Shown here: positions 1-61,193 of the stretch, in pieces
How the letters are laid out: each line of letters opens with the position of its first letter
Numbering within the stretch: the first letter of the stretch is position 1
Source: an uncultured Verrucomicrobia subdivision 3 bacterium
Lineage (GTDB): Bacteria > Verrucomicrobiota > Verrucomicrobiia > Limisphaerales > UBA8199
Direction of reading: 5' to 3'
DNA: 61,193 nucleotides
Assembly (NCBI GenBank): GCA_903913865.1
Contig: CAIWMU010000171.1
Span: forward strand, 1 to 61,193
Position numbers and translations under genes: made by a program
Notes under the pieces: generated by a model
Seen by the model: the letters and a program-made list of their open reading frames with translations, nothing else
Told to the model about the DNA's origin: nothing
Databases searched by the model: none

Positions 1-185
1 AATCTCGTTTCGTTGCCATAGTTCGCCACCAACCATAGCCACTTCACCCCCAAAAGTTACGCACCCTTGCCGAAGCAACACGATGGCGGAGATTACCGCA
101 GATGGGGGAGACCGTTGTGGATGGGCGTTGACCGGCTTCCCGCACCTGATCCCATGGCGCACAGGCGTTGACCGATTTCCCGCGA

Positions 186-248
186 GGGGTCAGTTCGGTC
201 ACTGTCGAGCCCGGCTGGGGCCGGACTCAACAGGTGAGAACTGACCCC
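186..248. repeat. REP/MITE-like inverted repeat
   Basis: GGGGTCAGTTC (186-196) and GAACTGACCCC (238-248) form a perfect 11-bp inverted repeat around a 41-nt interior. From general knowledge, GAACTGACCCC-type ends recur in REP-like elements of many Gram-negative genomes and are often linked to REP-associated tyrosine transposases. No transposase is present here. Assigning it to a mobile family is inference. Confidence 0.45.
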
Positions 249-338
249 ATCGCTCGGGGGAGGGGTTATCCGCAGATGGCGCAGAATACCGCTGATAGGG
301 GGGCGACGACGTTCCTATCGGCAGACCCATTGGCTGCA

Positions 339-364
339 GGCTGAGGGTCGTTTTCCTCTCAGCC
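339..364 (-). terminator. Possible terminator of the cytochrome operon
   Basis: A 7-bp stem (GGCTGAG 339-345 and CTCAGCC 358-364) with a 12-nt loop begins 22 nt past the stop codon of the 12-heme cytochrome gene on the minus strand. There is no T-run after it on that strand, so a classic intrinsic terminator is not proven. Confidence 0.3.
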
Positions 365-386
365 CATGACTGTGGAACCACGGGGG

Positions 387-2144
387 TTATTTGTGCAGCG
401 GGGTGACTTTGCCCCGGCTCAGGGGCACAGGTCCGGTCTGGTAGGCTGCAGCACTGTGGTCGGTGCCGTGGCAGGTGACAGAGCAGTAGCCCTGGCGGTT
501 GCCGGTGGAGACATATTCGAGCCGGCCATTGGCAGATTCAGCCGCGTAGTTGCGGTTGAAATTGATGAGGCTCTTGTTGTTCGCAACGCCGTGGGAGTCA
601 TGGCAGGTGGTGCAGGCAGTCTGCTTGTCCACGATGTGTTTCCGGTGGAGGGGGAAACTCTGGTCGGAGAGGATGCTGTCGCGATTGTGGCACTTGTAGC
701 AGAGGTCGTAGGAGGCGGCCGTCTCAGTGGTGAAATCGGTGGTGATGAGCTGACGCTCCAGGATGGGGGTGAATGCGGATCCATGGGGACCGTTGGGACC
801 TCCAGAACCTGTGTTCGAGCCCTGGCTGTTGTTATGGCAGGCGCTGCAATAGATAATGCTGGAGGGGGTCATCGGGGAGAGGAGACTCGGCACCGAGGGG
901 TTCTTGCCGGAGGCGATGACGGGGTGATAGGACTGGTTGGCGGGATCGAAGGCCAGCCGGGTATTCGTCTGGGGGAACTGGCGGTTCACACGGGCCTGTC
1001 CGCGGGAAACGCTGTCGGCATGGCAGCGGAAGCAAAGTTCATATTCGCGGGTGACGGTCGGAATGACTGCGCCGCTGGCGTTGACGCCCTTTACACCGGC
1101 AAGTGCGCCGGAGGCGTTGGGGGCGGTGGCCTGGGAAGGGTTGGAGGCGTGTCCGTTATGGCAGTCCGCGCACTCGACATGGCGCCGGGTGGGGTTGATG
1201 GCATCCTCCTGCGGATCATGCGCCCCGGTGTTTGCTGTGATGGGGTGGATGCTCAGCTTGTTGAATTCGGCGGCGATGTTTTTCGTGGCGACGTTCCCGG
1301 AATGGCAGGAATAGCAGTTTTGCTCCTCATCCGCGAACGTGAGAAGGCGGGGCTTGGTGCCGGCCTTGTGCGGGGAATGGCAGTTTGCGCAGGCGTTCGC
1401 AGCGACGGAGTGCTCGCGGGAGTTGGGCCAGGGGTTGATGCCGGCACCGTTCCAGGTGGCCGGGGATGTGGCATGGCTGGACTGCTGCCACTGGGTCATG
1501 TCATGACAGGTGATGCAGAGGGCGGACCCGAAATTCTCACGCACCAGGAATTTGCCAAAACGGTTGTTGTGCGGATCGTGGCAGGAGGTGCACTGGACCT
1601 TGCCCTCCCCGTCGAGCCGGACCTTGTTGACCAGGGTGGCAGGATCCCTCAACTGACCTGCCGCGATGGCGAGGGAATTGTCGTAGGTGAAGGAAACCGG
1701 ATGGTCATCGGAAAGATCCCTGCCGATGCGGCTGGGGCCGATGGGCATTCTGGTGACACCCCCCTGAAGGGTGATCGGGGTGGGCCGGTTGTCGAGCATG
1801 CCAAGAGCGACCGTGCCGTCATGACAGCTGAGGCAGAGCTTGGATGAGCCGGTGGGCTGGCCGACCGAGGCTTTCATCGTGGAGCTCTGATAGGGGGTGT
1901 AGGGAGCCGTGGACATTTTGTGGTTCCACAGCGGAGTGGCATCGGCGGCGCTATGCGGGGTGTGGCAAAAGAGGCAGATCTCGGATTCGGAGACGGCCTT
2001 GATGCTGCCCGGGCCGGAGGATGAGAGGTTGTGGGGCGAATTCAGGATGCTGTCCGCCCAGGCCGTGCCGGCGGACAAAGTGCTGGCGATCAGCAGGGGG
2101 AGGACCCCCCGGCGCAGCAGGTGGATTGAGTGGGCGGTATTCAT
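387..2144 (-). CDS. Exported 12-heme c-type cytochrome
   Basis: This 585-residue protein has a Sec signal peptide (hydrophobic core about residues 14-28, cleavage near AWA-D). It carries eleven CXXCH motifs: CLFCH, CLSCH, CTSCH, CITCH, CANCH, CYSCH, CADCH, CFRCH, CSACH, CYKCH and CTTCH. Near the C terminus it has an unusual CX3CH motif (CSVTCH), giving twelve possible hemes. The N-terminal NSPHNLS..C.FCH.PH pattern recurs in the tetraheme protein at 8162-8899, so the two are related. Its ATG overlaps the stop codon of the upstream NHL gene (ATGA), and it is the last gene of the conduit operon. Its position after a beta-barrel gene suggests a periplasmic or cell-surface partner of an outer-membrane conduit. 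That location is inference. Confidence 0.9.
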   Translation of the reverse strand: MNTAHSIHLLRRGVLPLLIASTLSAGTAWADSILNSPHNLSSSGPGSIKAVSESEICLFCHTPHSAADATPLWNHKMSTAPYTPYQSSTMKASVGQPTGSSKLCLSCHDGTVALGMLDNRPTPITLQGGVTRMPIGPSRIGRDLSDDHPVSFTYDNSLAIAAGQLRDPATLVNKVRLDGEGKVQCTSCHDPHNNRFGKFLVRENFGSALCITCHDMTQWQQSSHATSPATWNGAGINPWPNSREHSVAANACANCHSPHKAGTKPRLLTFADEEQNCYSCHSGNVATKNIAAEFNKLSIHPITANTGAHDPQEDAINPTRRHVECADCHNGHASNPSQATAPNASGALAGVKGVNASGAVIPTVTREYELCFRCHADSVSRGQARVNRQFPQTNTRLAFDPANQSYHPVIASGKNPSVPSLLSPMTPSSIIYCSACHNNSQGSNTGSGGPNGPHGSAFTPILERQLITTDFTTETAASYDLCYKCHNRDSILSDQSFPLHRKHIVDKQTACTTCHDSHGVANNKSLINFNRNYAAESANGRLEYVSTGNRQGYCSVTCHGTDHSAAAYQTGPVPLSRGKVTPLHK

Positions 2145-3208
2145 TGCGGGCCGATGTATTTAAGAACCTGTAGACGGCGGTTGTAAGAATCGGAAATGTA
2201 AATTTCGTTGGCTTTGTTGATGGCGATACCGTTTGGAAGCCAGAACTGGCCCGGGCCGGTGCCGTTCTCGCCGACGGTGAGCAGGAGTTGGCCCTGAATG
2301 TTGAAAATCTGGAGGTTGTCGAACAGCCCGTCGATCACATAGATGTGCCCCAAGCCATCCACCGCCACACCTTTGGGACGGCCGAAGTGGCCGGGGGTAT
2401 CTCCCAGGCTGCCGATCTGGGATTTGAAGGTTCCGGAAGCATCAAAGATCTGGATCCGGCCGTTCATCGAGTCCGTGACATAGACGTTGCCTGACAGGTC
2501 GGTGGCGATATGGGTCGGGAAGTTGAACTTGCCGGGTTCGGCACCACGTCCCCCGTAGGCACCCAGAAAGTTCCCGGAGAGTGAATAGGAACAGACCCTG
2601 TGCTGCTGGGAATCGACGACGAGCAACTTGTCCTTCAGGAGGGTGAGGGCGGCCGGTCGGGCGAGTTCATTTGTGATCAGAAAAAGAAGCTTTCCCTGAT
2701 CGTTCATGGCCACCACATGGCCTGCGGCGGAATCTGCCACAAAGAGGGTGGAGCCGGACTTTGCGACGGACACCGGGGAATTGAATTCCAGCTTTCCGGC
2801 CTTTTGAAAGCGGAACCACTTCTTCTGGCGGCGGTCGAGGTAGGACACGCTTTTTTCTGCAGTGTCTGTGATGCACAAATTATTGTCCTCATCACAGGCG
2901 ATGCCAAAGGGGCGGACAAGGCGTTCGTTCCCTTTGCCTGCGCCGGTGAGCCAGTTGGCCATCCTGCCCAGGGTCGAGACTTTGATACCCGCATCCGAGG
3001 GGGATGAGATGGATTGGATGAGGGCGATGCGGGCCGGGAGCGGGGGTGGCGGCCAGACGATGCCGGTGCCGGAGGCTGGATCCTTTGGTTTCGCCCCGGC
3101 GGAGGTGACCGGGAGCAGCAGGGACAGGACGAGGATCATCAATGCCGCCAGAGCCCCGGGGAAGGGGCTGGCAGGTGCATTCCCGGATGGGTGCGATCCT
3201 CGAAGCAT
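2141..3208 (-). CDS. Exported NHL-repeat beta-propeller protein
   Basis: This 355-residue protein has an N-terminal hydrophobic export segment (about residues 17-37) followed by NHL-type repeats. Examples are FPTHIATDLSGNVYVTDS, RPKGVAVDGLGHIYVIDG and LPNGIAINKANEIYISDS, consistent with a six-bladed propeller. I chose the ATG at 3208, which gives a signal sequence directly before the export segment. An upstream in-frame start would add a 54-residue stretch that overlaps the barrel gene in another frame and looks non-coding. The start lies 1 nt past the barrel gene stop, and the 3' end overlaps the 12-heme cytochrome ATG. NHL propellers are usually binding scaffolds. Here the gene sits between a barrel and a cytochrome, so a structural role in the conduit is plausible. 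It is a paralogue of 6941-8026. Confidence 0.85.
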   Translation of the reverse strand: MLRGSHPSGNAPASPFPGALAALMILVLSLLLPVTSAGAKPKDPASGTGIVWPPPPLPARIALIQSISSPSDAGIKVSTLGRMANWLTGAGKGNERLVRPFGIACDEDNNLCITDTAEKSVSYLDRRQKKWFRFQKAGKLEFNSPVSVAKSGSTLFVADSAAGHVVAMNDQGKLLFLITNELARPAALTLLKDKLLVVDSQQHRVCSYSLSGNFLGAYGGRGAEPGKFNFPTHIATDLSGNVYVTDSMNGRIQIFDASGTFKSQIGSLGDTPGHFGRPKGVAVDGLGHIYVIDGLFDNLQIFNIQGQLLLTVGENGTGPGQFWLPNGIAINKANEIYISDSYNRRLQVLKYIGPQ

Positions 3209-3209
3209 A

Positions 3210-5270
3210 CTAAAACACGCGACGCATCCGCACCAGGAACATGTGGCGTGTACGTTCCTCGTTCCGGAGGTAGAGTTCGTATTCGTAGTTGTATTCAGCC
3301 CGCAGGGTGGTGCGGCCGACCGAGTAGTCGATGCCCGGGCGAATCGTGGCGAGGGTCTGCTCCACGCCATCCCCTTCGCGCCGTGAAATACCGCCCTCGA
3401 TGTTGAACGCCATGGATGTGGTCAGGAGGTTGCGATAGCGGGTGATGAAGCTGTAGCTCTGCTCGCTGCGACCGGAATCGATGTAGCGGTTCCATGCCTC
3501 GTTGACATCGGCGGAGATGGAGCTTGTGCCGTCCAGATTGAAGGAGACACCCTGGAAGAGCCGGGTGGAGCGGTAGGTGGAGAAGGTGGAATCGTAGTAT
3601 TCCTCCTCGGCTCCAGCGCGCATCCAGCGCCAGCTGAGATCGGTGCCCACAGCGAAACTCAGGAGATCCTGAACCCGCAGTTCCTTGCTGGCGTTGTTGG
3701 CGAACAGGTTGAGGCGGCTGTAAATGCCCAAGAGATTGTTCCAGAAATCTATCCGGATGCTGACCGATTCGCTGAGGGCCTCGTAATTCCCCTCGGGAGT
3801 GGGTTCAGCCTGATAATCGGCCACAACGGAGTCGTCCATCGTGGGGACCCCGGCATTGATCTGGCGCTGGATCCGGGTGAGGGCTCCCTCGACAAACACC
3901 ATGTAATCGATCCCCCGTGTGTATTCCCGGGTGCGGGAAATGTTGTAAATGCGGAGGCTGGAGGAGCGGACGTTGGCCTGATTCAGGAAGAAGTTTCCGG
4001 GAGGGGCCCCGCCGGTTCCGGTGGTGAAGCTGTGGGGTTCGTTTTCAATGGAACTGACCCCCATTGAGTCCACGTGCTCCGCCAGCAGGCTGTTGCTGAG
4101 GCGCAGGCGGCTGATCGATGAGAGTCTTTTGGTGTAACTTTCGCCAAAGCCGGCTCCTAGACGGCGGGTGAAGCCATTGCCCCCACCATCGTGGACCTCG
4201 TTGTCCGACCCGCGCAGTAGCAGGGTGGAGGTGAGGCTGTCGTAGAGTTGGTGGCGAAGCTGGCCCTGGCCGTAGTAATTGTCGGAATTGAAGCTGGCGG
4301 TCTCGAACCGGTCGTAGTTCAGGTCGTAGAGGCTGTTCAGGTTCGGGTTATGCTCCAGGTTCAGACCGGTGCGGGCGGACGCCTCATCGCTGGGTTCGAG
4401 GTTGTTCTCGCGGTGCGTGAAATTGGCGCTGCTGATGAGCGTGTGCTGGGCGCGGGAACCGAAGGTCTCATTGTCCCCGATGGCGAACAGGTGGTCCTGT
4501 CCCTCGCCGATTCTTCCGGCATCCTCCCGGGAATACTGGTTGAAGGTGTAGTTGAGGGAACTGCCGCCCCGGGCCCGTTCATGGCGGGCTTCGGCAGCAA
4601 CGGTATCATCGTTCAGCGTTGTGATGCCGTTGAAATGGATGATGTTCGTTGAGACATTGGCGACGACATTTGTGTAGGTGTAGGCGCGCCCGTAGGCGGT
4701 CTCCTCACGGTGCGTGTAACTGGTGTTGAAAGTCCAGGGCTTGTGGGTGTAAACAGCGCGGGAGCCGTAGCGCCAGCTGTCCACGGTGAGACGACTGAAG
4801 AAGTCGTAATCGCGGAAGGAGTGGTCGTAGTCGCCAAAAATGCTGCCGTGGAGCGGTTTGCTGTCGAGGATATCCACCGTTCCACTGAAGCGGCCGAGGT
4901 ATTCGTATTGGGAATCCTTGGAGTAGGAGCCGGAACTGGCATTCTGGTGGGCCCATCCGAATGACCCCTCCGTATTAAGGTGGAACTCCACCAGATTCGG
5001 ATGGTAAACCGAGCCATCCAGAACGACACCGGTCATCGGTCCGACGAACAGGCGGTCATACCTCACGCTGGTGTCCGAATTTCGGAAGGAGGTTTCCTCA
5101 CTGCGCCCCTCGGCATAGACACCGGCGCTGACTTCAGACACGCGGATCTTGAGCCATTGGGGTTCCTGTGCGCGCGGGTCGAGGAACTGGGCGGCCGCCT
5201 GCCGCGCATGGGTGAGGGAGGTGGCGACGAGCGCCAGGGGCCAGTATCGTAAAAGAGATGGAGGCTTCAT
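3210..5270 (-). CDS. Outer-membrane beta-barrel, putative porin of a cytochrome conduit
   Basis: This 686-residue protein has a signal peptide (cleavage near AAA-Q, about residue 27). The mature part is rich in alternating polar/aromatic strands with Tyr, Arg, Ser and Asn. It ends in a terminal Phe (VRMRRVF), the usual signature of barrels inserted by the Bam machinery. No CXXCH motif is present. MtrB/PioB and the Geobacter OmbB/ExtA barrels play this role beside multiheme cytochromes, wrapping them to make an electron path across the outer membrane. I cannot assign this protein to one of those families by eye. Translational coupling supports a joint complex: its ATG overlaps the stop of the 19-heme gene upstream, and the NHL gene starts 1 nt after its stop. 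It could also be a general porin. Confidence 0.75.
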   Translation of the reverse strand: MKPPSLLRYWPLALVATSLTHARQAAAQFLDPRAQEPQWLKIRVSEVSAGVYAEGRSEETSFRNSDTSVRYDRLFVGPMTGVVLDGSVYHPNLVEFHLNTEGSFGWAHQNASSGSYSKDSQYEYLGRFSGTVDILDSKPLHGSIFGDYDHSFRDYDFFSRLTVDSWRYGSRAVYTHKPWTFNTSYTHREETAYGRAYTYTNVVANVSTNIIHFNGITTLNDDTVAAEARHERARGGSSLNYTFNQYSREDAGRIGEGQDHLFAIGDNETFGSRAQHTLISSANFTHRENNLEPSDEASARTGLNLEHNPNLNSLYDLNYDRFETASFNSDNYYGQGQLRHQLYDSLTSTLLLRGSDNEVHDGGGNGFTRRLGAGFGESYTKRLSSISRLRLSNSLLAEHVDSMGVSSIENEPHSFTTGTGGAPPGNFFLNQANVRSSSLRIYNISRTREYTRGIDYMVFVEGALTRIQRQINAGVPTMDDSVVADYQAEPTPEGNYEALSESVSIRIDFWNNLLGIYSRLNLFANNASKELRVQDLLSFAVGTDLSWRWMRAGAEEEYYDSTFSTYRSTRLFQGVSFNLDGTSSISADVNEAWNRYIDSGRSEQSYSFITRYRNLLTTSMAFNIEGGISRREGDGVEQTLATIRPGIDYSVGRTTLRAEYNYEYELYLRNEERTRHMFLVRMRRVF

Positions 5271-6919
5271 TTGGCGGGGGTGCTGGCCTGGGCTTTAAGG
5301 AAGAATTTTGCGGCCCCGAAATGCGGATCATGGCATGAGGCGCAGGCTTTATCGGAGGCGCCCGCATGACGTTTGACGGCGGCCATCTCCTTCTCCTCGT
5401 GGCACTCGAAGCAGACCTGACGGGGGTTCTTCGTCAGCAGGCTCTTTTCGGCCGAGAGATGGGGATCGTGGCAAGTGGTGCACTCGCCATTGGCGGCGGG
5501 GTCGTGCTTGAACTTTGCCTTCTCGATGGATTGGACGAGCTCCTCGTGGCAATCCGCACAGAGTTTGCCACCCGGTTTCAGGACCAGCTTCTTGATGTCC
5601 CCCTGGTGCGCGTTGTGGCAGGAGGTGCATTCGCCGTTTTCCACCGGCTGATGTTTCACCTTCGCCTTTGCAATCTTCTCCATCAGGTCCTCATGGCACT
5701 CGGCGCAGAGCTTACCATCCGGTTTTGTGAGGAGCTTCTTGGTGGCGGACTGGTGCGCGTTGTGGCAGGAGGTGCACTCACCGTTTTCGACCGGTTGATG
5801 CTTGAATTTCGCCTTGTTGAGCTTCTCCATCACATCCTCATGGCACTCGGCACAGAGTTTGCCGTCCGGCTTGGAGAGGAGTTTTTTGGTATCTGACTGG
5901 TGCGGGTTGTGGCACGAGGTGCACTCACCGTTCTCAACGGGCTGGTGCTTGAACTTACCCTTGTTGAGCTTGTCCATGACATCCTCATGGCACTCGGCAC
6001 AGAGTTTGCCATCCGGCTTGATGAGGAGTTTCTTGGTATCCGACTGGTGGGGATTATGGCAGGAGGTGCACTCGCCGTTCTCAACGGGCTGGTGCTTGAA
6101 CTTCGCCTTGGCCAGTTTCTGGCCGATGTCTTCATGGCATTCCGCGCAGAGCTTGCCGTCCGGCTTTGCCAGGAGTTTTGCGTTGGCTGAATGGTGCGGG
6201 TTGTGGCAGGAGGTGCACTCACCGTTTTCGACCGGCTGATGCTTGATCTTTGCAGCCTTGAGCTTTTCCGAGGCCTCCTTGTGGCAGTTCAGGCAGAGTG
6301 AACCCTGCTCCTTCACGAGCAGGCCCTTGAATGCCGAGGCATGGGGTTGATGGCAGGTTAGGCATTGGCCCTCCACGACCGGCTTGTGTTTGGATTTCGA
6401 GGCGTCCGGGATCGGGTCGTGGCAATCGGCACAGAGGGTGGCACCGGGCTTGAGCAGGAGCTTCGGCAGCCCGCCGCCGTGCGGATTATGGCAGGAGGAG
6501 CATTCGCCACCATCGACGGGCTGATGCTTCACCTTTTTCTTGTCGAGGAAATCATCATGGCAACCAAAGCAAACCTGCTTTTGGCTGCCCTTCATTTTGA
6601 CAGAGAACCGTGATTCGTGGCACTCCTTGCACTGCTTCTCCTCGAACGGGGGATGAGGATAGAACTTCACCGGTGCAAATGCCGGCTGGTTCGTTAAAGT
6701 TTTGACGAGTACGAGCGGTTTTCCGTTTTCATCGACCGGCCGTGCCGGTTGATTGGTGGCCCCGGGGGAGGGTACACCATCGAAGAAAAAGCTGAGGAGC
6801 TTGTAATGCTTCTCGCTCGCACAACCCGCCCAGAGGCCGATCCCGGCCAGGAGCGCCAGTGCGGGCCTCCAGGCCTTGCGCAGGCGGATTGCGGGGGTGG
6901 ATGAGGTGGTTGGTTTCAA
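5267..6919 (-). CDS. 19-heme lipoprotein built from tandem two-heme modules
   Basis: This 550-residue protein has an N-terminal hydrophobic segment ending in LWAGC, a plausible but non-canonical lipobox (Trp at -3). I count nineteen CXXCH motifs. From about residue 130 they are arranged in tandem modules of 49 residues, each with two hemes. The module pattern is KHQPVENGECTSCHNPH, then LLxKPDGKLCAECHED. The KH of each module may supply distal axial ligands. The motifs match the doubled-CXXCH family. The regular array suggests an elongated heme wire anchored by lipid in a membrane. It follows the NHL lipoprotein gene by 21 nt and overlaps the barrel gene ATG. A role as the periplasm-spanning or conduit cytochrome is inferred from context. 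Confidence 0.9.
   Translation of the reverse strand: MKPTTSSTPAIRLRKAWRPALALLAGIGLWAGCASEKHYKLLSFFFDGVPSPGATNQPARPVDENGKPLVLVKTLTNQPAFAPVKFYPHPPFEEKQCKECHESRFSVKMKGSQKQVCFGCHDDFLDKKKVKHQPVDGGECSSCHNPHGGGLPKLLLKPGATLCADCHDPIPDASKSKHKPVVEGQCLTCHQPHASAFKGLLVKEQGSLCLNCHKEASEKLKAAKIKHQPVENGECTSCHNPHHSANAKLLAKPDGKLCAECHEDIGQKLAKAKFKHQPVENGECTSCHNPHQSDTKKLLIKPDGKLCAECHEDVMDKLNKGKFKHQPVENGECTSCHNPHQSDTKKLLSKPDGKLCAECHEDVMEKLNKAKFKHQPVENGECTSCHNAHQSATKKLLTKPDGKLCAECHEDLMEKIAKAKVKHQPVENGECTSCHNAHQGDIKKLVLKPGGKLCADCHEELVQSIEKAKFKHDPAANGECTTCHDPHLSAEKSLLTKNPRQVCFECHEEKEMAAVKRHAGASDKACASCHDPHFGAAKFFLKAQASTPAK
5470..6530 (-). repeat. Tandem 147-bp coding repeats (two-heme modules)
   Basis: Within the 19-heme gene the same landmark recurs every 147 bp (near 5487, 5634, 5781, 5928, 6075, 6222 and 6369), with a slightly shorter step of 138 bp to 6507. 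The central copies are nearly identical at the DNA level, so the array probably grew by recent unequal recombination and may vary in length between strains. Confidence 0.85.
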
Positions 6920-6940
6920 GGCGAGCTTTCCAGTGTTGGG

Positions 6941-8026
6941 CTATTTCTTCTTGAGGAAGCCGTAAACGCAGATTTTTTTGCCACCCGCCTGATTCGAGAT
7001 GTAGATCAGGTGGTCAATTTTGTAGCCGGGCGCGACGAACTGCTCAAATGAGCCCATGTTCTCGCTGTCAATGGCGATCCCGGCGGGAAGATAAAGCGAG
7101 CCGGCCGTGTCCGCCTGCCCGAAGAACATCAGGAGGCGGCCTTCCGCATCGAACATTTGGGCGACCGTGGCAGCCGCATCCACGACGTAAACGATGCCTT
7201 GGGGGCTGACAGCCACGCCCTTGGGGAGGGCAAAACGGCCTGGTTCTATGCCCATTTCGCCGATGGCACGGAGATATTTTCCCTCGGCGTCGTAAACCTG
7301 AACAGCGAACCCGCCCGTGTCCGACACATACATCCGACCCTGGGCGTCCAGGGCGATATTGGTGGGGGATTTCAGCTGGGCTTTTTCATCCTTCGGATCT
7401 CCGGGCACCTGGAACAATTCGGCACGGGTTGCCTTGTTGTAAACATGAACGCAGTGGTTGCTCAAATCGGTGACGAAGATCCTGTCCTTCGAAAGGGCGA
7501 TCCCGCAAGGCTTCATGGTGCGGCCTGCCCCGATTGTGGATTTAAGGCTCCCTGCCTTGTCGTAAATAAGGACCTGGCCGCGCAGGGTGTCGGTGACGTA
7601 GCGGTTTTCGGCTTCATCCACCGCGATGTTCAGCGGGAAGTGCATGGCTTGGTTGCCGGAGGGCTTCAAAAACCGGATGGTCTTGTTCTGCAGATCCACA
7701 GTGCCCACGTTCTTGGGCTGGGTGTCACAGATGTAAATCTTCCCCTTTGAACTGGCGATGCCGTAGGGTTTCAGAATGGGCCGTTGGATGCGCTGGCCGC
7801 CAAGCACGAACTTCTTGAATTTGCTCGGCTCGCCCAATTCTGATTCGGAGGAAAAGCTGGTCAGAAACTGGATTCGTGGCTCGTCGGGAGCGGGCGGGTA
7901 AAATGTGTAATCGGCGGGGGGCGGGGTGGTTTTGCAACCGGTGAGCAGGAGCCCTGCGAGCAGCAGGGAGGCAGGCAGCAGCTTGCGGATCGCCGTTCCT
8001 ATGAAATGGTTCATCATACGTTGCAT
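6941..8026 (-). CDS. NHL-repeat beta-propeller lipoprotein
   Basis: This 361-residue protein has a canonical lipobox (LLTGC, Cys about residue 31) after a hydrophobic segment, so it should be a lipoprotein. NHL-type repeats follow, for example MKPCGIALSKDRIFVTDL, SPTNIALDAQGRMYVSDT, LPKGVAVSPQGIVYVVDA and LPAGIAIDSENMG. It starts the tight five-gene conduit cluster and lies 21 nt before the 19-heme gene. ATG codons at 8026, 8017 and 8014 are all possible starts. It is related to the NHL gene at 2141-3208, so each large cytochrome is preceded in the operon by a propeller gene. Function is not known; a docking or assembly scaffold for the cytochromes is inference. Confidence 0.85.
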   Translation of the reverse strand: MQRMMNHFIGTAIRKLLPASLLLAGLLLTGCKTTPPPADYTFYPPAPDEPRIQFLTSFSSESELGEPSKFKKFVLGGQRIQRPILKPYGIASSKGKIYICDTQPKNVGTVDLQNKTIRFLKPSGNQAMHFPLNIAVDEAENRYVTDTLRGQVLIYDKAGSLKSTIGAGRTMKPCGIALSKDRIFVTDLSNHCVHVYNKATRAELFQVPGDPKDEKAQLKSPTNIALDAQGRMYVSDTGGFAVQVYDAEGKYLRAIGEMGIEPGRFALPKGVAVSPQGIVYVVDAAATVAQMFDAEGRLLMFFGQADTAGSLYLPAGIAIDSENMGSFEQFVAPGYKIDHLIYISNQAGGKKICVYGFLKKK

Positions 8027-8161
8027 GGGCGCATCTTAGCGTGTGCGGCCGAGGCCGCCAAGAACTCTGACTGCAAACCTCAATGAAAAGCTCCCGGCGG
8101 CTGGCGGCATGGCCGGACCCGCCGCCGGGAATGGTTATATCTGTGTCAAGTCAGCAACCGC

Positions 8162-8899
8162 TTACTTGATATGGCAGGTCCGGCAGATCAAGCTGCCACG
8201 GCCGGAGGAATCCGATCCGCTGATCTTGACCATGATGCCGCTGGACGGGGCGCTGCCGACCTGCTTATGGACGTCATGGCAGGAGGTGCATTGCATCTTC
8301 TGATTGGTCAGCAGGGCTTCGCCGATGGTCTTCCCGGTCAGGGAGGAGCCGGACCAGGTCGCGGGAACCGGTGCCGCCACGCCAGGGAGGCCCGGGATCG
8401 TGTCGCCGATCTTGTATCCGGTCACGGGGGTCGGATCGTTCAACTCGCGATCCTTGTCAGCCAGAGCCTTGTCATAGACGAAGGAGATGGGATGGGTGTT
8501 GTGCAGGTCCGGTCCGATCTGGGCTTCGGGGGCGATGAATTGAGAGGTGGTGCCTGTGAGGCCGCCAATGCTCTGGTTGACCGCCACTGTGCCGTCATGG
8601 CAGCTCAAGCAGGCCATGGAGGCGCCATCCGGCTTTGATGGGATGGTGGCATCCAGCTTGGTGCTCTTGGGGGTGCCGGCGTTATACATCGTGAACGAGG
8701 CCTTTGTGGTTTCATGGGCCCAGAGGGGGATGATCTGGTCCTTGTCCGTATTGTGCGCCTGGTGACAGGGGCTGCAAACGCCCTTGCGGGTGTTCCAGGA
8801 GGCCTGCGACAGGTCGTGGGGGGAATTAATGACACCTGCCTGGGCGACCGCGGGAATCGCGGCGACCAGACCGATCAACAGGAGGTTTTGCTTCTTCAT
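8162..8899 (-). CDS. Exported tetraheme c-type cytochrome
   Basis: This 245-residue protein has a clear Sec signal (KKQNLLLIGLVAAIPAVAQA) and four CXXCH motifs: CSPCH, CLSCH, CTSCH and CRTCH (the last at the extreme C terminus). The INSPHDLS..C.PCH.AHN region resembles the start of the 12-heme protein. I chose the ATG at 8899 because it precedes the signal peptide; longer in-frame starts would add about 100 residues that overlap hemA and look non-coding. It stands between the CbcL-like gene/hemA and the conduit operon, separated from the NHL lipoprotein by 135 nt. It would suit a soluble periplasmic shuttle between the inner-membrane oxidoreductase and the conduit. This is inference. Confidence 0.9.
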   Translation of the reverse strand: MKKQNLLLIGLVAAIPAVAQAGVINSPHDLSQASWNTRKGVCSPCHQAHNTDKDQIIPLWAHETTKASFTMYNAGTPKSTKLDATIPSKPDGASMACLSCHDGTVAVNQSIGGLTGTTSQFIAPEAQIGPDLHNTHPISFVYDKALADKDRELNDPTPVTGYKIGDTIPGLPGVAAPVPATWSGSSLTGKTIGEALLTNQKMQCTSCHDVHKQVGSAPSSGIMVKISGSDSSGRGSLICRTCHIK

Positions 8900-9068
8900 A
8901 CTACTTTTAGCGCGTGCTATTTTTGTTTGTGGCGAAAGCGGCGGGATTGCCGCGTCAGGCACACCATCGACAGGATGGCGTGGTTCCAACGCGGTGATAA
9001 ACCATGGGTGTGCACACCCGCCGGTTTCCGCGTCGAAATTGTTGAGGGGTTGCTCATGGGGTTCCGAT

Positions 9069-10130
9069 TCATGCTGGCACACCTGCCAGAATGCAGTCGG
9101 GAGCAGATTCCCGTTTGGGGGGTGGACCTGAGAACCGCGCAAGGAGGGCGGTTGCCCGCTCGTTGATGATCTCCTGGCTGCGCACCAGTTCATGTTCACG
9201 GTTCTTCACGTTCTCCCGGACGATGTTCTCCAAATGGTCCACGTTGTAAAGATAGACATTTGGCAGTTCCTGCACATTGGTGTCAATATCCCTTGGAACG
9301 GCGATGTCGATCAGGAAAAGGGGTTGGTTGCGCCTCGCTGTCATGACCGTGGCCAACTCAGCCTTGTGCAGGATGGTCTGCGGGCTTCCGGTGGATGTGA
9401 CCACAATGTCCGCCCGGGCGACTCCCTGCAGACATTGATCGTGGGGAATGGCTTCACCCCCAAATGCGGTTGCGAGATTCACAGCCTTCTCGGGTGAACG
9501 GTTGGAAACCAGAACGGAGCGGACCCCCTTCTTGGAAAGATGCTTTACGCAGGCCTCCCCCATTTTGCCCGCGCCGATGATCATCACTGTCTTTTTGGAC
9601 AGGTCTGAATCAAAGATACGTTCCGCAAGGTCCACCGCCACACTGCCAACAGAGGTTGATCCCCGTCCAATGCCGGTCCGGGTGCGGATCTCCTTGGCCG
9701 TCTGGAGGGCTGTCTGGAAAAGGCGGTTGGTGATCTTGCCGGTGAGGCCGAACTCCTGGGCGGTCTGGTAGGCCTGCTTGACCTGACCTGTGATTTCCGT
9801 CTCCCCGATCACCAGGGAATCAAGCCCGCCCGCCACCGTGAACAGGTGCTCGACGGCTGCCCGGCCATGCCTGATATAAACATATGGCCGATAGTCGAGT
9901 TCCACACTTGAGAGGGTCTCGAACAACTTCTCCAAAGGTCGGGCCACCTGACTGGCAACCCCGTAAATCTCGACCCGGTTGCAGGTTGAGACGACGACGA
10001 CCTCCTGAAGATTGCCTGCCAGTTTGAGCCGACAGCCGTGGCAGCGCAGGCGTGAGGCTTGGACAGCCAGTTTCTCGCGCACTTCCACAGGCGCGGTCTT
10101 GTAACTAAGGCCAACGACGAAGAGGTTCAT
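9069..10130 (-). CDS. hemA: Glutamyl-tRNA reductase
   Basis: HemA reduces glutamyl-tRNA to glutamate-1-semialdehyde, the first committed step of haem synthesis by the C5 pathway, in the cytoplasm. The catalytic Cys50 lies in STCNRVEIYG. The NADPH-binding region has VMIIGAGKMGEACVKHL. The HGRAAVEHLFTVAGGLDSLVIGE block is typical of the family. At 353 residues it is shorter than the common form of about 415. The C-terminal dimerisation domain seems largely missing, ending shortly after the helix containing RSQEIINERATALLARF. Short versions exist in some bacteria, so truncation need not mean loss of function. Its place among multiheme cytochrome genes fits a high haem demand. Confidence 0.93.
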   Translation of the reverse strand: MNLFVVGLSYKTAPVEVREKLAVQASRLRCHGCRLKLAGNLQEVVVVSTCNRVEIYGVASQVARPLEKLFETLSSVELDYRPYVYIRHGRAAVEHLFTVAGGLDSLVIGETEITGQVKQAYQTAQEFGLTGKITNRLFQTALQTAKEIRTRTGIGRGSTSVGSVAVDLAERIFDSDLSKKTVMIIGAGKMGEACVKHLSKKGVRSVLVSNRSPEKAVNLATAFGGEAIPHDQCLQGVARADIVVTSTGSPQTILHKAELATVMTARRNQPLFLIDIAVPRDIDTNVQELPNVYLYNVDHLENIVRENVKNREHELVRSQEIINERATALLARFSGPPPKRESAPDCILAGVPA

Positions 10131-10415
10131 GCGAAATCGAGTGGGGTGGGGCGAAAGACGTTGGGGCAGGCGGGTGTGGATGATGCACCACTGGCCACCT
10201 TACGGGCTTGACTGGGCTGCCGTTCCGATTGCACGCCATCAAGCTAGCCGGAAGTGGTTTTGTTGCTTGTCTGGAATTGGCATTTTTTAACCATTTCTTG
10301 CCCGATCACGACAACAAATAGTTGGGCTGCGTGGGGGCACTCTCCCCCGGAACGGCGCTTTGGGATAGGGGTGTGGATCGATCACACCCCATTCCGAATC
10401 AGAAGGCGGCTGGCA

Positions 10416-12173
10416 TCAGCCTTTTTTGTCCGTTGCAGCGGGTGGCGCTGTCGGTTTTGCCGGGTTTGGACATTCCACAGGGTCCTTTTCCAGGGGATGC
10501 TCCTCCTCCTGCCAGTGATGGGAAACCTTGCCGTTCACGCAGGCCCAGTTGATGGGGTAAATGTCCGGATCAAAGATCACATGGTAGAAATGCCAGACGA
10601 CGATGGCGAGGCAGGCCAGAATCGCCTCATAGTAATGGATCGCAGTGGCCACATCCACCGTCCACCGGGGCAGAAACCCTGTGACATCCATCTTGAACCA
10701 GATCATCAACCCGGTGAGCCCCATGATGAGCGTGCCCCAGACCACGGCCCAGTATTCCATCTTCTCCGCGTAGCCGAAGCGGCCGATCTGCGCTTTCTTC
10801 TCGCTCATTCCCAGGAGATAACGGCCGTTTACGAGCAGGTCTGTGGCATCCTTTTTGACCGGCCACAAATCCTTCACCAGTTTCCTGCCTTCTGGGGAGC
10901 TGATCACATAGTAGATGTGGTAGAGGCCCCCCAGAAGCATGACCACTCCCGAAATCCGGTGGCTCCAGCGGCGCAGCATCTCACTGGAGCCCATCAGGGT
11001 TGTGAGCCAGGAGTCCGGGTATTTGAGGGCGAACCCTGTGACAGCAAGGATGATGAAGCTGACCGCGAGAATCACATGCTGGAGCCGTTGCGAGAGGCTC
11101 ATGCGAACGACGTTGAAGTTCGCGGCGTTGAACCGGGCGCGGACTTTTCTAAACAGCAGCAGTCCATTATGCAGCAGCATGAATCCAATGGTTCCGAAGA
11201 TCAGGACAAGGTAGATCCTGCGCACCCACCAGTTGATGTTCCCACCCGCATCTGTTGCCGAGGCCTGGCCTCCGGCATCCACGTGGACTTTGCTGGTGAC
11301 AAAATTCTCGGAAGCGCCGGGGTGGCAGTTGCCACAGGTTTTGGCGAGATTGGAGGAATGGATTGTGGATCCCGGGTCGGTCGAGGGCAGGACCTTGTGG
11401 AACCCATGGCAACTGCCGCAGTTTGCCGCTGTTGCAGAGCCATATTGTGCGGCGAGGCCGTGATAGCTGCCAAAGAAAGTTGTCACACGATCCTTGGGCA
11501 GGTTGTAGCGGGTGTTCATCCGCTCCGAGGCGTGGCAGGTGCTGCAAACGTCGGCGGAAATCGCGAGCGGGGAACGGTTCTTGGGATCGCGGGTGTTGTG
11601 CTCGGCATGGCAATCTGTGCAGGTGGGGGCATCCTTGTGCCCGGCTTTGACTGCCTTGCCGTGAATGCTCTGGCCAACGTCCTCGGCAGCCTTCTCATGG
11701 CAACGTCCGCAGGTTTGGGCAATGCGTGAGAAATTCAGGGGGGAATCGGCCGAGGTCGGCGGGACGATGCCGTGGTTTCCATGGCAATCACGGCAGGCGG
11801 CCACATTCGCCTTCCCGCGACCCGCTGCCAGTCCGTGGACACTTGTGCCGTAGGCTAGGGATTGCCGCTGGTGGCACTGCCCGCAATCGACAGCCTTGGC
11901 GGCTACGGCGTTGTCCGGGTGGTCGGAGGTGAGGTCCGAGTGACAGCTGGCGCAACTGTTTGTCTTGTGGGTGCTTCCTTTCAGCCGGGCTGCATCCACA
12001 TACAGGGAGATGGATCCTCCTGAAGCGTTCGTTTTGGAAAGTTCCTTGTCTGAGTGGCAATCCAGACAAACGCTGTCCTTTATTTCGGCGGCGGCGACCC
12101 TCCCGGCGAACGTGGTGCAAAACATGGCGAGGGCTGCAGCAGCCCCTGCGAAGATCCATTTGATTCCAAACAT
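10416..12173 (-). CDS. CbcL-like nine-heme/cytochrome b quinol oxidoreductase
   Basis: This 585-residue fusion has a signal peptide, then a periplasmic domain with nine CXXCH motifs: CLDCH, CASCH, CGQCH, CRDCH, CGRCH, CTDCH, CSTCH, CGSCH and CGNCH. A membrane domain of about five helices follows, from about residue 325, with histidines placed for b-hemes (LQH, SHR, GLYHIYY, WHFYH). The architecture matches CbcL of Geobacter sulfurreducens, a nine-heme domain fused to a HydC/FdnI-type cytochrome b that passes electrons from the quinol pool to the periplasm during low-potential metal respiration. I use the ATG at 12173 just before the signal peptide. The longer in-frame start would overlap hisB on the other strand. 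It is the probable inner-membrane entry point for the conduit genes downstream. Confidence 0.88.
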   Translation of the reverse strand: MFGIKWIFAGAAAALAMFCTTFAGRVAAAEIKDSVCLDCHSDKELSKTNASGGSISLYVDAARLKGSTHKTNSCASCHSDLTSDHPDNAVAAKAVDCGQCHQRQSLAYGTSVHGLAAGRGKANVAACRDCHGNHGIVPPTSADSPLNFSRIAQTCGRCHEKAAEDVGQSIHGKAVKAGHKDAPTCTDCHAEHNTRDPKNRSPLAISADVCSTCHASERMNTRYNLPKDRVTTFFGSYHGLAAQYGSATAANCGSCHGFHKVLPSTDPGSTIHSSNLAKTCGNCHPGASENFVTSKVHVDAGGQASATDAGGNINWWVRRIYLVLIFGTIGFMLLHNGLLLFRKVRARFNAANFNVVRMSLSQRLQHVILAVSFIILAVTGFALKYPDSWLTTLMGSSEMLRRWSHRISGVVMLLGGLYHIYYVISSPEGRKLVKDLWPVKKDATDLLVNGRYLLGMSEKKAQIGRFGYAEKMEYWAVVWGTLIMGLTGLMIWFKMDVTGFLPRWTVDVATAIHYYEAILACLAIVVWHFYHVIFDPDIYPINWACVNGKVSHHWQEEEHPLEKDPVECPNPAKPTAPPAATDKKG

Positions 12174-12374
12174 AGCTAAACTTAGTTTGCTCGATGTTAG
12201 AATTAATTGCTCTACATGAATTGTTCTTTCTTTGGCTTTTTTTGGTTGACCATATTTTGTTATTGGGCTGACAAGGGATGGTTTGGATGTTTCCTTTGAG
12301 GGCATCCATGGGATTGGGGAAACGGGAATCGTGGTCGTTGTGTTTCGGGGGCGGGTATGTTTTACTGGGGGCAA

Positions 12375-13037
12375 ATGAAGCATCGGCGAGCGCAGATCAA
12401 ACGGGAGACGAAGGAGACGAGGATCTCATTGCGCCTGAATATTGATGGCACGGGCAAGGCGAAAGTGAAGACGGGGATTCCGTTTCTGGACCACATGCTG
12501 ACGCTGGTGGCGAAGCATGGGGTGCTGGATCTGGAGTTGAACTGTGACGGGGACGTGGAGGTGGATGGTCACCACACGGTTGAGGATTGCGGGATCGTAC
12601 TGGGGCAGGGCTTTCTAAAGGCCTTGGGGGACAAGAAAGGGATCCGTCGTTATGGGGCAGGGTTTGATCCGGCCAATCCTTTCACAGGTGAAGCCTATGT
12701 GCCTATGGATGAATGCCTTGCGCGGTGTGTGATTGATTTCAGCGGGAGGCCCTATCTGGTGTGGAGGGGGGTGGAAAACCTTTCCTACCGGATGGTCAGC
12801 CGGGCGGAACGTGCGCAGGACATGTCGAGCGCCTTCCGGTTTGGCCTGGCCCGGGAGTTTTTCCAGGGATTTGCGAACGAGGCCCGCTGCAACCTGCATT
12901 TGGAGTTGTTGTATGGGGAGGAACCGCACCATGTGGTGGAGGTCCTGTTCAAGGCATTTGCTAAGGCGACCGACAACGCCTGCCAGAGGGATCCCCGCAT
13001 TGAGGGGCAGTTGCCATCCACCAAGGGAAAACTGTGA
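12375..13037 (+). CDS. hisB: Imidazoleglycerol-phosphate dehydratase
   Basis: HisB dehydrates imidazole glycerol phosphate to imidazole acetol phosphate in histidine synthesis. Family blocks present are GIPFLDHMLTLVAKHG, DGHHTVEDCGIVLG (metal-binding histidines), FSGRPYLVWRG and EPHHVVEVLFKAFAKA. The 221-residue length fits the single-function enzyme without the phosphatase domain. I chose the ATG at 12375, preceded by GGGGGC, over the in-frame ATG at 12357. It is divergent from the CbcL-like gene. The 201-nt AT-rich gap between them must hold both promoters, but I could not pick convincing boxes. No other his gene is nearby. Confidence 0.93.
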   Translation: MKHRRAQIKRETKETRISLRLNIDGTGKAKVKTGIPFLDHMLTLVAKHGVLDLELNCDGDVEVDGHHTVEDCGIVLGQGFLKALGDKKGIRRYGAGFDPANPFTGEAYVPMDECLARCVIDFSGRPYLVWRGVENLSYRMVSRAERAQDMSSAFRFGLAREFFQGFANEARCNLHLELLYGEEPHHVVEVLFKAFAKATDNACQRDPRIEGQLPSTKGKL

Positions 13038-13076
13038 AGGAAGTTGAATAGCAGTGGATTGTAAGCCGTCAAAATA

Positions 13077-13676
13077 ATGGCAGAGATATCACATTCCTCA
13101 GCCGACGATGAAGCGTTGGTCCGGGAGGCGCAGCAGGGGGGCCTGGATGCGTTTGAGGAATTGGTGTCGAGGCATCGGGACCGGATTTATGGCAGGGCCT
13201 ACAGCATGGTGCGGAATGAGGAAGAGGCGATGGATCTTTCGCAGGAAGCCTGGGTGAAAGGGTGGCAAAGGCTGGCACAGTTCCAGCGGGAAAGCAGTTT
13301 TGCCACCTGGATGACCCGGATTGTGATCAATCTGTGTCTCGACCACCTGCGCAAGCAGAAGAGGCAGAGGTCGGAATCGCTAGACGCTCTGAATGAGGAA
13401 TCCGGCGGGGTGGAGAGACTGATGCCGGTGCTGACGGTGAACCCGACTGAGCGTCTGGAGCGTGGGGAGTTGAGGCAGAGGATTGATAGTGCGCTGAACC
13501 AGCTGTCCCATGAGCATCGAACGGCACTGGTTTTGCACGAATTTGAGGAAATGGAATATAAGGAAATCGCGCGGGTGATGGGTTGCTCGATTGGGACGGT
13601 TATGTCCCGGTTGTTTTATGCCCGGCGGAAGCTGGCGGTGATCCTGGCTGATTTGAAGAAAAGCGAGGCGACATAA
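13077..13676 (+). CDS. ECF-type RNA polymerase sigma factor
   Basis: This 199-residue protein has sigma region 2 (LVSRHRDRIYGRAYSMVRN, DLSQEAWVKGWQRLAQFQ, SSFATWMTRIVINLCLDHL) and region 4 with a helix-turn-helix (HRTALVLHEFEEMEYKEIA then MGCSIGTVMSRLFYARR). There is no region 1 or 3, as in ECF (RpoE-like) factors. The stop codon overlaps the ATG of the next gene (TAATG), an anti-sigma factor, so the pair is probably translated in a fixed ratio. The target regulon cannot be read from the sequence. Confidence 0.92.
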   Translation: MAEISHSSADDEALVREAQQGGLDAFEELVSRHRDRIYGRAYSMVRNEEEAMDLSQEAWVKGWQRLAQFQRESSFATWMTRIVINLCLDHLRKQKRQRSESLDALNEESGGVERLMPVLTVNPTERLERGELRQRIDSALNQLSHEHRTALVLHEFEEMEYKEIARVMGCSIGTVMSRLFYARRKLAVILADLKKSEAT

Positions 13677-14152
13677 TGGAAAATGACGCACATTTGAAAC
13701 TGCAGGCCTTCGTGGATGGTGAACTGCCTGAAGCTGAAGCCCGGGTGGTGGCCAGCCAGCTCGCCAGGGATGCGGATGCTGCGGCACTGATCGCGGAAAT
13801 GAAGTTCACCCGTCATGCTTTGGCAGGGCATGAAAAGGCGGTCCGGGTTCCCGAAAGCCGGGATTTTTACTGGTCAAAGATCCGGCGGCAGATTGAAGCA
13901 TCAGAGGTTGAACGTCCGGCGCCTGTTGCCATCCCCTGGCATGCGAAGTTGCGGCGGTTCCTTGCTCCGGCCACAGCCGTGGCGGTGGTTGCCATCGCAG
14001 GCCTTCTTGCAACCCAGCCTGTCGGGGTCGTGGGCGGGACGGAAACATCACTTTCGGACTCGGGGGCGTTCACTTACAGGGACTTTTCCTCCGGGACAAC
14101 TCTGGTCTGGCTCTCCTATCCCGCGGAAGAGACCCTGGACGACGAAGACTGA
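13676..14152 (+). CDS. Membrane anti-sigma factor without zinc ligands
   Basis: This 158-residue protein has an N-terminal helical domain with HLKLQAFVDGELPEAEARV, typical of anti-sigma domains. One transmembrane helix follows (about residues 98-115, ATAVAVVAIAGLLATQPVG), then a short extracytoplasmic tail with the motif SGTTLVWLSY. It contains no cysteine at all, so the HX3CX2C zinc site found in many ECF anti-sigma factors is missing. Overlap with the sigma gene supports the pairing. It should hold the sigma factor at the membrane until a signal is sensed. The signal is unknown. Confidence 0.8.
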   Translation: MENDAHLKLQAFVDGELPEAEARVVASQLARDADAAALIAEMKFTRHALAGHEKAVRVPESRDFYWSKIRRQIEASEVERPAPVAIPWHAKLRRFLAPATAVAVVAIAGLLATQPVGVVGGTETSLSDSGAFTYRDFSSGTTLVWLSYPAEETLDDED

Positions 14153-14173
14153 GCCTTTGGAATTATTGTGGTC

Positions 14174-14638
14174 ATGAATAATGAACAAAAATCGCTTGGA
14201 TGGATGTTGTGGATGGCTGTGCTGGTCCTGTGCCTGAGCATGACAGCCGGATCGGCCCAGACGGCCACCCTGAAGCTTGAAGCCCAGTTGTTATGGGGAA
14301 CGAACGACGGGACATCGCCCAATCCGAAGCACAAGCCGGTTGGTCCCGAAATTCGCAAGAAGCTGAAGGAACTGCCGCTGAAGTGGACCAACTACTTCGA
14401 GGAAAACCGCAAGTCTTTTGACGTGGCCGAGGGCGGCGCCAACAAGGTCAGCCTGAGCGATCGTTGTGAAGTGGAGGTCAGGAATCTTGGTGGAAACAAG
14501 ATTGAGGTGACCCATTTTGGCAAGGGCGAGAAGGTTGTGAAGCAAACCCAGACGCTGCCCAAGGGGGAACTGCTGGTTCTGGGAGGCAACGCCCCCAACT
14601 CCACCGCATGGCTCGTGGTGCTCAAGCACGCGGAATAG
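14174..14638 (+). CDS. Small exported protein of unknown function
   Basis: This 154-residue protein has an N-terminal signal peptide (hydrophobic region about residues 9-27, cleavage near GSA-Q). The mature part begins with TLKLEAQLLWGTND and has a mixed beta pattern ending in WLVVLKHAE. I do not recognise the family. It follows the sigma/anti-sigma pair by 21 nt on the same strand and is probably co-transcribed. It might be an extracytoplasmic partner of the anti-sigma tail or a target gene; neither is shown. I preferred the ATG at 14174 over the GTG at 14168. Confidence 0.75.
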   Translation: MNNEQKSLGWMLWMAVLVLCLSMTAGSAQTATLKLEAQLLWGTNDGTSPNPKHKPVGPEIRKKLKELPLKWTNYFEENRKSFDVAEGGANKVSLSDRCEVEVRNLGGNKIEVTHFGKGEKVVKQTQTLPKGELLVLGGNAPNSTAWLVVLKHAE

Positions 14639-14829
14639 TAGCAGGGACGGGGCTGGTTCATGGTCGCAGGGGGGCTTTCAGGGGCGATCATTCGGGATGC
14701 ACACAGCTCCCGGGGTGCGTTCTTGGGGTTGTTTAATCCACCTCCTGGCGGGTGTTCCTTTTTACCAATACTGAACGATTTTCGATGCGGAGGGTCCAAC
14801 TTCTGCTATTTATAAGAATACAAAGTTAA

Positions 14830-17280
14830 ATGATCGCTCGATTGATTCCTCAATGTGCCTTGCTGGCCCTCGCTGGCAGCCTGTGCGTTTTTTCCACTGC
14901 CCGGGCCGATTCCCCCGATTCTCCCGCCAAGGCTCCCGAGGCCACGGCCGAGGTCCGGGCCAATGACAAGGCGACAAACGTGTTCCGGCCGATCCGGCCG
15001 GGTCCGGCAGATGGCCGGATCTCGTTTGTGGTTGCCAAGATGCTGGAGCAGATGCACTACTCCCGGCAGCCATTCAACGCAGGAGTTTCCAGCAATTTTC
15101 TCAATCGCTACATCGAGATGCTGGATCCCCAGAAGCTTCACTTCACCCAGGATGATCTGCAACGATTCGCGCCCTACAGCACCAATCTGGACAAGCTGAC
15201 CGTCACCCGGCGGGGCTTGGGTGATCCATGGCCCGGATTCGAGATCTTCAACCAGTTCATGAGCCGGTTGCAGGAGCGGGTTGAATTTATTGATGCCTCC
15301 CTGAAGACAGAGACCTTCGATTTCACTGCCGACGAGAGGATTCTGATGAACCGGAAGGATGCGCACCATCCCAAGGACATCGACGAGGCAAGAAAACTCT
15401 GGTTGGAGCGCCTCCGCTATGAATACCTCCAGGAGAAGCTGGCCAAGATGGATGCCAAGAAAAAGGCGGATCCCTCCCGGACCGCCGCCCTGCCGGATGC
15501 CAAGCTGGACAAGAAGGTTGACGCCAAGCCCAAGACGGAGCGGGAGGAGATTGTCGAAACCCTTCACAACAGGTATATGCGGAACCTGCGCACGTTCAAG
15601 GACTGGGACAACGACGACGTCATGCAGTGGTATCTGACCGCGCTTGCCCATGTCTATGATCCCCACTCTGATTACTTCGGGAGCGAGCAGTTGGACACCT
15701 TTGCCATCGGAATGAATCTGAGCCTGTTCGGGATCGGTGCGGAACTTTCCTCTGAGGACGGCTATTGCAGCATCCGGCGCCTGATTGCGGGCGGGCCTGC
15801 GGAGAAGAGCAAGAAGATGAAGGAGAAGGACAGGATTGTTGCAGTCGCCCAGAGCAACCAGCCACCAGTGGATGTTGTGGACATGAGCCTCAACAAGGCT
15901 GTGCAGTTGATCCGCGGACCCAAGGGAACGGAAGTCACATTGACCATCGTGCCTGCTGGAGAGAGCACCTCCACCCGGAAGACCCTCACACTGGTGCGGG
16001 ACGAGATCAAGCTGGAGGACCAGGAAGCCAAGGCGAAGATCATTGACCTTCCGGACGGTAAGGGACATTCAGCGCGACTCGGGGTGATTGATCTCCCCTC
16101 CTTTTACGCCAGTTTTGATCCTGCGAACACGCGGGGGAAAACGTCGGAACCGAAGAGCACCACGGCCGACGTGGCTAAGTTGATCACCAAGCTCAAGCAG
16201 GAGAATGTTGAGGGAATCATTCTGGATCTGCGTCGCAACGGCGGCGGTTCCCTTGAGGAGGCGATCCGCCTCACGGGACTGTTCATCAAGCAGGGACCGG
16301 TCGTTCAGGTGCGGGATACAGATGGCAACACCCAGGTCGAATCGGACCGTGATCCATCCATTGCTTATGAGGGACCGCTGGTGGTGATGACCAGTCGTTT
16401 CAGCGCATCGGCTTCGGAGATCCTTGCGGGAGCCCTTCAGGATTACGGGCGGGCGCTCATCGTCGGGGATATTTCCACCCACGGCAAAGGAACGGTTCAG
16501 AGCGTCAATTCGCTCAAGCCGTTCATGAATGTCGGAAATCTGACGCTTACAAATGATCCCGGAGCGTTGAAGCTGACGATCAAGAAGTTCTATCGCGCCA
16601 GCGGGGCATCCACCCAGCTGAAGGGGGTCACGCCTGACATCATTTTGCCCTCAGTTCTTAATGAATCCAAGGACATTGGCGAAGCCGCCCTCGAAAGTGC
16701 GCTGGCGTGGGATACGATCGGCAAGGCCGCCTACGACTCCGTGAACATGGTGCAACCGCACCTCGTGGAGTTGCTAAAGCGGTCCACCCAGCGGGTCTCG
16801 GGCTCAAAGGACTTCTCCTACGTCCGCGAGGATATTGAAATCTTCAAGAAGCGGCAGGACGATAAGACCATTTCCCTGAACCTTCAAGCCCGGCTCAAGG
16901 AAAAGAGTTCGGATGACGCACGCCAGAAGGCCCGGGACAAGGAGCGCCTGGCGCGCGCTGAGACTCAGGAAAAGGTCTATGAGATTACTTTGAAAAACTC
17001 CGTTCTCCCGGGACTTCCCCCACCAGTCGAAAAGACCAACACAGTGGCCAAGGCAGCTGGCCAAAAAGGAGCCACTCCGGAGGGGCATCCCGCCGTGGAA
17101 GTTGCAGCACAATCCAAATCCAGCGGAGATGTTCTCGATGACATTGATGGAGCCGAGGCTGAAGATGCCAAGCCTGCGGCGCAGGATGTGAGCCTGATCG
17201 AGGTGGAAAAGATTCTTGTCGATTACATGTCGCTGCTGGGCAAGCATGAGGTCGTGAGCGCCAAACCCGCAGGCAGTTAG
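14830..17280 (+). CDS. prc: Tail-specific (carboxy-terminal processing) protease, S41 family
   Basis: This 816-residue exported protease has a signal peptide (cleavage about ARA-D, residue 26) and an N-terminal Prc region with FLNRYIEMLDPQKLHFTQDD. A PDZ domain lies at about residues 308-375 (RLIAGGPAEKSKKMKEKDRI). The S41 catalytic domain has the nucleophile Ser527 in RFSASASEI and general base Lys553 in THGKGTVQ. The C-terminal extension is helical and charged. The family cleaves periplasmic proteins from the C terminus and trims cell-wall hydrolases or lipoproteins in other bacteria. The length is larger than E. coli Prc (about 680), with the extra residues at the C terminus and in a Lys/Ala-rich insert near residues 205-240. 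Confidence 0.92.
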   Translation: MIARLIPQCALLALAGSLCVFSTARADSPDSPAKAPEATAEVRANDKATNVFRPIRPGPADGRISFVVAKMLEQMHYSRQPFNAGVSSNFLNRYIEMLDPQKLHFTQDDLQRFAPYSTNLDKLTVTRRGLGDPWPGFEIFNQFMSRLQERVEFIDASLKTETFDFTADERILMNRKDAHHPKDIDEARKLWLERLRYEYLQEKLAKMDAKKKADPSRTAALPDAKLDKKVDAKPKTEREEIVETLHNRYMRNLRTFKDWDNDDVMQWYLTALAHVYDPHSDYFGSEQLDTFAIGMNLSLFGIGAELSSEDGYCSIRRLIAGGPAEKSKKMKEKDRIVAVAQSNQPPVDVVDMSLNKAVQLIRGPKGTEVTLTIVPAGESTSTRKTLTLVRDEIKLEDQEAKAKIIDLPDGKGHSARLGVIDLPSFYASFDPANTRGKTSEPKSTTADVAKLITKLKQENVEGIILDLRRNGGGSLEEAIRLTGLFIKQGPVVQVRDTDGNTQVESDRDPSIAYEGPLVVMTSRFSASASEILAGALQDYGRALIVGDISTHGKGTVQSVNSLKPFMNVGNLTLTNDPGALKLTIKKFYRASGASTQLKGVTPDIILPSVLNESKDIGEAALESALAWDTIGKAAYDSVNMVQPHLVELLKRSTQRVSGSKDFSYVREDIEIFKKRQDDKTISLNLQARLKEKSSDDARQKARDKERLARAETQEKVYEITLKNSVLPGLPPPVEKTNTVAKAAGQKGATPEGHPAVEVAAQSKSSGDVLDDIDGAEAEDAKPAAQDVSLIEVEKILVDYMSLLGKHEVVSAKPAGS

Positions 17281-17353
17281 CATGGATGTGGAATCCCGGG
17301 AACTGTTTCTGGGGATCGTTGCGCCATGAATGATTAAGGTGGTCGATAAACCT

Positions 17354-17920
17354 ATGAAGATTCTTTGGACACTTGTTTGTCTGGCTCTAGTCGGTCAAGT
17401 GGCCATGGCTGGCCCGGAACAGATCATCAAACAGCGGGCGAAGGATGTCCGCGATCAGAACAATGTTCGCCAGGGTGTTCCTGCGGCGCCGCCCAGAATT
17501 ACCTCCACCCCGGCGGCGGTCGCGGCGATGCCTCCGCAATCTCCTCTGGCCCGGCTGCATTCGGATGTTCTGACGCTCAAGACCAACTCGCCGGTGACGG
17601 CAGCCCAAATACAGCAGTTTGCCCGATCGCTCGCTGCGGCGGTTCAAGGACCAAACAAGCCGTCGGATTCCAGCCTGCAGAAACTCTCCACGCATCTTCT
17701 GACAGCGCTCGCTGAGAATCCGCTGAGCACAAACTATCGCGGGCGCCTGCTGCAGAACCTGATGGCCATCCTGAACGCCCCGACTCTAACCGCCTCACAG
17801 GGGAAAAACATCATCAGTGATATTCAGGGGATTCTTCAGATGGGGGGCACCCCGACTGAGAAGGCGGCTGCGGTGGCGGCCGACATTCAAGCGGTTTCTG
17901 AGCAGATTCGAAAGTCCTGA
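17354..17920 (+). CDS. Exported helical protein of unknown function
   Basis: This 188-residue protein has a signal peptide (MKILWTLVCLALVGQVAMAG), then a Pro/Ala-rich linker, then a helical part ending in AAAVAADIQAVSEQIRKS. I do not recognise the family. I take the ATG at 17354, directly before the signal peptide, rather than the in-frame ATG at 17330. It ends 9 nt before yacG and follows the S41 protease on the same strand, so the genes may share a transcript. Confidence 0.7.
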   Translation: MKILWTLVCLALVGQVAMAGPEQIIKQRAKDVRDQNNVRQGVPAAPPRITSTPAAVAAMPPQSPLARLHSDVLTLKTNSPVTAAQIQQFARSLAAAVQGPNKPSDSSLQKLSTHLLTALAENPLSTNYRGRLLQNLMAILNAPTLTASQGKNIISDIQGILQMGGTPTEKAAAVAADIQAVSEQIRKS

Positions 17921-17929
17921 TCGATTGCC

Positions 17930-18154
17930 ATGGGGCCCGGAGTGCCGATCAAATGCCCGACCTGTCGGAAGGCGGGATTCTGGATGGAAAAGCCTCTTGG
18001 ACCGTTCTGCTCGGAACGGTGCAAGCTGGTGGACCTCGGCAAATGGCTCGGAGGGGAGCACCGCATTTCCAGCAGGCTGCAAGCGGAGGATCTGGACTTT
18101 TTCCCAATCGATGGGACGCCCGTGGAACCGGGGGCGGAGCGGGGCGGGGAATGA
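17930..18154 (+). CDS. yacG: YacG-type zinc protein, DNA gyrase inhibitor family
   Basis: This 74-residue protein has zinc ligands Cys9, Cys12, Cys27 and Cys31 (IKCPTCRKAGFW..PFCSERCKLVDLGKWL). This is the YacG pattern, including the conserved SERCKLVDLGKW segment. In E. coli YacG binds GyrB and inhibits gyrase. The acidic/Pro tail (EDLDFFPIDGTPVEPG) is also usual. It starts 9 nt after the preceding gene. Confidence 0.88.
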   Translation: MGPGVPIKCPTCRKAGFWMEKPLGPFCSERCKLVDLGKWLGGEHRISSRLQAEDLDFFPIDGTPVEPGAERGGE

Positions 18155-18206
18155 TTTTACAAGGTGGATTTTGCTGATGCCGGAATGTGTGGCATCTTTC
18201 TGTAGT

Positions 18207-18839
18207 ATGAAGCGGTTATTTGCCATGGGTGCTTTTGCGGCACTCTTTTTCACAGCAACCAGCCCTGTAAGCGGGGCGCAGAACCAGACCATGACTCAAA
18301 CGAACGAACCTGTTGCCGTTGCCACTCTCGGCGGTGGCTGTTTTTGGTGCACCGAAGCGATCTACAAGATGCTGCCGGGGGTCAAATCCATCGTGAGCGG
18401 TTACGCCGGTGGCAAGGTGGAAAATCCCACCTATCAGCAGGTGTGCACGGGAGCCTCGGGACATGCTGAAGTGATCCAGATCAGCTACGATCCCTCCCGC
18501 ATCAGCTACGAGACCATTTTGAAAACCTTCTGGGAGGTGCATGATCCCACAACGCTCAACCAGCAGGGGGCTGATATAGGGACACAATACAGGTCGGTCA
18601 TCATGTTCCACGATGCGGCGCAGAAGGCGATCGCAGAAAAATCGAAGATCGAGGCGCAGAAACAGTTCACCCGGCCCATCGTCACCGAAATCGTGCCGTT
18701 CGATAAGTTCTACGCCGCTGAGGGCTACCACCAGGATTACTACAAAAACAACCCGATGCAGGGCTATTGCCGGGCGGTCATCCGGCCCAAGGTGGAGAAG
18801 TTCGAGAAGAAGATGAAGGAGAAGCCGGCCGGTCATTGA
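18207..18839 (+). CDS. msrA: Exported peptide methionine-S-sulfoxide reductase
   Basis: MsrA reduces S-methionine sulfoxide in proteins. The catalytic Cys45 is in LGGGCFWCTEAIY. SGYAGG, GHAEVIQISYDP and GADIGTQYRS are family motifs. Cys188 in MQGYCRAVI is a likely resolving residue. The protein is 210 residues long and starts with a signal peptide (about residues 1-24, cleavage near SGA-Q), so it should act outside the cytoplasm. A longer in-frame start would run through yacG in another frame and is rejected. An exported repair enzyme fits a cell with many exported redox proteins, though that link is speculative. Confidence 0.93.
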   Translation: MKRLFAMGAFAALFFTATSPVSGAQNQTMTQTNEPVAVATLGGGCFWCTEAIYKMLPGVKSIVSGYAGGKVENPTYQQVCTGASGHAEVIQISYDPSRISYETILKTFWEVHDPTTLNQQGADIGTQYRSVIMFHDAAQKAIAEKSKIEAQKQFTRPIVTEIVPFDKFYAAEGYHQDYYKNNPMQGYCRAVIRPKVEKFEKKMKEKPAGH

Positions 18840-18998
18840 ACTCGAATCCCGCAACAAGTTGAATTCGTATCTCTGTCCGTTTGGTCGGTGTAGGTTCAAC
18901 ACCAGCTGGGTTTGATCTTTGCGTGACGGTGTTCATGCTCCTGATTACCCTTCAGCAATCGGTGCGGCGCCCCCTTTGGGCCGCAGCAAACCGATCTG

Positions 18999-21428
18999 AT
19001 GAAACAAGAACCAAATCTGTGGCGCCTTCTGCCGGTGGCAGCGGTGCTGTGTCTGGCCGGGATCCTGCCGGAGCGAGCGCATGCGATGAGTCAGCCTTCC
19101 CCCTGGTGGGACCGATTCCCGACACTCTACCAGACCGGGGATGTGCCAATGGCGGCGCGGAGCGGGGCGAGTGGGATTCTTTGCGGGGCGGCGGATGATC
19201 CCACCTGGGGGCTTTTTGGACAGCGGCAACGGATTTTGACTTCACAAGGTCAGATAACAGGGGCACATGACCGGGGGATGAAAGTCCTGGCATGGTTCGA
19301 GGGGTTTGGAACCGCCGGGATGTGTTACATCGCTGAAGTGCATCGTGGTGCGGATGGGGGATTTGTCCGGACGGAGGGTGATGACCGGTTGACGCGACTG
19401 TTTCACAGCCACTGGGACTGGCAGACTTCCAAGGACGAGGGGGATGTGGTCTGGGTGGGGGCACACAATACTTTCGATGATGATGAGTTCGCACGGCCCT
19501 ATACTCGAACACATCCCCGCTATGGAATGCCTCCGATGCGCTACCCGGATGGGCGGGTGGCAACCGGGACTTTGGATCCCTCCGACCCGCGCACGCACCG
19601 GGTTTATGATGCGGGTGCTTCAAAGAACCTCCTGGGACATGTCTTTTTCGAGTATGAATACAATGAGGCCCTGAACCGGATGGATTCGCAGACCGGCAAG
19701 CCGGCGGGGCCGCTGAGGGGAGTGATCAAGGTGTTGGAATCACCCGGTGGTGTGCCGGATCCCGGATACACACCTGAGCAGTGGCGTGTGATGAAGAGGC
19801 CCAGATATTCAGGAGCGTTTTCCCCGGGCAAGGATTCCGCATGCCCCCTTTGGATTGACTACGCCCGGGGTTCGGTGAGGCAGGCTCTGGATGCCGGGAT
19901 TGATGGGCTTTGGGTGGACAACTGGTCGCCGTGGGATAGCTTCAACGCCCGCCCGGTTTTGAAGGCGTTTGGGGAGTGGTCTGTGGATGGGTTTCGTAAG
20001 TTGAAGGGGATTGATATCCGCCAACATCTGCAGACAAAGCTCCGTGAGTGGGGTGGGGACCCATCCAATCTGGACGATCCCAAGTGGCTGGATCCGCGAT
20101 GGCGGGATGATGCCCTCTGGCGATCCTATCTGATTTACAAGCGGCGCACCGGAGCAGATGCCCTGTCAGCCATGTATCGGACGATCAAGACCGAAGCGGC
20201 AGCGGCGGGGAAGCCTGACTTCCTGGTGAGCGGCAATGATATTCCCGGCTTTTCCCTCGGTTGGACCCGGGGCGATCTTGACATGGTGAGCACTGAGCTG
20301 AGCTGGGGTTGGGGGTTGACAACCGGGCCAAGGGGCGTCATGCCTCCGCCATTTGGATCGTATGTTCCGGTTTATCTGCTGGCCCGGGAACATGCCCGGA
20401 GCCGTTTTGTGAATGTGTGGATGTATGGTCCGGAAGAGGCACGGATGAAGCCCGGAATCGCCTCGGTTTGCTACTACCAGGGGCTCGCAAACCATGCCCT
20501 GCCGATGCCATTGCCGGGATCCACCCTGGGATCGGAGCCCGCGAATGCCGAGTTCTTCGGATTTGTGCGGCGTGTAGCCCCGGAATTTGGAGACCGGCGA
20601 CCGGTGGCGGAGGTTGGGCTTTATTACTCTTCATCATCCCAGTTGCTGGAGATGGTCCCGGGCGGCTTTCGGAATCATGCCGATCAGCCCCACAGCTTTT
20701 CCTTTTATGGATGGGGTGCGGCGCTGACAATGTTGCACGTTTCCTGGCGCGCCGTTCCTGAATGGAAGATGGCCCGCAGAGAGTTGGCCGGGTTGAGAGT
20801 CCTGATCATACCGAGCGCGGATGTGTTTCCAAAGGAGGATGTTCGTGCGTTGAGGCAGTGGGTCAAGGGGGGTGGCTTGCTCGTGATTGCGGGAGATTGC
20901 GGCAAACGCCTCGGTGAAAGTGGTGGATTTGATCCGGCTCCATCAGGTTCGACTCTTGCCCTGTTTGGGGGGAAAGAGGAGCCCGTTGTGCATTTGGGGG
21001 CCGGTGTCGTGTTACGACTTGCACAAGATCCGGGCCGATCCTTCTACAAGGCTGAGCGGGAGCGGCCTGCCATGCTGAAGCCGTTCGCCGCGGCATTCTC
21101 CGAGGGTGGATGTTCCGCCGAAGGGTTGCACATCTCCGCACCGGATGTTTCGTGGATGGTGGGGTTGACCCTGCACGAGTCCCCCGGTCGGTTGTTCCTG
21201 GATGTGAACAATACCGATATCGACATGACTGCTGATCGGCTGCGCCCTTCGGCACCGATCACTGTCAGCGTCCAGATCCCTTCATCGTTGCGAGGAAAGC
21301 AGCTCAGGGCGAGAGCAGTCTCGCCTGATGCGCCCCCCTCCGTGGAGATGCAGGTGCAGGAAGGGCGGGCGGTCCTCAAGATCGGATCCGTCATCCGCTA
21401 CGCCTCCGTCATTTTGGAGGCGCGATAA
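18999..21428 (+). CDS. Exported glycoside-hydrolase-like protein
   Basis: This 809-residue protein has a signal peptide (cleavage near AHA-M, residue 29). The main part resembles a TIM-barrel glycosidase domain, with strand-like segments such as MKVLAWFEGFGTAG, ALDAGIDGLWVDNWSPWD and LDMVSTELSWGWG that place acidic residues at strand ends. A class I amidotransferase-like domain follows at about residues 585-655 (LRVLIIPSADVFPKEDVRAL, GGGLLVIAG), as in beta-galactosidase trimerisation domains. A C-terminal beta domain ends the protein. I cannot name the GH family or substrate. It stands alone, 20 nt from the convergent pyk gene. Confidence 0.7.
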   Translation: MKQEPNLWRLLPVAAVLCLAGILPERAHAMSQPSPWWDRFPTLYQTGDVPMAARSGASGILCGAADDPTWGLFGQRQRILTSQGQITGAHDRGMKVLAWFEGFGTAGMCYIAEVHRGADGGFVRTEGDDRLTRLFHSHWDWQTSKDEGDVVWVGAHNTFDDDEFARPYTRTHPRYGMPPMRYPDGRVATGTLDPSDPRTHRVYDAGASKNLLGHVFFEYEYNEALNRMDSQTGKPAGPLRGVIKVLESPGGVPDPGYTPEQWRVMKRPRYSGAFSPGKDSACPLWIDYARGSVRQALDAGIDGLWVDNWSPWDSFNARPVLKAFGEWSVDGFRKLKGIDIRQHLQTKLREWGGDPSNLDDPKWLDPRWRDDALWRSYLIYKRRTGADALSAMYRTIKTEAAAAGKPDFLVSGNDIPGFSLGWTRGDLDMVSTELSWGWGLTTGPRGVMPPPFGSYVPVYLLAREHARSRFVNVWMYGPEEARMKPGIASVCYYQGLANHALPMPLPGSTLGSEPANAEFFGFVRRVAPEFGDRRPVAEVGLYYSSSSQLLEMVPGGFRNHADQPHSFSFYGWGAALTMLHVSWRAVPEWKMARRELAGLRVLIIPSADVFPKEDVRALRQWVKGGGLLVIAGDCGKRLGESGGFDPAPSGSTLALFGGKEEPVVHLGAGVVLRLAQDPGRSFYKAERERPAMLKPFAAAFSEGGCSAEGLHISAPDVSWMVGLTLHESPGRLFLDVNNTDIDMTADRLRPSAPITVSVQIPSSLRGKQLRARAVSPDAPPSVEMQVQEGRAVLKIGSVIRYASVILEAR

Positions 21429-21448
21429 ACCTTCGGGGGCAGATCGGG

Positions 21449-22852
21449 TCAGAGGACCCGCATCTGGACAGTGTCCACGAACTGGGTTCCCGCGGTCATG
21501 GATGTAATGATGACCACGGTTTGTCCCGCGTGCAGTTTGCCGCTTTCCTTCATGCTGGTGATGGCCCGATCCACCGTGACCTCGGGATGTTCGTGGTCAA
21601 ACTCCGTGACGAGGCTTCTGACTCCCCACCAGAGGGAGAGGGAATCGGCCACGGACCAGGTTTCGCAGACAGCGTAGATTGTGGAGTATTTCGGGCGCAT
21701 CCACCCGGTATATTTTGCCATCCACCCCCGCACCGTGAAAACCAGAATGGCCTCGGCACGCAGCTCATCGGCCATGACCACCGCACTTTTGACCAGTTTC
21801 TGGCGGGGGCTGGTCAGCTCGGCCTTTTCATGGAAATTGGCACTGCCGCTGCGCTCAATGCGGCAGGAGATCTTGTCGAGCACCTCGACACACTGCACCG
21901 GATATTTGCCCACCGTGGTTTCGCCACTCAGCATGATCGCGTCAGCCTCTTCGTAAACGGCGTTGGCGACATCGGTGATTTCGGCCCGGGTCGGCATCGG
22001 GTTCTGGATCATGCTTTCCAGCATGTGGGTGGCAACGATCACCGGGCGGCCCGTTCTCAGGCAGGCCTTCACGATCTTTCGCTGGATGATTGGCAGTTCT
22101 TCGTAGGGGCATTCAATGCCGAGATCGCCCCGGGCCACCATGACGCCATCTGAATTGGAGATGATTTCGTTGAGGTTTTTGACAGCAAGCTGGTCCTCAA
22201 TCTTGGCAATCACGAGCGGGTGGTGGTTTGACTGTTCAATCACCGCCCGGAGCTGCATGATGTCCTTCGCCTCGCGCACAAAGGAAAGCGCAATAAAATC
22301 CACCCCGACCTCCAAGCCCACGGCTATGTCCGCCAGATCCTTCGACGTCAGTGCGGGAAGGCTGACCTTCACACCCGGGAGGTTGATGTGCCTGCGGCTG
22401 CCGAGTTTGCCCGGTGTCAGGACCTCGCACTCCACCTGGTTGGCATGCTTCGCGAGCACCTTCATGTGGATGGAACCATTATCGACGAGGACCACATCCC
22501 CGACGCTGATGTCGTTGATGAAGTTGGCGTAATTGACATCCACCGAATGGGTCTCCTCACTTCGCTCACCGCGGACTGTGAGGGTGAATTTCTGCCCTGG
22601 TGTGAGGTCGAGGGCGATGGGGAGATCACCGGTTCGGATGGCGGGACCCTGGGTGTCCAGCATGATGCCGATGGTCGACTTGCGGGCCTTGGCTGCGGCA
22701 CGCAGAGTCTTCACGACCTCACGGATCCAGTCGTGTGTGGCATGGGACATGTTCAGGCGCGCAATATTCATCCCGGCATCCATCAGTTTGCCGATGATCA
22801 CCGGGTCACTCGTTGCAGGCCCCAACGTTGCTATGATTTTTACTTTTCGCAT
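21449..22852 (-). CDS. pyk: Pyruvate kinase
   Basis: Pyruvate kinase converts phosphoenolpyruvate and ADP to pyruvate and ATP. The N terminus KVKIIATLGPA and GMNIARLNMSHA, the central VIAKIEDQLAV, GVMVARGDLGIE and DAIMLSGETTVGKYP are all conserved active-site blocks. Length is 467 residues from the ATG at 22852. A GTG at 22861 is an alternative start adding three residues. The gene is convergent with the glycosidase-like gene. Confidence 0.95.
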   Translation of the reverse strand: MRKVKIIATLGPATSDPVIIGKLMDAGMNIARLNMSHATHDWIREVVKTLRAAAKARKSTIGIMLDTQGPAIRTGDLPIALDLTPGQKFTLTVRGERSEETHSVDVNYANFINDISVGDVVLVDNGSIHMKVLAKHANQVECEVLTPGKLGSRRHINLPGVKVSLPALTSKDLADIAVGLEVGVDFIALSFVREAKDIMQLRAVIEQSNHHPLVIAKIEDQLAVKNLNEIISNSDGVMVARGDLGIECPYEELPIIQRKIVKACLRTGRPVIVATHMLESMIQNPMPTRAEITDVANAVYEEADAIMLSGETTVGKYPVQCVEVLDKISCRIERSGSANFHEKAELTSPRQKLVKSAVVMADELRAEAILVFTVRGWMAKYTGWMRPKYSTIYAVCETWSVADSLSLWWGVRSLVTEFDHEHPEVTVDRAITSMKESGKLHAGQTVVIITSMTAGTQFVDTVQMRVL

Positions 22853-23056
22853 TACAGACACTTACAGAGCATAGCGCAAATGCCCATAAATGAAAGAACA
22901 AGATAGTTGGGAGCCGGGAGGCCCGGCGCGTATTCATGAGATGTATGGAAGGGTGGGGGACCCGCGGGTGGTGAGATTCGTGATGTTTGCGAAGTGGCCC
23001 CCGAACGGACCGGCCAGCGGAATGGGCTGGAGGCCATGCAGGAAGCGGATATCTCA

Positions 23057-23088
23057 CACGAAGCCACGAAGGCACGAAGGCACGAAGG
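23057..23088. repeat. Tandem CACGAAGG octamer repeat
   Basis: Four consecutive 8-bp units (CACGAAGC then three CACGAAGG). Such runs are frequent dispersed elements in Verrucomicrobiota and some Deltaproteobacteria and often cause false ORF calls of the TKARRHEG type, as here. Confidence 0.75.
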
Positions 23089-23233
23089 TCTTTGGGAGTT
23101 CCGGCAACGTCGGGAAAGGGAACCACGAATGGGGTGGGAACGGAGGAAGGCCGGGGGGGACGGTGGGGTTTGTAGCCGGGTGTTGCCCAATTTCCGCTTT
23201 GGGAATCCCCGTGCGGGTTCAGCCCCATTTTCT

Positions 23234-23250
23234 GTCCGGGAACCCCGGAC
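23234..23250. repeat. Short GC-rich hairpin
   Basis: GTCCGGG (23234-23240) and CCCGGAC (23244-23250) form a perfect 7-bp stem with a 3-nt loop. No T-run follows, so it is more like a dispersed palindrome than a terminator. Confidence 0.5.
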
Positions 23251-23360
23251 TGGGTTCATCTCCAAAGCCCGGGGATACGCCGTCCCCGGCGTTATCGCGG
23301 GTTTGATCCCCCAGAATCAAAAACCTCTGTCGGAAGGGCTGTAAGCCCGGCATGTGAAAG

Positions 23361-23380
23361 CCCGGGCTGCAAGGCCCGGG
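23361..23380. repeat. Short GC-rich hairpin
   Basis: CCCGGGC (23361-23367) and GCCCGGG (23374-23380) form a perfect 7-bp stem around TGCAAG. It sits beside the GAAGCCCTGCAGGGGCGACA segment and probably belongs to the same dispersed element. Confidence 0.5.
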
Positions 23381-23573
23381 TGGTGCACCCCCATTCTATC
23401 TTCCGAAGCCCTGCAGGGGCGACACACCGGCCCCCTGAACGATCCGATTCTGGGTGTAGGCAGCGTTGTCTCTGGTGAAATTGCTGACTGCCGCTTCGAT
23501 GGAGACGCGATGCCTGTCTGGATGTCGCGGCAGACGCGGGGCTGCATCCCCTGATGGGGGGAGGAGCACGGGC

Positions 23574-24146
23574 CTATCGGGTCGGGTTGGTTGGGTGCCG
23601 TTTTAGATCCCGGAACTCCTGTGCCATCTCTTTGCCTCCTTTGACGTCCCAGTCAACGAGGATCTGACCGAGTTCACCCGCAAGTTTTTGGGAATCCTTG
23701 TCCCCATTGTCTGCGGCCAGCAGAGCCCATTTGTAGGCCAGCACCAAGGTTCCTGGGATTGTCTTGGAGGCCATCAGGTTGGCGAGCGTGGATTGGGCCG
23801 CTGTGTGGTCCTGCTCGGCGGCTTTGGTGATCCAGTTGGCGGCTTCGGCATTATTCGTCTGCACCCCATCCCCATTGTAGAGGCAGACGCCCATGGCATA
23901 CTGGGCAGGAGGGTATTGTTGATCAGCGGATTTGCGGAACCACTTAACGGCTTCGACCGGGTCTTTCGCGGCACCAGCTCCTTCAAGGTAGCAAACGCCT
24001 ATGGTGTATTGAGATGCCGCGTCACCCCGGTCAGCCTTGGTGAGCAACCTTCGCATCGAGGTTCTTGCATTCCCGTCATCTTTGGGTTTTCCGCAGGAGA
24101 CGCAGTATACAGCAAAGCAGGTCAGGAGGATCAGCAGGCGCAGCAT
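23574..24146 (-). CDS. Sel1-repeat protein, probable lipoprotein
   Basis: This 190-residue protein has an N-terminal hydrophobic segment followed by a Cys (VYCVSCGK) that may be lipidated, although the lipobox is not ideal. Sel1-like repeats follow: DAASQYTIGVCYLEGAGAAK..EAVKWFRKSADQ, then PAQYAMGVCLYNGDGVQTN..EAANWITKAAEQ, then two weaker units. Sel1 repeats form helical solenoids that bind other proteins. I chose the ATG at 24146; the in-frame ATG at 24230 would put 28 extra residues before the export segment. Partner unknown. Confidence 0.8.
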   Translation of the reverse strand: MLRLLILLTCFAVYCVSCGKPKDDGNARTSMRRLLTKADRGDAASQYTIGVCYLEGAGAAKDPVEAVKWFRKSADQQYPPAQYAMGVCLYNGDGVQTNNAEAANWITKAAEQDHTAAQSTLANLMASKTIPGTLVLAYKWALLAADNGDKDSQKLAGELGQILVDWDVKGGKEMAQEFRDLKRHPTNPTR

Positions 24147-24587
24147 CTTTCCGGATGATCTGTATCCGGAGTAAGTGCCTGAGAGTAACGGCTTTGTCTC
24201 AAAAAGCCGCCTTTTCACGACATTAACCATGCAACAATGCTGGCGATTGCGCTTTGGATGTAAAGTTTCGACTTTGTTTTCCGGTTGCTTGGGCAGGAGC
24301 TAAAGTTTGGGATGGGTGATTCCATGGGGAGATCCAAGCGGGGCACCGGAACCCGTGCACCGCCACCCGGCCCATTGCTCGGCTTTATGCAAACCCGTTG
24401 GCAGGATCTGGAAATGGACCCGCGACCATTGAATGCATTCAGTTCCTGAAGTTCCAACTGGAGATGCGGATGAACCGGGAAACTTTTTGCAGTGGGCCCC
24501 AAACGTGGGGCGGAACTGGATTGCCCAGGGCCAAAAAAAAGCGGCGACCCGGAGGTCGCCGCTGTGAAATCCTATTGAGGGATCTTT
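24147..24587. other. Intergenic region, gap terminator only
   Basis: About 440 nt between the Sel1 gene start and the gap stop codon, both on the minus strand. Apart from the strong gap terminator I see no gene or RNA. Short open frames have no recognisable content. Confidence 0.55.
24533..24562 (-). terminator. Intrinsic terminator of gap
   Basis: A perfect 9-bp stem, GCGGCGACC (24541-24549) with GGTCGCCGC (24554-24562) and a 4-nt loop, is followed on the minus strand by eight T residues (A-run 24533-24540 on the plus strand). It begins 25 nt after the gap stop codon. Confidence 0.92.
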
Positions 24588-25655
<1,068 letters not shown>

Positions 25656-25839
25656 TCAATTTCAATAGTTTGGATACCAAAGTCCGAAAGCCCATCATAC
25701 TATCAAGGGCCGGAGGGTCAAGTTGAAGTTGGCGGGTTTGGGACGGGCTGTTGTGGAGTTCCCATCCGGGTGGTTGCGTATGACGGATGGGCGACGGTGA
25801 AGTTTTGACACGCGCATTTGATGAACTACCCTTGCCAAA

Positions 25840-26415
25840 GTGAGCATAGTAACAAAAACAGGCGATCATGGCACCACGGCCCTGATGTATAACAGGAGGG
25901 TGTCCAAGTGTCATCCGCGGGTGGAGGCGTATGGAACGGTGGACGAGTTAAACGCCGCCCTTGGTTTGGCGCGGGCGATGGTTTCCCTTGAACCGGTTCA
26001 CGGATGGGTTGTCGAGTTGCAGAAACACCTGGTCACCCTCATGGGGGAACTGGCAACCGACGATTCGGACATGCAAAGGTATGTGCGGGATGGATATCCA
26101 CGGCTGACTACAGAGGGCACCGCGAGGGTGGAGGCCATGGTTGCGGAACTTGAGGCGCGCGAAATCACTTTCCGTGGATGGGCAATGCCCGGGGACACTG
26201 CCGGTTCGGCGGCACTTGATGTGGCCCGGACTGTTTGCCGGCGTGCCGAAAGGTGTGTCTGTGCGTTGCAGGAGAAGGGGCAGATGCACAATGCGGAGAT
26301 GCTTGTTTTTCTAAACAGGGTATCAGACCTGTTGTGGCTTTGTGGCCGGTTTGTGGATGCGGGCGGGGATGTTCCTGGAACCACCCCTGTCACCCATCCC
26401 TCGCCATCCAGCTAG
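25840..26415 (+). CDS. Cob(I)alamin adenosyltransferase, PduO type
   Basis: This enzyme transfers the adenosyl group of ATP to cob(I)alamin, making adenosylcobalamin. The N-terminal TKTGDHGTTALMYNRRVSK ATP-binding segment, AYGTVDELNAALGLAR and the C-terminal RTVCRRAERCVCAL are PduO-family motifs. The protein is 191 residues. The start is a GTG (25840), as no ATG precedes the conserved TKTGDHG segment. Its TAG stop shares bases with the stop codon of the convergent reductase gene (CTAG). Confidence 0.92.
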   Translation: MSIVTKTGDHGTTALMYNRRVSKCHPRVEAYGTVDELNAALGLARAMVSLEPVHGWVVELQKHLVTLMGELATDDSDMQRYVRDGYPRLTTEGTARVEAMVAELEAREITFRGWAMPGDTAGSAALDVARTVCRRAERCVCALQEKGQMHNAEMLVFLNRVSDLLWLCGRFVDAGGDVPGTTPVTHPSPSS

Positions 26416-27158
26416 TCTTTCCCATAGACAAGGAAGTGTTCGAGCCCGACCCGCCGGATGCTCTGGAGTTTGAAGTTCCGGGCGAGCGCGAGCCGGGGAA
26501 CTCCTGCTCCTTCCGCAATGGTAGGGGATTTTCGCCCCCCGAAGATGAACGGGCACACTGTGATGTGCAATTCGTCCACCAGACCGGCGGCGAAAAGCGC
26601 ATCGTTCAATTCCCCGCCCCCCTCGCAGAGCAGATCGCGGATTCCGTGTGCGCTCCTGAGCCAGCACAGGGCAGCCCGGAAGTCGATCTGACTTGTGCCA
26701 AACGAGCGGACATCGTCCGCCACTGCCTGCAGCATCTTTCTGCGGCGATCTGGCACATTCCCGGATGTCAGAACGATGATCGGGGAAAAGCGGTTTTTGA
26801 AGACTTCAGCCTCCGGATTCAGGGAACCTGAACCGGAGACGATGATCCGTAGCGGTTCGGGTGAGCGGCCAGCACGAACCCGGGCGCGGCGGAACTTCTC
26901 ACTGCCACTGCCCATGGTGACCGGTTGCTGGTCCACCGTTCTTGCTCCCGCCATAATGCCATCGGCCAGGCTTCTCAGCCGGAGAAGTTCCTGATGATCG
27001 CGGGGACTGCCGAATGAACTGAGGCCACCGCTGGCTGTGGCGATCTTCCCATCGGCAGTCATCGCCATGTTCATTGTGACACGGGGGAGAGTGACATCAG
27101 TTCCTGCGCCAGTGTGCGGGGTTGCGGGACGTGCTTTGCGGGGTGTGGCAGGGGGCAT
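26412..27158 (-). CDS. RibD C-terminal-type pyrimidine reductase
   Basis: This 248-residue protein matches the RibD_C reductase fold: VTMNMAMTADGKIA, DHQELLRLRSLADGIMAGARTV (substrate/NADPH site), and the C-terminal LLCEGGGELNDALFAAGLVDELHITVCP, split here by the usual GGG loop. In riboflavin synthesis such proteins reduce the ribosylamino-pyrimidine. No deaminase domain is fused. The N terminus (about 25 residues, Pro/Arg-rich) is not conserved, so the true start may be further in. It lies 6 nt after queA and is probably co-transcribed with it. Confidence 0.85.
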   Translation of the reverse strand: MPPATPRKARPATPHTGAGTDVTLPRVTMNMAMTADGKIATASGGLSSFGSPRDHQELLRLRSLADGIMAGARTVDQQPVTMGSGSEKFRRARVRAGRSPEPLRIIVSGSGSLNPEAEVFKNRFSPIIVLTSGNVPDRRRKMLQAVADDVRSFGTSQIDFRAALCWLRSAHGIRDLLCEGGGELNDALFAAGLVDELHITVCPFIFGGRKSPTIAEGAGVPRLALARNFKLQSIRRVGLEHFLVYGKD

Positions 27159-27164
27159 GACGGT

Positions 27165-28241
27165 TCAGATCAGGAGCATTGCGTCTCCATAGCTAAAGAA
27201 GCGATATTCGTTGGCTATTGCCTCTCTGTAGGCACCCAGCATGCGTGCGACTCCATCGACGCTGCCCGGCGTCGCAAAGGCGCTGACCAGCATGAGCAGG
27301 GTGGAGCAGGGAAGGTGGAAGTTCGTGAGCAACCCATCCACGGCCCTGAATTTGGATGGGGGATGGATAAAGATGCGGGTCCGACCGTCGCATGGGGGGA
27401 GTTCACCGCTGTTGGCTGCTGCAACCGTCTCAAGGACACGCACGGTTGTGGTGCCTGCGGCAATGACCCTGCCGCCATTGGCGCGTGTGTGCTGGATTGC
27501 GGCGGAGGTCGCTGCCGGGAGGCTGTAGCGTTCCTCATGCATCCGGTGGCCCGACAGGGTGTCTGTCTTCACCGGTGCAAATGTGCCCAGCCCAGTGTGT
27601 AGTGTCACGTGGGCGACCGCGACGCCCCGGGCCCGCAGTGACGACAAGATTTCCGGGGTGAAGTGGAGTCCCGCTGTCGGGGCTGCCACCGATCCCGGGG
27701 CGCGGGCGTAAACGGTCTGGTAGCGATCCTCATCCTCGGGGCCCGGCCCGGCCCCGTCGCGACGGATGTAGGGGGGCAGGGGGATCTCCCCATACAGGTC
27801 AAGGAGGGTGGCAATATCCGCCACCCCTTCGAAGCGAACGCGGCGGTGCCCCTCATCGTTGACAGCAAGAACCTGGAGGATCACTGCCGGGGCGCCGGGC
27901 TTCCGGGGGTGGAGAAGGATCCGGGCACCGACAGTCCCTCTTTTACCCGGGCGGAGCATGACCCACCAATCGTTGGTGCTGTTTTCCTCCAGGAGAAGGA
28001 GTTCGAACTGACCCCCCGTGCGCTCATTTTGACCCCGGAGCCGGGCCGCTATCACTTTGGAGTCGTTCATCACCAGCAGATCTCCCGCCCCAAGATGAGC
28101 TCCGATGTCATGGAACATCTGGTGCTGGATGGCTCCGGTGGAACGGTTGTAAAGGAGGAGGCGGGAGCCTCCCCGGTTTGGGGAGGGGGTTTGGGCGATC
28201 AGCCGGTCGGGCAGGGGGTAGTCGAAATCCGCAGTGTTCAT
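27165..28241 (-). CDS. queA: tRNA preQ1(34) S-adenosylmethionine ribosyltransferase-isomerase
   Basis: QueA adds the ribosyl part of S-adenosylmethionine to preQ1 in tRNA, forming epoxyqueuosine. Family blocks are FDYPLPDRLIAQTP, LLVMNDSKVIAARL, SVAAPTAGLHFTPEIL, VTLHTGLGTFAPV and LLTNFHLPCSTLLMLVSAF. Length is 358 residues from the ATG at 28241. The longer in-frame frame to 28322 lacks family content. The gene is divergent from the dcw cluster. Confidence 0.95.
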   Translation of the reverse strand: MNTADFDYPLPDRLIAQTPSPNRGGSRLLLYNRSTGAIQHQMFHDIGAHLGAGDLLVMNDSKVIAARLRGQNERTGGQFELLLLEENSTNDWWVMLRPGKRGTVGARILLHPRKPGAPAVILQVLAVNDEGHRRVRFEGVADIATLLDLYGEIPLPPYIRRDGAGPGPEDEDRYQTVYARAPGSVAAPTAGLHFTPEILSSLRARGVAVAHVTLHTGLGTFAPVKTDTLSGHRMHEERYSLPAATSAAIQHTRANGGRVIAAGTTTVRVLETVAAANSGELPPCDGRTRIFIHPPSKFRAVDGLLTNFHLPCSTLLMLVSAFATPGSVDGVARMLGAYREAIANEYRFFSYGDAMLLI

Positions 28242-28427
28242 CTGTTCCCGGTTCAATTCTCTGGATGATCGGCAAATCGCATTTCGGGGTGCAAATGTAG
28301 GATGGATTTCCGGCCCTGACACGCAAAAAACAACCCGTGGTGGGGGATGGGGCTTGGGAGGGGTTGAAAACGAGGGAAACGGAATATTAACGATAACGAT
28401 ACCTCCTCTGGCATGAAGACGGGGGGA

Positions 28428-28458
28428 TTATTCACGGGAATCCGGAAATTGTGAATAA
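28428..28458. promoter_or_regulatory. DnaA-box-like pair upstream of mraZ
   Basis: TTATTCAC (28428-28435) and GTGAATAA (28451-28458) form an 8-bp inverted repeat. On the minus strand, 28450-28458 reads TTATTCACA, a perfect match to the DnaA-box consensus TTATNCACA; the left arm extended reads TTATTCACG, one mismatch. Binding is inferred from the consensus only. Confidence 0.5.
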
Positions 28459-28485
28459 CTTTTGAATAAGGATCCATAAAAACTA

Positions 28486-28514
28486 TTGACCGTGTGGGGC
28501 AATGTGGTTAAAAG
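28486..28514 (+). promoter_or_regulatory. Candidate sigma-70 promoter of the dcw cluster
   Basis: TTGACC (28486-28491) and TAAAAG (28509-28514) are separated by 17 nt, about 52 nt before the mraZ ATG. The spacer and -10 overlap the MraZ-type repeats, as expected for autorepression. The -10 is weak (4 of 6). Confidence 0.55.
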
Positions 28515-28529
28515 TGGGGCGTTGTGGGG
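28494..28529 (+). promoter_or_regulatory. MraZ operator: four GTGG(GG) repeats at 10-bp spacing
   Basis: GTGGGG (28494), GTGG (28504), GTGGGG (28514) and GTGGGG (28524) recur at exactly 10-bp steps. MraZ in E. coli and mycoplasmas binds TGGGN repeats at 10-bp steps upstream of its own gene. The array overlaps the candidate promoter, fitting repression of the dcw operon by MraZ. Confidence 0.8.
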
Positions 28530-28552
28530 AATTTAGCGAGTTCGTGGCCCCC

Positions 28553-28561
28553 TGTGAATAA
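28553..28561 (-). promoter_or_regulatory. DnaA-box-like 9-mer next to mraZ start
   Basis: TGTGAATAA is the exact complement of TTATTCACA, a perfect DnaA-box consensus match. It ends 4 nt before the mraZ ATG, where a Shine-Dalgarno sequence would normally be; none is visible. With the pair at 28428-28458 it suggests replication-linked control. Confidence 0.45.
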
Positions 28562-28565
28562 ATAG

Positions 28566-29033
28566 ATGGAACCGGATAAGAACACAAAGTCTGCAGCTTA
28601 TTACACGTCGTTTTACAAGCACGACGTGGATGAGAAGCGCCGTGTTCAGGTTCCGGCGAAGTGGCGGCGGGATGGGGAGTTGGTAGAGTATACGCTGGTG
28701 ACCTGGCCGCAGAACAGGGAGGGGACCTGTTTGAGAGTGTTGCCACCGGGCGAAATGGCGAAGTTGATGCAGCAGTTGGAGGGATTGCCCAATAGCGATC
28801 CCACGAAGGTGGCTTTGAAGCGTTATATCGGGACGGAGTCGGAAGGTGTGACGGTGGACAAGGCGGGCAGGATTTGTCTGCCTGAGCGGATGGCAAAGGC
28901 GGCTGACATCACCGGTGAGGCTATGCTGGTTGGGTTGCTGGACAAGTTTGAGATCTGGAACCCTGCGCGGTATGAGCGGGTGAAGGCATCCGATTCGATG
29001 ATGGCGGCCGAGGCAATGAGACTGATGGGGTAA
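28566..29033 (+). CDS. mraZ: Transcriptional regulator MraZ
   Basis: MraZ is an AbrB-fold DNA-binding protein that represses its own division/cell-wall operon. Two half-sites of the fold are visible: DVDEKRRVQVPAKWR near residues 20-34 and VDKAGRICLPERM near 97-109. At 155 residues it is near the usual 145-150. It heads a 16-gene same-strand cluster and is preceded by MraZ-type operator repeats. No clear ribosome-binding site precedes the ATG. Confidence 0.92.
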   Translation: MEPDKNTKSAAYYTSFYKHDVDEKRRVQVPAKWRRDGELVEYTLVTWPQNREGTCLRVLPPGEMAKLMQQLEGLPNSDPTKVALKRYIGTESEGVTVDKAGRICLPERMAKAADITGEAMLVGLLDKFEIWNPARYERVKASDSMMAAEAMRLMG

Positions 29034-29036
29034 ACC

Positions 29037-29639
29037 ATGAGCTTCTTTAAACTACTTGCGGCGGGAAAGAGCATGATGGGCCTGAGCGGGACATCGAGCC
29101 GATACCAGGCGACCAACGAGCGGTTGCTTCCGAAGTTTATTGGCAGGAAGAATCCGTTCCGGGGGACAACCCATCCAGGGGGCAAGGCTCCCGAAACGGG
29201 CGAGCCGGGAGGCGTGGTGAAGCCGAAGGAGTCATCCACCGTCGTGAAGGGTGGCGGACCGTTTGCAGCCTCGCCTGCCGTCGAAGCGCGGAAGCAGGTC
29301 ACCAGGGGAATTTCTTTGAGCGAGCGGGTTGGTAAAGTTCGGAGCCGGGCCGGGCAGGTATGGAAAGACGCCAAGGTATGGGTGGCCTCCAAAAAGAAGA
29401 AAGCCGGTCCGGCACCCCAGCCGGTGGTCATGCCGGTGCAACGGGAACTGACTCTGGAGTCAGTCCGGGTGGTGCGCAGCGATTTGACGGATTGCGATGA
29501 TGAAATGGACGCCCTGCGGGGAACCGTTCGCGGGGTTGTCCAGCGGCCGGTGCAGACGATGCAACGGGGGACTGAGGCCGTGATGGCCGTGGAGCGAACT
29601 GCCCGGGATTTGTTTGGATCTCAACGGGTGGAGCGTTGA
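29037..29639 (+). CDS. Unknown basic protein inserted between mraZ and rsmH
   Basis: This 200-residue protein has no signal peptide or membrane helix. The N-terminal half is Gly/Pro/Lys-rich and looks disordered (HPGGKAPETGEPGGVVKPKE). The middle has a basic stretch (RSRAGQVWKDAKVWVASKKK) and the C-terminal third is helical (LTLESVRVVRSDLTDCDDEM). I do not recognise it. It starts 3 nt after the mraZ stop and overlaps nothing else, with rsmH beginning 6 nt downstream. In most bacteria mraZ and rsmH are adjacent, so this is a lineage-specific insertion. The operon context suggests a division or envelope role, without direct evidence. Confidence 0.75.
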   Translation: MSFFKLLAAGKSMMGLSGTSSRYQATNERLLPKFIGRKNPFRGTTHPGGKAPETGEPGGVVKPKESSTVVKGGGPFAASPAVEARKQVTRGISLSERVGKVRSRAGQVWKDAKVWVASKKKKAGPAPQPVVMPVQRELTLESVRVVRSDLTDCDDEMDALRGTVRGVVQRPVQTMQRGTEAVMAVERTARDLFGSQRVER

Positions 29640-29645
29640 TGAACA

Positions 29646-30572
29646 GTGGGAACTTTCGAACACAGGCCGGTGTTGCTGGACGAAGTGCTGACCGCACTGA
29701 GCCCGAGGGACGGCGGAGTTTACGCCGACGGCACGGTCGGTGGGGCTGGACACGCGGCAGCCATTTTGGCGGCCAGCTCGCCCACGGGCTGGCTTTACGG
29801 ATGCGATCGCGATGGACTCGCACTTGAGGCAGCCGGCGAGCGGCTGAAGCCCTATGAGGGGCGCCATGAGTTGAGACGCGGGAATTTTGCGGAATTATGC
29901 GGATGGGTGCCTGCGGGAGCCTGCGACGGCGTGTTGCTGGATCTTGGTGTGAGTTCGCCGCAGCTGGATGTGGCTGAGCGCGGTTTCAGTTTTCAGCAGG
30001 ATGGCCCACTGGACATGCGAATGGACCAGCGGCAGGAAATGACGGCTGCAGAGCTGCTGAACACGTGGGATGCCGAGGATCTGGCATCGGTGTTCTGGAG
30101 GTATGGTGATGAGCGTGATTCCAGGCGGGTGGCCCGGGCCATTGTGCATGACCGGGAAGCGGTTCCGTTTAAACGGACGAGGCAGCTGGCAGAGCTTCTG
30201 GAGCGGCTGCTGCCGAAGCGCGGGCGGGCGCACCCGGGAACGAAAGTGTTCCAGGCGCTGCGGATTGCGGTGAATGACGAGATGGGCTCGCTGGAGCGCG
30301 GTCTGGCGGGAGTGGTTGGGTTGCTGAAGCCGGGTGGCCGGCTGGCAGTGATCACCTTCCATTCCCTGGAGGACCGGACGGTGAAGCATTTTGGGCGGAG
30401 CAGGACGCGGGATTACGATTTTGACGGTCCGGTGGATATACCGGAGCTGAGGCGGCCGAAGGTGCCGGAGTTGCGGTGGGTGTCGCGGAAAGCGACCTGC
30501 CCGGGAGATTTGGAACTGGCTGAGAACCCGCGCAGCCGGAGTGCGCAGTTGCGGGTGTTCGAGAAAGCGTGA
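29646..30572 (+). CDS. rsmH: 16S rRNA m4C1402 methyltransferase
   Basis: RsmH (MraW) methylates N4 of C1402 in 16S rRNA. The SAM-binding DGTVGGAGHAAAIL, LLDLGVSSPQLD, GFSFQQDGPLDMRMD and VFQALRIAVNDEMGSLE are diagnostic. Length 308 residues. The start is a GTG (29646) followed by the conserved FEHRPVLLDEVL. An ATG at 29639 is out of frame. Confidence 0.95.
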   Translation: MGTFEHRPVLLDEVLTALSPRDGGVYADGTVGGAGHAAAILAASSPTGWLYGCDRDGLALEAAGERLKPYEGRHELRRGNFAELCGWVPAGACDGVLLDLGVSSPQLDVAERGFSFQQDGPLDMRMDQRQEMTAAELLNTWDAEDLASVFWRYGDERDSRRVARAIVHDREAVPFKRTRQLAELLERLLPKRGRAHPGTKVFQALRIAVNDEMGSLERGLAGVVGLLKPGGRLAVITFHSLEDRTVKHFGRSRTRDYDFDGPVDIPELRRPKVPELRWVSRKATCPGDLELAENPRSRSAQLRVFEKA

Positions 30573-30576
30573 GCGT

Positions 30577-30960
30577 ATGGCACGGAATAGAAAAACAGGA
30601 TCGACAGCACAGTGGTTCGGGGCGGCGGTGAAGGCCGTCCTGCTCTGTCTGGCCATTGGCACGGCCTGCCTGGGCTATGTGTGGCAGAAGACGGTGCTGG
30701 TCGAGCTGGGACAGGACATATTGAAGCGGGAGCGCAAGCTGGCAGATCTGCAGCTTAAGAATGAGGAACTGCGCAAGCAGCTGAGCTTCCTCAGCTCCGC
30801 CGAGAATCTGAAGGCAAGGAACCGGATGTTCGGCCTGATCCCGCCCCCGCCCGGGCAGGTGATCCGCCTTCCGGAACCTGTCGTTGTGCCGGGCTCGGTC
30901 CCTGAAGTGGATCGCCAGTATGGTGTGCCCGCAGCAGTGGCCACCGTCCCTGCGCCTTGA
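30577..30960 (+). CDS. ftsL: FtsL-like bitopic division protein
   Basis: This 127-residue protein has a short basic cytoplasmic N terminus, one transmembrane helix (about residues 19-40, AVLLCLAIGTACLGYVWQK) and a coiled-coil region (LKRERKLADLQLKNEELRKQ). A Pro-rich tail follows. The size, topology and position between rsmH and ftsI are those of FtsL, which joins FtsB and FtsQ to activate FtsWI. FtsL sequences are poorly conserved, so the name rests on context and topology. Confidence 0.7.
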   Translation: MARNRKTGSTAQWFGAAVKAVLLCLAIGTACLGYVWQKTVLVELGQDILKRERKLADLQLKNEELRKQLSFLSSAENLKARNRMFGLIPPPPGQVIRLPEPVVVPGSVPEVDRQYGVPAAVATVPAP

Positions 30961-31131
30961 GAATTTGGACCAGTCGCTTTCCCGCGCCAGGCTTGGATGA
31001 GGAACCAGCCGGGGGCGGGGGAGCGGCGGTCCTGAGTTTCTGACATTTTGCATTAATACTGAAAGCCATCGCCCACCGCGATTCGGATGAGGAACCGGTC
31101 GTGGTGGGTGGGTGGTTGCAGGAAAAAAGCC

Positions 31132-33045
31132 ATGGCCAGGCGGACGCAACATTTGACAGTGCGGGTGTTCGGGATGCTCCTGATCAGCGCCTTTATGGTG
31201 CTGGCTTTGCGTCTTATCGATTTGCAGCTGCTCCGCCACGAAGAACTTCGTGGCGAGGCGGAGCTGAACACCCACAAGCAGTATTACCGGCAGCCCTGCC
31301 GGGGGGACATTGTCGACACCAAGGGAATCATTCTGGCGAGCAGCACCCCGGTTAAAACCGTTTCAGCAGATCCCCGGATGATGTTCGGCAAGGAGGCGGA
31401 ACTCGCCCGGCTCATCGCCCCCTGGCTTCAGGAGGAGGAAGGGGTGATCCTTCAGAAGTTGTCCACCAAGACCCGTCCAACCATGGCCGGGACGGTCGTG
31501 ACGAACAAAACAGTGGTCTTGAAGAAGAAGGTTCCGGTGCAAACCTGGCTGCGTCTCAATGCCGCTTTCAAGACCAACCTGTTCGGGTATTCGTGCACGA
31601 CGAACCGCAACAGGAAGGTTCTGTTCCCAAAGAATCTGAGGGAACTGTGGGCTTCAGCCCTGAGTGCGACCGATGACCAGCTGCGGGTCTACCCGCAGAA
31701 GGATCTGGCCGCACATGTTCTTGGCTTTACAGGAGAATCCACTGAACCCGGTGGACAGATCACCGGTCGGGAGGGGGTGGAACTGACTTTCAACGAGCAA
31801 CTCAGCGGCAGGCGGGGTTGGCGGCGCACTGAAACCGACAGCCACAAGCGGGAGCAGGTAACCCTCCGTGATCAGAATGTTGATCCGCAGGATGGATGTA
31901 ACGTGGTGCTCACAATCGATTCTGTTCTGCAGCACTATCTCTCCGACGCTCTGGCCGAGGCGATGACGAAAAACTCCCCGATCAGCGCCTCCGGGATCAT
32001 CGTCCGGCCGAAAACAGGCGAAATTCTGGCGATGGCGACCATTCCCGATTTCGACCCGAACAGTCCCGGCAACTCCGCTGATCACCGCCGGAACCGGGTC
32101 ATTACCGATATCGCCGAGCCGGGATCCACCTTCAAGATCGTGGTGGTTTCCGCCGCATTGAACGAGAATCTGGTCAGTTTGAAGGATGTTTTTGATTGTG
32201 AACATGGCCGCTTTTTCTTCGGGGGCCATGTTTTGCACGACCACGAATCCTACGATGCGCTGAGCGTTGAGAGCATCATTACGAAATCCTCGAACATCGG
32301 AGCGGCCAAGATAGGGATCAAGCTGGGAGAGCAACGGTTGCATGACTACATGAAGGCGTTCGGTTTCGGGAGTCTGACGGAGATCCCACTCCCGGGCGAA
32401 GTCAGTGCCCGCCAGTTTGTTCAGCCGGTCAAGAACTGGAGCAAGGTCTCCATTGCACAGATTCCGATGGGGCACGGGATTGCCGTGACACGGTTGCAGA
32501 TGGTGATGGCGATGTGCGCGATTGCGAACAAGGGGGTGTTGATGCGGCCGATGCTGGTTGACCGGCTGGTTGCCCACGATGGGCAGGTTGAGGCGCGTTA
32601 TGCGCCCAGGCAGGTGCGGCGGGTGATCGGCGAGACTGCCGCGAAGCATATGGTGGAGGCATTGAAGACGGTTGTGACGCCAAAGGGAACCGCTCCCCAG
32701 GCGGCGATGGAGCATTACGTGGTGGCGGGAAAAACCGGCACCGCACAGAAAGCTGAGAATGGTGTGTATGTGCGCGGAAAGTATCTGGCCTCCTTCATAG
32801 GGTTCTTCCCGGCGGATGACCCTGAATTGTGTATTTCCATCGTTCTGGATGAGCCAAAGAACGGCTACTATGGAGGCAAGACTGCAGCGCCGGTTTTCAA
32901 GCAGGTTGCCGAGCTCGCGGCGAACCATCTGAACATCCGGCCTGACATTGAGACGCCGCCAATTGGGGAGCAGGCGGATGGGAAAGCTCCCAAGACAGCG
33001 GTCGTGCGTGCGGGCTTGCAGGGGGGCAAAGCTCCGACGGATTGA
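31132..33045 (+). CDS. ftsI: Peptidoglycan transpeptidase FtsI (penicillin-binding protein)
   Basis: Septal class B PBP of 637 residues. It has an N-terminal transmembrane helix (about residues 11-33) and a pedestal domain. The transpeptidase motifs are Ser332 in EPGSTFKIV (SXXK), SSN at 386-388 (SXN) and KTGT at 534-537. I chose the ATG at 31132, preceded by AGGAAAAAAG, over the in-frame ATG at 31087. It cross-links septal peptidoglycan with FtsW. There is no PASTA domain in the C-terminal tail. Confidence 0.93.
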   Translation: MARRTQHLTVRVFGMLLISAFMVLALRLIDLQLLRHEELRGEAELNTHKQYYRQPCRGDIVDTKGIILASSTPVKTVSADPRMMFGKEAELARLIAPWLQEEEGVILQKLSTKTRPTMAGTVVTNKTVVLKKKVPVQTWLRLNAAFKTNLFGYSCTTNRNRKVLFPKNLRELWASALSATDDQLRVYPQKDLAAHVLGFTGESTEPGGQITGREGVELTFNEQLSGRRGWRRTETDSHKREQVTLRDQNVDPQDGCNVVLTIDSVLQHYLSDALAEAMTKNSPISASGIIVRPKTGEILAMATIPDFDPNSPGNSADHRRNRVITDIAEPGSTFKIVVVSAALNENLVSLKDVFDCEHGRFFFGGHVLHDHESYDALSVESIITKSSNIGAAKIGIKLGEQRLHDYMKAFGFGSLTEIPLPGEVSARQFVQPVKNWSKVSIAQIPMGHGIAVTRLQMVMAMCAIANKGVLMRPMLVDRLVAHDGQVEARYAPRQVRRVIGETAAKHMVEALKTVVTPKGTAPQAAMEHYVVAGKTGTAQKAENGVYVRGKYLASFIGFFPADDPELCISIVLDEPKNGYYGGKTAAPVFKQVAELAANHLNIRPDIETPPIGEQADGKAPKTAVVRAGLQGGKAPTD

Positions 33046-33055
33046 AAGGTTTTGA

Positions 33056-34468
33056 ATGGAGTCGCGTTCCTTAACATATATTGCTGCCGGATGCGGAGGC
33101 AGGCTGCTTGGGGGAAATCCCGGGGCGGTTGCCACGGGGGTGTGCATTGATTCCAGAAAGGTGCGTGCCGGGGATGTCTTTGTAGCGTTGAAGGGGGATC
33201 GGTTTGATGCGCACGATTTTCTGCAGGAGGTGAGCGGGGTTGCGGCCGCAGTGGTGATTGAGGAGGGCAGGGGAGAACGGGTGCGGGAGGGATGTGCACG
33301 GATCGAAGTGCCGAATCCCCGTGAAGCCCTGGGTCGGTTGGGGGCGGTGTATCGTCAGGACTTCGCCGTGCCGCTGTTTGTGGTGGCGGGCTCCAATGGG
33401 AAAACCACCACCAAGGAGATTCTAGCGACCGTCCTGCGAAGCAAATTTGCAACACTCTCAAGCAAGGAAAGCTTCAACAACGATGTTGGAGTGCCGTGGA
33501 CTCTCCTTCAACTGGGGGAATCGCATCAGCAGGCAGTCGTGGAGGTGGGGACGAATCACCCGGGGGAATTGGCTCCGCTGGTGAGAATGGCCGCGCCGCG
33601 CTATGGGGTGCTGACGAGCATTGGATCCGAGCATCTGGAATTTTTCAAAGACCTTGAAGGTGTGGCCCGGGAGGAGGGGATGCTGGCGGAGTTGCTGCCT
33701 GCTTCCGGAGCCTTGTTTCTGAATGGTGACAGTGAGTGGTCCGCGAGGATCGCCGCACGGTCCACCGCCCCCGTCGTTCTGGCCGGGCTGGAGGATGTAA
33801 ACCAGTGGCGGGCACACCGCATTCGTGTCGATGGCAAGGGTGTTTACTTTACCGTGGAATGTCCCCTGGCTGAATACCGTGGCGAATATCGGATCAACCT
33901 GCTGGGTCGGCATCAAGCCGCCAACGCGGTGCTGGCGGTTGCCGCTGCCGCCCATGCCGGGCTGAGCAAGGCGGAAATCCGGACGGGTTTGGAAGCTGTG
34001 CAGGCACCCCGGCTGCGGTTACAAATATGGGAGAGCCCGGGGGGGGTGCGCGTGTTGGAGGATGTTTATAACGCGAACCTCGACTCCATGAAAGTGGCTC
34101 TTGAGACCCTGAACAGTCTGCCTTGCAAGGGACGGCGGATTGCAGTGTTGGGAGACATGGCGGAACTGGGTCAGGCCAGCGAGGGGGCGCACCGGGAGGT
34201 GGGCCGTCTGGCGGCCCGGTTGGGTGTGGGACAACTGTTTGCCATCGGATCGCGAGCGGCGGAAATCGCGCACGGTGCGCGGGAGGAGGGCCTGGGCCGG
34301 GTGCTGGAGCTGAGTGAAATTGAGTCCGCTGCCGTGGCGATCAAGGGGTTCGTTAAAAGCGGGGATCTTGTTCTGGTGAAGGCCTCAAGGGCCTCCCGTT
34401 TTGAGCGCATTTCAATGGCCTTGCGGGGCCTGGAAGGGGAGAGGGGAGAGGGATGCTCTACTATCTGA
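33056..34468 (+). CDS. murF: UDP-MurNAc-tripeptide-D-Ala-D-Ala ligase
   Basis: MurF adds D-Ala-D-Ala to the UDP-MurNAc tripeptide. The canonical P-loop VAGSNGKTTTKE retains its lysine, unlike the MurD homologue two genes on. ESFNNDVGVPWTLL, EVGTNHPGEL, LLGRHQAANAVLAVA and LEDVYNANLDSM are family blocks. Length 470 residues. It overlaps mraY by 16 nt. Confidence 0.95.
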   Translation: MESRSLTYIAAGCGGRLLGGNPGAVATGVCIDSRKVRAGDVFVALKGDRFDAHDFLQEVSGVAAAVVIEEGRGERVREGCARIEVPNPREALGRLGAVYRQDFAVPLFVVAGSNGKTTTKEILATVLRSKFATLSSKESFNNDVGVPWTLLQLGESHQQAVVEVGTNHPGELAPLVRMAAPRYGVLTSIGSEHLEFFKDLEGVAREEGMLAELLPASGALFLNGDSEWSARIAARSTAPVVLAGLEDVNQWRAHRIRVDGKGVYFTVECPLAEYRGEYRINLLGRHQAANAVLAVAAAAHAGLSKAEIRTGLEAVQAPRLRLQIWESPGGVRVLEDVYNANLDSMKVALETLNSLPCKGRRIAVLGDMAELGQASEGAHREVGRLAARLGVGQLFAIGSRAAEIAHGAREEGLGRVLELSEIESAAVAIKGFVKSGDLVLVKASRASRFERISMALRGLEGERGEGCSTI

Positions 34469-35592
34469 GCCAGCTTGCACTGGATTCCCTGGATCTGCCA
34501 AAGTGGCTGGAGTTATTGCTCCGGCTGCTGCGCTACATCACCGTTCGGGCGGCGGGTGCGGCAGTCACGGCACTGGCTGTGAGCTGGTGGCTCGGGCCCA
34601 GGGTCATCTGCTGGTTGAAGCAGCTCAAGTTCGGGCAGGAATATCAGGACAAGGCCGAACTCGGGGGCATCTCCACGCGAATGATCAGCAAAAAGGGAAC
34701 CCCGACAATGGGTGGGATTCTCATCATTCTGGCCCTGAATATCACGACCTTGATTTGGGCGCAACTCAATGCCCTGGTGCTTCTTGCGCTGCTTTCGGTG
34801 GTGGTGCTTTTCGGGCTCGGATTTTACGATGATTATGCCAAGATCACGAAGCAGAACGGTGGCGGGGCGAAGTCGCAGGTGAAGCTCTGGGTGCAGGGGT
34901 TGCTGGCGGTATTTATCGGCGGATATCTTTGGATGGTTCCCTCAACGAGCAAGCTGATTACGGAGGTGATGGTGCCGTTTTATAAGGAACCGGTTCTGGT
35001 TGGTGTGGGGGCTGTGGGGCTGATTATCACCGTGCTTACCATTGTGGGCAGTTCAAATGCTGTTAATCTTACGGATGGACTTGATGGCCTAGCGATTGGT
35101 TGCACGGTGATCGTGTCGTTCGTCTTTCTGGTGCTGACATATCTGGCAGGCAACGCCAGAGCGGCGGCCTACCTCCTGATTCCGTATGTGCCCGGGGCAG
35201 GGGAGCTTACTGTTTTTTGTGCCGCAATAATCGGGGCCGGGCTGGGCTTCCTGTGGTTCAACTGTCATCCGGCCCAGATGTTCATGGGGGATACAGGGTC
35301 GCTTGCATTGGGCGGGGCTTTGGGAATCGTGGCGGTGCTCATTCACCAGCCGTTTGTGCTGGTGATCGCCGGTGGAATTTTTGTGATCGAGGCCGGGTCT
35401 GTGATGATCCAGACAGGGTGGTTCCGATATACGCGGCGGCGGTTTGGGACTGGCCGGCGCGTGTTTCTGATGGCCCCGTTGCATCACCATTTTGAGAAGA
35501 AGGGTTGGTATGAAAGCCAGGTTGTGATCCGCTTTTACATCCTGTGCGTGCTGTTCGCCGTGTTGGCGTTGAGCACATTGAAGATCCGTTAG
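34453..35592 (+). CDS. mraY: Phospho-N-acetylmuramoyl-pentapeptide transferase
   Basis: MraY makes lipid I at the inner membrane. About ten transmembrane helices are present. The catalytic motifs are GFYDDYAKI, SSNAVNLTDGLDGLA, FMGDTGSLALGG and APLHHHFEKKGW. Length 379 residues. A strong purine-rich site (GGGGAGAGGG) precedes the ATG, which lies inside the end of murF. Confidence 0.96.
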   Translation: MLYYLSQLALDSLDLPKWLELLLRLLRYITVRAAGAAVTALAVSWWLGPRVICWLKQLKFGQEYQDKAELGGISTRMISKKGTPTMGGILIILALNITTLIWAQLNALVLLALLSVVVLFGLGFYDDYAKITKQNGGGAKSQVKLWVQGLLAVFIGGYLWMVPSTSKLITEVMVPFYKEPVLVGVGAVGLIITVLTIVGSSNAVNLTDGLDGLAIGCTVIVSFVFLVLTYLAGNARAAAYLLIPYVPGAGELTVFCAAIIGAGLGFLWFNCHPAQMFMGDTGSLALGGALGIVAVLIHQPFVLVIAGGIFVIEAGSVMIQTGWFRYTRRRFGTGRRVFLMAPLHHHFEKKGWYESQVVIRFYILCVLFAVLALSTLKIR

Positions 35593-35617
35593 GGCCTTTG
35601 CGGGCCGGAGAGAATAA

Positions 35618-37033
35618 ATGTTGGAATTGGAAAGAAAATCAGTGCTTGTGACCGGGTTGAACGCCCGGGCGTTGGCCGTTTGCAGGACGTTGGTGCGCCT
35701 TGGGGCGCGGGCGGTTGTCGTGGATTCTGCCCCGGTGGCAGCGACCAACGTCGTGGCCCGGGAATTGCGGGAGATGGGTGCGATGGTGATGGAGGGGGTG
35801 GATGCACTGCCCAAGGGGGAATTTGCCCTCGCCATATCCTGCCGGGAAGGAATTTTCAATGAGGCCATTCGGGCCGCAGGGATCGAACTGATCAGCGAGC
35901 TTGAGTTTGGCTTTCAGATCACCCGTTGTCTGGTGCTGGCGGTTGGTGGTACCAACGGAAGGGGCACAACTTCCCGGTTGATCGAGCAGGTTTTGATGGC
36001 AAACCAGCGGCGGACAACGGTTTGCGGCGAAAAGAGGCTTCCCGTGTGCACGGCGGCAGAGTCGAGCCACGAGATGGACTACCTTCTGGTCAACGCCAGT
36101 CCGTCCCAGTTGGAGAATACATGCTTTTTCAGGCCTTCGGTGGCGGTTCTTACCAATCTTGCTCCGGATGATCTGGGATGCTTTTCAAGCCGTGAGGCCT
36201 ATCTGAAGGCCTGCGCCCGGCTATTCCACAATCAACAAAGCTTTGATTGGGCCATTGTCCAGAGCGACGCTCTGGCAGGCCTTCGGGAAATCGGGGTGCC
36301 ACTGCCCGCCAAGATCATCACATTCAGCGCAACGGATTCCGAGGCGGATATCTTTCTGGACAGGGGGTTGCTGATCAGCCGGATGCCGGACTGGCCCGGC
36401 CCCTTGATGAACCTTGAGCAGTGCTCCTTGCATGGGCCGCACAACGCCGAAAATCTGATGGCCGCACTGGCTGTCGGGCGGGTGTTGAGGCTGCCGCTGG
36501 ACCGCATGGTGGACGCGTTGCAGAAGTTCGAGGCGGGCCCCCACCGGTGCAATCTGGTGGCCGAAATCAACGGAGTCCGGTATGTGGATGATTCCGCCGC
36601 GTGGAATTCCCATGCGCTGCGGCAGGCGTTGCTCACTGTGCACCCCGGTTTTGGCAGCAAACCGAACGTTATTCTCATCGCAGGCGGCCGGGAAACGGGC
36701 GGGGAATACCATGATCTGGGCCCCATTCTGGCGGGGCGCGTGAAGCAGGCTCTTTTGCTGGGCCCATCGGCTGCAAAAATGTCTGCTGCATGGAGGCTTT
36801 TTACTCCTTGCGCCGGAGCGGATTCATTGTTAGAAGCAGTGTCTGTCGCGGCAAATTCAGCTGCCCCTGGCGATGTCATTCTGTTCTCACCGGCTTGTTC
36901 AAGCGTTGACCAGTCATTGGATGACAACATTCAGGGCGTGGCTTTTTGTGCTGCGGTGAATTCATTGGACGGTGCCGCAAGGTCTCCGTCCCACAACGGT
37001 AACAACGACAAGCCCGAAAACGGTGTTGAATAA
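35618..37033 (+). CDS. murD: MurD homologue with degraded active site
   Basis: This 471-residue protein occupies the murD position and aligns with MurD along its length, but the key residues are changed by eye alignment to E. coli MurD. The P-loop reads GGTNGRGTT with Arg115 for the catalytic lysine. The ELSSFQLE block reads NASPSQLE, with Asn159 for Glu. NxxxDHxDR reads NLAPDDLGC, with Asp185 for His. The carbamoylated lysine position is Cys199. The D-S-K-A-T-N block reads D-S-A-A-W-N (325-330). The HN and PHR motifs remain (GPHNAENLMAALA, GPHRCNLVAEINGVR). MurD normally adds D-Glu to UDP-MurNAc-Ala. This copy looks catalytically weak or dead, yet the frame is intact and shows no decay. A second, active murD elsewhere would be expected. 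Confidence 0.85.
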   Translation: MLELERKSVLVTGLNARALAVCRTLVRLGARAVVVDSAPVAATNVVARELREMGAMVMEGVDALPKGEFALAISCREGIFNEAIRAAGIELISELEFGFQITRCLVLAVGGTNGRGTTSRLIEQVLMANQRRTTVCGEKRLPVCTAAESSHEMDYLLVNASPSQLENTCFFRPSVAVLTNLAPDDLGCFSSREAYLKACARLFHNQQSFDWAIVQSDALAGLREIGVPLPAKIITFSATDSEADIFLDRGLLISRMPDWPGPLMNLEQCSLHGPHNAENLMAALAVGRVLRLPLDRMVDALQKFEAGPHRCNLVAEINGVRYVDDSAAWNSHALRQALLTVHPGFGSKPNVILIAGGRETGGEYHDLGPILAGRVKQALLLGPSAAKMSAAWRLFTPCAGADSLLEAVSVAANSAAPGDVILFSPACSSVDQSLDDNIQGVAFCAAVNSLDGAARSPSHNGNNDKPENGVE

Positions 37034-37134
37034 TGAGCACCGGACTATTTAATTTAATGCGAATTGCCGCGCGCCTTGAGGGGGGTGCCGGAACGAATAA
37101 TCAATCAAACCTCACCTTAACAACCACGCCATAA
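37033..37134 (+). CDS. Possible 33-codon ORF coupled to the murD-like gene
   Basis: The murD-like stop and an ATG overlap (TAATG at 37031-37035), opening a 33-codon frame that starts MSTGLFNLMRIAARLEGG and stops 9 nt before the LysM gene. It has no known family. It may be a translated coupling peptide or chance. Confidence 0.2.
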   Translation: MSTGLFNLMRIAARLEGGAGTNNQSNLTLTTTP

Positions 37135-37143
37135 GTCCATACG

Positions 37144-37995
37144 ATGAATAATCAAACTCCATCCCAAACTCCGGAGTCGCCGCTGACCCAGAAAAGTCAG
37201 GGCCGTACCCGGGTCAAACTAGCCATTTTTTGCGTGCTCGCCATACACTGTGTGGTGCTGCTCACACTCCTGATGCAGGCAGGCTGCAAGGACAAGGAGC
37301 CCGTCGCTCCCCCTGTGGACATGACGACCACTCCGCCCCCCCAGTTTGATCCCTACTCCAGCACCAATCCTCCCAATGCCGACACCAATCGTGGGCAGGG
37401 AAGTATTGATACCAACCTGCCCCCACAGAACTACCAACCTCCGCAGGTGGATCCTGTCCCTCCCCCCCAGCCGCCGACACCGCCGGTTTCCACCGGTGGC
37501 ACGGAATACAAGATCGTGAAGGGTGACAACTTCAGCACGATCGCCAAAAAGCATGGCATTTCCGTCCGTGCGCTGAGCGAGGCCAATCCGAATGTGAATT
37601 CGTCCAAGCTGAAGATTGATCAGAAGATTCAGATTCCGGCTTCAACCAAAGCCGTGGCTCCTGCTGCGGATGCTCCGGCGCCTGCAGGGACCGCGACGCC
37701 GACAGCAACGGCTGAACCGGCCCGTGCAAGTGCCAAGGCTTACACCGTCAAGTCGGGGGATACCCTGACCAAGATCGCCCATCACTTCGGAGTCACTGTT
37801 TCCGCGATGAAAGCGGCGAATGGCCTGAAGACGGAGAAAATCAAGGTTGGGCAGGCCCTGAAAGTGCCCGCCAGGAAGGGTGGAAGTTCTGCCCCGGCAC
37901 CCGCGCCGGTCGCGCCCCTTGCAGAGCCTTCTCCGGCGCCCGTTCCCCCTGTCCCGTCAGCCGCTCCCGCTGGTGCGGCTCCGGCTCGTCCCTGA
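37144..37995 (+). CDS. LysM-domain membrane-anchored protein
   Basis: This 283-residue protein has a cytoplasmic N terminus of about 24 residues, a hydrophobic segment (about 25-43, LAIFCVLAIHCVVLLTLLM) ending near AGC, then a Pro-rich linker. Two LysM domains follow: EYKIVKGDNFSTIAKKHG and the region after it (about 119-162), and AYTVKSGDTLTKIAHHFG onwards (about 198-242). The tail is Ala/Pro-rich. LysM domains bind peptidoglycan glycan chains. Its position between the murD and ftsW homologues is typical of Verrucomicrobiota as far as I recall. The likely role is to tether or localise something at the septal wall. The Cys after the hydrophobic segment could be lipidated. Confidence 0.88.
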   Translation: MNNQTPSQTPESPLTQKSQGRTRVKLAIFCVLAIHCVVLLTLLMQAGCKDKEPVAPPVDMTTTPPPQFDPYSSTNPPNADTNRGQGSIDTNLPPQNYQPPQVDPVPPPQPPTPPVSTGGTEYKIVKGDNFSTIAKKHGISVRALSEANPNVNSSKLKIDQKIQIPASTKAVAPAADAPAPAGTATPTATAEPARASAKAYTVKSGDTLTKIAHHFGVTVSAMKAANGLKTEKIKVGQALKVPARKGGSSAPAPAPVAPLAEPSPAPVPPVPSAAPAGAAPARP

Positions 37996-38060
37996 TCAGG
38001 TCAGGTGGTGAAGCAACGATTGCACATGTGAACAGGGCAGGGTTGATAAGTGGATTGCAG

Positions 38061-38094
38061 GGATGTCCCGGGCTGTTTAATGCCCGGGACATCC
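38061..38094. repeat. Perfect 13-bp hairpin upstream of ftsW
   Basis: GGATGTCCCGGGC (38061-38073) and GCCCGGGACATCC (38082-38094) form a perfect 13-bp stem with an 8-nt loop. It lies 65 nt after the LysM stop and 45 nt before the ftsW ATG. No T-run follows on either strand, so it is not a standard terminator. It could be an mRNA stability or attenuation element, or an operator. Confidence 0.75.
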
Positions 38095-38139
38095 TCTGCC
38101 GGGTGTCCGGTCCAACGGTTTTGTTCGTGGTGTGAAGAT

Positions 38140-39264
38140 ATGAAGATCGCGGTTACAGCCCTGATGTTCTGTGTGGCGTCCCTGCTTTCGCTGGGCATGG
38201 TCATCCTCTACAGCGCCACGATGATGGGCACCTCCCGGCTGATCATCATGCAGTTGATCTGGGCCGGTATCGGCCTTGTGGCCTGCATCATCCTTGCAGC
38301 CATGGATGAGAGGCATTTGAAGAAGCTGGCCATTCCCCTCCTGATAGGTTCCACGATTCTTCTGGGGTTGGTATTTCTGCCCGGGGTCGGGGGATGGACC
38401 AACGGCGCACGGCGCTGGCTGCACTTTGGAGGGGTGAACGTCCAGCCATCCGAACTGGCAAAAATTTCACTCATTCTGGCGGTGGCCTGGTATGGAGACC
38501 GCTACCATCGGCACATGCCGACGTTCCTGCGGGGATTAGCCGTGCCTGGAGTTTTCATTGGCGGGGTGATCGGCCTGATTTTTGTGGAGCCGGATCGGGG
38601 CACATCGATCCTCATGGCTCTGGTGTGCGGAACAATGCTTCTCGTGGGGGGGGTCCGCTGGCGGTTTGTTGTGCCATTTGCCCTCCTTGCCCTCGTTGGG
38701 CTGGCGGCAACTCTGATGCACGATCAGATGAGGCTGACGCGCATCGCCGGATGGCTTGATCCGGAGGCGCACAAGAACGGTGTCGGTTTCCAAGCCTATC
38801 AAGGCATGCTGGCCCTCGGCTCGGGTGGTTTGTCCGGGCTGGGCTTGGGGAACGGAAGACAGAAGCTCGGTTTCATACCTGAGCACCATACGGATTTTAT
38901 TCTTGCTGTTGTGGGTGAGGAGTTGGGGCTGATCGCAACGTTGCTGGTGGTTGCTGCCTACGTGGTGATCATCCTTTGTGGCCTATACATTACAATGCGG
39001 TCCCACACTCCGTTCGGGCTGATTTTGGGGACGGGGCTGACCTTTTTGATCGGATTTCAGGCATTCATCAACATTGGGGTTGTGACGAGCACCCTGCCCA
39101 ACAAGGGGTTGCCACTTCCATTTGTGAGTTACGGGGGATCGAGCCTCCTGATGATGCTTGCGGCCGTGGGTCTTCTGCTGGGTCTCGCACGACAGTCCCG
39201 GGCACCGGAAGCCGTGCGGGAGGATCACTCCGGCTCGGATGTGTTTGCTCCTCAACTGTCATGA
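38140..39264 (+). CDS. ftsW: Septal peptidoglycan polymerase FtsW
   Basis: SEDS-family glycosyltransferase of 374 residues with about ten transmembrane helices. It polymerises lipid II with FtsI. Family blocks are VILYSATMMG, GARRWLHFGGVNVQPSELAK, FVEPDRGTSILM, PEHHTDFILAVVGEELGL and NKGLPLPFVSYGGSSLL. I chose the ATG at 38140; a longer in-frame start would translate the hairpin at 38061-38094. The TGA overlaps the murG ATG (ATGA). Confidence 0.95.
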   Translation: MKIAVTALMFCVASLLSLGMVILYSATMMGTSRLIIMQLIWAGIGLVACIILAAMDERHLKKLAIPLLIGSTILLGLVFLPGVGGWTNGARRWLHFGGVNVQPSELAKISLILAVAWYGDRYHRHMPTFLRGLAVPGVFIGGVIGLIFVEPDRGTSILMALVCGTMLLVGGVRWRFVVPFALLALVGLAATLMHDQMRLTRIAGWLDPEAHKNGVGFQAYQGMLALGSGGLSGLGLGNGRQKLGFIPEHHTDFILAVVGEELGLIATLLVVAAYVVIILCGLYITMRSHTPFGLILGTGLTFLIGFQAFINIGVVTSTLPNKGLPLPFVSYGGSSLLMMLAAVGLLLGLARQSRAPEAVREDHSGSDVFAPQLS

Positions 39265-40430
39265 TGCAAACCAGCAAACATCTCGTGGCGATTGCCTGTG
39301 GTGGCACAGGCGGGCACCTGTTTCCCGGACTTGCTGTCGGGGTTCAGCTGCAGCGGCGCGGCTGTGATGTGATGCTGATGGTGTCCCCGAAGGAAGTGGA
39401 CCAGATTGCGGCCAGGGAGGCTGTGGGAATGGAACTTGTGACCCTTCCCGCCATCGGTTTGGTGCGCGGGGGCGGGTTTGCTTTTGCCCGTGGGTTTGCC
39501 CGTTCCTATCGTTCCGCGTGCCGGGCTTTTAAGGGACGTCCGTTGAAGGCGGTTCTTGCGATGGGCGGATTTACCAGTGCCGCTCCTCTGGTTGCCGGGC
39601 GGTTGCGTGGGACCGCTTGTTTTCTGCATGAGTCAAACACCATACCCGGCAGGGCAAACCGGTGGCTTTCCCGGCTGGTGCAGGGGGCGTTTGTAGGATT
39701 TCCGCAGGCGGGTCGGTTGCTCCACGCCCGCCAGGTGGTGGCTTCGGGAACTCCTGTGAGGCCACAGTTCCAGCCTGTTTCGGCGGGGGAATGCCGGCGG
39801 GAACTCGGGTTGGATCCTGCCCGTCCGGTGGTTCTGGTGGTGGGGGGAAGCCAGGGAGCCTCCGGGGTGAACAATCTGGTGATGGAGTCACTGCCGGAGT
39901 TGGTTCGTCTTCATCCCGAGTTGCAGTTTTTGCACCTGACGGGAAGTCAGGACCGGGACCGGGTTGCGGGGGGCTATCAGCGCCATTCCGCGCGTGCGGT
40001 GGTGCATCCTTTTCTGGCGGGAATGCATGTGGCCCTTGGGGCTGCGAGCGTGGCGGTCAGCCGGGCAGGGGCATCCTCGATGGCTGAAATCGCCGCGATG
40101 CAGGTTCCGGCGATTCTGGTGCCCTATCCGGCTGCCACAGACAATCACCAATTGCACAACGCGCGGGCTTTTGAAAGCACCGGGGCTGCCCGGACGATTG
40201 AGCAGGGGGCTGCTTCAGGGCCTTTGCTGGCCAACTGGATTTGGGAACTGATCGAGGACGGAGAGGCCCGGACCCGGATGCAGACTGCGCTCGGCAGATG
40301 GCATCGGGCCGAGGCGGCGGAGTTGATTGCGGAAGGAATTTTGGGCCGTGAAAATCCCGGTGTTTGTCAGCCCTCAGAGGGGGCGTCAAGTTCCGGAGCC
40401 GGGCGAACCTGCGTGACGATCTCCGCATGA
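39261..40430 (+). CDS. murG: Lipid II synthase (GlcNAc transferase) MurG
   Basis: MurG adds GlcNAc to lipid I at the inner membrane face. GGTGGHLFPGLAV, the HESNTIPGRANR block, VVGGSQGAS and SRAGASSMAEIAAMQVPAIL are the family motifs. At 389 residues it carries about 27 extra C-terminal residues (ENPGVCQPSEGASSSGAGRT onwards) that look unlike MurG. murB begins at the overlapping ATGA. In many bacteria murC stands here between murG and murB; it is missing. Confidence 0.93.
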   Translation: MMQTSKHLVAIACGGTGGHLFPGLAVGVQLQRRGCDVMLMVSPKEVDQIAAREAVGMELVTLPAIGLVRGGGFAFARGFARSYRSACRAFKGRPLKAVLAMGGFTSAAPLVAGRLRGTACFLHESNTIPGRANRWLSRLVQGAFVGFPQAGRLLHARQVVASGTPVRPQFQPVSAGECRRELGLDPARPVVLVVGGSQGASGVNNLVMESLPELVRLHPELQFLHLTGSQDRDRVAGGYQRHSARAVVHPFLAGMHVALGAASVAVSRAGASSMAEIAAMQVPAILVPYPAATDNHQLHNARAFESTGAARTIEQGAASGPLLANWIWELIEDGEARTRMQTALGRWHRAEAAELIAEGILGRENPGVCQPSEGASSSGAGRTCVTISA

Positions 40431-41347
40431 GCACCATTCCCACAGAGACCAATTTGGACAAGCTGGGAGTGAGACTCTCGGCGGGGAGTGTTGTCCGGAC
40501 AGGAGAGCCTCTGGCCCGGCATACCACCCTGCGGGTGGGTGGTCCTGCCGAACTGTATGTGGAACCGGCTCTGGAATCGGATCTGGCCGAGACGCTCCGC
40601 TACTGCGTTGAGACGGCACAGCCGTTTTTCCTGCTGGGGCGTGGTTCCAACCTGCTTGTGCGGGATGGCGGAGTGCGCGGAGTGGTGATCTGCCTGAGCC
40701 GGCCCCACTTCAGCAGGGTGGAGGTGGTGGATGGCGGGCTCCAATGTGGTGCCGGTGCCCGTTTGAAGCGGGTGGCAGCAGTGGCACGCCAGGAGGGAAT
40801 GGCCGGATTTGAGTTTTTGGAGGGGATTCCCGGCAGCATTGGCGGCGCGCTGAGGATGAATGCGGGTGCGATGGGATGGGCTGCGTTTGATCTGGTGGCG
40901 CGGGTGAGGATCATGGAGACGTCCGGGGATGTTGTGGAACTGGACCGCTCGGAGATGGATGTCGCCTACCGGAGTTGCGCCAGTTTGAAGGGACGCGTTG
41001 TCCTTTCGGTGCTATTGCGGGGGGAAGCCGGGGATCCGGAGAAGATCGCAAGCCGGATGCGGGAGTTCGAAGCGAAGCGGAAGTCATCACAGCCGACCGC
41101 GCCCAGTGCAGGGTGCATGTTCAAGAATCCCGCCACCGTTCCTGCGGGGCGGTTGATTGATGAACTCGGTCTGAAGGGGACCTGCGTGGGGGCCGCGCGG
41201 GTCTCTGAAAAGCATGGAAATTTTCTGGTGAACGACGGTGGGGCTACGGCTGCGGATGTGCTCGGGCTCATCGAACTGATCCGGGATAGGGCACGCCGTG
41301 AGCGTGGGATTGAACTTGAAACGGAAGTTCAGATAATTGGCCAATGA
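40427..41347 (+). CDS. murB: UDP-N-acetylenolpyruvoylglucosamine reductase
   Basis: FAD-dependent reductase making UDP-MurNAc. Family blocks are HTTLRVGGPAELYVEP, GRGSNLLVRDGGVRGVVI, GIPGSIGGALRMNAGAMG and AGCMFKNP; the proton-donor position is Cys, seen in some MurB. VSEKHGNFLVNDGGATA marks the type II subfamily. Length 306 residues from the ATG at 40427. It overlaps murG and ddl by 4 nt each. Confidence 0.95.
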   Translation: MSTIPTETNLDKLGVRLSAGSVVRTGEPLARHTTLRVGGPAELYVEPALESDLAETLRYCVETAQPFFLLGRGSNLLVRDGGVRGVVICLSRPHFSRVEVVDGGLQCGAGARLKRVAAVARQEGMAGFEFLEGIPGSIGGALRMNAGAMGWAAFDLVARVRIMETSGDVVELDRSEMDVAYRSCASLKGRVVLSVLLRGEAGDPEKIASRMREFEAKRKSSQPTAPSAGCMFKNPATVPAGRLIDELGLKGTCVGAARVSEKHGNFLVNDGGATAADVLGLIELIRDRARRERGIELETEVQIIGQ

Positions 41348-42258
41348 TCCTTAAACGCAAACATCATATCACAGTCATGCTTGGGGGCCCCAGCGCGGAG
41401 CGCGAGGTGTCGCTCCGGTCCGGTGCCGCAGTGGCCAGGGCGCTGCGCGCCGTGGGGCATGAGGTGAGCGAACTCGATCCGAACCCCCGGGGGTGGGAAC
41501 TTGCCGCCGGAACGGAGGTCGTGTTTTTGGCCCTCCACGGCACCTATGGCGAGGATGGGACCGTGCAAAAGCGTCTGGAGGAGTTGGGGATGAAATATAC
41601 CGGCTGCGGCACGGAGGCGAGCCGTGTGGGTTTCGACAAACATCTGACAAAACAGCGGATGATTGCAGCCGGGGTGCCCACCCCCAGATCGGTCCTGGTG
41701 GAATCCATTGCCGCAAGCTGGCCGATGGGCTGGAATCCGCCCGTGGTGCTGAAGCCGGTGAGGCAGGGGTCCAGCGTGGGACTTCAATTTGTGGACCGGG
41801 TGGCAGACTGGAGCCGGGCGGTGACGGAGGCGATGCGCTACGATGATCAGTTGCTGGTCGAGGAGCGCATCTGTGGAAAGGAAACCACCGTGGGCATTCT
41901 GGGTGGACGCCCCCTCCCGCTGGTTGAGGTGCGTCCCCGCACCGGCGTTTACGATTACGAGAACAAGTATACCCCGGGATCGACGGAATACCTCTGTCCG
42001 GCCCCGCTCCCGGAGGCTGTGACGGTAAGGGTGCAGGAGGCTGCCCTGGCGGCCTTCAATTCGATTGGCGGGCGGGATTACGGCCGGGTGGATGTGATGA
42101 TCAACGCTGCCGGGGATCCGTTTGTGCTGGAGATCAATACCCTGCCGGGGATGACGGAGACGAGCCTGTTGCCCAAGGCGGCGGCGGCGGCAGGCATTGG
42201 ATACGCGGACCTTTGCGAATTGATGGTGGAACTTGCGCTAAAGAGGGAAGGCATTTGA
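41344..42258 (+). CDS. ddl: D-alanine-D-alanine ligase
   Basis: ATP-grasp enzyme of 304 residues making D-Ala-D-Ala for MurF. Blocks present are VMLGGPSAEREVSLRSG, LALHGTYGEDGTVQKRLEEL, PVVLKPVRQGSSVGLQFV and FVLEINTLPGMTETSLLPKA. Its ATG overlaps the murB TGA. Confidence 0.95.
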   Translation: MILKRKHHITVMLGGPSAEREVSLRSGAAVARALRAVGHEVSELDPNPRGWELAAGTEVVFLALHGTYGEDGTVQKRLEELGMKYTGCGTEASRVGFDKHLTKQRMIAAGVPTPRSVLVESIAASWPMGWNPPVVLKPVRQGSSVGLQFVDRVADWSRAVTEAMRYDDQLLVEERICGKETTVGILGGRPLPLVEVRPRTGVYDYENKYTPGSTEYLCPAPLPEAVTVRVQEAALAAFNSIGGRDYGRVDVMINAAGDPFVLEINTLPGMTETSLLPKAAAAAGIGYADLCELMVELALKREGI

Positions 42259-42264
42259 GAAGCA

Positions 42265-43230
42265 ATGTTGTGGTTTGGAACTAAAACGAAGAATCGCAGG
42301 TTTTCCCGGGGGCATGTCCTCGATGTGAAGCTGCGGAGTGGGCAGGTGCGCTCCACGCGGATGCGTTTCGTGGCACTCTGCCTTGGGGGGCTTTTTGCCA
42401 CGGTGGCCGGGGCCTACGGGCTCTGGATGACAGGGGAATACGCTCTGCGCGAGCTGGTTTATCGCAATCAGGCTTTTGAGATTCGCGAGGTGGATGTGCA
42501 GACCGACGGGATCCTTGCCATCGACCATTTGCGCCGTCGCTGCGACGTGAAGGAGGGGGAGAATTTGATGGCATTGGACCTGTCCCGTGTGAAACGGGAA
42601 CTCGAGTTGATGCCGGTTGTGGAAACGGCATCGGTTGAGCGGATTCTTCCGCACACGCTCCGGATTCAGGTGACCGAGCGTGAGCCCTTGGTCCAGGTCG
42701 TCGTGCCGCGGCCCAGACAGGGAGGCGGGGTGGGGCTTGTTTCCTATCATCTGGATGCCGAGGGGAACGCCATGCTTCCGCTGGAACCGAACCAGCGCAC
42801 CATCTCCGCCGCGCAATCCGGGGAGGCGCAACTACCGACGCTCTCGGGGCTGAATGCGGCCGAATTACAGGCCGGGCGGCGGTTGACCTGTCCGCAGGTG
42901 CAGGCTGCCCTCAGATTGGTGACAGCTTTTGAGCAGTCCCCCATGGCCGGGGTGGTGGAGTTGAAGCGGATTGATCTTTCCGCCGCAGATGTTCTGCACG
43001 CCACAACCGCCGAGGGCGGGGAGGTCATTTTTGGGAATATAAACCCGGAATTGCAGCTGCGCCGCTGGCGGGAGATTCACGATGCGGGGCTCCGCATGAA
43101 CAAGGCGGTTGCAGCGGTCGATCTGGCGGTCAGCAACAGCATCCCGGTGCGATGGCAGGAGGCAACGAACTCCCTGCCGGTCACACCAAAAATTCGGAAA
43201 ACAACCCGCAACAGGAAAAAGAATGTTTGA
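42265..43230 (+). CDS. ftsQ: Division protein FtsQ, POTRA domain
   Basis: This 321-residue protein has a short cytoplasmic part and one membrane helix (about residues 35-57, VALCLGGLFATVAGAYGLW). A POTRA domain follows (FEIREVDVQTDGILAIDHLR) and an FtsQ beta domain (MPVVETASVERILPHTLRIQ). FtsQ links FtsL/FtsB to the rest of the divisome. It overlaps the ftsA start by 8 nt. Sequence conservation is low outside POTRA, so the name also rests on the ddl-ftsQ-ftsA order. Confidence 0.88.
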   Translation: MLWFGTKTKNRRFSRGHVLDVKLRSGQVRSTRMRFVALCLGGLFATVAGAYGLWMTGEYALRELVYRNQAFEIREVDVQTDGILAIDHLRRRCDVKEGENLMALDLSRVKRELELMPVVETASVERILPHTLRIQVTEREPLVQVVVPRPRQGGGVGLVSYHLDAEGNAMLPLEPNQRTISAAQSGEAQLPTLSGLNAAELQAGRRLTCPQVQAALRLVTAFEQSPMAGVVELKRIDLSAADVLHATTAEGGEVIFGNINPELQLRRWREIHDAGLRMNKAVAAVDLAVSNSIPVRWQEATNSLPVTPKIRKTTRNRKKNV

Positions 43231-44440
43231 TCCAACATCAATCATAGTGGGCTTGGAAGTCGGCACCAGCAAGGTGTGTGCGGCCGTCGGAGACGTGAGT
43301 CGGCAGGATGGAGCGTTGTCCATCATTGGCCTGGGGCAGTCTCCCTCCCGGGGGGTGAAAAAGGGGGAGATCATCGATGCCGAAGCGGCGGAGGAATGCA
43401 TTCGCAAAGCCATTGCCGAAGCGGAGAAGATGGCGGATGTCGAGATCCGGAATGTCTATCTGGGGGTGACAGGGGGGCACATGCGTGGCTTCAACAATCG
43501 CGGGGTGCATCCCATTGTTTCGGCCGACCGGGAGATTGCCGATGAGGATGTGAAAGCTGCCATCAAGAACGCGAAGGCGATCAATGTGCCGGCCCAGAAT
43601 CAGGTCATCTGTGCGATCCGCCAGCACTTTACAGTGGAGGGTCAGGATGGGATCACCAATCCCGTGGGCATGCTGGGATCCCGGCTGGAGGTGGATGTGC
43701 ATGTGCTGCACGGGAACCTGAACCGCCTGCAGAATGCAATCCGCACCGTCAAGGGGTTGCAACTGGAGGTGGATGACATTGTGTTCAACGGTCTGGCTTC
43801 GTCTCTTGCGGTGCTCCATAGTGACCAGAAGGAGATGGGTTCTCTGGTGATAGACATGGGTGCCGGCACAACTGAATTTGTCCTTTATGCCAACGGGATC
43901 ATCAAGCATACAGGGATCCTGGCTGTCGGCGGATGCCATGTCACAAACGACCTTGCCTACGGTCTGAAGCTCCGCACAAGCCGTGCTGAGAAAGTGAAGC
44001 TCGATCACGGATCCGCCATGGTGGATGAGGATGCCAAGGGGCACTCGGTCACCATTGACGAACTGGGAACTGATTCGCGGAGCCTTAATCTTGAACATCT
44101 GCGGATGATCATGTCAGCCCGTTTGGAGGAGATTTTTCAACTCATTCGTCAGGAACTTGCGCAGGCGGATGTGCTGAAGTTTCTGCGCGCCGGTGTGTTT
44201 CTTTGCGGTGGAGGATCCCGTATTCCGAAGATCACCCAACTGGCGGAGCGGGTCTTCTGCATGCCCGTCTCTGTGACAAAAACCAATTCGATCAGCGGCC
44301 TCAGCACAACGCTCGACCAACCCGAATTTGCCACTGCCATCGGGCTGGTGAAATACGGCAGTTTCCAGGTCCGGCGCAGGCCGGTGGCCCCGCTTCCCCG
44401 GATTCAGGATTTGATTGGGACTCTCTTCAAACGCAGATAA
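43223..44440 (+). CDS. ftsA: Division protein FtsA
   Basis: Actin-fold protein of 405 residues that ties FtsZ to the membrane. The phosphate loops IIVGLEVGTSKVCAAVGD and VIDMGAGTTEFVLY, the 1C domain (VRNVYLGVTGGHMRGFNN-like region near residues 75-95) and LCGGGSRIPKITQLAE are present. The C-terminal end PRIQDLIGTLFKRR could form the amphipathic membrane helix. I chose the ATG at 43223, preceded by AGGAAAAAGA; the longer in-frame start runs through ftsQ in another frame. Confidence 0.92.
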   Translation: MFDPTSIIVGLEVGTSKVCAAVGDVSRQDGALSIIGLGQSPSRGVKKGEIIDAEAAEECIRKAIAEAEKMADVEIRNVYLGVTGGHMRGFNNRGVHPIVSADREIADEDVKAAIKNAKAINVPAQNQVICAIRQHFTVEGQDGITNPVGMLGSRLEVDVHVLHGNLNRLQNAIRTVKGLQLEVDDIVFNGLASSLAVLHSDQKEMGSLVIDMGAGTTEFVLYANGIIKHTGILAVGGCHVTNDLAYGLKLRTSRAEKVKLDHGSAMVDEDAKGHSVTIDELGTDSRSLNLEHLRMIMSARLEEIFQLIRQELAQADVLKFLRAGVFLCGGGSRIPKITQLAERVFCMPVSVTKTNSISGLSTTLDQPEFATAIGLVKYGSFQVRRRPVAPLPRIQDLIGTLFKRR

Positions 44441-44450
44441 GCCTTCGCAA

Positions 44451-45731
44451 ATGCAAACCAACGAGTTTACCCCGCCTGCCGACCCGTCCACGCCGGAGCA
44501 GGCACCCCGCATCAAGATTTTTGGCCTTGGTGGTGCCGGTATCAAAGTGATGGAGCTCCTGAGCGCATCGGAATTTGCCGGAGCGGGCCGGGTTGCCATC
44601 GCAACGGAGGCCGCTTCGCTTGCGGTCACAACGGCTTCCGAGAAACTTTTGCTGGAAACCCGTGAACTGCGGGGGTTGGGCACCGGGGGGGACCCTGAGC
44701 GTGGACGCGTTCTGGCGGAGGAACAGACCGATCAGTTGAGGGCGTTGTGCCAGGATGCGGAGATGATTTTCATCGTAACCGCCCTCGGGGGTGGTGCCGG
44801 GACCGGTATCAGCCCTGTTTTGGCGCGGATTGCCCGGGATTCGGGGGCGCTCGTGCTGGCCTTTGTGATCACACCCTTCAAGTGCGAGGGGTCGCTGCGC
44901 AATCAAATGGCGATGGAGGGTTTGGAGCGGCTGAGAAACAAGTGCGATGGTCTGATCTGCCTCCCCAATGAATGTCTGAGCAAAATGTTAACCTCGCAGA
45001 CGAGTGTGCTCGTGGCCTTTGAAATGGGCAACCGGCTGCTTGCTGACGCCATCCGGGGGATTTGGCGGTTGCTCATACGCAAGGGGCTTATTGAGATCAC
45101 CTTTGCAGATCTTGCCTCAGTGCTTCGGAACCAGCACGCACACTGCATGTTTGCGGTGGCTGAGGCATCCGGCCCCAACCGGGCCGATTTGGCCGTGTCC
45201 CGGCTGTTTGAGCACCCGATGTTACCCGGGGGGGATGCCCTATCCAGAAGCGAAACCGTTCTGGTGAGTTTGACTGCGGGTCCAGATCTTTCGATGGCAG
45301 AACTCAGCACCATCAGCAGCCAGATCACCAGCAGGTGTCCTGCTGCGCGTGTTGTTGTGGGTGCCGCAGTTGGTTCCGATTTTGGGGATTGCCTTGGCGT
45401 CACCATCATCGCCTCCTGTCCGGCGGATGGGGAGGGGGAACAAATTCAAATAGAGAGGATCACCCGGCCCATACAGCAAGCCGTTGAGCCTGTAATCCGT
45501 ATGGTTGAACCTACTCAGCCAATCCCTCTGGAAGCGCCAGCAACCCGCTCCAGTTCAGAGCCGGGAACAGCCAAGCCCGGGTCGCGGACGAAAAAAAGTC
45601 ACTCGCAACTTCAGCAGGGGCAATTGCCCTTGCAGATCGTTTCCAAGGGTGGATTTGGTGAGCCCACGATCCATAGGGGTGAGGATCTGGACATTCCGAC
45701 CTATATCCGCCGCGGTGTTTCTTTGAACTGA
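44451..45731 (+). CDS. ftsZ: Divergent FtsZ tubulin-like division GTPase
   Basis: This 426-residue protein has the FtsZ order: IKIFGLGGAGIKVMELL, the tubulin signature as GGGAGTG (113-119; usual GGGTGTG), and a C-terminal DLDIPTYIRRGVSLN. That last block matches the conserved peptide that binds FtsA and similar partners. The GTP-binding A-V-N-T-D segment reads A-I-A-T-E (49-53). The T7 loop, normally N-x-D-F-A-D, reads E-I-T-F-A-D (215-220), so the Asn and the first Asp, which acts on GTP across the filament interface, are lost while Asp220 is kept. Divergent FtsZ is known in Verrucomicrobiota. Whether this copy hydrolyses GTP is unclear. I chose the ATG at 44451, 10 nt after ftsA. Confidence 0.9.
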   Translation: MQTNEFTPPADPSTPEQAPRIKIFGLGGAGIKVMELLSASEFAGAGRVAIATEAASLAVTTASEKLLLETRELRGLGTGGDPERGRVLAEEQTDQLRALCQDAEMIFIVTALGGGAGTGISPVLARIARDSGALVLAFVITPFKCEGSLRNQMAMEGLERLRNKCDGLICLPNECLSKMLTSQTSVLVAFEMGNRLLADAIRGIWRLLIRKGLIEITFADLASVLRNQHAHCMFAVAEASGPNRADLAVSRLFEHPMLPGGDALSRSETVLVSLTAGPDLSMAELSTISSQITSRCPAARVVVGAAVGSDFGDCLGVTIIASCPADGEGEQIQIERITRPIQQAVEPVIRMVEPTQPIPLEAPATRSSSEPGTAKPGSRTKKSHSQLQQGQLPLQIVSKGGFGEPTIHRGEDLDIPTYIRRGVSLN

Positions 45732-45880
45732 TGCCCGGAGCGGGGGGCCTGTCAGCCCGGGGAGGGATGCCTTTCCGGCTGTCAGGAGTGGTGTCGACAA
45801 GACTGGCTGGAACTGACATAGTGGTCATCGTTCCGGATGATCTAGTTCATGTGGCAGCTTTGCACCCTTGGTCGGACACC

Positions 45881-48800
45881 ATGAAAAAGTCCCTCGCCAT
45901 CCTGCTCGCCCTCGTGGTGTGCCTGGTCTCGTCCCACATGGCCCGGGGAGCTGTCCGGATCAGTGAATTTGCAGCTTCCAACCTCAGGGGCATCAGTGAC
46001 GAGGATGGGAATCACGAGGATTGGATCGAGATATTCAATGATGGTGCGGCTCCGGTTTCGCTCCAGAACTGGTGTCTCACCGACACTCCGATGAGTTTGG
46101 ACAAATGGCGGTTTCCTGCCACCAATATCGGCCCCGGTCAGTTCCTGATCGTGTTCGCATCCGGCAAGGATCGGCGCATCCCGGGGCGGACACTTCACAC
46201 CAACTTCAAGCTGAACTCAGATGGCGACTATCTTGCACTGGTGGAGCCGGACGCCAGGACCGTGGCCACCCAATTTTCCCCCGCCTTCCCGCCGCAGGCG
46301 GTGGATGCGAGTTACGGGTTCCCGATGCAGACTGCCAGGACGGTCCTATCGCAGGGTGCCCCGGTCAAATGGAAGGTCTGGACCACTGCGACGGCTTACG
46401 TTTTGGAATCTTCGGGATGGAAATCAAGCCTCACCTATGCCGCCACGGGGTGGAGCAACGGAACGAGCGGTCTGGGGTGGGATGACACGGCATCCCCGAT
46501 GAGCTTCTCGCCCTGGTTTGGCACCAATTCGAATCCCCGCAGCCTCATGCCAGGCAGCGCACGCGCCCTGTTTTCGCGGTTTTTGTTCAAAGCGACCAAT
46601 GTTGTTGCAGCATCGGAATTGCGGTTGCGGATGCGCTTTGATGACGGGTTTGTCGCATGGTTGAACGGGACGCTCGTGGCCTCCAACCTTGCCCCTGCCG
46701 CCCCCTCGTGGAATTCGGTGTCCACGGGCCTGCGGGATGATGTGCTCAACGGGGCCTGGGCGACCTTCCCGATGCCTTTGGCCTCGCTGGTTGAGGGGAC
46801 GAACCTCCTGGCCATCCAGGTCTTCAACACCAGCGCCCCGGACACCAGCGACCTGCTGCTGCTGCCGGAGGTGGACCTGATGTTTCCGGGGGCATCGGAC
46901 ATCCCGGCCTACTTTTCCCCGAGCACCCCGGGAAAGACCAACAGCAGCGGGACAGTCGCGCTGGCTCCGGGAGTTGAAATGCTTTCAAGTGTGGCACGGC
47001 CTCCCGGGGGAGCGGGGAGTCCACCGCTCACCATTACTGCCCTGGTGTCGCGGACAGTCCATGCCATCACGAATGTGACGCTGTTCCACCGCACCATGTT
47101 TGGCACCGACTCCGTGGTGGGCATGGTTCCGGGAACGGGGGGTGTATGGACCGCATCCATTCCCACGACCGCCCTGGGCCCGGGACAGATGTTGCGTTGG
47201 CGGATCGAGGCGCGGGATGCGGCCGGGAATATCGGCACGGGCCCCCCTTTCGTGGCCGCGAATGATGATGACCGTTATTATGGGACGGTCGCACTGAATC
47301 CGGCTGAACTGGACAGCCGCCTGCCCATCGTTCACTGGTTTGTTCAGGACTATGCTGCGGCGGCAAGCGAGACCGGAGGGCGGTCATCCTGCTACTTCCT
47401 CAACCATTTCTACGACAACCTCCTCGTCAAGCTGCATGGTCAGTCCACATCCGGTTTCCCGAAGAAGGGACATGATTTTGATTTCAATGCTGGAAACCGT
47501 TTCATCTGGCGGGAGGGGGAGAAGGGGGAGAAAGATGTGAATCTCCTCACCAACTGGGGGGACAAAAGCAAGGTTCGTAATACGCTGGCGTATGAGATGT
47601 TGAACCGGTCGGGGGTGCTGTCCCACTGGGCGTTTCCGGTGCGGGTCCAGACCAACGGCGGGTTCCACGCCGTGCTGGACATGGTTGAGGATGGGGATGA
47701 TTGTTTTACCGAAAGGGTGGGGCTGGATCCCCGTGGCGCCCTCTACAAGGTTTATACTGCGGCATATACAGGCGGCGTGACGGGAACCAACATCTGGGTG
47801 GCTGAAAAGAAGGCCCGCAAGGATGAGGGCAGCTCGGACCTCGCCGCATTCAGTGCCGGAATTGCAGCGAACTGGTCCCTCGCCCAGCGCCGGGCCTTTG
47901 TGTATGACAACGTCGATCTGGGTGCGACCATCAATTATCTGGCCTCCATCGTGCTGAGTGGATGCCATGATCAGGGTCACAAAAATTTTTACCTGTATCG
48001 GGACAGCGATGGAACCCGGCTGTGGCGGGTGCTTCCATGGGACGTCGATTTGACCTTCGGCCACGAGTGGTTCCAGGGGCCCGCCTATTTTGAGGACAAC
48101 ATCTACTTTGACCAGCCGCTCCAGCTGGGGGTGATCAACACCCTGAAGGAGATCATTTTCGGCAGTGCTGAGTTGAACCAGATGTTTCTGCGCCGCCTGC
48201 GGACCCTCATGGACAATGTTCTTCAGCCCGGGACGACCCCTTTGAGCCTGCGCACCAATGAAAACCGGGTGGCGGAGTTGCTGGATCTGATCGATCCCCC
48301 GGGAGTGGCCACAACGGATGCGCGGCTTGATTTCGCGAAATGGGGATGGTGGACGAACGGGACGCAGATCATTAGTTCAAATGCCTCGCAGGAGATCCGC
48401 GCGCAGGCCAGGAGGATCACCTACACGTTCTTTACAGGGCGCAGGGGGTTCCTGCAGGCGGGACAAACCAGCTCCGGGATTGCCATTCCCTCAAGCCAAA
48501 GTGCCGGGATCGGGGTCACTCTGGAAATGGGTGATTATAATCCGGCGGGCGGGTCGCAGGAGCAGGAGTATGTGGTGCTGCGGAACAGAAACTCCGTGGC
48601 AGTGGATGTCAGCGGGTGGAAATTGTCGGGCCAAATCGGGTATGAGTTTCCCCCCGGGACGGTCATTCCCTCCGGTGGGGGAATCACCGGAAACATCGGA
48701 TTGCTGTTCGTGGCCCGGAATCCATGGGCGTTCAGGCAGCGGGCCATCGCGCCGAAGGGCGGCCAGAATTGTCTCCTGGCCGGGCCCTACTCGGGCCAAC

Positions 48801-50764
48801 TTTCAGCCCGGGGAGGCAGTCTGGTGCTGGAGGATGCGGCCCACAGGGTGGTTGCCTCGGTCAGTTATGCGGGAGCCCCCTCCGCCGTGCAGCAGTTTCT
48901 CCGGGTGACGGAATTGATGTTCAATCCATCCCCGCTGGCCGGCTCGACCAACCGGGCTCAGGAGTTTGAGTTCATTGAGTTGCGGAACATCAGCCCGGGT
49001 GTGACGCTGGACCTCAAGGGGGTCCATTTTACGAACGGGCTTACCTTCGCCTTCACCAACACAACGCTTCTTGCCCCCCGGCAGTCGATCGTGATTCCGC
49101 GTAATCCAGCCGCCTTTGTGGAGCGTTACGGAACCGGGTTCAATATCGCGGGGGCGTGTGACGGTTTTCTGGAGGATGGGGGGCAGCGGATCACTTTGCT
49201 GGATTCCGCAAACGAGGAGATTCTGGACTTCACCTATGGCGGGGCTTGGAATCCACTGGCGGACGGCCTTGGTTTTTCGCTGGTGGTGGTGGATGAGCAG
49301 GCCGTGCCGGGGGCGTGGACCCACCCGTCCCAGTGGCGTGCGAGCGCAACGAGGGGGGGATCTCCCGGTCGGGAGGATCCGGTCCCGAACCTCCCACCCA
49401 TCAGAATCAACGAGGTGCTGGCCCACACGGATCCTCCCCAGGTGGACAGCATTGAACTCTACAACCCGACGACCAACAGCGTTGGAATCGGCGGATGGTT
49501 TCTCACCGATGACCCGGCGATCCCGGGAAAGTTCCGCATCCCCGACAACACCCGGATCGGCCCGCTCGGTTATCTCGTGTTTGATGAGCGCCAGTTCAAC
49601 AGCCAGCCCATCGCCACGAACAACTTCCGGATCAGTTCCACCGGTGATGACATCTGGCTCTTCAGCGGGGATGCCTCCACGAACCTGACAGGCCATGCGG
49701 ATGGGGTTGTGTTTGGGGCCTCACCCAACGGCTCCAGCTTTGGTTTCCACACGGCAAGTGATGGCTCCACCCATTTTGTCCTGCAGCGGGGATTGACGCT
49801 GGGGTCTGCCAATGCAGGCCCCCTCGTCGGGCCGATGATCATCCGGTCGATCATGTATCATCCGCCCGACATTGTGTTGAACAACATCGCCGCCGATGAT
49901 GATACCAACGAATATATCGAACTCCTGAACACCGGCACAACCAATGTGGGGCTGTTTCATCCCGAAACCCCGGTCAACACCTGGCGCCTCGCGGAGGGCA
50001 TCAGCTACTCATTTCCCACAAACTGTAATGTGGCTCCAGGCAGCAATCTGCTGGTGGTGGGATTCAGTCCCACGAACACGGTTCTGAGGTCGGCCTTTTA
50101 TTTGCGGTGGCCCTGGGCCACGAACATTCCCCTTTTTGGACCCTGGTTTGGAAAACTGGACAACAGTGCCGAAACGGTCTGCCTGCAACGTCCCGACACC
50201 ACGAACCTGGACGGGACCGTGCCGTTCATCACGGTGGAGCAGGTTCAATACAAGGATGAGGCGCCCTGGCCATTGGGGGCGGATGGTTGGGGTGCATTCC
50301 TCCAGCGAAACGCCCATGGCGGTTTCGCGGATGATCCGGGAAACTGGGTGGGGCTTCCCCCTCCCGGATCGGTGCCTCCCGATCTCGACCGGGATGGCAT
50401 GGAAGATTGGTGGGAAGTGCAGAATGGTCTCAATCCGGCTGTCCAGGACGGTGCGGGGGATCCGGATGGCGATGGGATCACGAATATTGCCGAGTTTTAT
50501 GCGCGGACTGATCCCCGTGATCCCTCGAGCACCTTCCGGCTGCAGGTCTCCCAGAGGGATCATGGGACGGTCCTTCTCCAATTCGAAGGACGGCCACAGT
50601 TATATTATTGGGTGCAAACGAACGGAACCCCGGATGCCACGGGATGGCAGACCTGGCTGCAGATTCCCTCTGCGTTGACGAATCGTACCCTGACGATCAC
50701 AAACACCGGGGGGGAGGGGACGAGGTTCTACCGTCTCCGTGCCGGGATGTCGCAGGTTCCGTGA
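45881..50764 (+). CDS. Giant exported lamin-tail/CotH-kinase protein
   Basis: This 1627-residue protein has a signal peptide (about residues 1-24). Several lamin-tail (LTD) domains follow: about 25-140 (VRISEFAASNLRGI, DWIEIFNDG), 877-995 (YVVLRNRNSVAVDVSGWKL), 1007-1120 (LRVTELMFNP, FIELRNISPG), 1173-1275 (IRINEVLAHTD, DSIELYNPT) and 1320-1450 (YIELLNTGTTN). A CotH kinase domain lies at about 483-850, with the catalytic HDQGHKNF and WRVLPWDVDLTFG motifs and the KLHGQSTSGFPKK loop. A calcium-binding DLDRDGMEDWW/DPDGDGITN repeat is near 1500-1540. The tail TRFYRLR recurs in secreted Verrucomicrobiota proteins. CotH phosphorylates spore-coat proteins in Bacillus; the target here is unknown. Confidence 0.85.
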   Translation: MKKSLAILLALVVCLVSSHMARGAVRISEFAASNLRGISDEDGNHEDWIEIFNDGAAPVSLQNWCLTDTPMSLDKWRFPATNIGPGQFLIVFASGKDRRIPGRTLHTNFKLNSDGDYLALVEPDARTVATQFSPAFPPQAVDASYGFPMQTARTVLSQGAPVKWKVWTTATAYVLESSGWKSSLTYAATGWSNGTSGLGWDDTASPMSFSPWFGTNSNPRSLMPGSARALFSRFLFKATNVVAASELRLRMRFDDGFVAWLNGTLVASNLAPAAPSWNSVSTGLRDDVLNGAWATFPMPLASLVEGTNLLAIQVFNTSAPDTSDLLLLPEVDLMFPGASDIPAYFSPSTPGKTNSSGTVALAPGVEMLSSVARPPGGAGSPPLTITALVSRTVHAITNVTLFHRTMFGTDSVVGMVPGTGGVWTASIPTTALGPGQMLRWRIEARDAAGNIGTGPPFVAANDDDRYYGTVALNPAELDSRLPIVHWFVQDYAAAASETGGRSSCYFLNHFYDNLLVKLHGQSTSGFPKKGHDFDFNAGNRFIWREGEKGEKDVNLLTNWGDKSKVRNTLAYEMLNRSGVLSHWAFPVRVQTNGGFHAVLDMVEDGDDCFTERVGLDPRGALYKVYTAAYTGGVTGTNIWVAEKKARKDEGSSDLAAFSAGIAANWSLAQRRAFVYDNVDLGATINYLASIVLSGCHDQGHKNFYLYRDSDGTRLWRVLPWDVDLTFGHEWFQGPAYFEDNIYFDQPLQLGVINTLKEIIFGSAELNQMFLRRLRTLMDNVLQPGTTPLSLRTNENRVAELLDLIDPPGVATTDARLDFAKWGWWTNGTQIISSNASQEIRAQARRITYTFFTGRRGFLQAGQTSSGIAIPSSQSAGIGVTLEMGDYNPAGGSQEQEYVVLRNRNSVAVDVSGWKLSGQIGYEFPPGTVIPSGGGITGNIGLLFVARNPWAFRQRAIAPKGGQNCLLAGPYSGQLSARGGSLVLEDAAHRVVASVSYAGAPSAVQQFLRVTELMFNPSPLAGSTNRAQEFEFIELRNISPGVTLDLKGVHFTNGLTFAFTNTTLLAPRQSIVIPRNPAAFVERYGTGFNIAGACDGFLEDGGQRITLLDSANEEILDFTYGGAWNPLADGLGFSLVVVDEQAVPGAWTHPSQWRASATRGGSPGREDPVPNLPPIRINEVLAHTDPPQVDSIELYNPTTNSVGIGGWFLTDDPAIPGKFRIPDNTRIGPLGYLVFDERQFNSQPIATNNFRISSTGDDIWLFSGDASTNLTGHADGVVFGASPNGSSFGFHTASDGSTHFVLQRGLTLGSANAGPLVGPMIIRSIMYHPPDIVLNNIAADDDTNEYIELLNTGTTNVGLFHPETPVNTWRLAEGISYSFPTNCNVAPGSNLLVVGFSPTNTVLRSAFYLRWPWATNIPLFGPWFGKLDNSAETVCLQRPDTTNLDGTVPFITVEQVQYKDEAPWPLGADGWGAFLQRNAHGGFADDPGNWVGLPPPGSVPPDLDRDGMEDWWEVQNGLNPAVQDGAGDPDGDGITNIAEFYARTDPRDPSSTFRLQVSQRDHGTVLLQFEGRPQLYYWVQTNGTPDATGWQTWLQIPSALTNRTLTITNTGGEGTRFYRLRAGMSQVP

Positions 50765-50778
50765 ACGGAAGTGCGGTC

Positions 50779-52191
50779 CTATTTTGATCCGACATCCAGG
50801 CAGACCATGCGGGTCAGATCCCGGACGATGAGTCTCCCGCCTGCCAGGGCGGGTGGTCCCCAGGATTCACGGCCTTTCAATACCTGCGCCTGTGCCAGCA
50901 GGCGGTAGCGGGCGGGATCGGCTGCGACCAACCGGAGCAAACCGGAGTCGTTGATGGCGAAGAAGACGCCATCAGCGGCCATGTAGGGGCCTATGCCAAA
51001 TTGCTGGCCCTGTTCACTGGTCCAGACGACCTTGCCCTGCAGGTCGAGGCAGACGAACTTGCCATCCGGCCTCACGCCGAAGATGTGGTTTTGGAGCAGG
51101 ATGGGAGATTGCTGGGTCGCTCCGAAGATTTCCGGTTCCAGGCGAAACAGGGTTTGGGCCTGGAACTTTCCATCGATCTTCTTGAGTTGAAGCATCAGGC
51201 TCCCGGCATTGTAGCCACCGGAGAGGAAGATTCGACCACCCGGGAGGATGAGGGGCGTTGGGACGGTGGCGATGCTGATCTTCCATTCGCCCGTCTCCCA
51301 CAGCGGGGCCCCGGTGTCTGCGGAGACGCCCACCACGCCGTTGTTCGCGCAATAGACATACATGCGCACCCCTTCGAACTCCATGGCCGCGACGGATGAG
51401 TGGGTCATCTTCCATTCCCGGGGGTTTGGCGATTTCCAGATGACCTGGCCCGTTTCAGGATGGACGGCGATCAGGAGCGATTCCGGCCCGCCCGTGCCGA
51501 GGACCACCCGGTCCTGATCAATCAGCGGGCACTCCCCCGCATACCATTGGGGGACAGTCACGCCGTGGTCTTTGACGAGGTCCAGACCCCACTTCAGCGT
51601 CCCTGTCTTTGTGTCCACCGCCAGCACGTGGCATTTGGGCCCCATGGCCACCGTGACTTTTGGGGTGACGGTTGGGACCGTTCGGGACATGCCGTGGTTG
51701 CGCTTGATGGAGACCGGGTAGGCGAACCGCCACAGCTCACGGCCGTCGGCAAGGGAGAGGCAGCGGAGGGTATCCTGCCGTTTCTCACGGTCGTAATCCA
51801 TGAGGTAAACGCGCCCCTCGAAAATGGCCGGGCCTGCATACCCCTCGCCCACATCCACACCCCAGATTTCACGCGGTTCCCCGGCCTGCCAGGTCTTGAG
51901 GATTGGGGTGGGATCCGGACTGATGCCATCCTGATTGATGCCGCGAAAGCCCGGCCACGCGCCGGGAAGCGGAGTGGGATCGGCAGCCGCACCCTGGACG
52001 AGTTTGCCGGAGAGCACCGGGTTGGGGCGGGAGCCCGATTCCCCTGCCGGGGCGTGGTCAGCCCCCGGCGCGCGGAGTTCGAGTGGCTTGTCCGAGCCGC
52101 GGAACAGCAGGAATGCGACGCAGGAGAGCGCGGTCACGCCCAGCACGACGGGCGCGAGCCACTGCAGAATGGACTGTTGCTTTTGATTCAT
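50779..52191 (-). CDS. Membrane-anchored PQQ-like beta-propeller protein
   Basis: This 470-residue protein has an N-terminal membrane helix (about residues 8-29, ILQWLAPVVLGVTALSCVAF), a linker rich in Pro and Gly, then PQQ/quinoprotein-type repeats (RCLSLADGRELWRFAYP, LAVDTKTGTLKWGLDLV, IAVHPETGQVIWKSPNP). The WRF/WKS ends of the repeats are typical of eight-bladed propellers such as BamB or PQQ dehydrogenases. No PQQ-binding disulphide pair is evident, so enzymatic activity is doubtful. It is convergent with the CotH gene (14-nt gap) and divergent from the beta-helix gene. Confidence 0.8.
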   Translation of the reverse strand: MNQKQQSILQWLAPVVLGVTALSCVAFLLFRGSDKPLELRAPGADHAPAGESGSRPNPVLSGKLVQGAAADPTPLPGAWPGFRGINQDGISPDPTPILKTWQAGEPREIWGVDVGEGYAGPAIFEGRVYLMDYDREKRQDTLRCLSLADGRELWRFAYPVSIKRNHGMSRTVPTVTPKVTVAMGPKCHVLAVDTKTGTLKWGLDLVKDHGVTVPQWYAGECPLIDQDRVVLGTGGPESLLIAVHPETGQVIWKSPNPREWKMTHSSVAAMEFEGVRMYVYCANNGVVGVSADTGAPLWETGEWKISIATVPTPLILPGGRIFLSGGYNAGSLMLQLKKIDGKFQAQTLFRLEPEIFGATQQSPILLQNHIFGVRPDGKFVCLDLQGKVVWTSEQGQQFGIGPYMAADGVFFAINDSGLLRLVAADPARYRLLAQAQVLKGRESWGPPALAGGRLIVRDLTRMVCLDVGSK

Positions 52192-52288
52192 CCGCCGTCC
52201 CCATTTAATCCGGTTTCGGTCCCCATGGCGAAAACAAAACAGGTAATTCTGTGTTCCCAATTCCGGGCGCATCTGCCTAGACTGGGGG

Positions 52289-54418
52289 ATGCACACGCAT
52301 CGATTCCTCTCTTTCAAGCACCTTTCCTGCGGAACGGCCATCTGTTTGCTGCTGGCCGCCCATGCACCGCTCATGGCGGGGGAGTTCCATGTTTCGCCCA
52401 AGGGTTCCGACCGCAATCCCGGCACGAAGGGAAAGCCGTTCGCCACTTTGGAGAAAGCGCGGGATGCTGTCCGCTCAGCCCGGAGCCAGGGCGGGTCAAG
52501 CAGCGGTGCGATGACCATCTGGCTGGCACCCGGGGATTACGGGCGAACCAATACGCTTGTTCTCACCGCCGAGGATTCCGGCACTGCGGAACATCCGGTG
52601 GAATGGAAAGCCAGTGGAACCGCCCGGCTGCTGGGCGGGGTGCCGGTTCCGGGGCTTTCCCCCGTGAAGGATGCGGCCATTCTGGACCGGTTGGATCCCG
52701 CCGCGCGTGGGCAGGTGAAACAGGCCGATCTGAAGCGGCTTCGGGTGTCTGATTTTGGCAAGTTCAGCTCGCGCGGGTTTGCCCGCCCCACCTCCGTGTC
52801 CCATGCGGAACTGTTTTATGCGGGCAGGCCGATGACCCTGGCGCGGTGGCCGGATGAGGGGAAGTATGAACTGATCGCCGGGTTTCCCGATTCCTCCACC
52901 CAGGGGGATTCGCATGGGGGCAAGATCGGGAAGCTGGAGGAGGGGTTCAATTACGCCGGGGAACGCCCCCGAAAATGGAAGCAGACGGAGAACATCTGGA
53001 TTCATGGGTATTGGGCCTGGGACTGGGCCAATTCCTATGAGAGAATCACGAGCCTGGATCTCGAAAAGCACCTCGTCAAAACCGCTTCCCCATATGGCCA
53101 TTATGGATTCAGGAAGGGGCAGCGCATCTACTTCCTGAACATTCTCGAGGAACTGGACCGCCCCGGGGAATACTACATCGATCATGACACAGGGATCCTT
53201 TATTTCTGGCCACCGGAGGCTGCGGATTCGAAGAGCGGGGAACTGCTGGTATCGAGGCTGGGCGGGCCGTTGATCACGATGACCGGTGTCTCCCACGTTT
53301 CGTTCACCGGGTTGGTGCTTGAGGCGGCGCGGGGGAATGCGGTGGAGATCACCGGTGGTGAGGATGACCGGATCCTGGGCTGCATCCTCCGGAATCTTGG
53401 CGATGGTGGCGTGGTGATCGAGGGGGGCACCGGACACCGGGTTGTGGGTTGTGATGTGTTCGACACCGGGGATGGAGGCGTCTCCGCCGCGGGCGGCGAC
53501 CGGAAGACCCTCACACCGGGCGGGCATGTTGTTGAGAATTGCCATTTTGCCCGGCAGGGCCGGTGGTCGAAGTGTTACGTCCCGGCGATCCTGTTCAACG
53601 GGGTGGGGCAGGTGGCCCGGAACAACTGGATTCACCACCATCCCCACTGCGGAATTCTCTTCAACGGGAATGACCATCTCATGGAATATAACGAGATAGA
53701 CCACATCGCCCTTGAGACCGGGGATGTCGGAGCCATCTATGCCGGGCGCAACTACAGCTACCGGGGGAACCGTGTTCTCCATAACTACATTCACCACACA
53801 GGCGGGGTGGGGATGGGTTCCATGGGGGTTTACATGGATGACTGCATCAGCGGAACGGAGATCAGTGGCAACATCTTTTACAAGGTTCACCGGGCTGCCT
53901 TTCTCGGCGGCGGGCGTGATCACCGTGTGTTGAACAACATCTTTGTGGAGTGCGATCCCGCAGTGGAACTGGATGGGCGCGGGTTGGATAAATCCCCGGT
54001 CTGGTGGAGCATGGTGGAGGGCTACATGCGGGATGGGCTGCGCGAGGTTCCCCAGGCTCTGTATCGGGAGCGCTACCCGGCGATAAAGTCGCTCGACGCC
54101 TGCTACGGTCCACCCGAAGGGCCAGCCCTCGTGGGGCCGACCTTCAAGGGAGTTCCGCCCGAGGGCAACGAAGTCCGGAACAACGTGTGTGTCGGCAAAT
54201 GGTTGAGGGCGAACTGGAATGCCCGCGAGGACATGATCGGCATTTCAGGAAATCTGACCGATGCCGATCCGCTGTTTGTCCGTCCCATTTCGGATGGATC
54301 CAGGGTTGGGGACTTCGCCCTTCAGCCGGGATCCCCGGCCTTCAAGTCCGGTTTTGTGGAAATCCCCGTTGGGAAGATCGGGCTTCAGAAGGACCAATAC
54401 CGGCAAAAAGTGGACTAG
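52289..54418 (+). CDS. Exported right-handed parallel beta-helix protein
   Basis: This 709-residue protein has a signal peptide (about 1-30). It starts with GEFHVSPKGSDRNPGTKGKP, a common N-terminal motif of beta-helix hydrolases and lyases. The central part (about 335-565) has short Gly/Asn-rich coils: VSHVSFTGLVLEAARGN, ITGGEDDRILGCILRN, ARNNWIHHHPHCGILFNG and YRGNRVLHNYIHHTGG. Proteins like this cut plant or algal polysaccharides, but I cannot tell substrate or mechanism. Divergent from the PQQ-like gene with 97 nt between. Confidence 0.8.
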   Translation: MHTHRFLSFKHLSCGTAICLLLAAHAPLMAGEFHVSPKGSDRNPGTKGKPFATLEKARDAVRSARSQGGSSSGAMTIWLAPGDYGRTNTLVLTAEDSGTAEHPVEWKASGTARLLGGVPVPGLSPVKDAAILDRLDPAARGQVKQADLKRLRVSDFGKFSSRGFARPTSVSHAELFYAGRPMTLARWPDEGKYELIAGFPDSSTQGDSHGGKIGKLEEGFNYAGERPRKWKQTENIWIHGYWAWDWANSYERITSLDLEKHLVKTASPYGHYGFRKGQRIYFLNILEELDRPGEYYIDHDTGILYFWPPEAADSKSGELLVSRLGGPLITMTGVSHVSFTGLVLEAARGNAVEITGGEDDRILGCILRNLGDGGVVIEGGTGHRVVGCDVFDTGDGGVSAAGGDRKTLTPGGHVVENCHFARQGRWSKCYVPAILFNGVGQVARNNWIHHHPHCGILFNGNDHLMEYNEIDHIALETGDVGAIYAGRNYSYRGNRVLHNYIHHTGGVGMGSMGVYMDDCISGTEISGNIFYKVHRAAFLGGGRDHRVLNNIFVECDPAVELDGRGLDKSPVWWSMVEGYMRDGLREVPQALYRERYPAIKSLDACYGPPEGPALVGPTFKGVPPEGNEVRNNVCVGKWLRANWNAREDMIGISGNLTDADPLFVRPISDGSRVGDFALQPGSPAFKSGFVEIPVGKIGLQKDQYRQKVD

Positions 54419-54477
54419 GGTTTCCCGCACCATGAACCGGACATGCTGATGCCAGACCGCGCCGTTGAGGAGTTGCC

Positions 54478-55629
54478 ATGGGTGTGCTGACAGCCATTTG
54501 TCATTTTTGTGCAGCCTGCCTTCTGACGGTGGTTGGGAACTGGCTCGGGTTGATTCCGTGGCGGCGCAGCAGGGATGCCCATTGGACAGAGCGGGCCCGA
54601 CTCTTATGGCCTGCGCGGGTCACGGCTGTGACGAGTGTCTTTCTCATTCCCACCGTGCTCGGTCAATTGCACCGTGCCTGCTGGCCGGAGAGCGCCGTTG
54701 GCTGGGCCATCAATGGATTGGCCGCATGCCTCGGGGTTCTGCTTGGAAGTTTCCCGTTTGATCGTGAGATATTTCCCGGGTTGCGTTTTGCGGCCTGGCT
54801 CCGTGAGACGGTGGCTGGCTGGACGCTGCGATTGGGAGTATGGATTGCCCTCATTGCTGGAATGATCCTGATGCCTGCCGGGTGGGGATGGAAGACGATC
54901 CTGGTTTCGGGGGGATTCCTGCTTCTCCAAAGCTTCCTGAGCTTCGGGTTGACCACGGCTTTTCTGAGGTGGATGGGGATGGTGAAGGCGCCGGATGAGC
55001 GGTTGTGCCGGATCACGGCGGCGGCTTCAGAACGGGCGGGGAGGAGCCCTCGCAGCGTGTGGATGATGACGGGGGTGGCGGCCCAGGCCTATGCGTTTCC
55101 ATTCACCGGGGAGTTGATCTTCAGCGAGCGGCTGCTGCGGGTTTGCACGGATGAGGAGGTCGCGACCATTTGCGCCCATGAACTGGCCCACCTCGGGGAA
55201 CCGGGGATGGTTCTGGCGGGGCGGTTCGCCGGGTCCCTGATGTTCTTCCCCCTGTTGTTCCTGAACCCCTGCTTTCATTCCTGGGGAATGGGGTTTCTCC
55301 TGCTGCCGCTGTTCTCCCTGCTGCTGGCCAGGTTCAGCAAGTGGCTGTCCCTGCGCATGGAGCGGAGGGCCGATCAGGCCGGAACGGGAAGCCAGGTGGA
55401 TGAGGGGGTTTATGCCCGGGCGCTCGAAAAGCTCTACAGGGAAAACCAGGTCCCCGCCGTGAACATTAACAACAGCCAGACCCATCCCCATTTGTATGAC
55501 CGCATGCTGGCGGCGGGCATAACCCCGGAATACCCCAGGCCTGCCAGGCCTGCGAAAACCACCTGGTTTCGACTTTGCCAACTGGTGGCCTTTGCGATGT
55601 TCATCATCCGCGAAATCGCTCGGAGTTGA
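54478..55629 (+). CDS. M48-family membrane metalloprotease
   Basis: This 383-residue protein has several N-terminal membrane helices (about residues 1-160) and a zinc protease site HELAH (His234, Glu235, His238), with Glu295 in MERRADQAG as the likely third ligand. The layout matches HtpX/Ste24-type M48 proteases, with the active site near a membrane. Two further membrane segments follow the HELAH motif. It may degrade membrane or exported proteins. There is no clear partner. Confidence 0.85.
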   Translation: MGVLTAICHFCAACLLTVVGNWLGLIPWRRSRDAHWTERARLLWPARVTAVTSVFLIPTVLGQLHRACWPESAVGWAINGLAACLGVLLGSFPFDREIFPGLRFAAWLRETVAGWTLRLGVWIALIAGMILMPAGWGWKTILVSGGFLLLQSFLSFGLTTAFLRWMGMVKAPDERLCRITAAASERAGRSPRSVWMMTGVAAQAYAFPFTGELIFSERLLRVCTDEEVATICAHELAHLGEPGMVLAGRFAGSLMFFPLLFLNPCFHSWGMGFLLLPLFSLLLARFSKWLSLRMERRADQAGTGSQVDEGVYARALEKLYRENQVPAVNINNSQTHPHLYDRMLAAGITPEYPRPARPAKTTWFRLCQLVAFAMFIIREIARS

Positions 55630-56023
55630 GCCGTGGAATGGGATGCGGCGGGGATGTCTCCAATCCTGCATGAACCCGGAGGGTTCATAGCCATAAGCCG
55701 GTGGTTGAGGAGCAACGCGACGACACCACCGGTTTATGACGGGATTTGGATCCCCATCCCGGAGGTGTGGCAGCCCGGCGCATGTTGAGCACTCCCCTCC
55801 CTGCCTCCGTTTCCTTCGTTCTCTTCTGTTCAAAAATCCCCCCGTCTCCACGTGCACAGCCCTCCCTCCGCCAGTTTCTGTCCCGCTGTCCGGGGCGTCA
55901 TGCGGTCACCCCTTTATCCGGTTCACCGCCTCACCTTCCATCAGCCCTTTACATCAATAAGCATAAATCACGCCAACAGTCTGTTTCCTGAACCGCATTA
56001 ACAAAAAAGAATAATTTTTCTCC

Positions 56024-56052
56024 TTGATGTGGCGTTCGGAAATTTTTATAAA
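56024..56052 (+). promoter_or_regulatory. Candidate sigma-70 promoter upstream of giant adhesin
   Basis: TTGATG (56024-56029) and TATAAA (56047-56052) are separated by exactly 17 nt in an AT-rich patch. It lies about 80 nt before the small ORF at 56133 and about 450 nt before the adhesin ATG, implying a long leader. Confidence 0.5.
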
Positions 56053-56132
56053 GACTTTACGGCTGCCAGAAGCGGCTGAGTCTTTGCCTGTTGAAGGGTT
56101 GCTGGTCTTGACGGTTTGTGACGGAGAACAAC

Positions 56133-56450
56133 ATGGAATTGAAGTATGAGCACACACATGCAGGGAGACATCCCGATCGTGAGTCACCTTGCATTGAGGG
56201 TGGATTTGCCCACCCTACTGGCGCCTTTTTCCAAGTCGCCGCTTCTGCAATCCCCATGGGTGGTTCCCTGCATCAAATCCGGGTTCGGCAGCCTGGCGAT
56301 GGACCCAGATCGAACCAGCATTCCATGAGCCGCTCAACAACTCCCCTCAAGATTCAGGAGCAGGATGAACATGGAAAAAACCTCTTTGAAGCCAGGTCCG
56401 TCGCCTGTCTCGTGTACAACCCCTTTGTCCGTTCGACCCTTCGCCCATGA
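56133..56450 (+). CDS. Possible small protein of unknown function
   Basis: A 105-residue frame starts MELKYEHTHAGRHPD after a GGAG site 6 nt upstream and below a promoter candidate. It has no known domain, signal peptide or helix pattern, and overlapping frames are also open. It ends 55 nt before the adhesin ATG. Coding is uncertain. Confidence 0.2.
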   Translation: MELKYEHTHAGRHPDRESPCIEGGFAHPTGAFFQVAASAIPMGGSLHQIRVRQPGDGPRSNQHSMSRSTTPLKIQEQDEHGKNLFEARSVACLVYNPFVRSTLRP

Positions 56451-56505
56451 TCTCTCCGAAATTCTCAAGATGATAAGTCCCAAAACACATAATCAAACAC
56501 ATAGT

Positions 56506-59500
56506 ATGAACACGACCCTCCGAAACCGGATCCCGGGGTGCCTCCGCCCCTCCACCATAATCACCCTGCTGGTCCTACTGTTTGGGCTCTGCTCTGGGTT
56601 TCAAGCCAGGGCGGTTTTTAATACTTACATAGCCGTCGATAATAGGAACGGCACCGGGAACAATCAGTCTGACGGCTTCGGGTTGTTTTTTAATGCCGAT
56701 GGAACTCCTTGCAAGGAACAAACGATTCGCTTTGTAATTTATTTAGATATTGGAGGCAGTTGGCAACCTTGGACACCCCAATTGCCCCCGTATTCTATGT
56801 TTAACGATGGAGATGGAATATATTTCTCCTCAATTGGTGACCTGCTCATGCCGGCGGGGTATCTAGCCGGTGGATTTGCTGATGTGAGGCTATTGGCTTG
56901 GAAGGGGAACTCTTTCGACTACTTCAGCGCTCCTGTTACGGACAAGTTTTTGGCATGGGATGGAACAAATTACGTGGATGCGACAACTTTCTCATTCCCG
57001 AATCAGGTGGGTCTATCAGGTTTCGCCCCTCCGCTCAACGGCATGCCCGCCATGCAGTTGGGTGCCGATAAGTCGTCCACGACGACCGTCCTTGCCTCCT
57101 CCCTCAACCCCTCCACCTATGGGGCCAGCGTCACTCTGACGGCCACCCTCTCTACCAATGCTGCCACAGGGACAGTGACTTTCAAGGACGGGACCAACAC
57201 CCTTGGAACGGGATCCCTGACGAACGGGGTTGCCACTTTCACCACGAACGGGCTGGCGGTGGGATCCCACGAGCTGGCGGCCCAATACGGCGGAGACACC
57301 AGTTACGAGGGCAGCACTGGCCTCCTGTTCCAGACGGTGAATGACAAGGTGATTCCCACCGTTACAATTTGGCCCACGGCCAGCACTCTTACGAACGGCC
57401 AGACGCTGGCCAGTTCCACCCTTACCGGCGGGGCGGCAACACCGGAGGGCAGTTTCAGTTGGACCACGAACAGCATTGTGCCGGTCCTTGGCATCACCAG
57501 CCAGAGTGTCACCTTCACGCCGACCGATACGGCGACCTACGCGACGACAAACTGGACCGTGAGTGTCACGACGGTGCCGGGGACTTTGGTTTGGACCGGG
57601 GCCGGAGGCAATCGCTTGTGGAGGACCGCCGGGAACTGGGCGGGCGGGGTGGCACCCGTCGAGGGGGACAAGCTGGTGTTTCCCGCGGGCGCGAGCAACT
57701 CCACGGCGCTGAACGATTTTACAATCGGGACCCGCTTTCATTCCATCGAGATCGGTAACTTCGGCTATGCGATCTCGGGCTTTCCCATTATCCTGCAGAA
57801 TGGCATCACCGCGACCCCTCCATTTGGCAGTGCGGAAGTGCGAATGAACGTTACATTCGCCGGTGCCACCACGATCAGCACCGGGCCTGGAGCTCTGAGT
57901 CTTTCAGGGATTCTCTCCAGCACAAACAGCGTGACGAAGGCGGGCACGGGATGTTTGACACTCACTGCCGACAATGCGGCGACCTTGACGGGCGATTCCA
58001 CGATCAGTGAGGGCCAACTGGTGATCAGCCACGCCAAAGCCTTGGGCGCGGCGACGGGGACGACGACGATTGGTGCCGGTGCTCAATTGACGTTCGACTT
58101 CGGGAATGTTAACACCACTGTGGCCAGAGCTTTGATCGTTCAGGGCACAACCAATGGCACGGGTGCGATCACCATTCTTTCGGGTGTCCTGACCGTGACC
58201 CTCAGCAAGCCGGTCACTATTAACGCCAACACATGGATCTGCCCGGGGAGTGGCGCACGGACGCTCGACTTTTCGGGCCCGATCACGGATGCTGTGCCTG
58301 GTGGTGGCACCATCACCCTGCGCGGTGGCGGTCAGGTTAAATTCGGCAGCTCGAGCAATGTCCTTGGCTCAACGGCGTTTCTGGCTGTTGGAGCAGACAC
58401 GAAACTTACAGTGGAAAGTCAAGCCCAGGTCGGCGGGGCGAGCCTATTGGCGACCAATGGTGGATCCTTCACGCTCAGCGGTGGGATCACCATTACCAAC
58501 CCGGTCAGCCTCTCCGGGTATGGCGTGTCGGGCTCCGGTGCGATTCAGAGCAATGGGGGAATCAATCGCTATGCTGGCACGATCACCCTGCTGGCGGATG
58601 CGAATATCGGTGTCTGGGCCAACAGCCTCACCATCTCGAACATCGCGAATAGTGCGTACACACTCCGCAAATCAGGCTCCAGCCCGTTGATCATCACCGG
58701 CACACCAGCTTTTGCGGGTGGAATTGAAGTCTTTGGTGGAACCCTTCAGGTTGACGGGACACTTCCAGGCACGGGCACTGCTTCTGTCTCATCCGGCGCA
58801 ACGATCACTGGTGCCGGCAGCCTCGGCCGGGTTACCGTTCTCAGCGGCGGTCACTTTTCTCCCGCCAGCGGTCCAGGCACCCTTGCGGTGAGCGGATTGA
58901 TCCTGAACAGCGGAGCCCTTTTCGACCAGCAGATTAACGGCACGACCGCCGGAACTCAATACGACGTGACGCAGGTGGCCGGCAGTCCTGGCACTGCGGC
59001 ACTCGGCAACGCCACGCTGAACGTGACCCTGGGTTATACCCCTGCAGCCGGGGACACCTACACCATTGTCAGCACCACGGGTGGGGTCACCGGGACCTTC
59101 AAGGATCCGCTGGGCAACGTCCTGACAGAGGGCAGTTCCTTTTTGGTGAGCACCCAGTTATTCCGCATCAATTACACCGGCACGAACGTGACCTTGACCG
59201 CTGTTCTACCCACCACCACGGTTTTGGCGTCCGGCGTGAATCCCTCGACCTACGGCGGCAGCGTCACCTTGACATCCACAGTCTCGCCCAGCGCGGCCAC
59301 CGGCACCGTGACCTTCAAGGATGGCACCAACACCTTGGGCACCGGCATTCTCAGTGAGGGTGTGGCGATCTTCACCACGAACAGTCTGGTCGTGGGCATC
59401 CACGCCCTGACGGCAAGCTACGGTGGGGATAACGGTTACGCCGGCAGCATCAGCAGCCCGTTGACCCAGACGGTGGACAAGGCCCCCGCCACGGTTTCCT

Positions 59501-61193
59501 TGGGCAGCCTTGCCCAGACTTACACTGGCAGCGGTCTGAATGCGACCGCCACGACCACCCCCGCCGGCATGACGGTGAACTTCACCTATGACGGAAGCGC
59601 GATTGCCCCGACCAACGCCGGGAGCTACACCGTGGTGGGCACGATCAGCGATGCCAACTACTATGGCAGTGCGACCAACACGCTGGTGATCAACAAGGCT
59701 TCGGCGATCGTAACCATCGGCAGTCTTGCGCAGACCTACACAAATGGTCCGCTCCCGGTCACCACCTCCACAACCCCGGCCAACCTGCCGGTGGGGGTGA
59801 CCTACAATGGAGGTGCCCCCCTGCCGATTGATGTGGGCAGTTACACGGTGGTGGGAACCATCAACCACAGCAACTATGTTGGCAGTGCGACAAACACACT
59901 GGTGATTGCAAAGGCCACGATGCTGGTGATTGCGGATTACAAGAGCAAGGTTTACGGGCAGACGAATCCCCTGTTCACAGCCAGTTACAGCGGGATCCTG
60001 AGCAACCGCGCTCCGGATTCACTCTCAAAGGGTGGTGGAACCAAGGTGAAGTTTGGAGTGAACCCACTGCCGTTCACCGGAACACCCTTGCTGACGACCA
60101 CTGCGGATGCGGCCAGTTCCGTGGGTGCCTACACCATCACGGCGGCCCTGGGCTCGCTTGAGTCCTCCAACTACAGCTTCTCGTTCACAAACGGCGTGCT
60201 GACGATTGAGCAGGCGGTTGTGACTGTGGCAGCCGACAACAAGAGCCGTGCCTACGGTTCCACGAACCCGGTGTTCACAGCCAGTTACACCGGCTGGTTG
60301 AACGGTGACAATGAGGCGGTTCTGTCGGGCACGCCATCCCTTACCACGGCAGCGGGCACGAACAGCGCGGTTGGCGGTTACGCGATCTCAGCTGCGATTG
60401 GCACACTCACAGCTACGAATTATGGCTTCAGCTTCACGAATGGCACACTGACCGTGGACAAGGCGGCCATGAGCATCACGGCTGATGCGACCAACCGTGT
60501 GTATGGCGGGACCAATCCTGTCTTCACGGGAACGGTGGTTGGGGTGTTGAATAACGACAACATCACAGGCCTCTACACATCCGGGGCAAACTCATTCAGT
60601 CCTGTGGGAACCTATGACATCGTTCCATCGCTCAGCGACCCGGACAGCAGGCTGGGCAACTACACTGTGACCACCAATAGGGCGCTGCTGACGGTGACCA
60701 AGGCCCCGCTGCTGGTGATAGCGGACTACAAGAGCCGGGTGTATGGGCACACCAACCCGGTGCTGACAGCGAGCCTCAGCGGATTTGTGAACAACGAGGG
60801 ACTCAGATCCCTGGGTAATCGTGGCAGTGGCAAGACTCCGCTGACACCCTCTCCGGTAACCGGTGCCGCTTCCCTGACGACAGAGGCCGATGTGACCAGT
60901 CCTGTGGGGCCTTATACCATCACAGCAGCCCTGGGAACCCTGTCCTCTGTGAACTACAGTTTCTCATTCACGAACGGAGTGTTGACGGTGGAGCAGGCGG
61001 TTGTGACCGTGGCGGCCAACAACAGTAGCCGAACCTACGGTTGGACGAACCCGGTGTTCACCGCCAGCTACAGTGGCTGGTTGAACAGTGACAATGAAAC
61101 CATTCTGGGCGGCGCCCCCTCCCTGACCACCACGGCAACAGCATCGAGCACGGTTGGCACCTATCCGATCACAGCGGCGATCGGCACCCTGAC
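56506..61193 (+). CDS. Giant autotransporter-like repeat adhesin, partial
   Basis: The frame is open from the ATG at 56506 to the window edge (1562 codons, no stop). It begins with a signal peptide (about residues 17-37, ending FQARA). A unique domain of about 150 residues follows. Ig-like repeats (STYGASVTLTATLS, ATGTVTFKDGTNTLGTGSL) occur near residues 190-265 and again near 900-990. Between them is a beta-helix-like stretch of autotransporter-associated repeats (TKAGTGCLTLTADN, VFGGTLQVDGTLPGTG). From about residue 990 come MBG-type domains (ADYKSKVYGQTNPLFTASYS). The content suggests a secreted surface adhesin. The C-terminal anchor, if any, lies outside the window. Confidence 0.85.
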   Translation, partial: MNTTLRNRIPGCLRPSTIITLLVLLFGLCSGFQARAVFNTYIAVDNRNGTGNNQSDGFGLFFNADGTPCKEQTIRFVIYLDIGGSWQPWTPQLPPYSMFNDGDGIYFSSIGDLLMPAGYLAGGFADVRLLAWKGNSFDYFSAPVTDKFLAWDGTNYVDATTFSFPNQVGLSGFAPPLNGMPAMQLGADKSSTTTVLASSLNPSTYGASVTLTATLSTNAATGTVTFKDGTNTLGTGSLTNGVATFTTNGLAVGSHELAAQYGGDTSYEGSTGLLFQTVNDKVIPTVTIWPTASTLTNGQTLASSTLTGGAATPEGSFSWTTNSIVPVLGITSQSVTFTPTDTATYATTNWTVSVTTVPGTLVWTGAGGNRLWRTAGNWAGGVAPVEGDKLVFPAGASNSTALNDFTIGTRFHSIEIGNFGYAISGFPIILQNGITATPPFGSAEVRMNVTFAGATTISTGPGALSLSGILSSTNSVTKAGTGCLTLTADNAATLTGDSTISEGQLVISHAKALGAATGTTTIGAGAQLTFDFGNVNTTVARALIVQGTTNGTGAITILSGVLTVTLSKPVTINANTWICPGSGARTLDFSGPITDAVPGGGTITLRGGGQVKFGSSSNVLGSTAFLAVGADTKLTVESQAQVGGASLLATNGGSFTLSGGITITNPVSLSGYGVSGSGAIQSNGGINRYAGTITLLADANIGVWANSLTISNIANSAYTLRKSGSSPLIITGTPAFAGGIEVFGGTLQVDGTLPGTGTASVSSGATITGAGSLGRVTVLSGGHFSPASGPGTLAVSGLILNSGALFDQQINGTTAGTQYDVTQVAGSPGTAALGNATLNVTLGYTPAAGDTYTIVSTTGGVTGTFKDPLGNVLTEGSSFLVSTQLFRINYTGTNVTLTAVLPTTTVLASGVNPSTYGGSVTLTSTVSPSAATGTVTFKDGTNTLGTGILSEGVAIFTTNSLVVGIHALTASYGGDNGYAGSISSPLTQTVDKAPATVSLGSLAQTYTGSGLNATATTTPAGMTVNFTYDGSAIAPTNAGSYTVVGTISDANYYGSATNTLVINKASAIVTIGSLAQTYTNGPLPVTTSTTPANLPVGVTYNGGAPLPIDVGSYTVVGTINHSNYVGSATNTLVIAKATMLVIADYKSKVYGQTNPLFTASYSGILSNRAPDSLSKGGGTKVKFGVNPLPFTGTPLLTTTADAASSVGAYTITAALGSLESSNYSFSFTNGVLTIEQAVVTVAADNKSRAYGSTNPVFTASYTGWLNGDNEAVLSGTPSLTTAAGTNSAVGGYAISAAIGTLTATNYGFSFTNGTLTVDKAAMSITADATNRVYGGTNPVFTGTVVGVLNNDNITGLYTSGANSFSPVGTYDIVPSLSDPDSRLGNYTVTTNRALLTVTKAPLLVIADYKSRVYGHTNPVLTASLSGFVNNEGLRSLGNRGSGKTPLTPSPVTGAASLTTEADVTSPVGPYTITAALGTLSSVNYSFSFTNGVLTVEQAVVTVAANNSSRTYGWTNPVFTASYSGWLNSDNETILGGAPSLTTTATASSTVGTYPITAAIGTL
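59923..61193 (+). repeat. Higher-order tandem repeat of MBG domains
   Basis: Near-identical segments recur about 783-789 bp apart, for example CTGGTGAT at 59923 and 60712, and GAGCAGGCGG at 60208 and 60991. Each unit covers about three MBG domains (about 261 residues). The second unit runs off the window. Confidence 0.75.

Follow-up and report, generated by a model that had tools for sequence, protein, structure and literature searches.

A candidate extracellular electron transfer island in a Verrucomicrobiota genome, with a putative quinol oxidoreductase whose clade is sister to the CbcL family and a second hemA

A 61,193-nucleotide stretch of DNA from an uncultured Verrucomicrobia subdivision 3 bacterium (the whole stretch is called the window here) was found to carry a gene cluster that is quite probably an extracellular electron transfer island equipped with its own sister-clade quinol oxidoreductase and with a dedicated haem-supply gene, hemA2, and through which electrons would flow outward. 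All of the island genes lie on the minus strand, beginning with a nine-haem/cytochrome b fusion and continuing through hemA2 and a tetrahaem cytochrome into a porin/19-haem/11-haem conduit:

10416..12173, minus strand: c-type domain with nine haems, joined to a dihaem cytochrome b of five helices (nine CXXCH, PF01292, structure model, FdnI fold, trees)
9069..10130, minus strand: hemA2, a second, paralogous glutamyl-tRNA reductase gene, 353 aa (TIGR01035, clade, motif, Pfam)
8162..8899, minus strand: tetrahaem periplasmic cytochrome with signal peptide, 245 aa, putative shuttle (four CXXCH)
6941..8026, minus strand: NHL beta-propeller lipoprotein with LLTGC lipobox (PF01436, sequence)
5267..6919, minus strand: 19-haem MtrA/DmsE-like cytochrome with lipobox LWAGC, putative wire through or into the porin (19 CXXCH, TIGR03508, 6r2q_A)
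3210..5270, minus strand: predicted large outer-membrane beta-barrel, putative conduit porin (structure model, Foldseek)
2141..3370, minus strand: second NHL beta-propeller protein, true start probably inside the ORF (PF01436)
387..2144, minus strand: 11-haem cytochrome with one additional CX3CH, putative extracellular terminal protein (motif count, PF09699)

The conduit genes follow the tetrahaem gene in the order NHL lipoprotein, 19-haem lipoprotein, beta-barrel, NHL protein and 11-haem protein, and the coordinates and motif counts of the fusion and the tetrahaem gene agree with the first-pass annotation, which had placed the fusion upstream of a tetrahaem shuttle and a conduit operon on the same strand. 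With 9, 4, 19 and 11 CXXCH motifs, respectively, the four cytochromes together account for at least 43 c-haems. Synteny comparison indicated that the full gene order is retained in four relatives (G001, G007, G008 and G102), and a hemA2-headed version of the same conduit was detected in G010, G017, G029 and G112; in several relatives the hemA2-headed conduit immediately follows the fusion. Because the cluster is conserved in this way, a chance arrangement can be excluded. The island genes may be co-transcribed, but a single transcript is not assured because there is a gap of 285 bp between the fusion and hemA2 and another of 169 bp between hemA2 and the tetrahaem gene. A promoter scan returned no signal exceeding chance.

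Orthologues of the tetrahaem cytochrome adjoin hemA2 in relatives. The 19-haem protein scored 225.8 bits against TIGR03508 (cut-off 192.2), a score that its repetitive sequence can inflate, and its PDB match was 6r2q_A of the Mtr complex. The barrel model (pLDDT 83.4) contains more than 25 long antiparallel strands, and its best Foldseek match by E-value was the barrel of the same complex (6r2q_B), although this match is weak with a TM-score of 0.32.

The fusion product is a 585-aa protein in which nine CXXCH motifs are followed by a cytochrome b561-type domain (PF01292, 58 bits), the joining of nine haems to a cytochrome b having been recognized at the outset. All four b-haem histidines (H366, H405, H513 and H528) are present, and these positions are kept in 99-100% of alignment rows from all groups. 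The fusion's E470 and E516 are likewise common to nearly all CbcL/MtoC rows, whereas they occur in 0/18 FdnI rows. The structure model (pLDDT 82.7) ends in five long helices, and the b domain matches the FdnI fold with a Z of 15.5. The layout had been described as identical to that of Geobacter CbcL. This holds for the nine haems and the domain order, but the haem spacing differs and a sixth, C-terminal transmembrane helix is absent, leaving five helices rather than six in the predicted membrane half. The sixth helix was found in none of the 17 members of the fusion's clade versus all 36 intact CbcL/MtoC-clade sequences (15/15 Geobacterales, 9/9 Burkholderiales and 12/12 intact paralogues).

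A cytochrome b phylogeny had been proposed as a check. In the maximum-likelihood tree, the fusion falls outside the CbcL/MtoC clade, in a clade joined by Aminicenantota and Opitutae fusions (support 96/97), while CbcL, MtoC and the paralogues form a clade of their own (97/99). AU tests rejected the grouping of the fusion's clade with Geobacterales CbcL (p = 2e-6) and with the clade of the paralogue from its own genome (p = 3e-49); for grouping with CbcL and MtoC, the AU values were 2e-6 and 2e-8. The fusion was not placed with FdnI, which separated at 100/100 and was the sole alternative family run, formate dehydrogenase-type cytochromes from plasmid records serving as the outgroup. Architecture and family membership, rather than the GSU0274 record, were used to define the CbcL/MtoC reference rows. 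The hypothesis that all b/c fusions share one origin gave a borderline result (AU p = 0.049), and trees built on the c domain alone were poorly resolved. The c domain's top sequence match in the PDB, 28pb_A, was considered as Geobacter CbcL and dropped as a reference because its kin are Geobacterales seven-haem ORFs of about 400 aa without a fused b domain; a genome scan found their separate b domain mostly next door. Judged on sequence and phylogeny, then, the fusion is no orthologue of CbcL; its clade is sister to the CbcL/MtrH/MtoC family, and it would act as a quinol:cytochrome c oxidoreductase.

The genome's true CbcL relative was located on another contig (C93). Its b domain is 56% identical to that of Geobacterales CbcL, compared with 29-30% for the fusion, and its gene adjoins one for a protein with the features of ImcH, namely three N-terminal helices, one CX3CH and six CX2CH motifs, and similarity to NapC/NirT.

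The hemA2 product scores 365 bits to TIGR01035 (cut-off 209.6) and contains GlutR_N and NADPH domains, with the catalytic Cys in a TCNRVE motif that is intact in all copies read. The other hemA of the genome, the housekeeping copy hemA1, is on contig C145, and the hemA2 copies form one clade (SH-aLRT 99). No Pfam match to the C-terminal dimerisation domain was obtained for either copy in the genome, but this does not set hemA2 apart because other Verrucomicrobiota HemA proteins read are also about 350 aa long. A same-strand cytochrome with at least four haems lies within 9 kb at 24/27 hemA2 loci and at 0/23 hemA1 loci (Fisher p = 2.4e-11, which, like the Fisher values below, overstates the association because loci within one order are not independent). 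In relatives, hemA2 is placed at the head of multihaem-cytochrome clusters, which comprise two different conduit types and span many families; a phylum-wide scan turned it up in a single sampled genome other than its own. These observations suggest that hemA2 is best read as a dedicated second glutamyl-tRNA reductase, so that the initial remark that a hemA inside the island fits a high haem need was correct and, if anything, understated. The titles and abstracts listed for hemA and extracellular electron transfer clusters contained no description of a conduit-linked hemA, nor is hemA mentioned in the passages of He et al. 2017 on porin clusters (PMC5615132).

Co-occurrence of the fusion with conduit genes, the absence of which had been named as a refuting result, was borne out: the fusion is present in 14 of the 18 porin-bearing genomes (Fisher p = 7e-6; 117 genomes), and it also co-occurs with hemA2 (p = 6e-7; 117 genomes). 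However, hemA2 is absent from 16/35 fusion-bearing genomes, and many relatives have no island-type conduit beside the fusion.

It is highly improbable that the fusion is a plain CbcL in a Verrucomicrobiota bacterium, as first annotated. Its nine haems, shared domain order and full-length homology at 31-35% fit that identification, but the AU rejection and the low b-domain identity relative to the genome's other copy do not, and it is the tree together with the missing helix that disfavours it. Nor would such a CbcL have been notable for lying outside the Desulfuromonadia, since Zhong & Shi 2018 had already reported CbcL homologues in 15 phyla, including four from Verrucomicrobia (PMC6295460). 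hemA2 might be a mere passenger, left over from an old duplication of hemA, that lies beside the cytochromes by accident and has no special tie to their haem supply. Duplicates often linger, and three of the 27 loci have no nearby cytochrome, but two of these three are cut by contig ends, and the contrast with hemA1 across two conduit types and many families, along with the intact catalytic motif, makes this explanation improbable.

In the outward reading that we favor, the fusion, lodged in the inner membrane, would oxidise menaquinol at its dihaem b domain. Electrons would travel via the fusion's periplasmic haems, reaching first the tetrahaem shuttle, next the 19-haem lipoprotein within the beta-barrel, and finally the 11-haem protein outside and a presumed acceptor. 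The co-located hemA2, encoding the first committed haem step, would allow haem supply to rise with the haem-rich conduit. Precedent for the step from fusion to shuttle is provided by G. sulfurreducens CbcL, from which electrons move on to PpcA, a trihaem cytochrome (PMC9129911). The original proposal of a complete path from quinol to the outside stands in that a b/c fusion is encoded with an outer-membrane conduit; the activities, partners and direction along that path are predictions. MtoC homologues are present in Fe(II) oxidisers (PMC6295460), and flow could therefore run inwards, with extracellular Fe(II) or another donor feeding the conduit and the fusion reducing quinone in an MtoC-like manner. 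We consider this unlikely, even though no sequence feature is known to tell the two directions apart (PMC6295460), given that the CbcL relative and its ImcH-like neighbor make up a pairing that is known in Geobacter for outward respiration and that related conduit-bearing freshwater Verrucomicrobia come from anoxic humic water, according to He et al. 2017 (PMC5615132). Neither point is decisive.

Little work has been done on how the supply of haem is adjusted to demand in cells that build very haem-rich conduits, and a private first-committed haem enzyme tied to conduits across a Verrucomicrobiota order makes the question testable. We can suggest, though only tentatively, that the order possesses a third class of quinol injector besides CbcL and ImcH, often in tandem with them, together with a conduit-dedicated glutamyl-tRNA reductase, hemA2, that would turn on haem synthesis locally along with the conduit and bypass the housekeeping control of hemA1. 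For the Verrucomicrobiota, an injector, shuttle and conduit set would be added to an extracellular respiration so far proposed from genomes alone. Since 'CbcL-like' fusions fall into two old clades in the tree, annotating them from nothing but the number of haems and the layout will lead to mislabelling.

The closest known counterparts of the fusion are CbcL, MtrH and MtoC, inner-membrane enzymes that oxidise quinol or reduce quinone (PMC6295460, PMC9129911). With these it shares a multihaem c domain at the N terminus joined to a dihaem HydC/FdnI-like b domain, the b-haem histidines and equivalents of E470 and E516, as well as the nine c-haems of G. sulfurreducens CbcL; it differs in its separate clade, helix number and haem spacing, and in H531, which is specific to its clade. 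The conduit resembles MtrAB, MtoAB and PioAB in that an MtrA/DmsE-like multihaem protein is encoded beside a large barrel, but the island protein has 19 haems rather than 10, NHL proteins are present, and the porin has no Pfam match to MtrB/PioB (PF11854). Within the phylum, He et al. 2017 described porin-multihaem cytochrome clusters for which extracellular electron transfer was likewise proposed; in that paper, the porin's neighbor is a periplasmic cytochrome that has eight haem sites (PMC5615132), whereas the island has a 19-haem lipoprotein, two NHL proteins, hemA2 and the b/c fusion instead. As for hemA2, the two paralogous ferrochelatases of Shewanella, hemH1 and hemH2 (PMC6664582), likewise show an enzyme of the haem pathway duplicated in a bacterium rich in cytochromes. 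However, hemH catalyses the last step and is not reported inside a conduit operon (PMC6664582), while hemA2 would catalyse the first committed step and is found at the head of conduit clusters.

The fusion of a nine-haem c domain to a cytochrome b domain heads an island of eight genes that would be transcribed in the order listed below, with coordinates resting on predicted gene starts.

12173..10416, minus strand: nine-haem/cytochrome b fusion, 585 aa (first)
10130..9069, minus strand: hemA, here hemA2 (second)
8899..8162, minus strand: tetrahaem protein (third)
8026..6941, minus strand: NHL lipoprotein (fourth)
6919..5267, minus strand: 19-haem lipoprotein (fifth)
5270..3210, minus strand: beta-barrel (sixth)
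3370..2141, minus strand: second NHL protein (seventh)
2144..387, minus strand: 11-haem protein (eighth)

As the first-pass annotation had it, the fusion lies upstream of the tetrahaem gene and the predicted conduit (a porin and multihaem cytochromes) on one strand, with hemA inside the island. Gaps of 135–285 bp separate the first three genes and the gene after them, and the last five genes are closely packed or overlap. Because the window is the entire contig (G000:C171), the island could extend beyond position 1. In a sister species of the same genus (G001), the tetrahaem gene is duplicated in tandem between hemA2 and the NHL gene (L035:9273-10905). An Acido-Lenti-1 RNA match lies at window:23335-23380 on the minus strand (39.1 bits; gathering score 37).

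Pfam, NCBIfam and PDB searches all assigned the C-terminal half of the fusion to formate dehydrogenase gamma. The predicted model (mean pLDDT 82.7) found its best structural match in E. coli FdnI (Foldseek E 5e-6; Z 15.5 over 204 residues), and four histidines, conserved in 99–100% of 104 rows, align with the haem ligands of FdnI. Two glutamates, E470 and E516, are common to the CbcL family and missing in 18 FdnI rows. Judged by homology and modelling, the fusion is a quinone-type cytochrome b, and these FdnI matches, conserved histidines and shared glutamates make quinol oxidation a well-founded prediction.

The identification of the fusion as CbcL itself did not survive. Full-length fusions were gathered from Geobacterales, Burkholderiales, other phyla and the window's order for a b-domain tree of 60 rows, in which reference rows were identified from their architecture, number of haems and taxon, since the searched genomes lacked gene names. 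FdnI split off in this tree (100/100), and the window protein did not group with CbcL. One clade (96/97) comprised the window protein, its orthologues across the order and fusions from Aminicenantota and Opitutae; the other (97/99) comprised Geobacterales CbcL, Burkholderiales MtoC-like proteins, Planctomycetes fusions and a second Verrucomicrobiota fusion. AU tests rejected a union of the window clade with Geobacterales CbcL (p 2e-6), with CbcL and MtoC-like rows together (p 2e-8) and with the second fusion from Verrucomicrobiota (p 3e-49). An independent character agrees with the tree and these tests: the C-terminus forms a hydrophobic helix in every CbcL (15/15), MtoC-like (9/9) and intact paralogue (12/12) row and in none of 17 window-clade rows. 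The b domain of the window protein is only 29–30% identical to Geobacterales CbcL, and on all these sequence grounds the fusion is not CbcL.

A closer CbcL relative is encoded elsewhere in the genome (L067:10703-12925 on G000:C93; 741 aa, 11 haems; b-domain identity to Geobacterales CbcL 56%). Directly before it lies a gene whose 511-aa product fits ImcH as described in the literature (PMC6295460): it has three helices at the N-terminus, six CX2CH motifs and a single CX3CH. This pair (L067:9205-12925) recurs in many relatives; upstream of it on C93 are a tetrahaem gene and one of NrfD type. The window-type fusion strongly co-occurs with the CbcL relative (29/35), and in many relatives ImcH-like gene, CbcL relative and window-type fusion adjoin one another; in G007 the three lead directly into hemA2 and the entire conduit. 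Over haems 1–5 the paralogue is 46% identical to the window protein, versus 31% for another relative's copy, which suggests that the N-terminal haem domain was exchanged between the genome's two paralogues.

A second hemA, the housekeeping copy hemA1, lies on C145. Housekeeping-type hemA occurs in nearly all of 117 relatives (∼40–50% identity to the window copy), and window-type hemA in 27 genomes including the window's own (53–81% identity, one a fragment). In a quick tree the window-type proteins formed a single clade (SH-aLRT 99) inside Verrucomicrobiota HemA. At 24 of 27 window-type loci, versus 0 of 23 housekeeping loci, a cytochrome of four or more haems was encoded on the same strand within 9 kb, mostly as the very next gene; in such comparisons the Fisher test counts related genomes as independent, and many genomes are fragmented metagenome assemblies. 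Contig ends cut two of the three exceptions. REEB243 (G132, Verrucomicrobiota), which carries close homologues of both hemA1 and hemA2 and of the CbcL paralogue, is a further positive for this linkage. The hemA noted inside the island is, by its clade and gene neighbourhood, a dedicated paralogue. Conduit clusters of two kinds have hemA2 at their head: that of the window, and a kind that combines ∼780-aa and ∼600-aa nine-haem proteins, a 7–8-haem cytochrome and a ∼700-aa porin. Window-type hemA is rare in the rest of the phylum, being found in one other sampled genome (53% identity) with no cytochrome in its 1.5 kb flanks. The catalytic TCNRVE motif is intact in both HemA types. The GlutR dimerisation domain was undetected in either copy (window:9069-10130; L272:8263-9303), each ∼350 aa, as in the other Verrucomicrobiota HemA proteins examined, which are of like length. 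Many hemA2 proteins finish in a variable tail that has a cysteine close to its end (e.g. ...TACPG), a feature not seen in the one hemA1 copy compared.

Among the conduit proteins, whose cellular locations were assigned by eye from signal sequences and lipoboxes, the 19-haem protein scores above the MtrA/DmsE-family cut-off, and a PDB search matched it to a chain of the Mtr complex. The predicted barrel (mean pLDDT 83.4) has over 25 long strands. Ranked by E-value, its top Foldseek hit is the barrel of the Mtr complex, yet at a low TM-score, and we therefore claim only a large outer-membrane barrel, predicted with good confidence. A second, diverged conduit cluster (L273; G000:C161:20000-35482) has a porin at 29% identity and NHL and 11-haem homologues; hemA2 is absent within that stretch.

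Verrucomicrobia porin-cytochrome clusters, with an eight-haem periplasmic partner, have already been described, along with the hypothesis that they serve respiration to humic substances (PMC5615132). CbcL outside the Desulfuromonadia, which the first-pass annotation considered notable, is likewise not new: CbcL/MtrH/MtoC homologues, four of them verrucomicrobial, have been published from 15 phyla (PMC6295460). For a conduit-linked second hemA, of which a search of titles and abstracts returned no published report, the closest counterpart is found in Shewanella, with its paralogous ferrochelatases (PMC6664582).

Follow-up and report, generated by a model that had tools for sequence, protein, structure and literature searches.

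A MurD-family gene with a degraded active site in the dcw operon of a verrucomicrobial lineage apparently lacking MurC and MurE

The ligases MurC, MurD and MurE serve as drug targets, and almost every walled bacterium is considered to depend on them. In the bacteria where it has been characterised, Mpl is described as an accessory recycling enzyme acting beside MurC, MurD and MurE, and the Psychrobacter arcticus enzyme is reported to attach L-Ala-gamma-D-Glu-DAP to UDP-MurNAc at a rate of 260 per min, the rate with L-Ala being 0.7 (PMC3060825). Reliance on foreign wall material is described for Tannerella forsythia, which obtains a wall precursor from other bacteria after loss of MurA and MurB (PMC7670621, PMC5388701). 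Loss of mur genes is described for the Planctomycetia, likewise PVC bacteria, in which murA, C, D, F, G, murJ and ftsW are reported to be lost in groups also without ftsZ; the same 2025 survey calls the dcw genes highly conserved in Verrucomicrobiota (PMC12283558).

The lineage described here would share salvage with T. forsythia, but that organism salvages the sugar (PMC7670621, PMC5388701), whereas this lineage keeps MurA and MurB and loses the peptide branch. In contrast to the Planctomycetia, its order loses only C, D and E (together with I), with the division genes intact, and Mpl, rather than being accessory, would be the sole entry of peptide onto UDP-MurNAc.

The window, by which we mean the whole stretch of 61,193 nucleotides analysed, carries a dcw cluster with the following order.

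31087-33045, forward strand: gene for an ftsI-type PBP (domain search)
33046-33055, no strand: 10-bp gap, the murE slot between ftsI and murF, with no murE (gene order)
33056-34468, forward strand: murF (TIGR01143, 359.6 bits; cut-off 288.6)
34453-35592, forward strand: mraY (locus comparison)
35618-37033, forward strand: degraded murD of 471 codons (frame, with profile and structure-sequence matches)
37144-37995, forward strand: LysM-type gene, found after murD or its remnant across the order (named by sequence reading)
38050-39264, forward strand: ftsW, longest frame (named by sequence reading)
38976-40430, forward strand: murG, inside this longest frame (domain search)
40364-41347, forward strand: murB alone (profile match)
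41344-42258, forward strand: ddl (named by sequence reading)

Relatives that possess MurE encode it directly 5' of murF, and at the position after murG, where murB stands alone in the window, relatives of the order that possess MurC usually have a murC-murB fusion. The dcw clusters of the order conserve the LysM-type gene, which stands after murD or what remains of it and before ftsW.

The gene at 35618-37033 lies directly 3' of mraY, the normal place of murD, and its frame is open throughout, as the original prediction, made by eye, had stated. Its product scored 231.6 bits with the murD profile TIGR01087, passing the curated cut-off of 211.95, and the runner-up profile, MurC, gave 64.8. Mur-ligase middle and C-terminal domains were detected, and the best sequence matches among solved structures were MurDs (3lk7, E 2.5e-44). 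The protein is thus like MurD (TIGR01087) in fold family, length, operon position and score, yet differs from it at Lys115, Asn138, Glu157, His183, Lys198, Lys319, Thr321 and Lys348. MAFFT alignments with E. coli MurD (NC_000913, whose numbering is used for canonical residues) and with 30 to 35 MurDs of the order placed the altered sites as follows.

35948-35971, forward strand: P-loop reading GTNGRGTT, Lys115 changed to Arg, with G116 within the loop
36029-36031, forward strand: Glu138 replacing Asn138
36092-36094, forward strand: Asn159 replacing Glu157
36170-36172, forward strand: Asp185 replacing His183
36212-36214, forward strand: Cys199 replacing the carbamoylated Lys198
36596-36604, forward strand: A-A-W replacing K-A-T of DSKATN (Lys319 = A327, Thr321 = W329)
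36695-36697, forward strand: Thr360 replacing Lys348

In full, the differences from the E. coli enzyme comprise K115R, N138E, E157N, S160P (Pro162 of the window protein), H183D, K198C, K319A, T321W and K348T, so that the canonical DSKATN reads DSAAWN; N268, N271, H301, R302, D317 and S415 are retained. The alignments bear out both the arginine that had been read in place of the P-loop lysine and the further losses claimed by eye (the Glu, the His, the carbamoylated Lys, and the K and T of DSKATN), each falling where it had been assigned; they rule out canonical residues at shifted positions. The nearest relative, a member of the same genus (G001), has a MurD 65% identical to the window copy, with R115, S160P, H183D and K319A in common and other letters elsewhere; because these four changes recur there, the losses in the window are not sequencing error. 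Judged from its sequence, the gene is a MurD-family member, in the dcw operon, whose active site has been lost.

An active MurD elsewhere, as envisaged in the original prediction, was not found. The genome from which the window derives (G000; 95% complete, 267 contigs) yielded no second MurD by protein search, in which the sole other row was weak (E 0.13), or by search with the Mur-ligase middle-domain family PF08245, whose matches over cut-off were MurF, an Mpl, the window MurD and FolC. MurC and MurE were likewise missing, both from their dcw slots and from the rest of the 95% complete genome. The Mpl (G000:C71) is bona fide by score and signature: it passed TIGR01081 (457.9; cut-off 388.7), failed the MurC profile (315.8 against 335.1), and contains the motif (S/T)AFFDKRSK, which we took from a description of the Mpl signature (PMC3060825) and which was present in 20 of 20 Mpls checked. 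P-loop and signature were both kept in all 20 genomes sampled (14 without and six with a dcw MurE). The median ratio of Mpl distance to dcw distance was 0.51 without MurE and 0.63 with it, a slightly greater conservation where MurE is absent, uncorrected for kinship.

Inventories across the order revealed that these absences are not peculiar to one genome. A dcw MurE was present in 25 of 58 genomes and absent from 33. MurC exceeded its cut-off in 20 of the 58, all of them among the 25, and the glutamate racemase MurI did so in 17 of the 25 and in none of the 33. Thirty of the 33 genomes without dcw MurE gave a MurC/Mpl-type match, which in no case exceeded the MurC cut-off. MurA was over cut-off in 51 of the 58 (31 of the 33), and DapF in 54 (31 of the 33). 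In a wider sample of the order, 167 genomes with a completeness of 90% or more, 47 gave a MurE match (45 over cut-off) and 120 did not, MurC was over cut-off in 35, and 161 had a MurC/Mpl-type match. The genomes examined that lack MurC and MurE are all multi-contig, none being closed; missing sequence cannot account for the absence of MurE and MurC from most of the 167. MurA, MurB, Mpl, MurF, Ddl, MraY, MurG, FtsI and FtsW are kept in the genome of origin and in most of the order.

Several genomes depart from the common pattern. G037 and G052 (L088, L095) have no MurC, yet carry a canonical MurD and MurE; in G051 (L109) MurE is kept and MurC and MurD were not found; and in G005, counted among the 33, MurE lies on another contig, outside the dcw cluster (L114), with no intact MurD and no MurC found. 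The first three of these suggest that loss of MurC can come first, and Mpl may do the work of MurC in G037 and G052. G054 (L116) and G005 (L115) each encode an additional protein that resembles Mur ligases and has a C-terminus rich in Cys.

On a tree of dcw proteins from 55 of the 58 genomes (G002, G006 and G025 left out, and murF of G028 dropped), nine changes of MurE state were counted, five of them forced by supported branches, which suggests repeated loss; a single clade was not rejected (AU p 0.101, using every second well-filled column), and the MurD tree requires two changes.

Each of the 23 full-length MurDs that come from genomes with MurE was intact at all 15 sites checked, and all 12 from genomes without MurE were degraded, each having lost at least two of the 15 (Fisher p 1.2e-9 over the 35 copies, kinship not being allowed for). 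Conservation of the degraded form within the order, a question raised by the original prediction, therefore holds in part: the form is common to every full-length copy without MurE, but elsewhere the gene is deleted, shredded or absent. The murD slots of the 33 genomes without dcw MurE held these 12 copies, two internally deleted genes of 146 aa (G003, G009), in which the first 26-36 residues are joined straight to the C-terminal part, and seven sets of scraps (G005, G007, G008, G012, G021, G034, G036); in the other 12 genomes MurD was not found or the slot was unread, some of the 12, such as G045, G053 and G026, being readable right across it.

The course of this decay was read against 59 columns that do not vary among 24 canonical MurDs (that of E. 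coli and 23 from the order). Sixteen were kept in all degraded copies, and losses among the 12 were most frequent at Asn138 (12 copies), Gly140 (11), Glu157 and Ser160 (10 each) and Lys198 (nine). The MurD of G010 keeps 51 of the 59, and seven of the eight columns it has lost are Thr119, Asn138, Gly140, Glu157, Ser159, Ser160 and Lys198. Because both the column counts and the losses in G010 cluster there, loss appears to begin at the substrate and metal site, an order that would be expected if catalysis lost its value before folding did.

Constraint on the window copy is discernible. Between G000 and its nearest relative, murD gave a dN/dS of 0.155 (NG86), a rough figure as dS (1.70) is near saturation, and one within the range of the neighbouring genes (0.043-0.234; ftsZ not computable). 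The claim that the gene is under selection is to that extent upheld. The MurDs of G033, G039, G010 and G054 have substitutions in common, and together with the dN/dS value these show that the relic does not evolve without restraint. Relative to the operon, degraded MurDs evolve faster than canonical ones, with median distance ratios of 1.38 (45 pairs) and 0.88 (171 pairs), a comparison covering 19 canonical and 10 degraded copies, against 23 and 12 in the residue table. The window copy of murD is thus not drifting freely, yet sister lineages can do without the gene; it may have had a minor structural role before being lost.

We consider it reasonably probable that the window holds a dead MurD in a lineage that has abandoned the stepwise MurC-MurD-MurE branch, with Mpl loading a ready-made peptide in its place. 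MurA and MurB would supply UDP-MurNAc, to which Mpl would join L-Ala-gamma-D-Glu-DAP in a single step, carrying the entire flux; MurF would then add D-Ala-D-Ala, and MurF and Ddl together would complete the pentapeptide. MurD would be left without a partner for its product and without a substrate, since in the absence of MurC no UDP-MurNAc-L-Ala is expected. Its active site would have decayed first, starting from the site formed by Asn138, Glu157, Ser159-160 and Lys198, under partial constraint on the fold, and in sister lineages the gene would already have been deleted or shredded. Mpl could, however, act on another substrate. Only marginally less firmly, we think it probable that most of the order attaches by Mpl alone a tripeptide that is either salvaged or made by an undescribed synthetase, that MurC, MurD, MurE and MurI have been lost, and that murD is to be seen there at every stage from active enzyme through dead fold to remnant. 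The least certain step is the source of the tripeptide, which may be muropeptide salvage, in the genome of origin perhaps through an AmpG-like permease.

Of the 33 genomes without dcw MurE, 16 encode this permease, that of the window among them, and the other 17, the nearest relative included, lack it; none of the 25 genomes with dcw MurE encodes it. The association with absence of MurE (Fisher p 1.6e-5) is unsupported by independent pairs on the tree, and the distribution is equally well explained by kinship. The protein of the genome of origin (C24, L198:8163-10106) scored 157.1 with TIGR00901, below the curated AmpG threshold of 350, and an insert of about 190-220 aa interrupts its AmpG match; 12 of the 16 orthologues have this long form and four are of ordinary length. 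Two neighbours of the gene, encoding a FIST-domain protein and IleRS, were considered and dropped. A further muropeptide importer, YejBEF-YepA, has been described (PMC9790009).

Manufacture of the tripeptide within the cell, by an undescribed synthetase that would form the free peptide first and meet the sugar later, shares the dead MurD and the entry by Mpl with the favoured account, and we regard it as a credible but clearly less probable version of events. It gains from the permease being missing from half of the genomes, from the presence of DapF in 31 of the 33, from the size of the group (the 120 genomes of 167 with no MurE match) and from genomes of several Mb in which host-bound reduction is not obvious. 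It must contend with the want of a candidate gene: 20 Mpl neighbourhoods (14 without and six with a dcw MurE) had no conserved partner, ruling out a replacement gene beside Mpl. With MurI in none of the 33, D-Glu would also have to be supplied in some other way; in Chlamydia, racemase activity of a DapF has been reported (PMC5885031). A retained pseudoenzyme, with the MurD fold serving as scaffold or regulator of MraY, MurF, MurG or the divisome, as the original prediction had proposed, seems unlikely. The dN/dS between G000 and G001 accords with it, as do the 51 invariant columns kept in G010, whose losses fall mainly in the active-site region, and a pattern common to a supported clade (Asn138 to His, Glu157 to Gln, Ser159/160 changed); but degraded MurDs outpace their operon, all that nine sister genomes retain is scraps or a gene of 146 aa, and MurD is undetectable in others, so that a generally required scaffold is improbable.

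We give little credence to an unusual but active ligase with another substrate, although an unusual ligase was the second option of the original prediction. Membership of the MurD fold family and the ATP-side residues N268, N271, R302 and D317 kept in the window copy would suit such an enzyme, but none of the P-loop Lys, the Mg-side Glu, the carbamoylated Lys, His183 and Lys348 survives, G000 and G001 carry different replacements at several of these sites, and without MurC the expected substrate is missing. Lower still we would place active MurC, MurD and MurE that are present but unassembled or unbinned: a genome 95% complete in 267 contigs leaves some room for them, but among the 58 genomes dcw MurE is lacking in 21 whose completeness is 90% or more, most of the 167 have neither MurE nor MurC, the dcw slots, though assembled, are empty, and the decay of murD can be seen directly.

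That the three ligases have been lost from most of an order whose other wall and division genes are kept implies either dependence on foreign wall peptides or a new route to the stem peptide. Dependence on the wall peptides of other bacteria could help to explain the difficulty of growing such organisms, and what appeared to be an oddity of one protein would become a record of the death of an essential enzyme. By title and opening of the abstract, none of the papers listed by searches of the open PMC library reports MurC/D/E loss of this kind; subscription journals and preprints lie outside that scope, and the novelty is provisional.

A wider scan with an mraY pattern retrieved at least 80 loci, mostly from distant bacteria, of which seven were examined. 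The nearest named mraY matches listed include Verrucomicrobiota MAGs, which would place the order in that phylum. Among the seven loci, L119 has murE, murD and murC, and L118 ('BP6.bin19') gave no murD match between mraY and lysM. L121 (Opitutia bacterium Tous-C10FEB) has murE and gave no murD or murC match at the usual dcw places. Within the window itself, the FtsZ encoded at 44415-45731 is divergent, scoring 246.1 bits where the TIGR00065 cut-off is 295.2, and its GTP-binding loop is altered to TALGGGAGTG; a frame for a protein of 1677 aa lies on the same strand, 3' of the dcw cluster, at 45731-50764.

Follow-up and report, generated by a model that had tools for sequence, protein, structure and literature searches.

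The roles of the FtsZ residues considered here have been described for Staphylococcus aureus, whose residue numbers are the Escherichia coli numbers plus one. In that protein D210 swings and places the catalytic water, D213 and G72 hold this water as well, R143 resembles an arginine finger, a K+ ion is held by N208 and Q48, and a Mg water is held by N44 and D46 (PMC8936486). Assembly is abolished by each of the substitutions D46A, R143Q, N208L, D210N and D213N, and conservation across species has been described for the E. coli positions N207, D209, D212, Q47 and D45, which model bacteria need for FtsZ assembly or function (PMC8936486). The substitutions D212A in E. coli and D213A in Bacillus subtilis reduce GTPase or treadmilling speed, and B. 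subtilis requires treadmilling (PMC8079713). The initial annotation of the DNA studied here had named the first Asp of the T7 loop as the catalytic residue, in agreement with the S. aureus work on D210 (PMC8936486). We use E. coli numbering unless stated otherwise.

Divergence of FtsZ in the Verrucomicrobia, which that annotation had also mentioned, is already published (PMC1845146, PMC9871819, PMC2474590). A 2007 paper called the FtsZ of Verrucomicrobium spinosum canonical from PRINTS motifs (PMC1845146), and a search of its text found no mention of the T7 loop or of a catalytic aspartate. The V. spinosum gene is essential by transposon sequencing (PMC12283558). In the literature searched we found no description of a recurrent loss of T7 Asp residues or of the His motif reported below; Pilhofer 2008 may discuss verrucomicrobial and Lentisphaera motifs. 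An FtsZ-like protein of Nitrosopumilus maritimus that lacks the T7 and GGGTGTG motifs failed to polymerise in yeast, and division in this organism is attributed to Cdv proteins (PMC3684127).

The window is a stretch of 61,193 nucleotides from an uncultured Verrucomicrobia subdivision 3 bacterium (contig CAIWMU010000171.1, assembly GCA_903913865.1). Its ftsZ ORF has a coding part at 44451-45728, followed by a stop up to 45731, and translates to 426 amino acids. The tubulin/FtsZ GTPase domain PF00091 was found at 113.2 bits (cut-off 33) and the FtsZ_C domain PF12327 at 49.1 bits (cut-off 27). The NCBIfam ftsZ equivalog model TIGR00065 gave 246.1 bits, below its cut-off of 295.2, so the name FtsZ is given here by descent, fold and locus and not by that model. 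We built an AF2 model with 38 related sequences, in which residues 20-325 are mostly near pLDDT 90, with the region of the T7 loop somewhat lower. The model has the FtsZ fold: residues 16-325 matched a solved FtsZ with Z 40.9 and an rmsd of 2.3 over 308 residues. Named relatives put the window in the Limisphaerales/Pedosphaera group of subdivision 3, and the nearest of them is the FtsZ of the sister MAG UBA693, which is 64% identical.

The location next to ftsA in a dcw cluster and the C-terminal partner peptide are also those of an FtsZ (Table 1). Going by sequence and order, the cluster reads rsmH, ftsI, murF, mraY, murD, ftsW, murG, murB, ddl, ftsQ, ahead of ftsA and ftsZ. There is no murC in it, as murG runs into murB (window 39265-41347, L281), and the genome's best MurC-like gene lies on a different contig (G000:C71) with 315 bits, just below the family cut-off of 335. 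Likewise, no murE was seen between ftsI and murF. A LysM-repeat proline-rich protein is encoded inside the cluster between murD and ftsW (window 37144-37995). Directly behind ftsZ is a very large ORF (window 45731-50764, up to 1677 amino acids, with the true start probably near 45882) that by eye resembles a secreted lamin-tail/CotH-like protein.

Table 1. Division genes in the window and the motifs of its FtsZ (positions count from the first letter of the window).
Feature	Position	Strand	Basis
ftsI-like (PBP), dcw cluster	31087..33045	+	ORF and sequence; name inferred
ftsW-like, dcw cluster	38050..39264	+	ORF and sequence; name inferred
ddl (D-Ala-D-Ala ligase), dcw cluster	41344..42258	+	ORF and sequence; name inferred
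ftsQ-like, dcw cluster	42265..43230	+	ORF and position; name inferred
ftsA, immediately upstream of ftsZ	43223..44440	+	ORF, position
ftsZ, divergent FtsZ, 426 aa	44451..45731	+	PF00091, PF12327, fold match
T2 loop AIATEAASL (canonical AVNTDAQAL): N43A, D45E, Q47A	44595..44621	+	alignment to E. coli FtsZ
T4 glycine loop GGGAGTG (canonical GGGTGTG): T108A	44787..44807	+	alignment to E. coli FtsZ
T7 loop EITFAD (canonical NxDFAD): N207E, D209T, D212 kept	45093..45110	+	alignment
C-terminal peptide LDIPTYIRRG, expected FtsA/partner-binding site	45687..45716	+	sequence

The three altered motifs pointed out in the initial annotation (EITFAD, AIATE and GGGAGTG) are all present in the translated ORF and in its alignment to E. 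coli FtsZ, and the partner peptide that it had reported as kept is intact and near-invariant in A1 and A2. The window protein shares with canonical FtsZ (E. coli, S. aureus) the fold, the P-loop glycines, the guanine and ribose contacts, the partner peptide, the dcw locus and the single copy, and T110, E138, R142, N165, F182, N186 and D212 are unchanged. Among its differences from canonical FtsZ, N24K, N43A, Q47A, T108A, N207E and D209T remove the usual residue and D45E puts a Glu in place of Asp. The canonical N-x-D-x-x-D of the T7 loop reads E-I-T-F-A-D, with the second Asp alone kept. In the numbering of the window protein, E215 is E. coli N207, D220 is D212 and R150 is R142. Judged by the aligned residues, the base, ribose and P-loop contacts are mostly conserved, and the catalytic network that faces the neighbouring subunit is mostly altered, apart from the Arg and the second Asp of T7. 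The annotation had allowed that a nearby Asp might fill the catalytic role, and the alignment supports this by half, in that the equivalent of E. coli D212 and S. aureus D213 is retained. The motifs are not a sequencing oddity, because the sister MAG reads E-I-R-F-A-D, and N-x-D-x-x-D occurs in none of the family members.

We placed the protein on a FastTree tree of 247 FtsZ sequences from which the diagnostic columns had been left out. It falls in a Verrucomicrobia subdivision 3 clade (support 0.989) whose 67 sampled FtsZs have a T7 loop of the form [QE]-[IV]-H-F-x-[DE], and QVHFAD with its variants is the commonest T7 among named relatives. Position 209 is His in 56/67 members, T108A is common to 48/67, and N207 is kept in none of the 67, while all 67/67 have E138, all 67/67 have R142 and all 67/67 have an acidic residue at 212. 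On this tree the clade ancestor replaced D209 by His together with N207 by Glu or Gln, and T108 then became Ala. The window FtsZ and its sister later swapped the clade His for Thr (window) and Arg (sister). The pattern is not due to chance, because the same positions change repeatedly on the tree and E138 changes once.

We believe, with a probability of roughly 0.6, that the window FtsZ is a working division protein with a rewired active site of one acid and with slower, less K+-dependent hydrolysis. As the sole FtsZ of the cell it would be the working protein of the division ring, use its conserved contacts to base, ribose and P-loop for binding guanine nucleotide, and form head-to-tail filaments. 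The textbook centre of two Asp and K+ (N207 and D209 from T7; N43, D45 and Q47 from the neighbour) would have been rebuilt at the interface in the order read from the tree, with the His changes of the clade ancestor followed by T108A and the loss of His in the window genus. One T7 acid, D220, would then be left facing the conserved R150. Assembly would be expected to depend on GTP, with hydrolysis and turnover slower than in E. coli FtsZ and a weaker dependence on K+. GTP hydrolysis is thus probably retained and perhaps slow. The basis of this reading is sequence, phylogeny, conservation, single copy and the essentiality of a relative that lacks the first Asp.

That relative is V. spinosum, whose FtsZ (L178) has RMGIAD as its T7 loop. 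We recognised it with a published ftsZ primer (PMC1845146), which gave one hit, in a genome of 8.2 Mb, when 68 genomes of the family were searched. Like the window protein, this FtsZ is missing N207 and the first Asp of T7, and it keeps the second. Unlike the window protein, with GGGAGTG and IATE, it has GGGTGSG and a T2 of MHTD; it is also about 650 amino acids long with an essential C-terminal extension (PMC1845146, PMC12283558), and it falls outside the window's clade on the tree. An FtsZ can thus be essential although it is missing the first Asp of T7.

The same evidence could be read as a fully active enzyme, in which E215 and D220 (and the His elsewhere in the clade) place the catalytic water, the GTPase is ordinary, and the changes are compensated neutral drift. 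The conservation of Glu or Gln at 207 with His at 209 as a clade motif, coordinated with T108A, fits such an enzyme, as do the invariant acid at 212 and R142 in the clade and the essentiality of ftsZ in a relative without the first Asp (PMC12283558). However, the His was lost in the window genus, and N208L and D210N abolish assembly in S. aureus (PMC8936486), and we consider full activity unlikely. In close relatives of the window FtsZ, position 209 is T, R, R, H and P, a variation that would fit relaxed constraint there.

Loss of a T7 acid is not confined to this clade. In the order sample, 90 distinct FtsZs had D209 in 43/90, N207 in 38/90 and an acid at 212 in 78/90. Score was part of the selection of the class and phylum samples, so that beyond the order the percentages do not estimate those of the population; in the phylum sample (246 distinct sequences) the FtsZ tree gave 17 losses of D209 and 16 of D212, and an independent FtsA tree gave 20 and 17, with the His group largely coherent. 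The window FtsZ belongs to this phylum-wide pattern of T7 acid loss. Both acids were gone in 3 sequences with an alignable T7 and 3 with an unrecognisable T7, of about 246. A rate test for mutual exclusion of D209 and D212 losses gave p 0.018 and 0.06. Under simulated independent loss, six or fewer double losses had an unconditioned P of ~0.24, or ~0.05 when conditioned on the marginals in 21 runs only, and we regard mutual exclusion as suggestive only.

The Opitutales-like FtsZs (L097-L130) are the mirror image of the window FtsZ, keeping D209 and having lost D212 (NLDFAT). More extreme than the window FtsZ are three FtsZs (L140, L197, L198) with an unrecognisable T7, an altered glycine loop and the peptide LDLPAFLRKG kept; they come from small (2.2-2.5 Mb), near-complete genomes that are probably Methylacidiphilaceae.

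The beta-tubulin subunit has Lys at the E254 position, and an interface of the tubulin family can thus work with one T7 acid absent. Beta-tubulin is like the window protein in this respect, except that it lacks the second acid, as NLDFAT does, and the window protein lacks the first.

The initial annotation had suggested that another tubulin-like protein might replace FtsZ in the ring, and a look through the genome speaks against this. In 6.27 Mb at 95% completeness, the window FtsZ is the one gene with PF00091. No second ftsZ or btubAB was found, the lone PF00091 gene being of the FtsZ type without a tandem BtubA/BtubB pair beside it, and a Tubulin_2 search gave no separate gene. We therefore rejected a second FtsZ, BtubAB or Tubulin_2 as candidates in this genome. 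Of the 97 genomes in the order sample, 92 gave a match above the cut-off, and every one of these had a single FtsZ. In the class sample, extra Btub-like pairs were confined to Prosthecobacter-like genomes. One such genome (G204, L092) has two tandem tubulin-like pairs besides ftsZ, at C9:13234-15407 and C9:234049-236141.

A vestigial ftsZ, with the cell divided by another tubulin-like or an actin-like filament, would agree with the accelerated divergence, and the use of Cdv by N. maritimus is a precedent (PMC3684127). The N. maritimus protein is like the window FtsZ in that its T7 motif and GTP signature are lost. It differs in that no alternative tubulin was found in the window genome, where the remaining pocket is conserved. 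Decay is also at odds with the intact ORF under purifying selection, with the kept partner peptide and dcw synteny, and with the presence of FtsZ in 60/60 good genomes of the order sample. Single copy, clade-wide conservation and the essential ftsZ of V. spinosum make replacement by another tubulin unlikely, and we give decay or replacement very little credence. The window ORF is a real FtsZ in single copy and very probably a functional one.

The FtsZ core compared with its sister had pN 0.18 and pS 0.77 (with dS saturated), which indicates purifying selection on the window ftsZ. In a comparison of FtsZ and FtsA, identity to the sister was 72.5% for FtsZ and 84.5% for FtsA, and the median identity to the window over the order-sample loci (L002-L091) was 41% and 61%; FtsA thus changes slower than FtsZ in the order. 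Compared with their E. coli counterparts, they show nearly the same similarity (37% for FtsZ and 36% for FtsA). The faster divergence of FtsZ than of its partner is one point for a static or nucleotide-locked filament, which would polymerise and recruit FtsA and the wall machinery without hydrolysing GTP, with turnover left to accessory factors or dilution. The loss of the catalytic Asp, N207, Q47, N43 and T108 at one interface would also suit such a filament, as would the absence of ZapA, which we looked for and did not find. On the other side, the second acid, R142 and E138 are fully retained in the clade and loss of both acids is near absent, so that catalysis is apparently selected, and B. 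subtilis needs treadmilling (PMC8079713). We judge a static filament to be improbable. Slow or static filaments had been proposed from the sequence at the outset; the slow form agrees with our reading, and the static form is weakened by the second T7 Asp in its normal aligned place, the acid there in 67/67 and the essential ftsZ of V. spinosum.

For the reading that we prefer, a rewired site with slower hydrolysis, the strict retention of the second Asp and its known role (PMC8079713) suggest that hydrolysis is still selected. Counted against it are the FtsZ of N. maritimus, which did not polymerise in yeast, the modest statistic for mutual exclusion and the variable position 209. In addition, any one of D210N, N208L and D46A is enough to abolish assembly in S. 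aureus, so GTP-driven assembly could be lost when all three positions are changed.

The loss of the first Asp is common to a large clade and to an essential relative, which calls the universality of the textbook mechanism into question. Within a single phylum, D209 or D212 was lost many times from a gene kept in one copy, and in the sole member tested this gene is essential. We only tentatively extend this to a whole verrucomicrobial lineage whose sole FtsZ lacks the textbook T7 Asp and K+ site, and which may have either a new centre of His/Glu and Asp or hydrolysis too weak for the usual turnover of a GTP-powered ring. Natural variants in culturable species (V. spinosum, Prosthecobacter) bear on how much GTP hydrolysis and treadmilling division needs.
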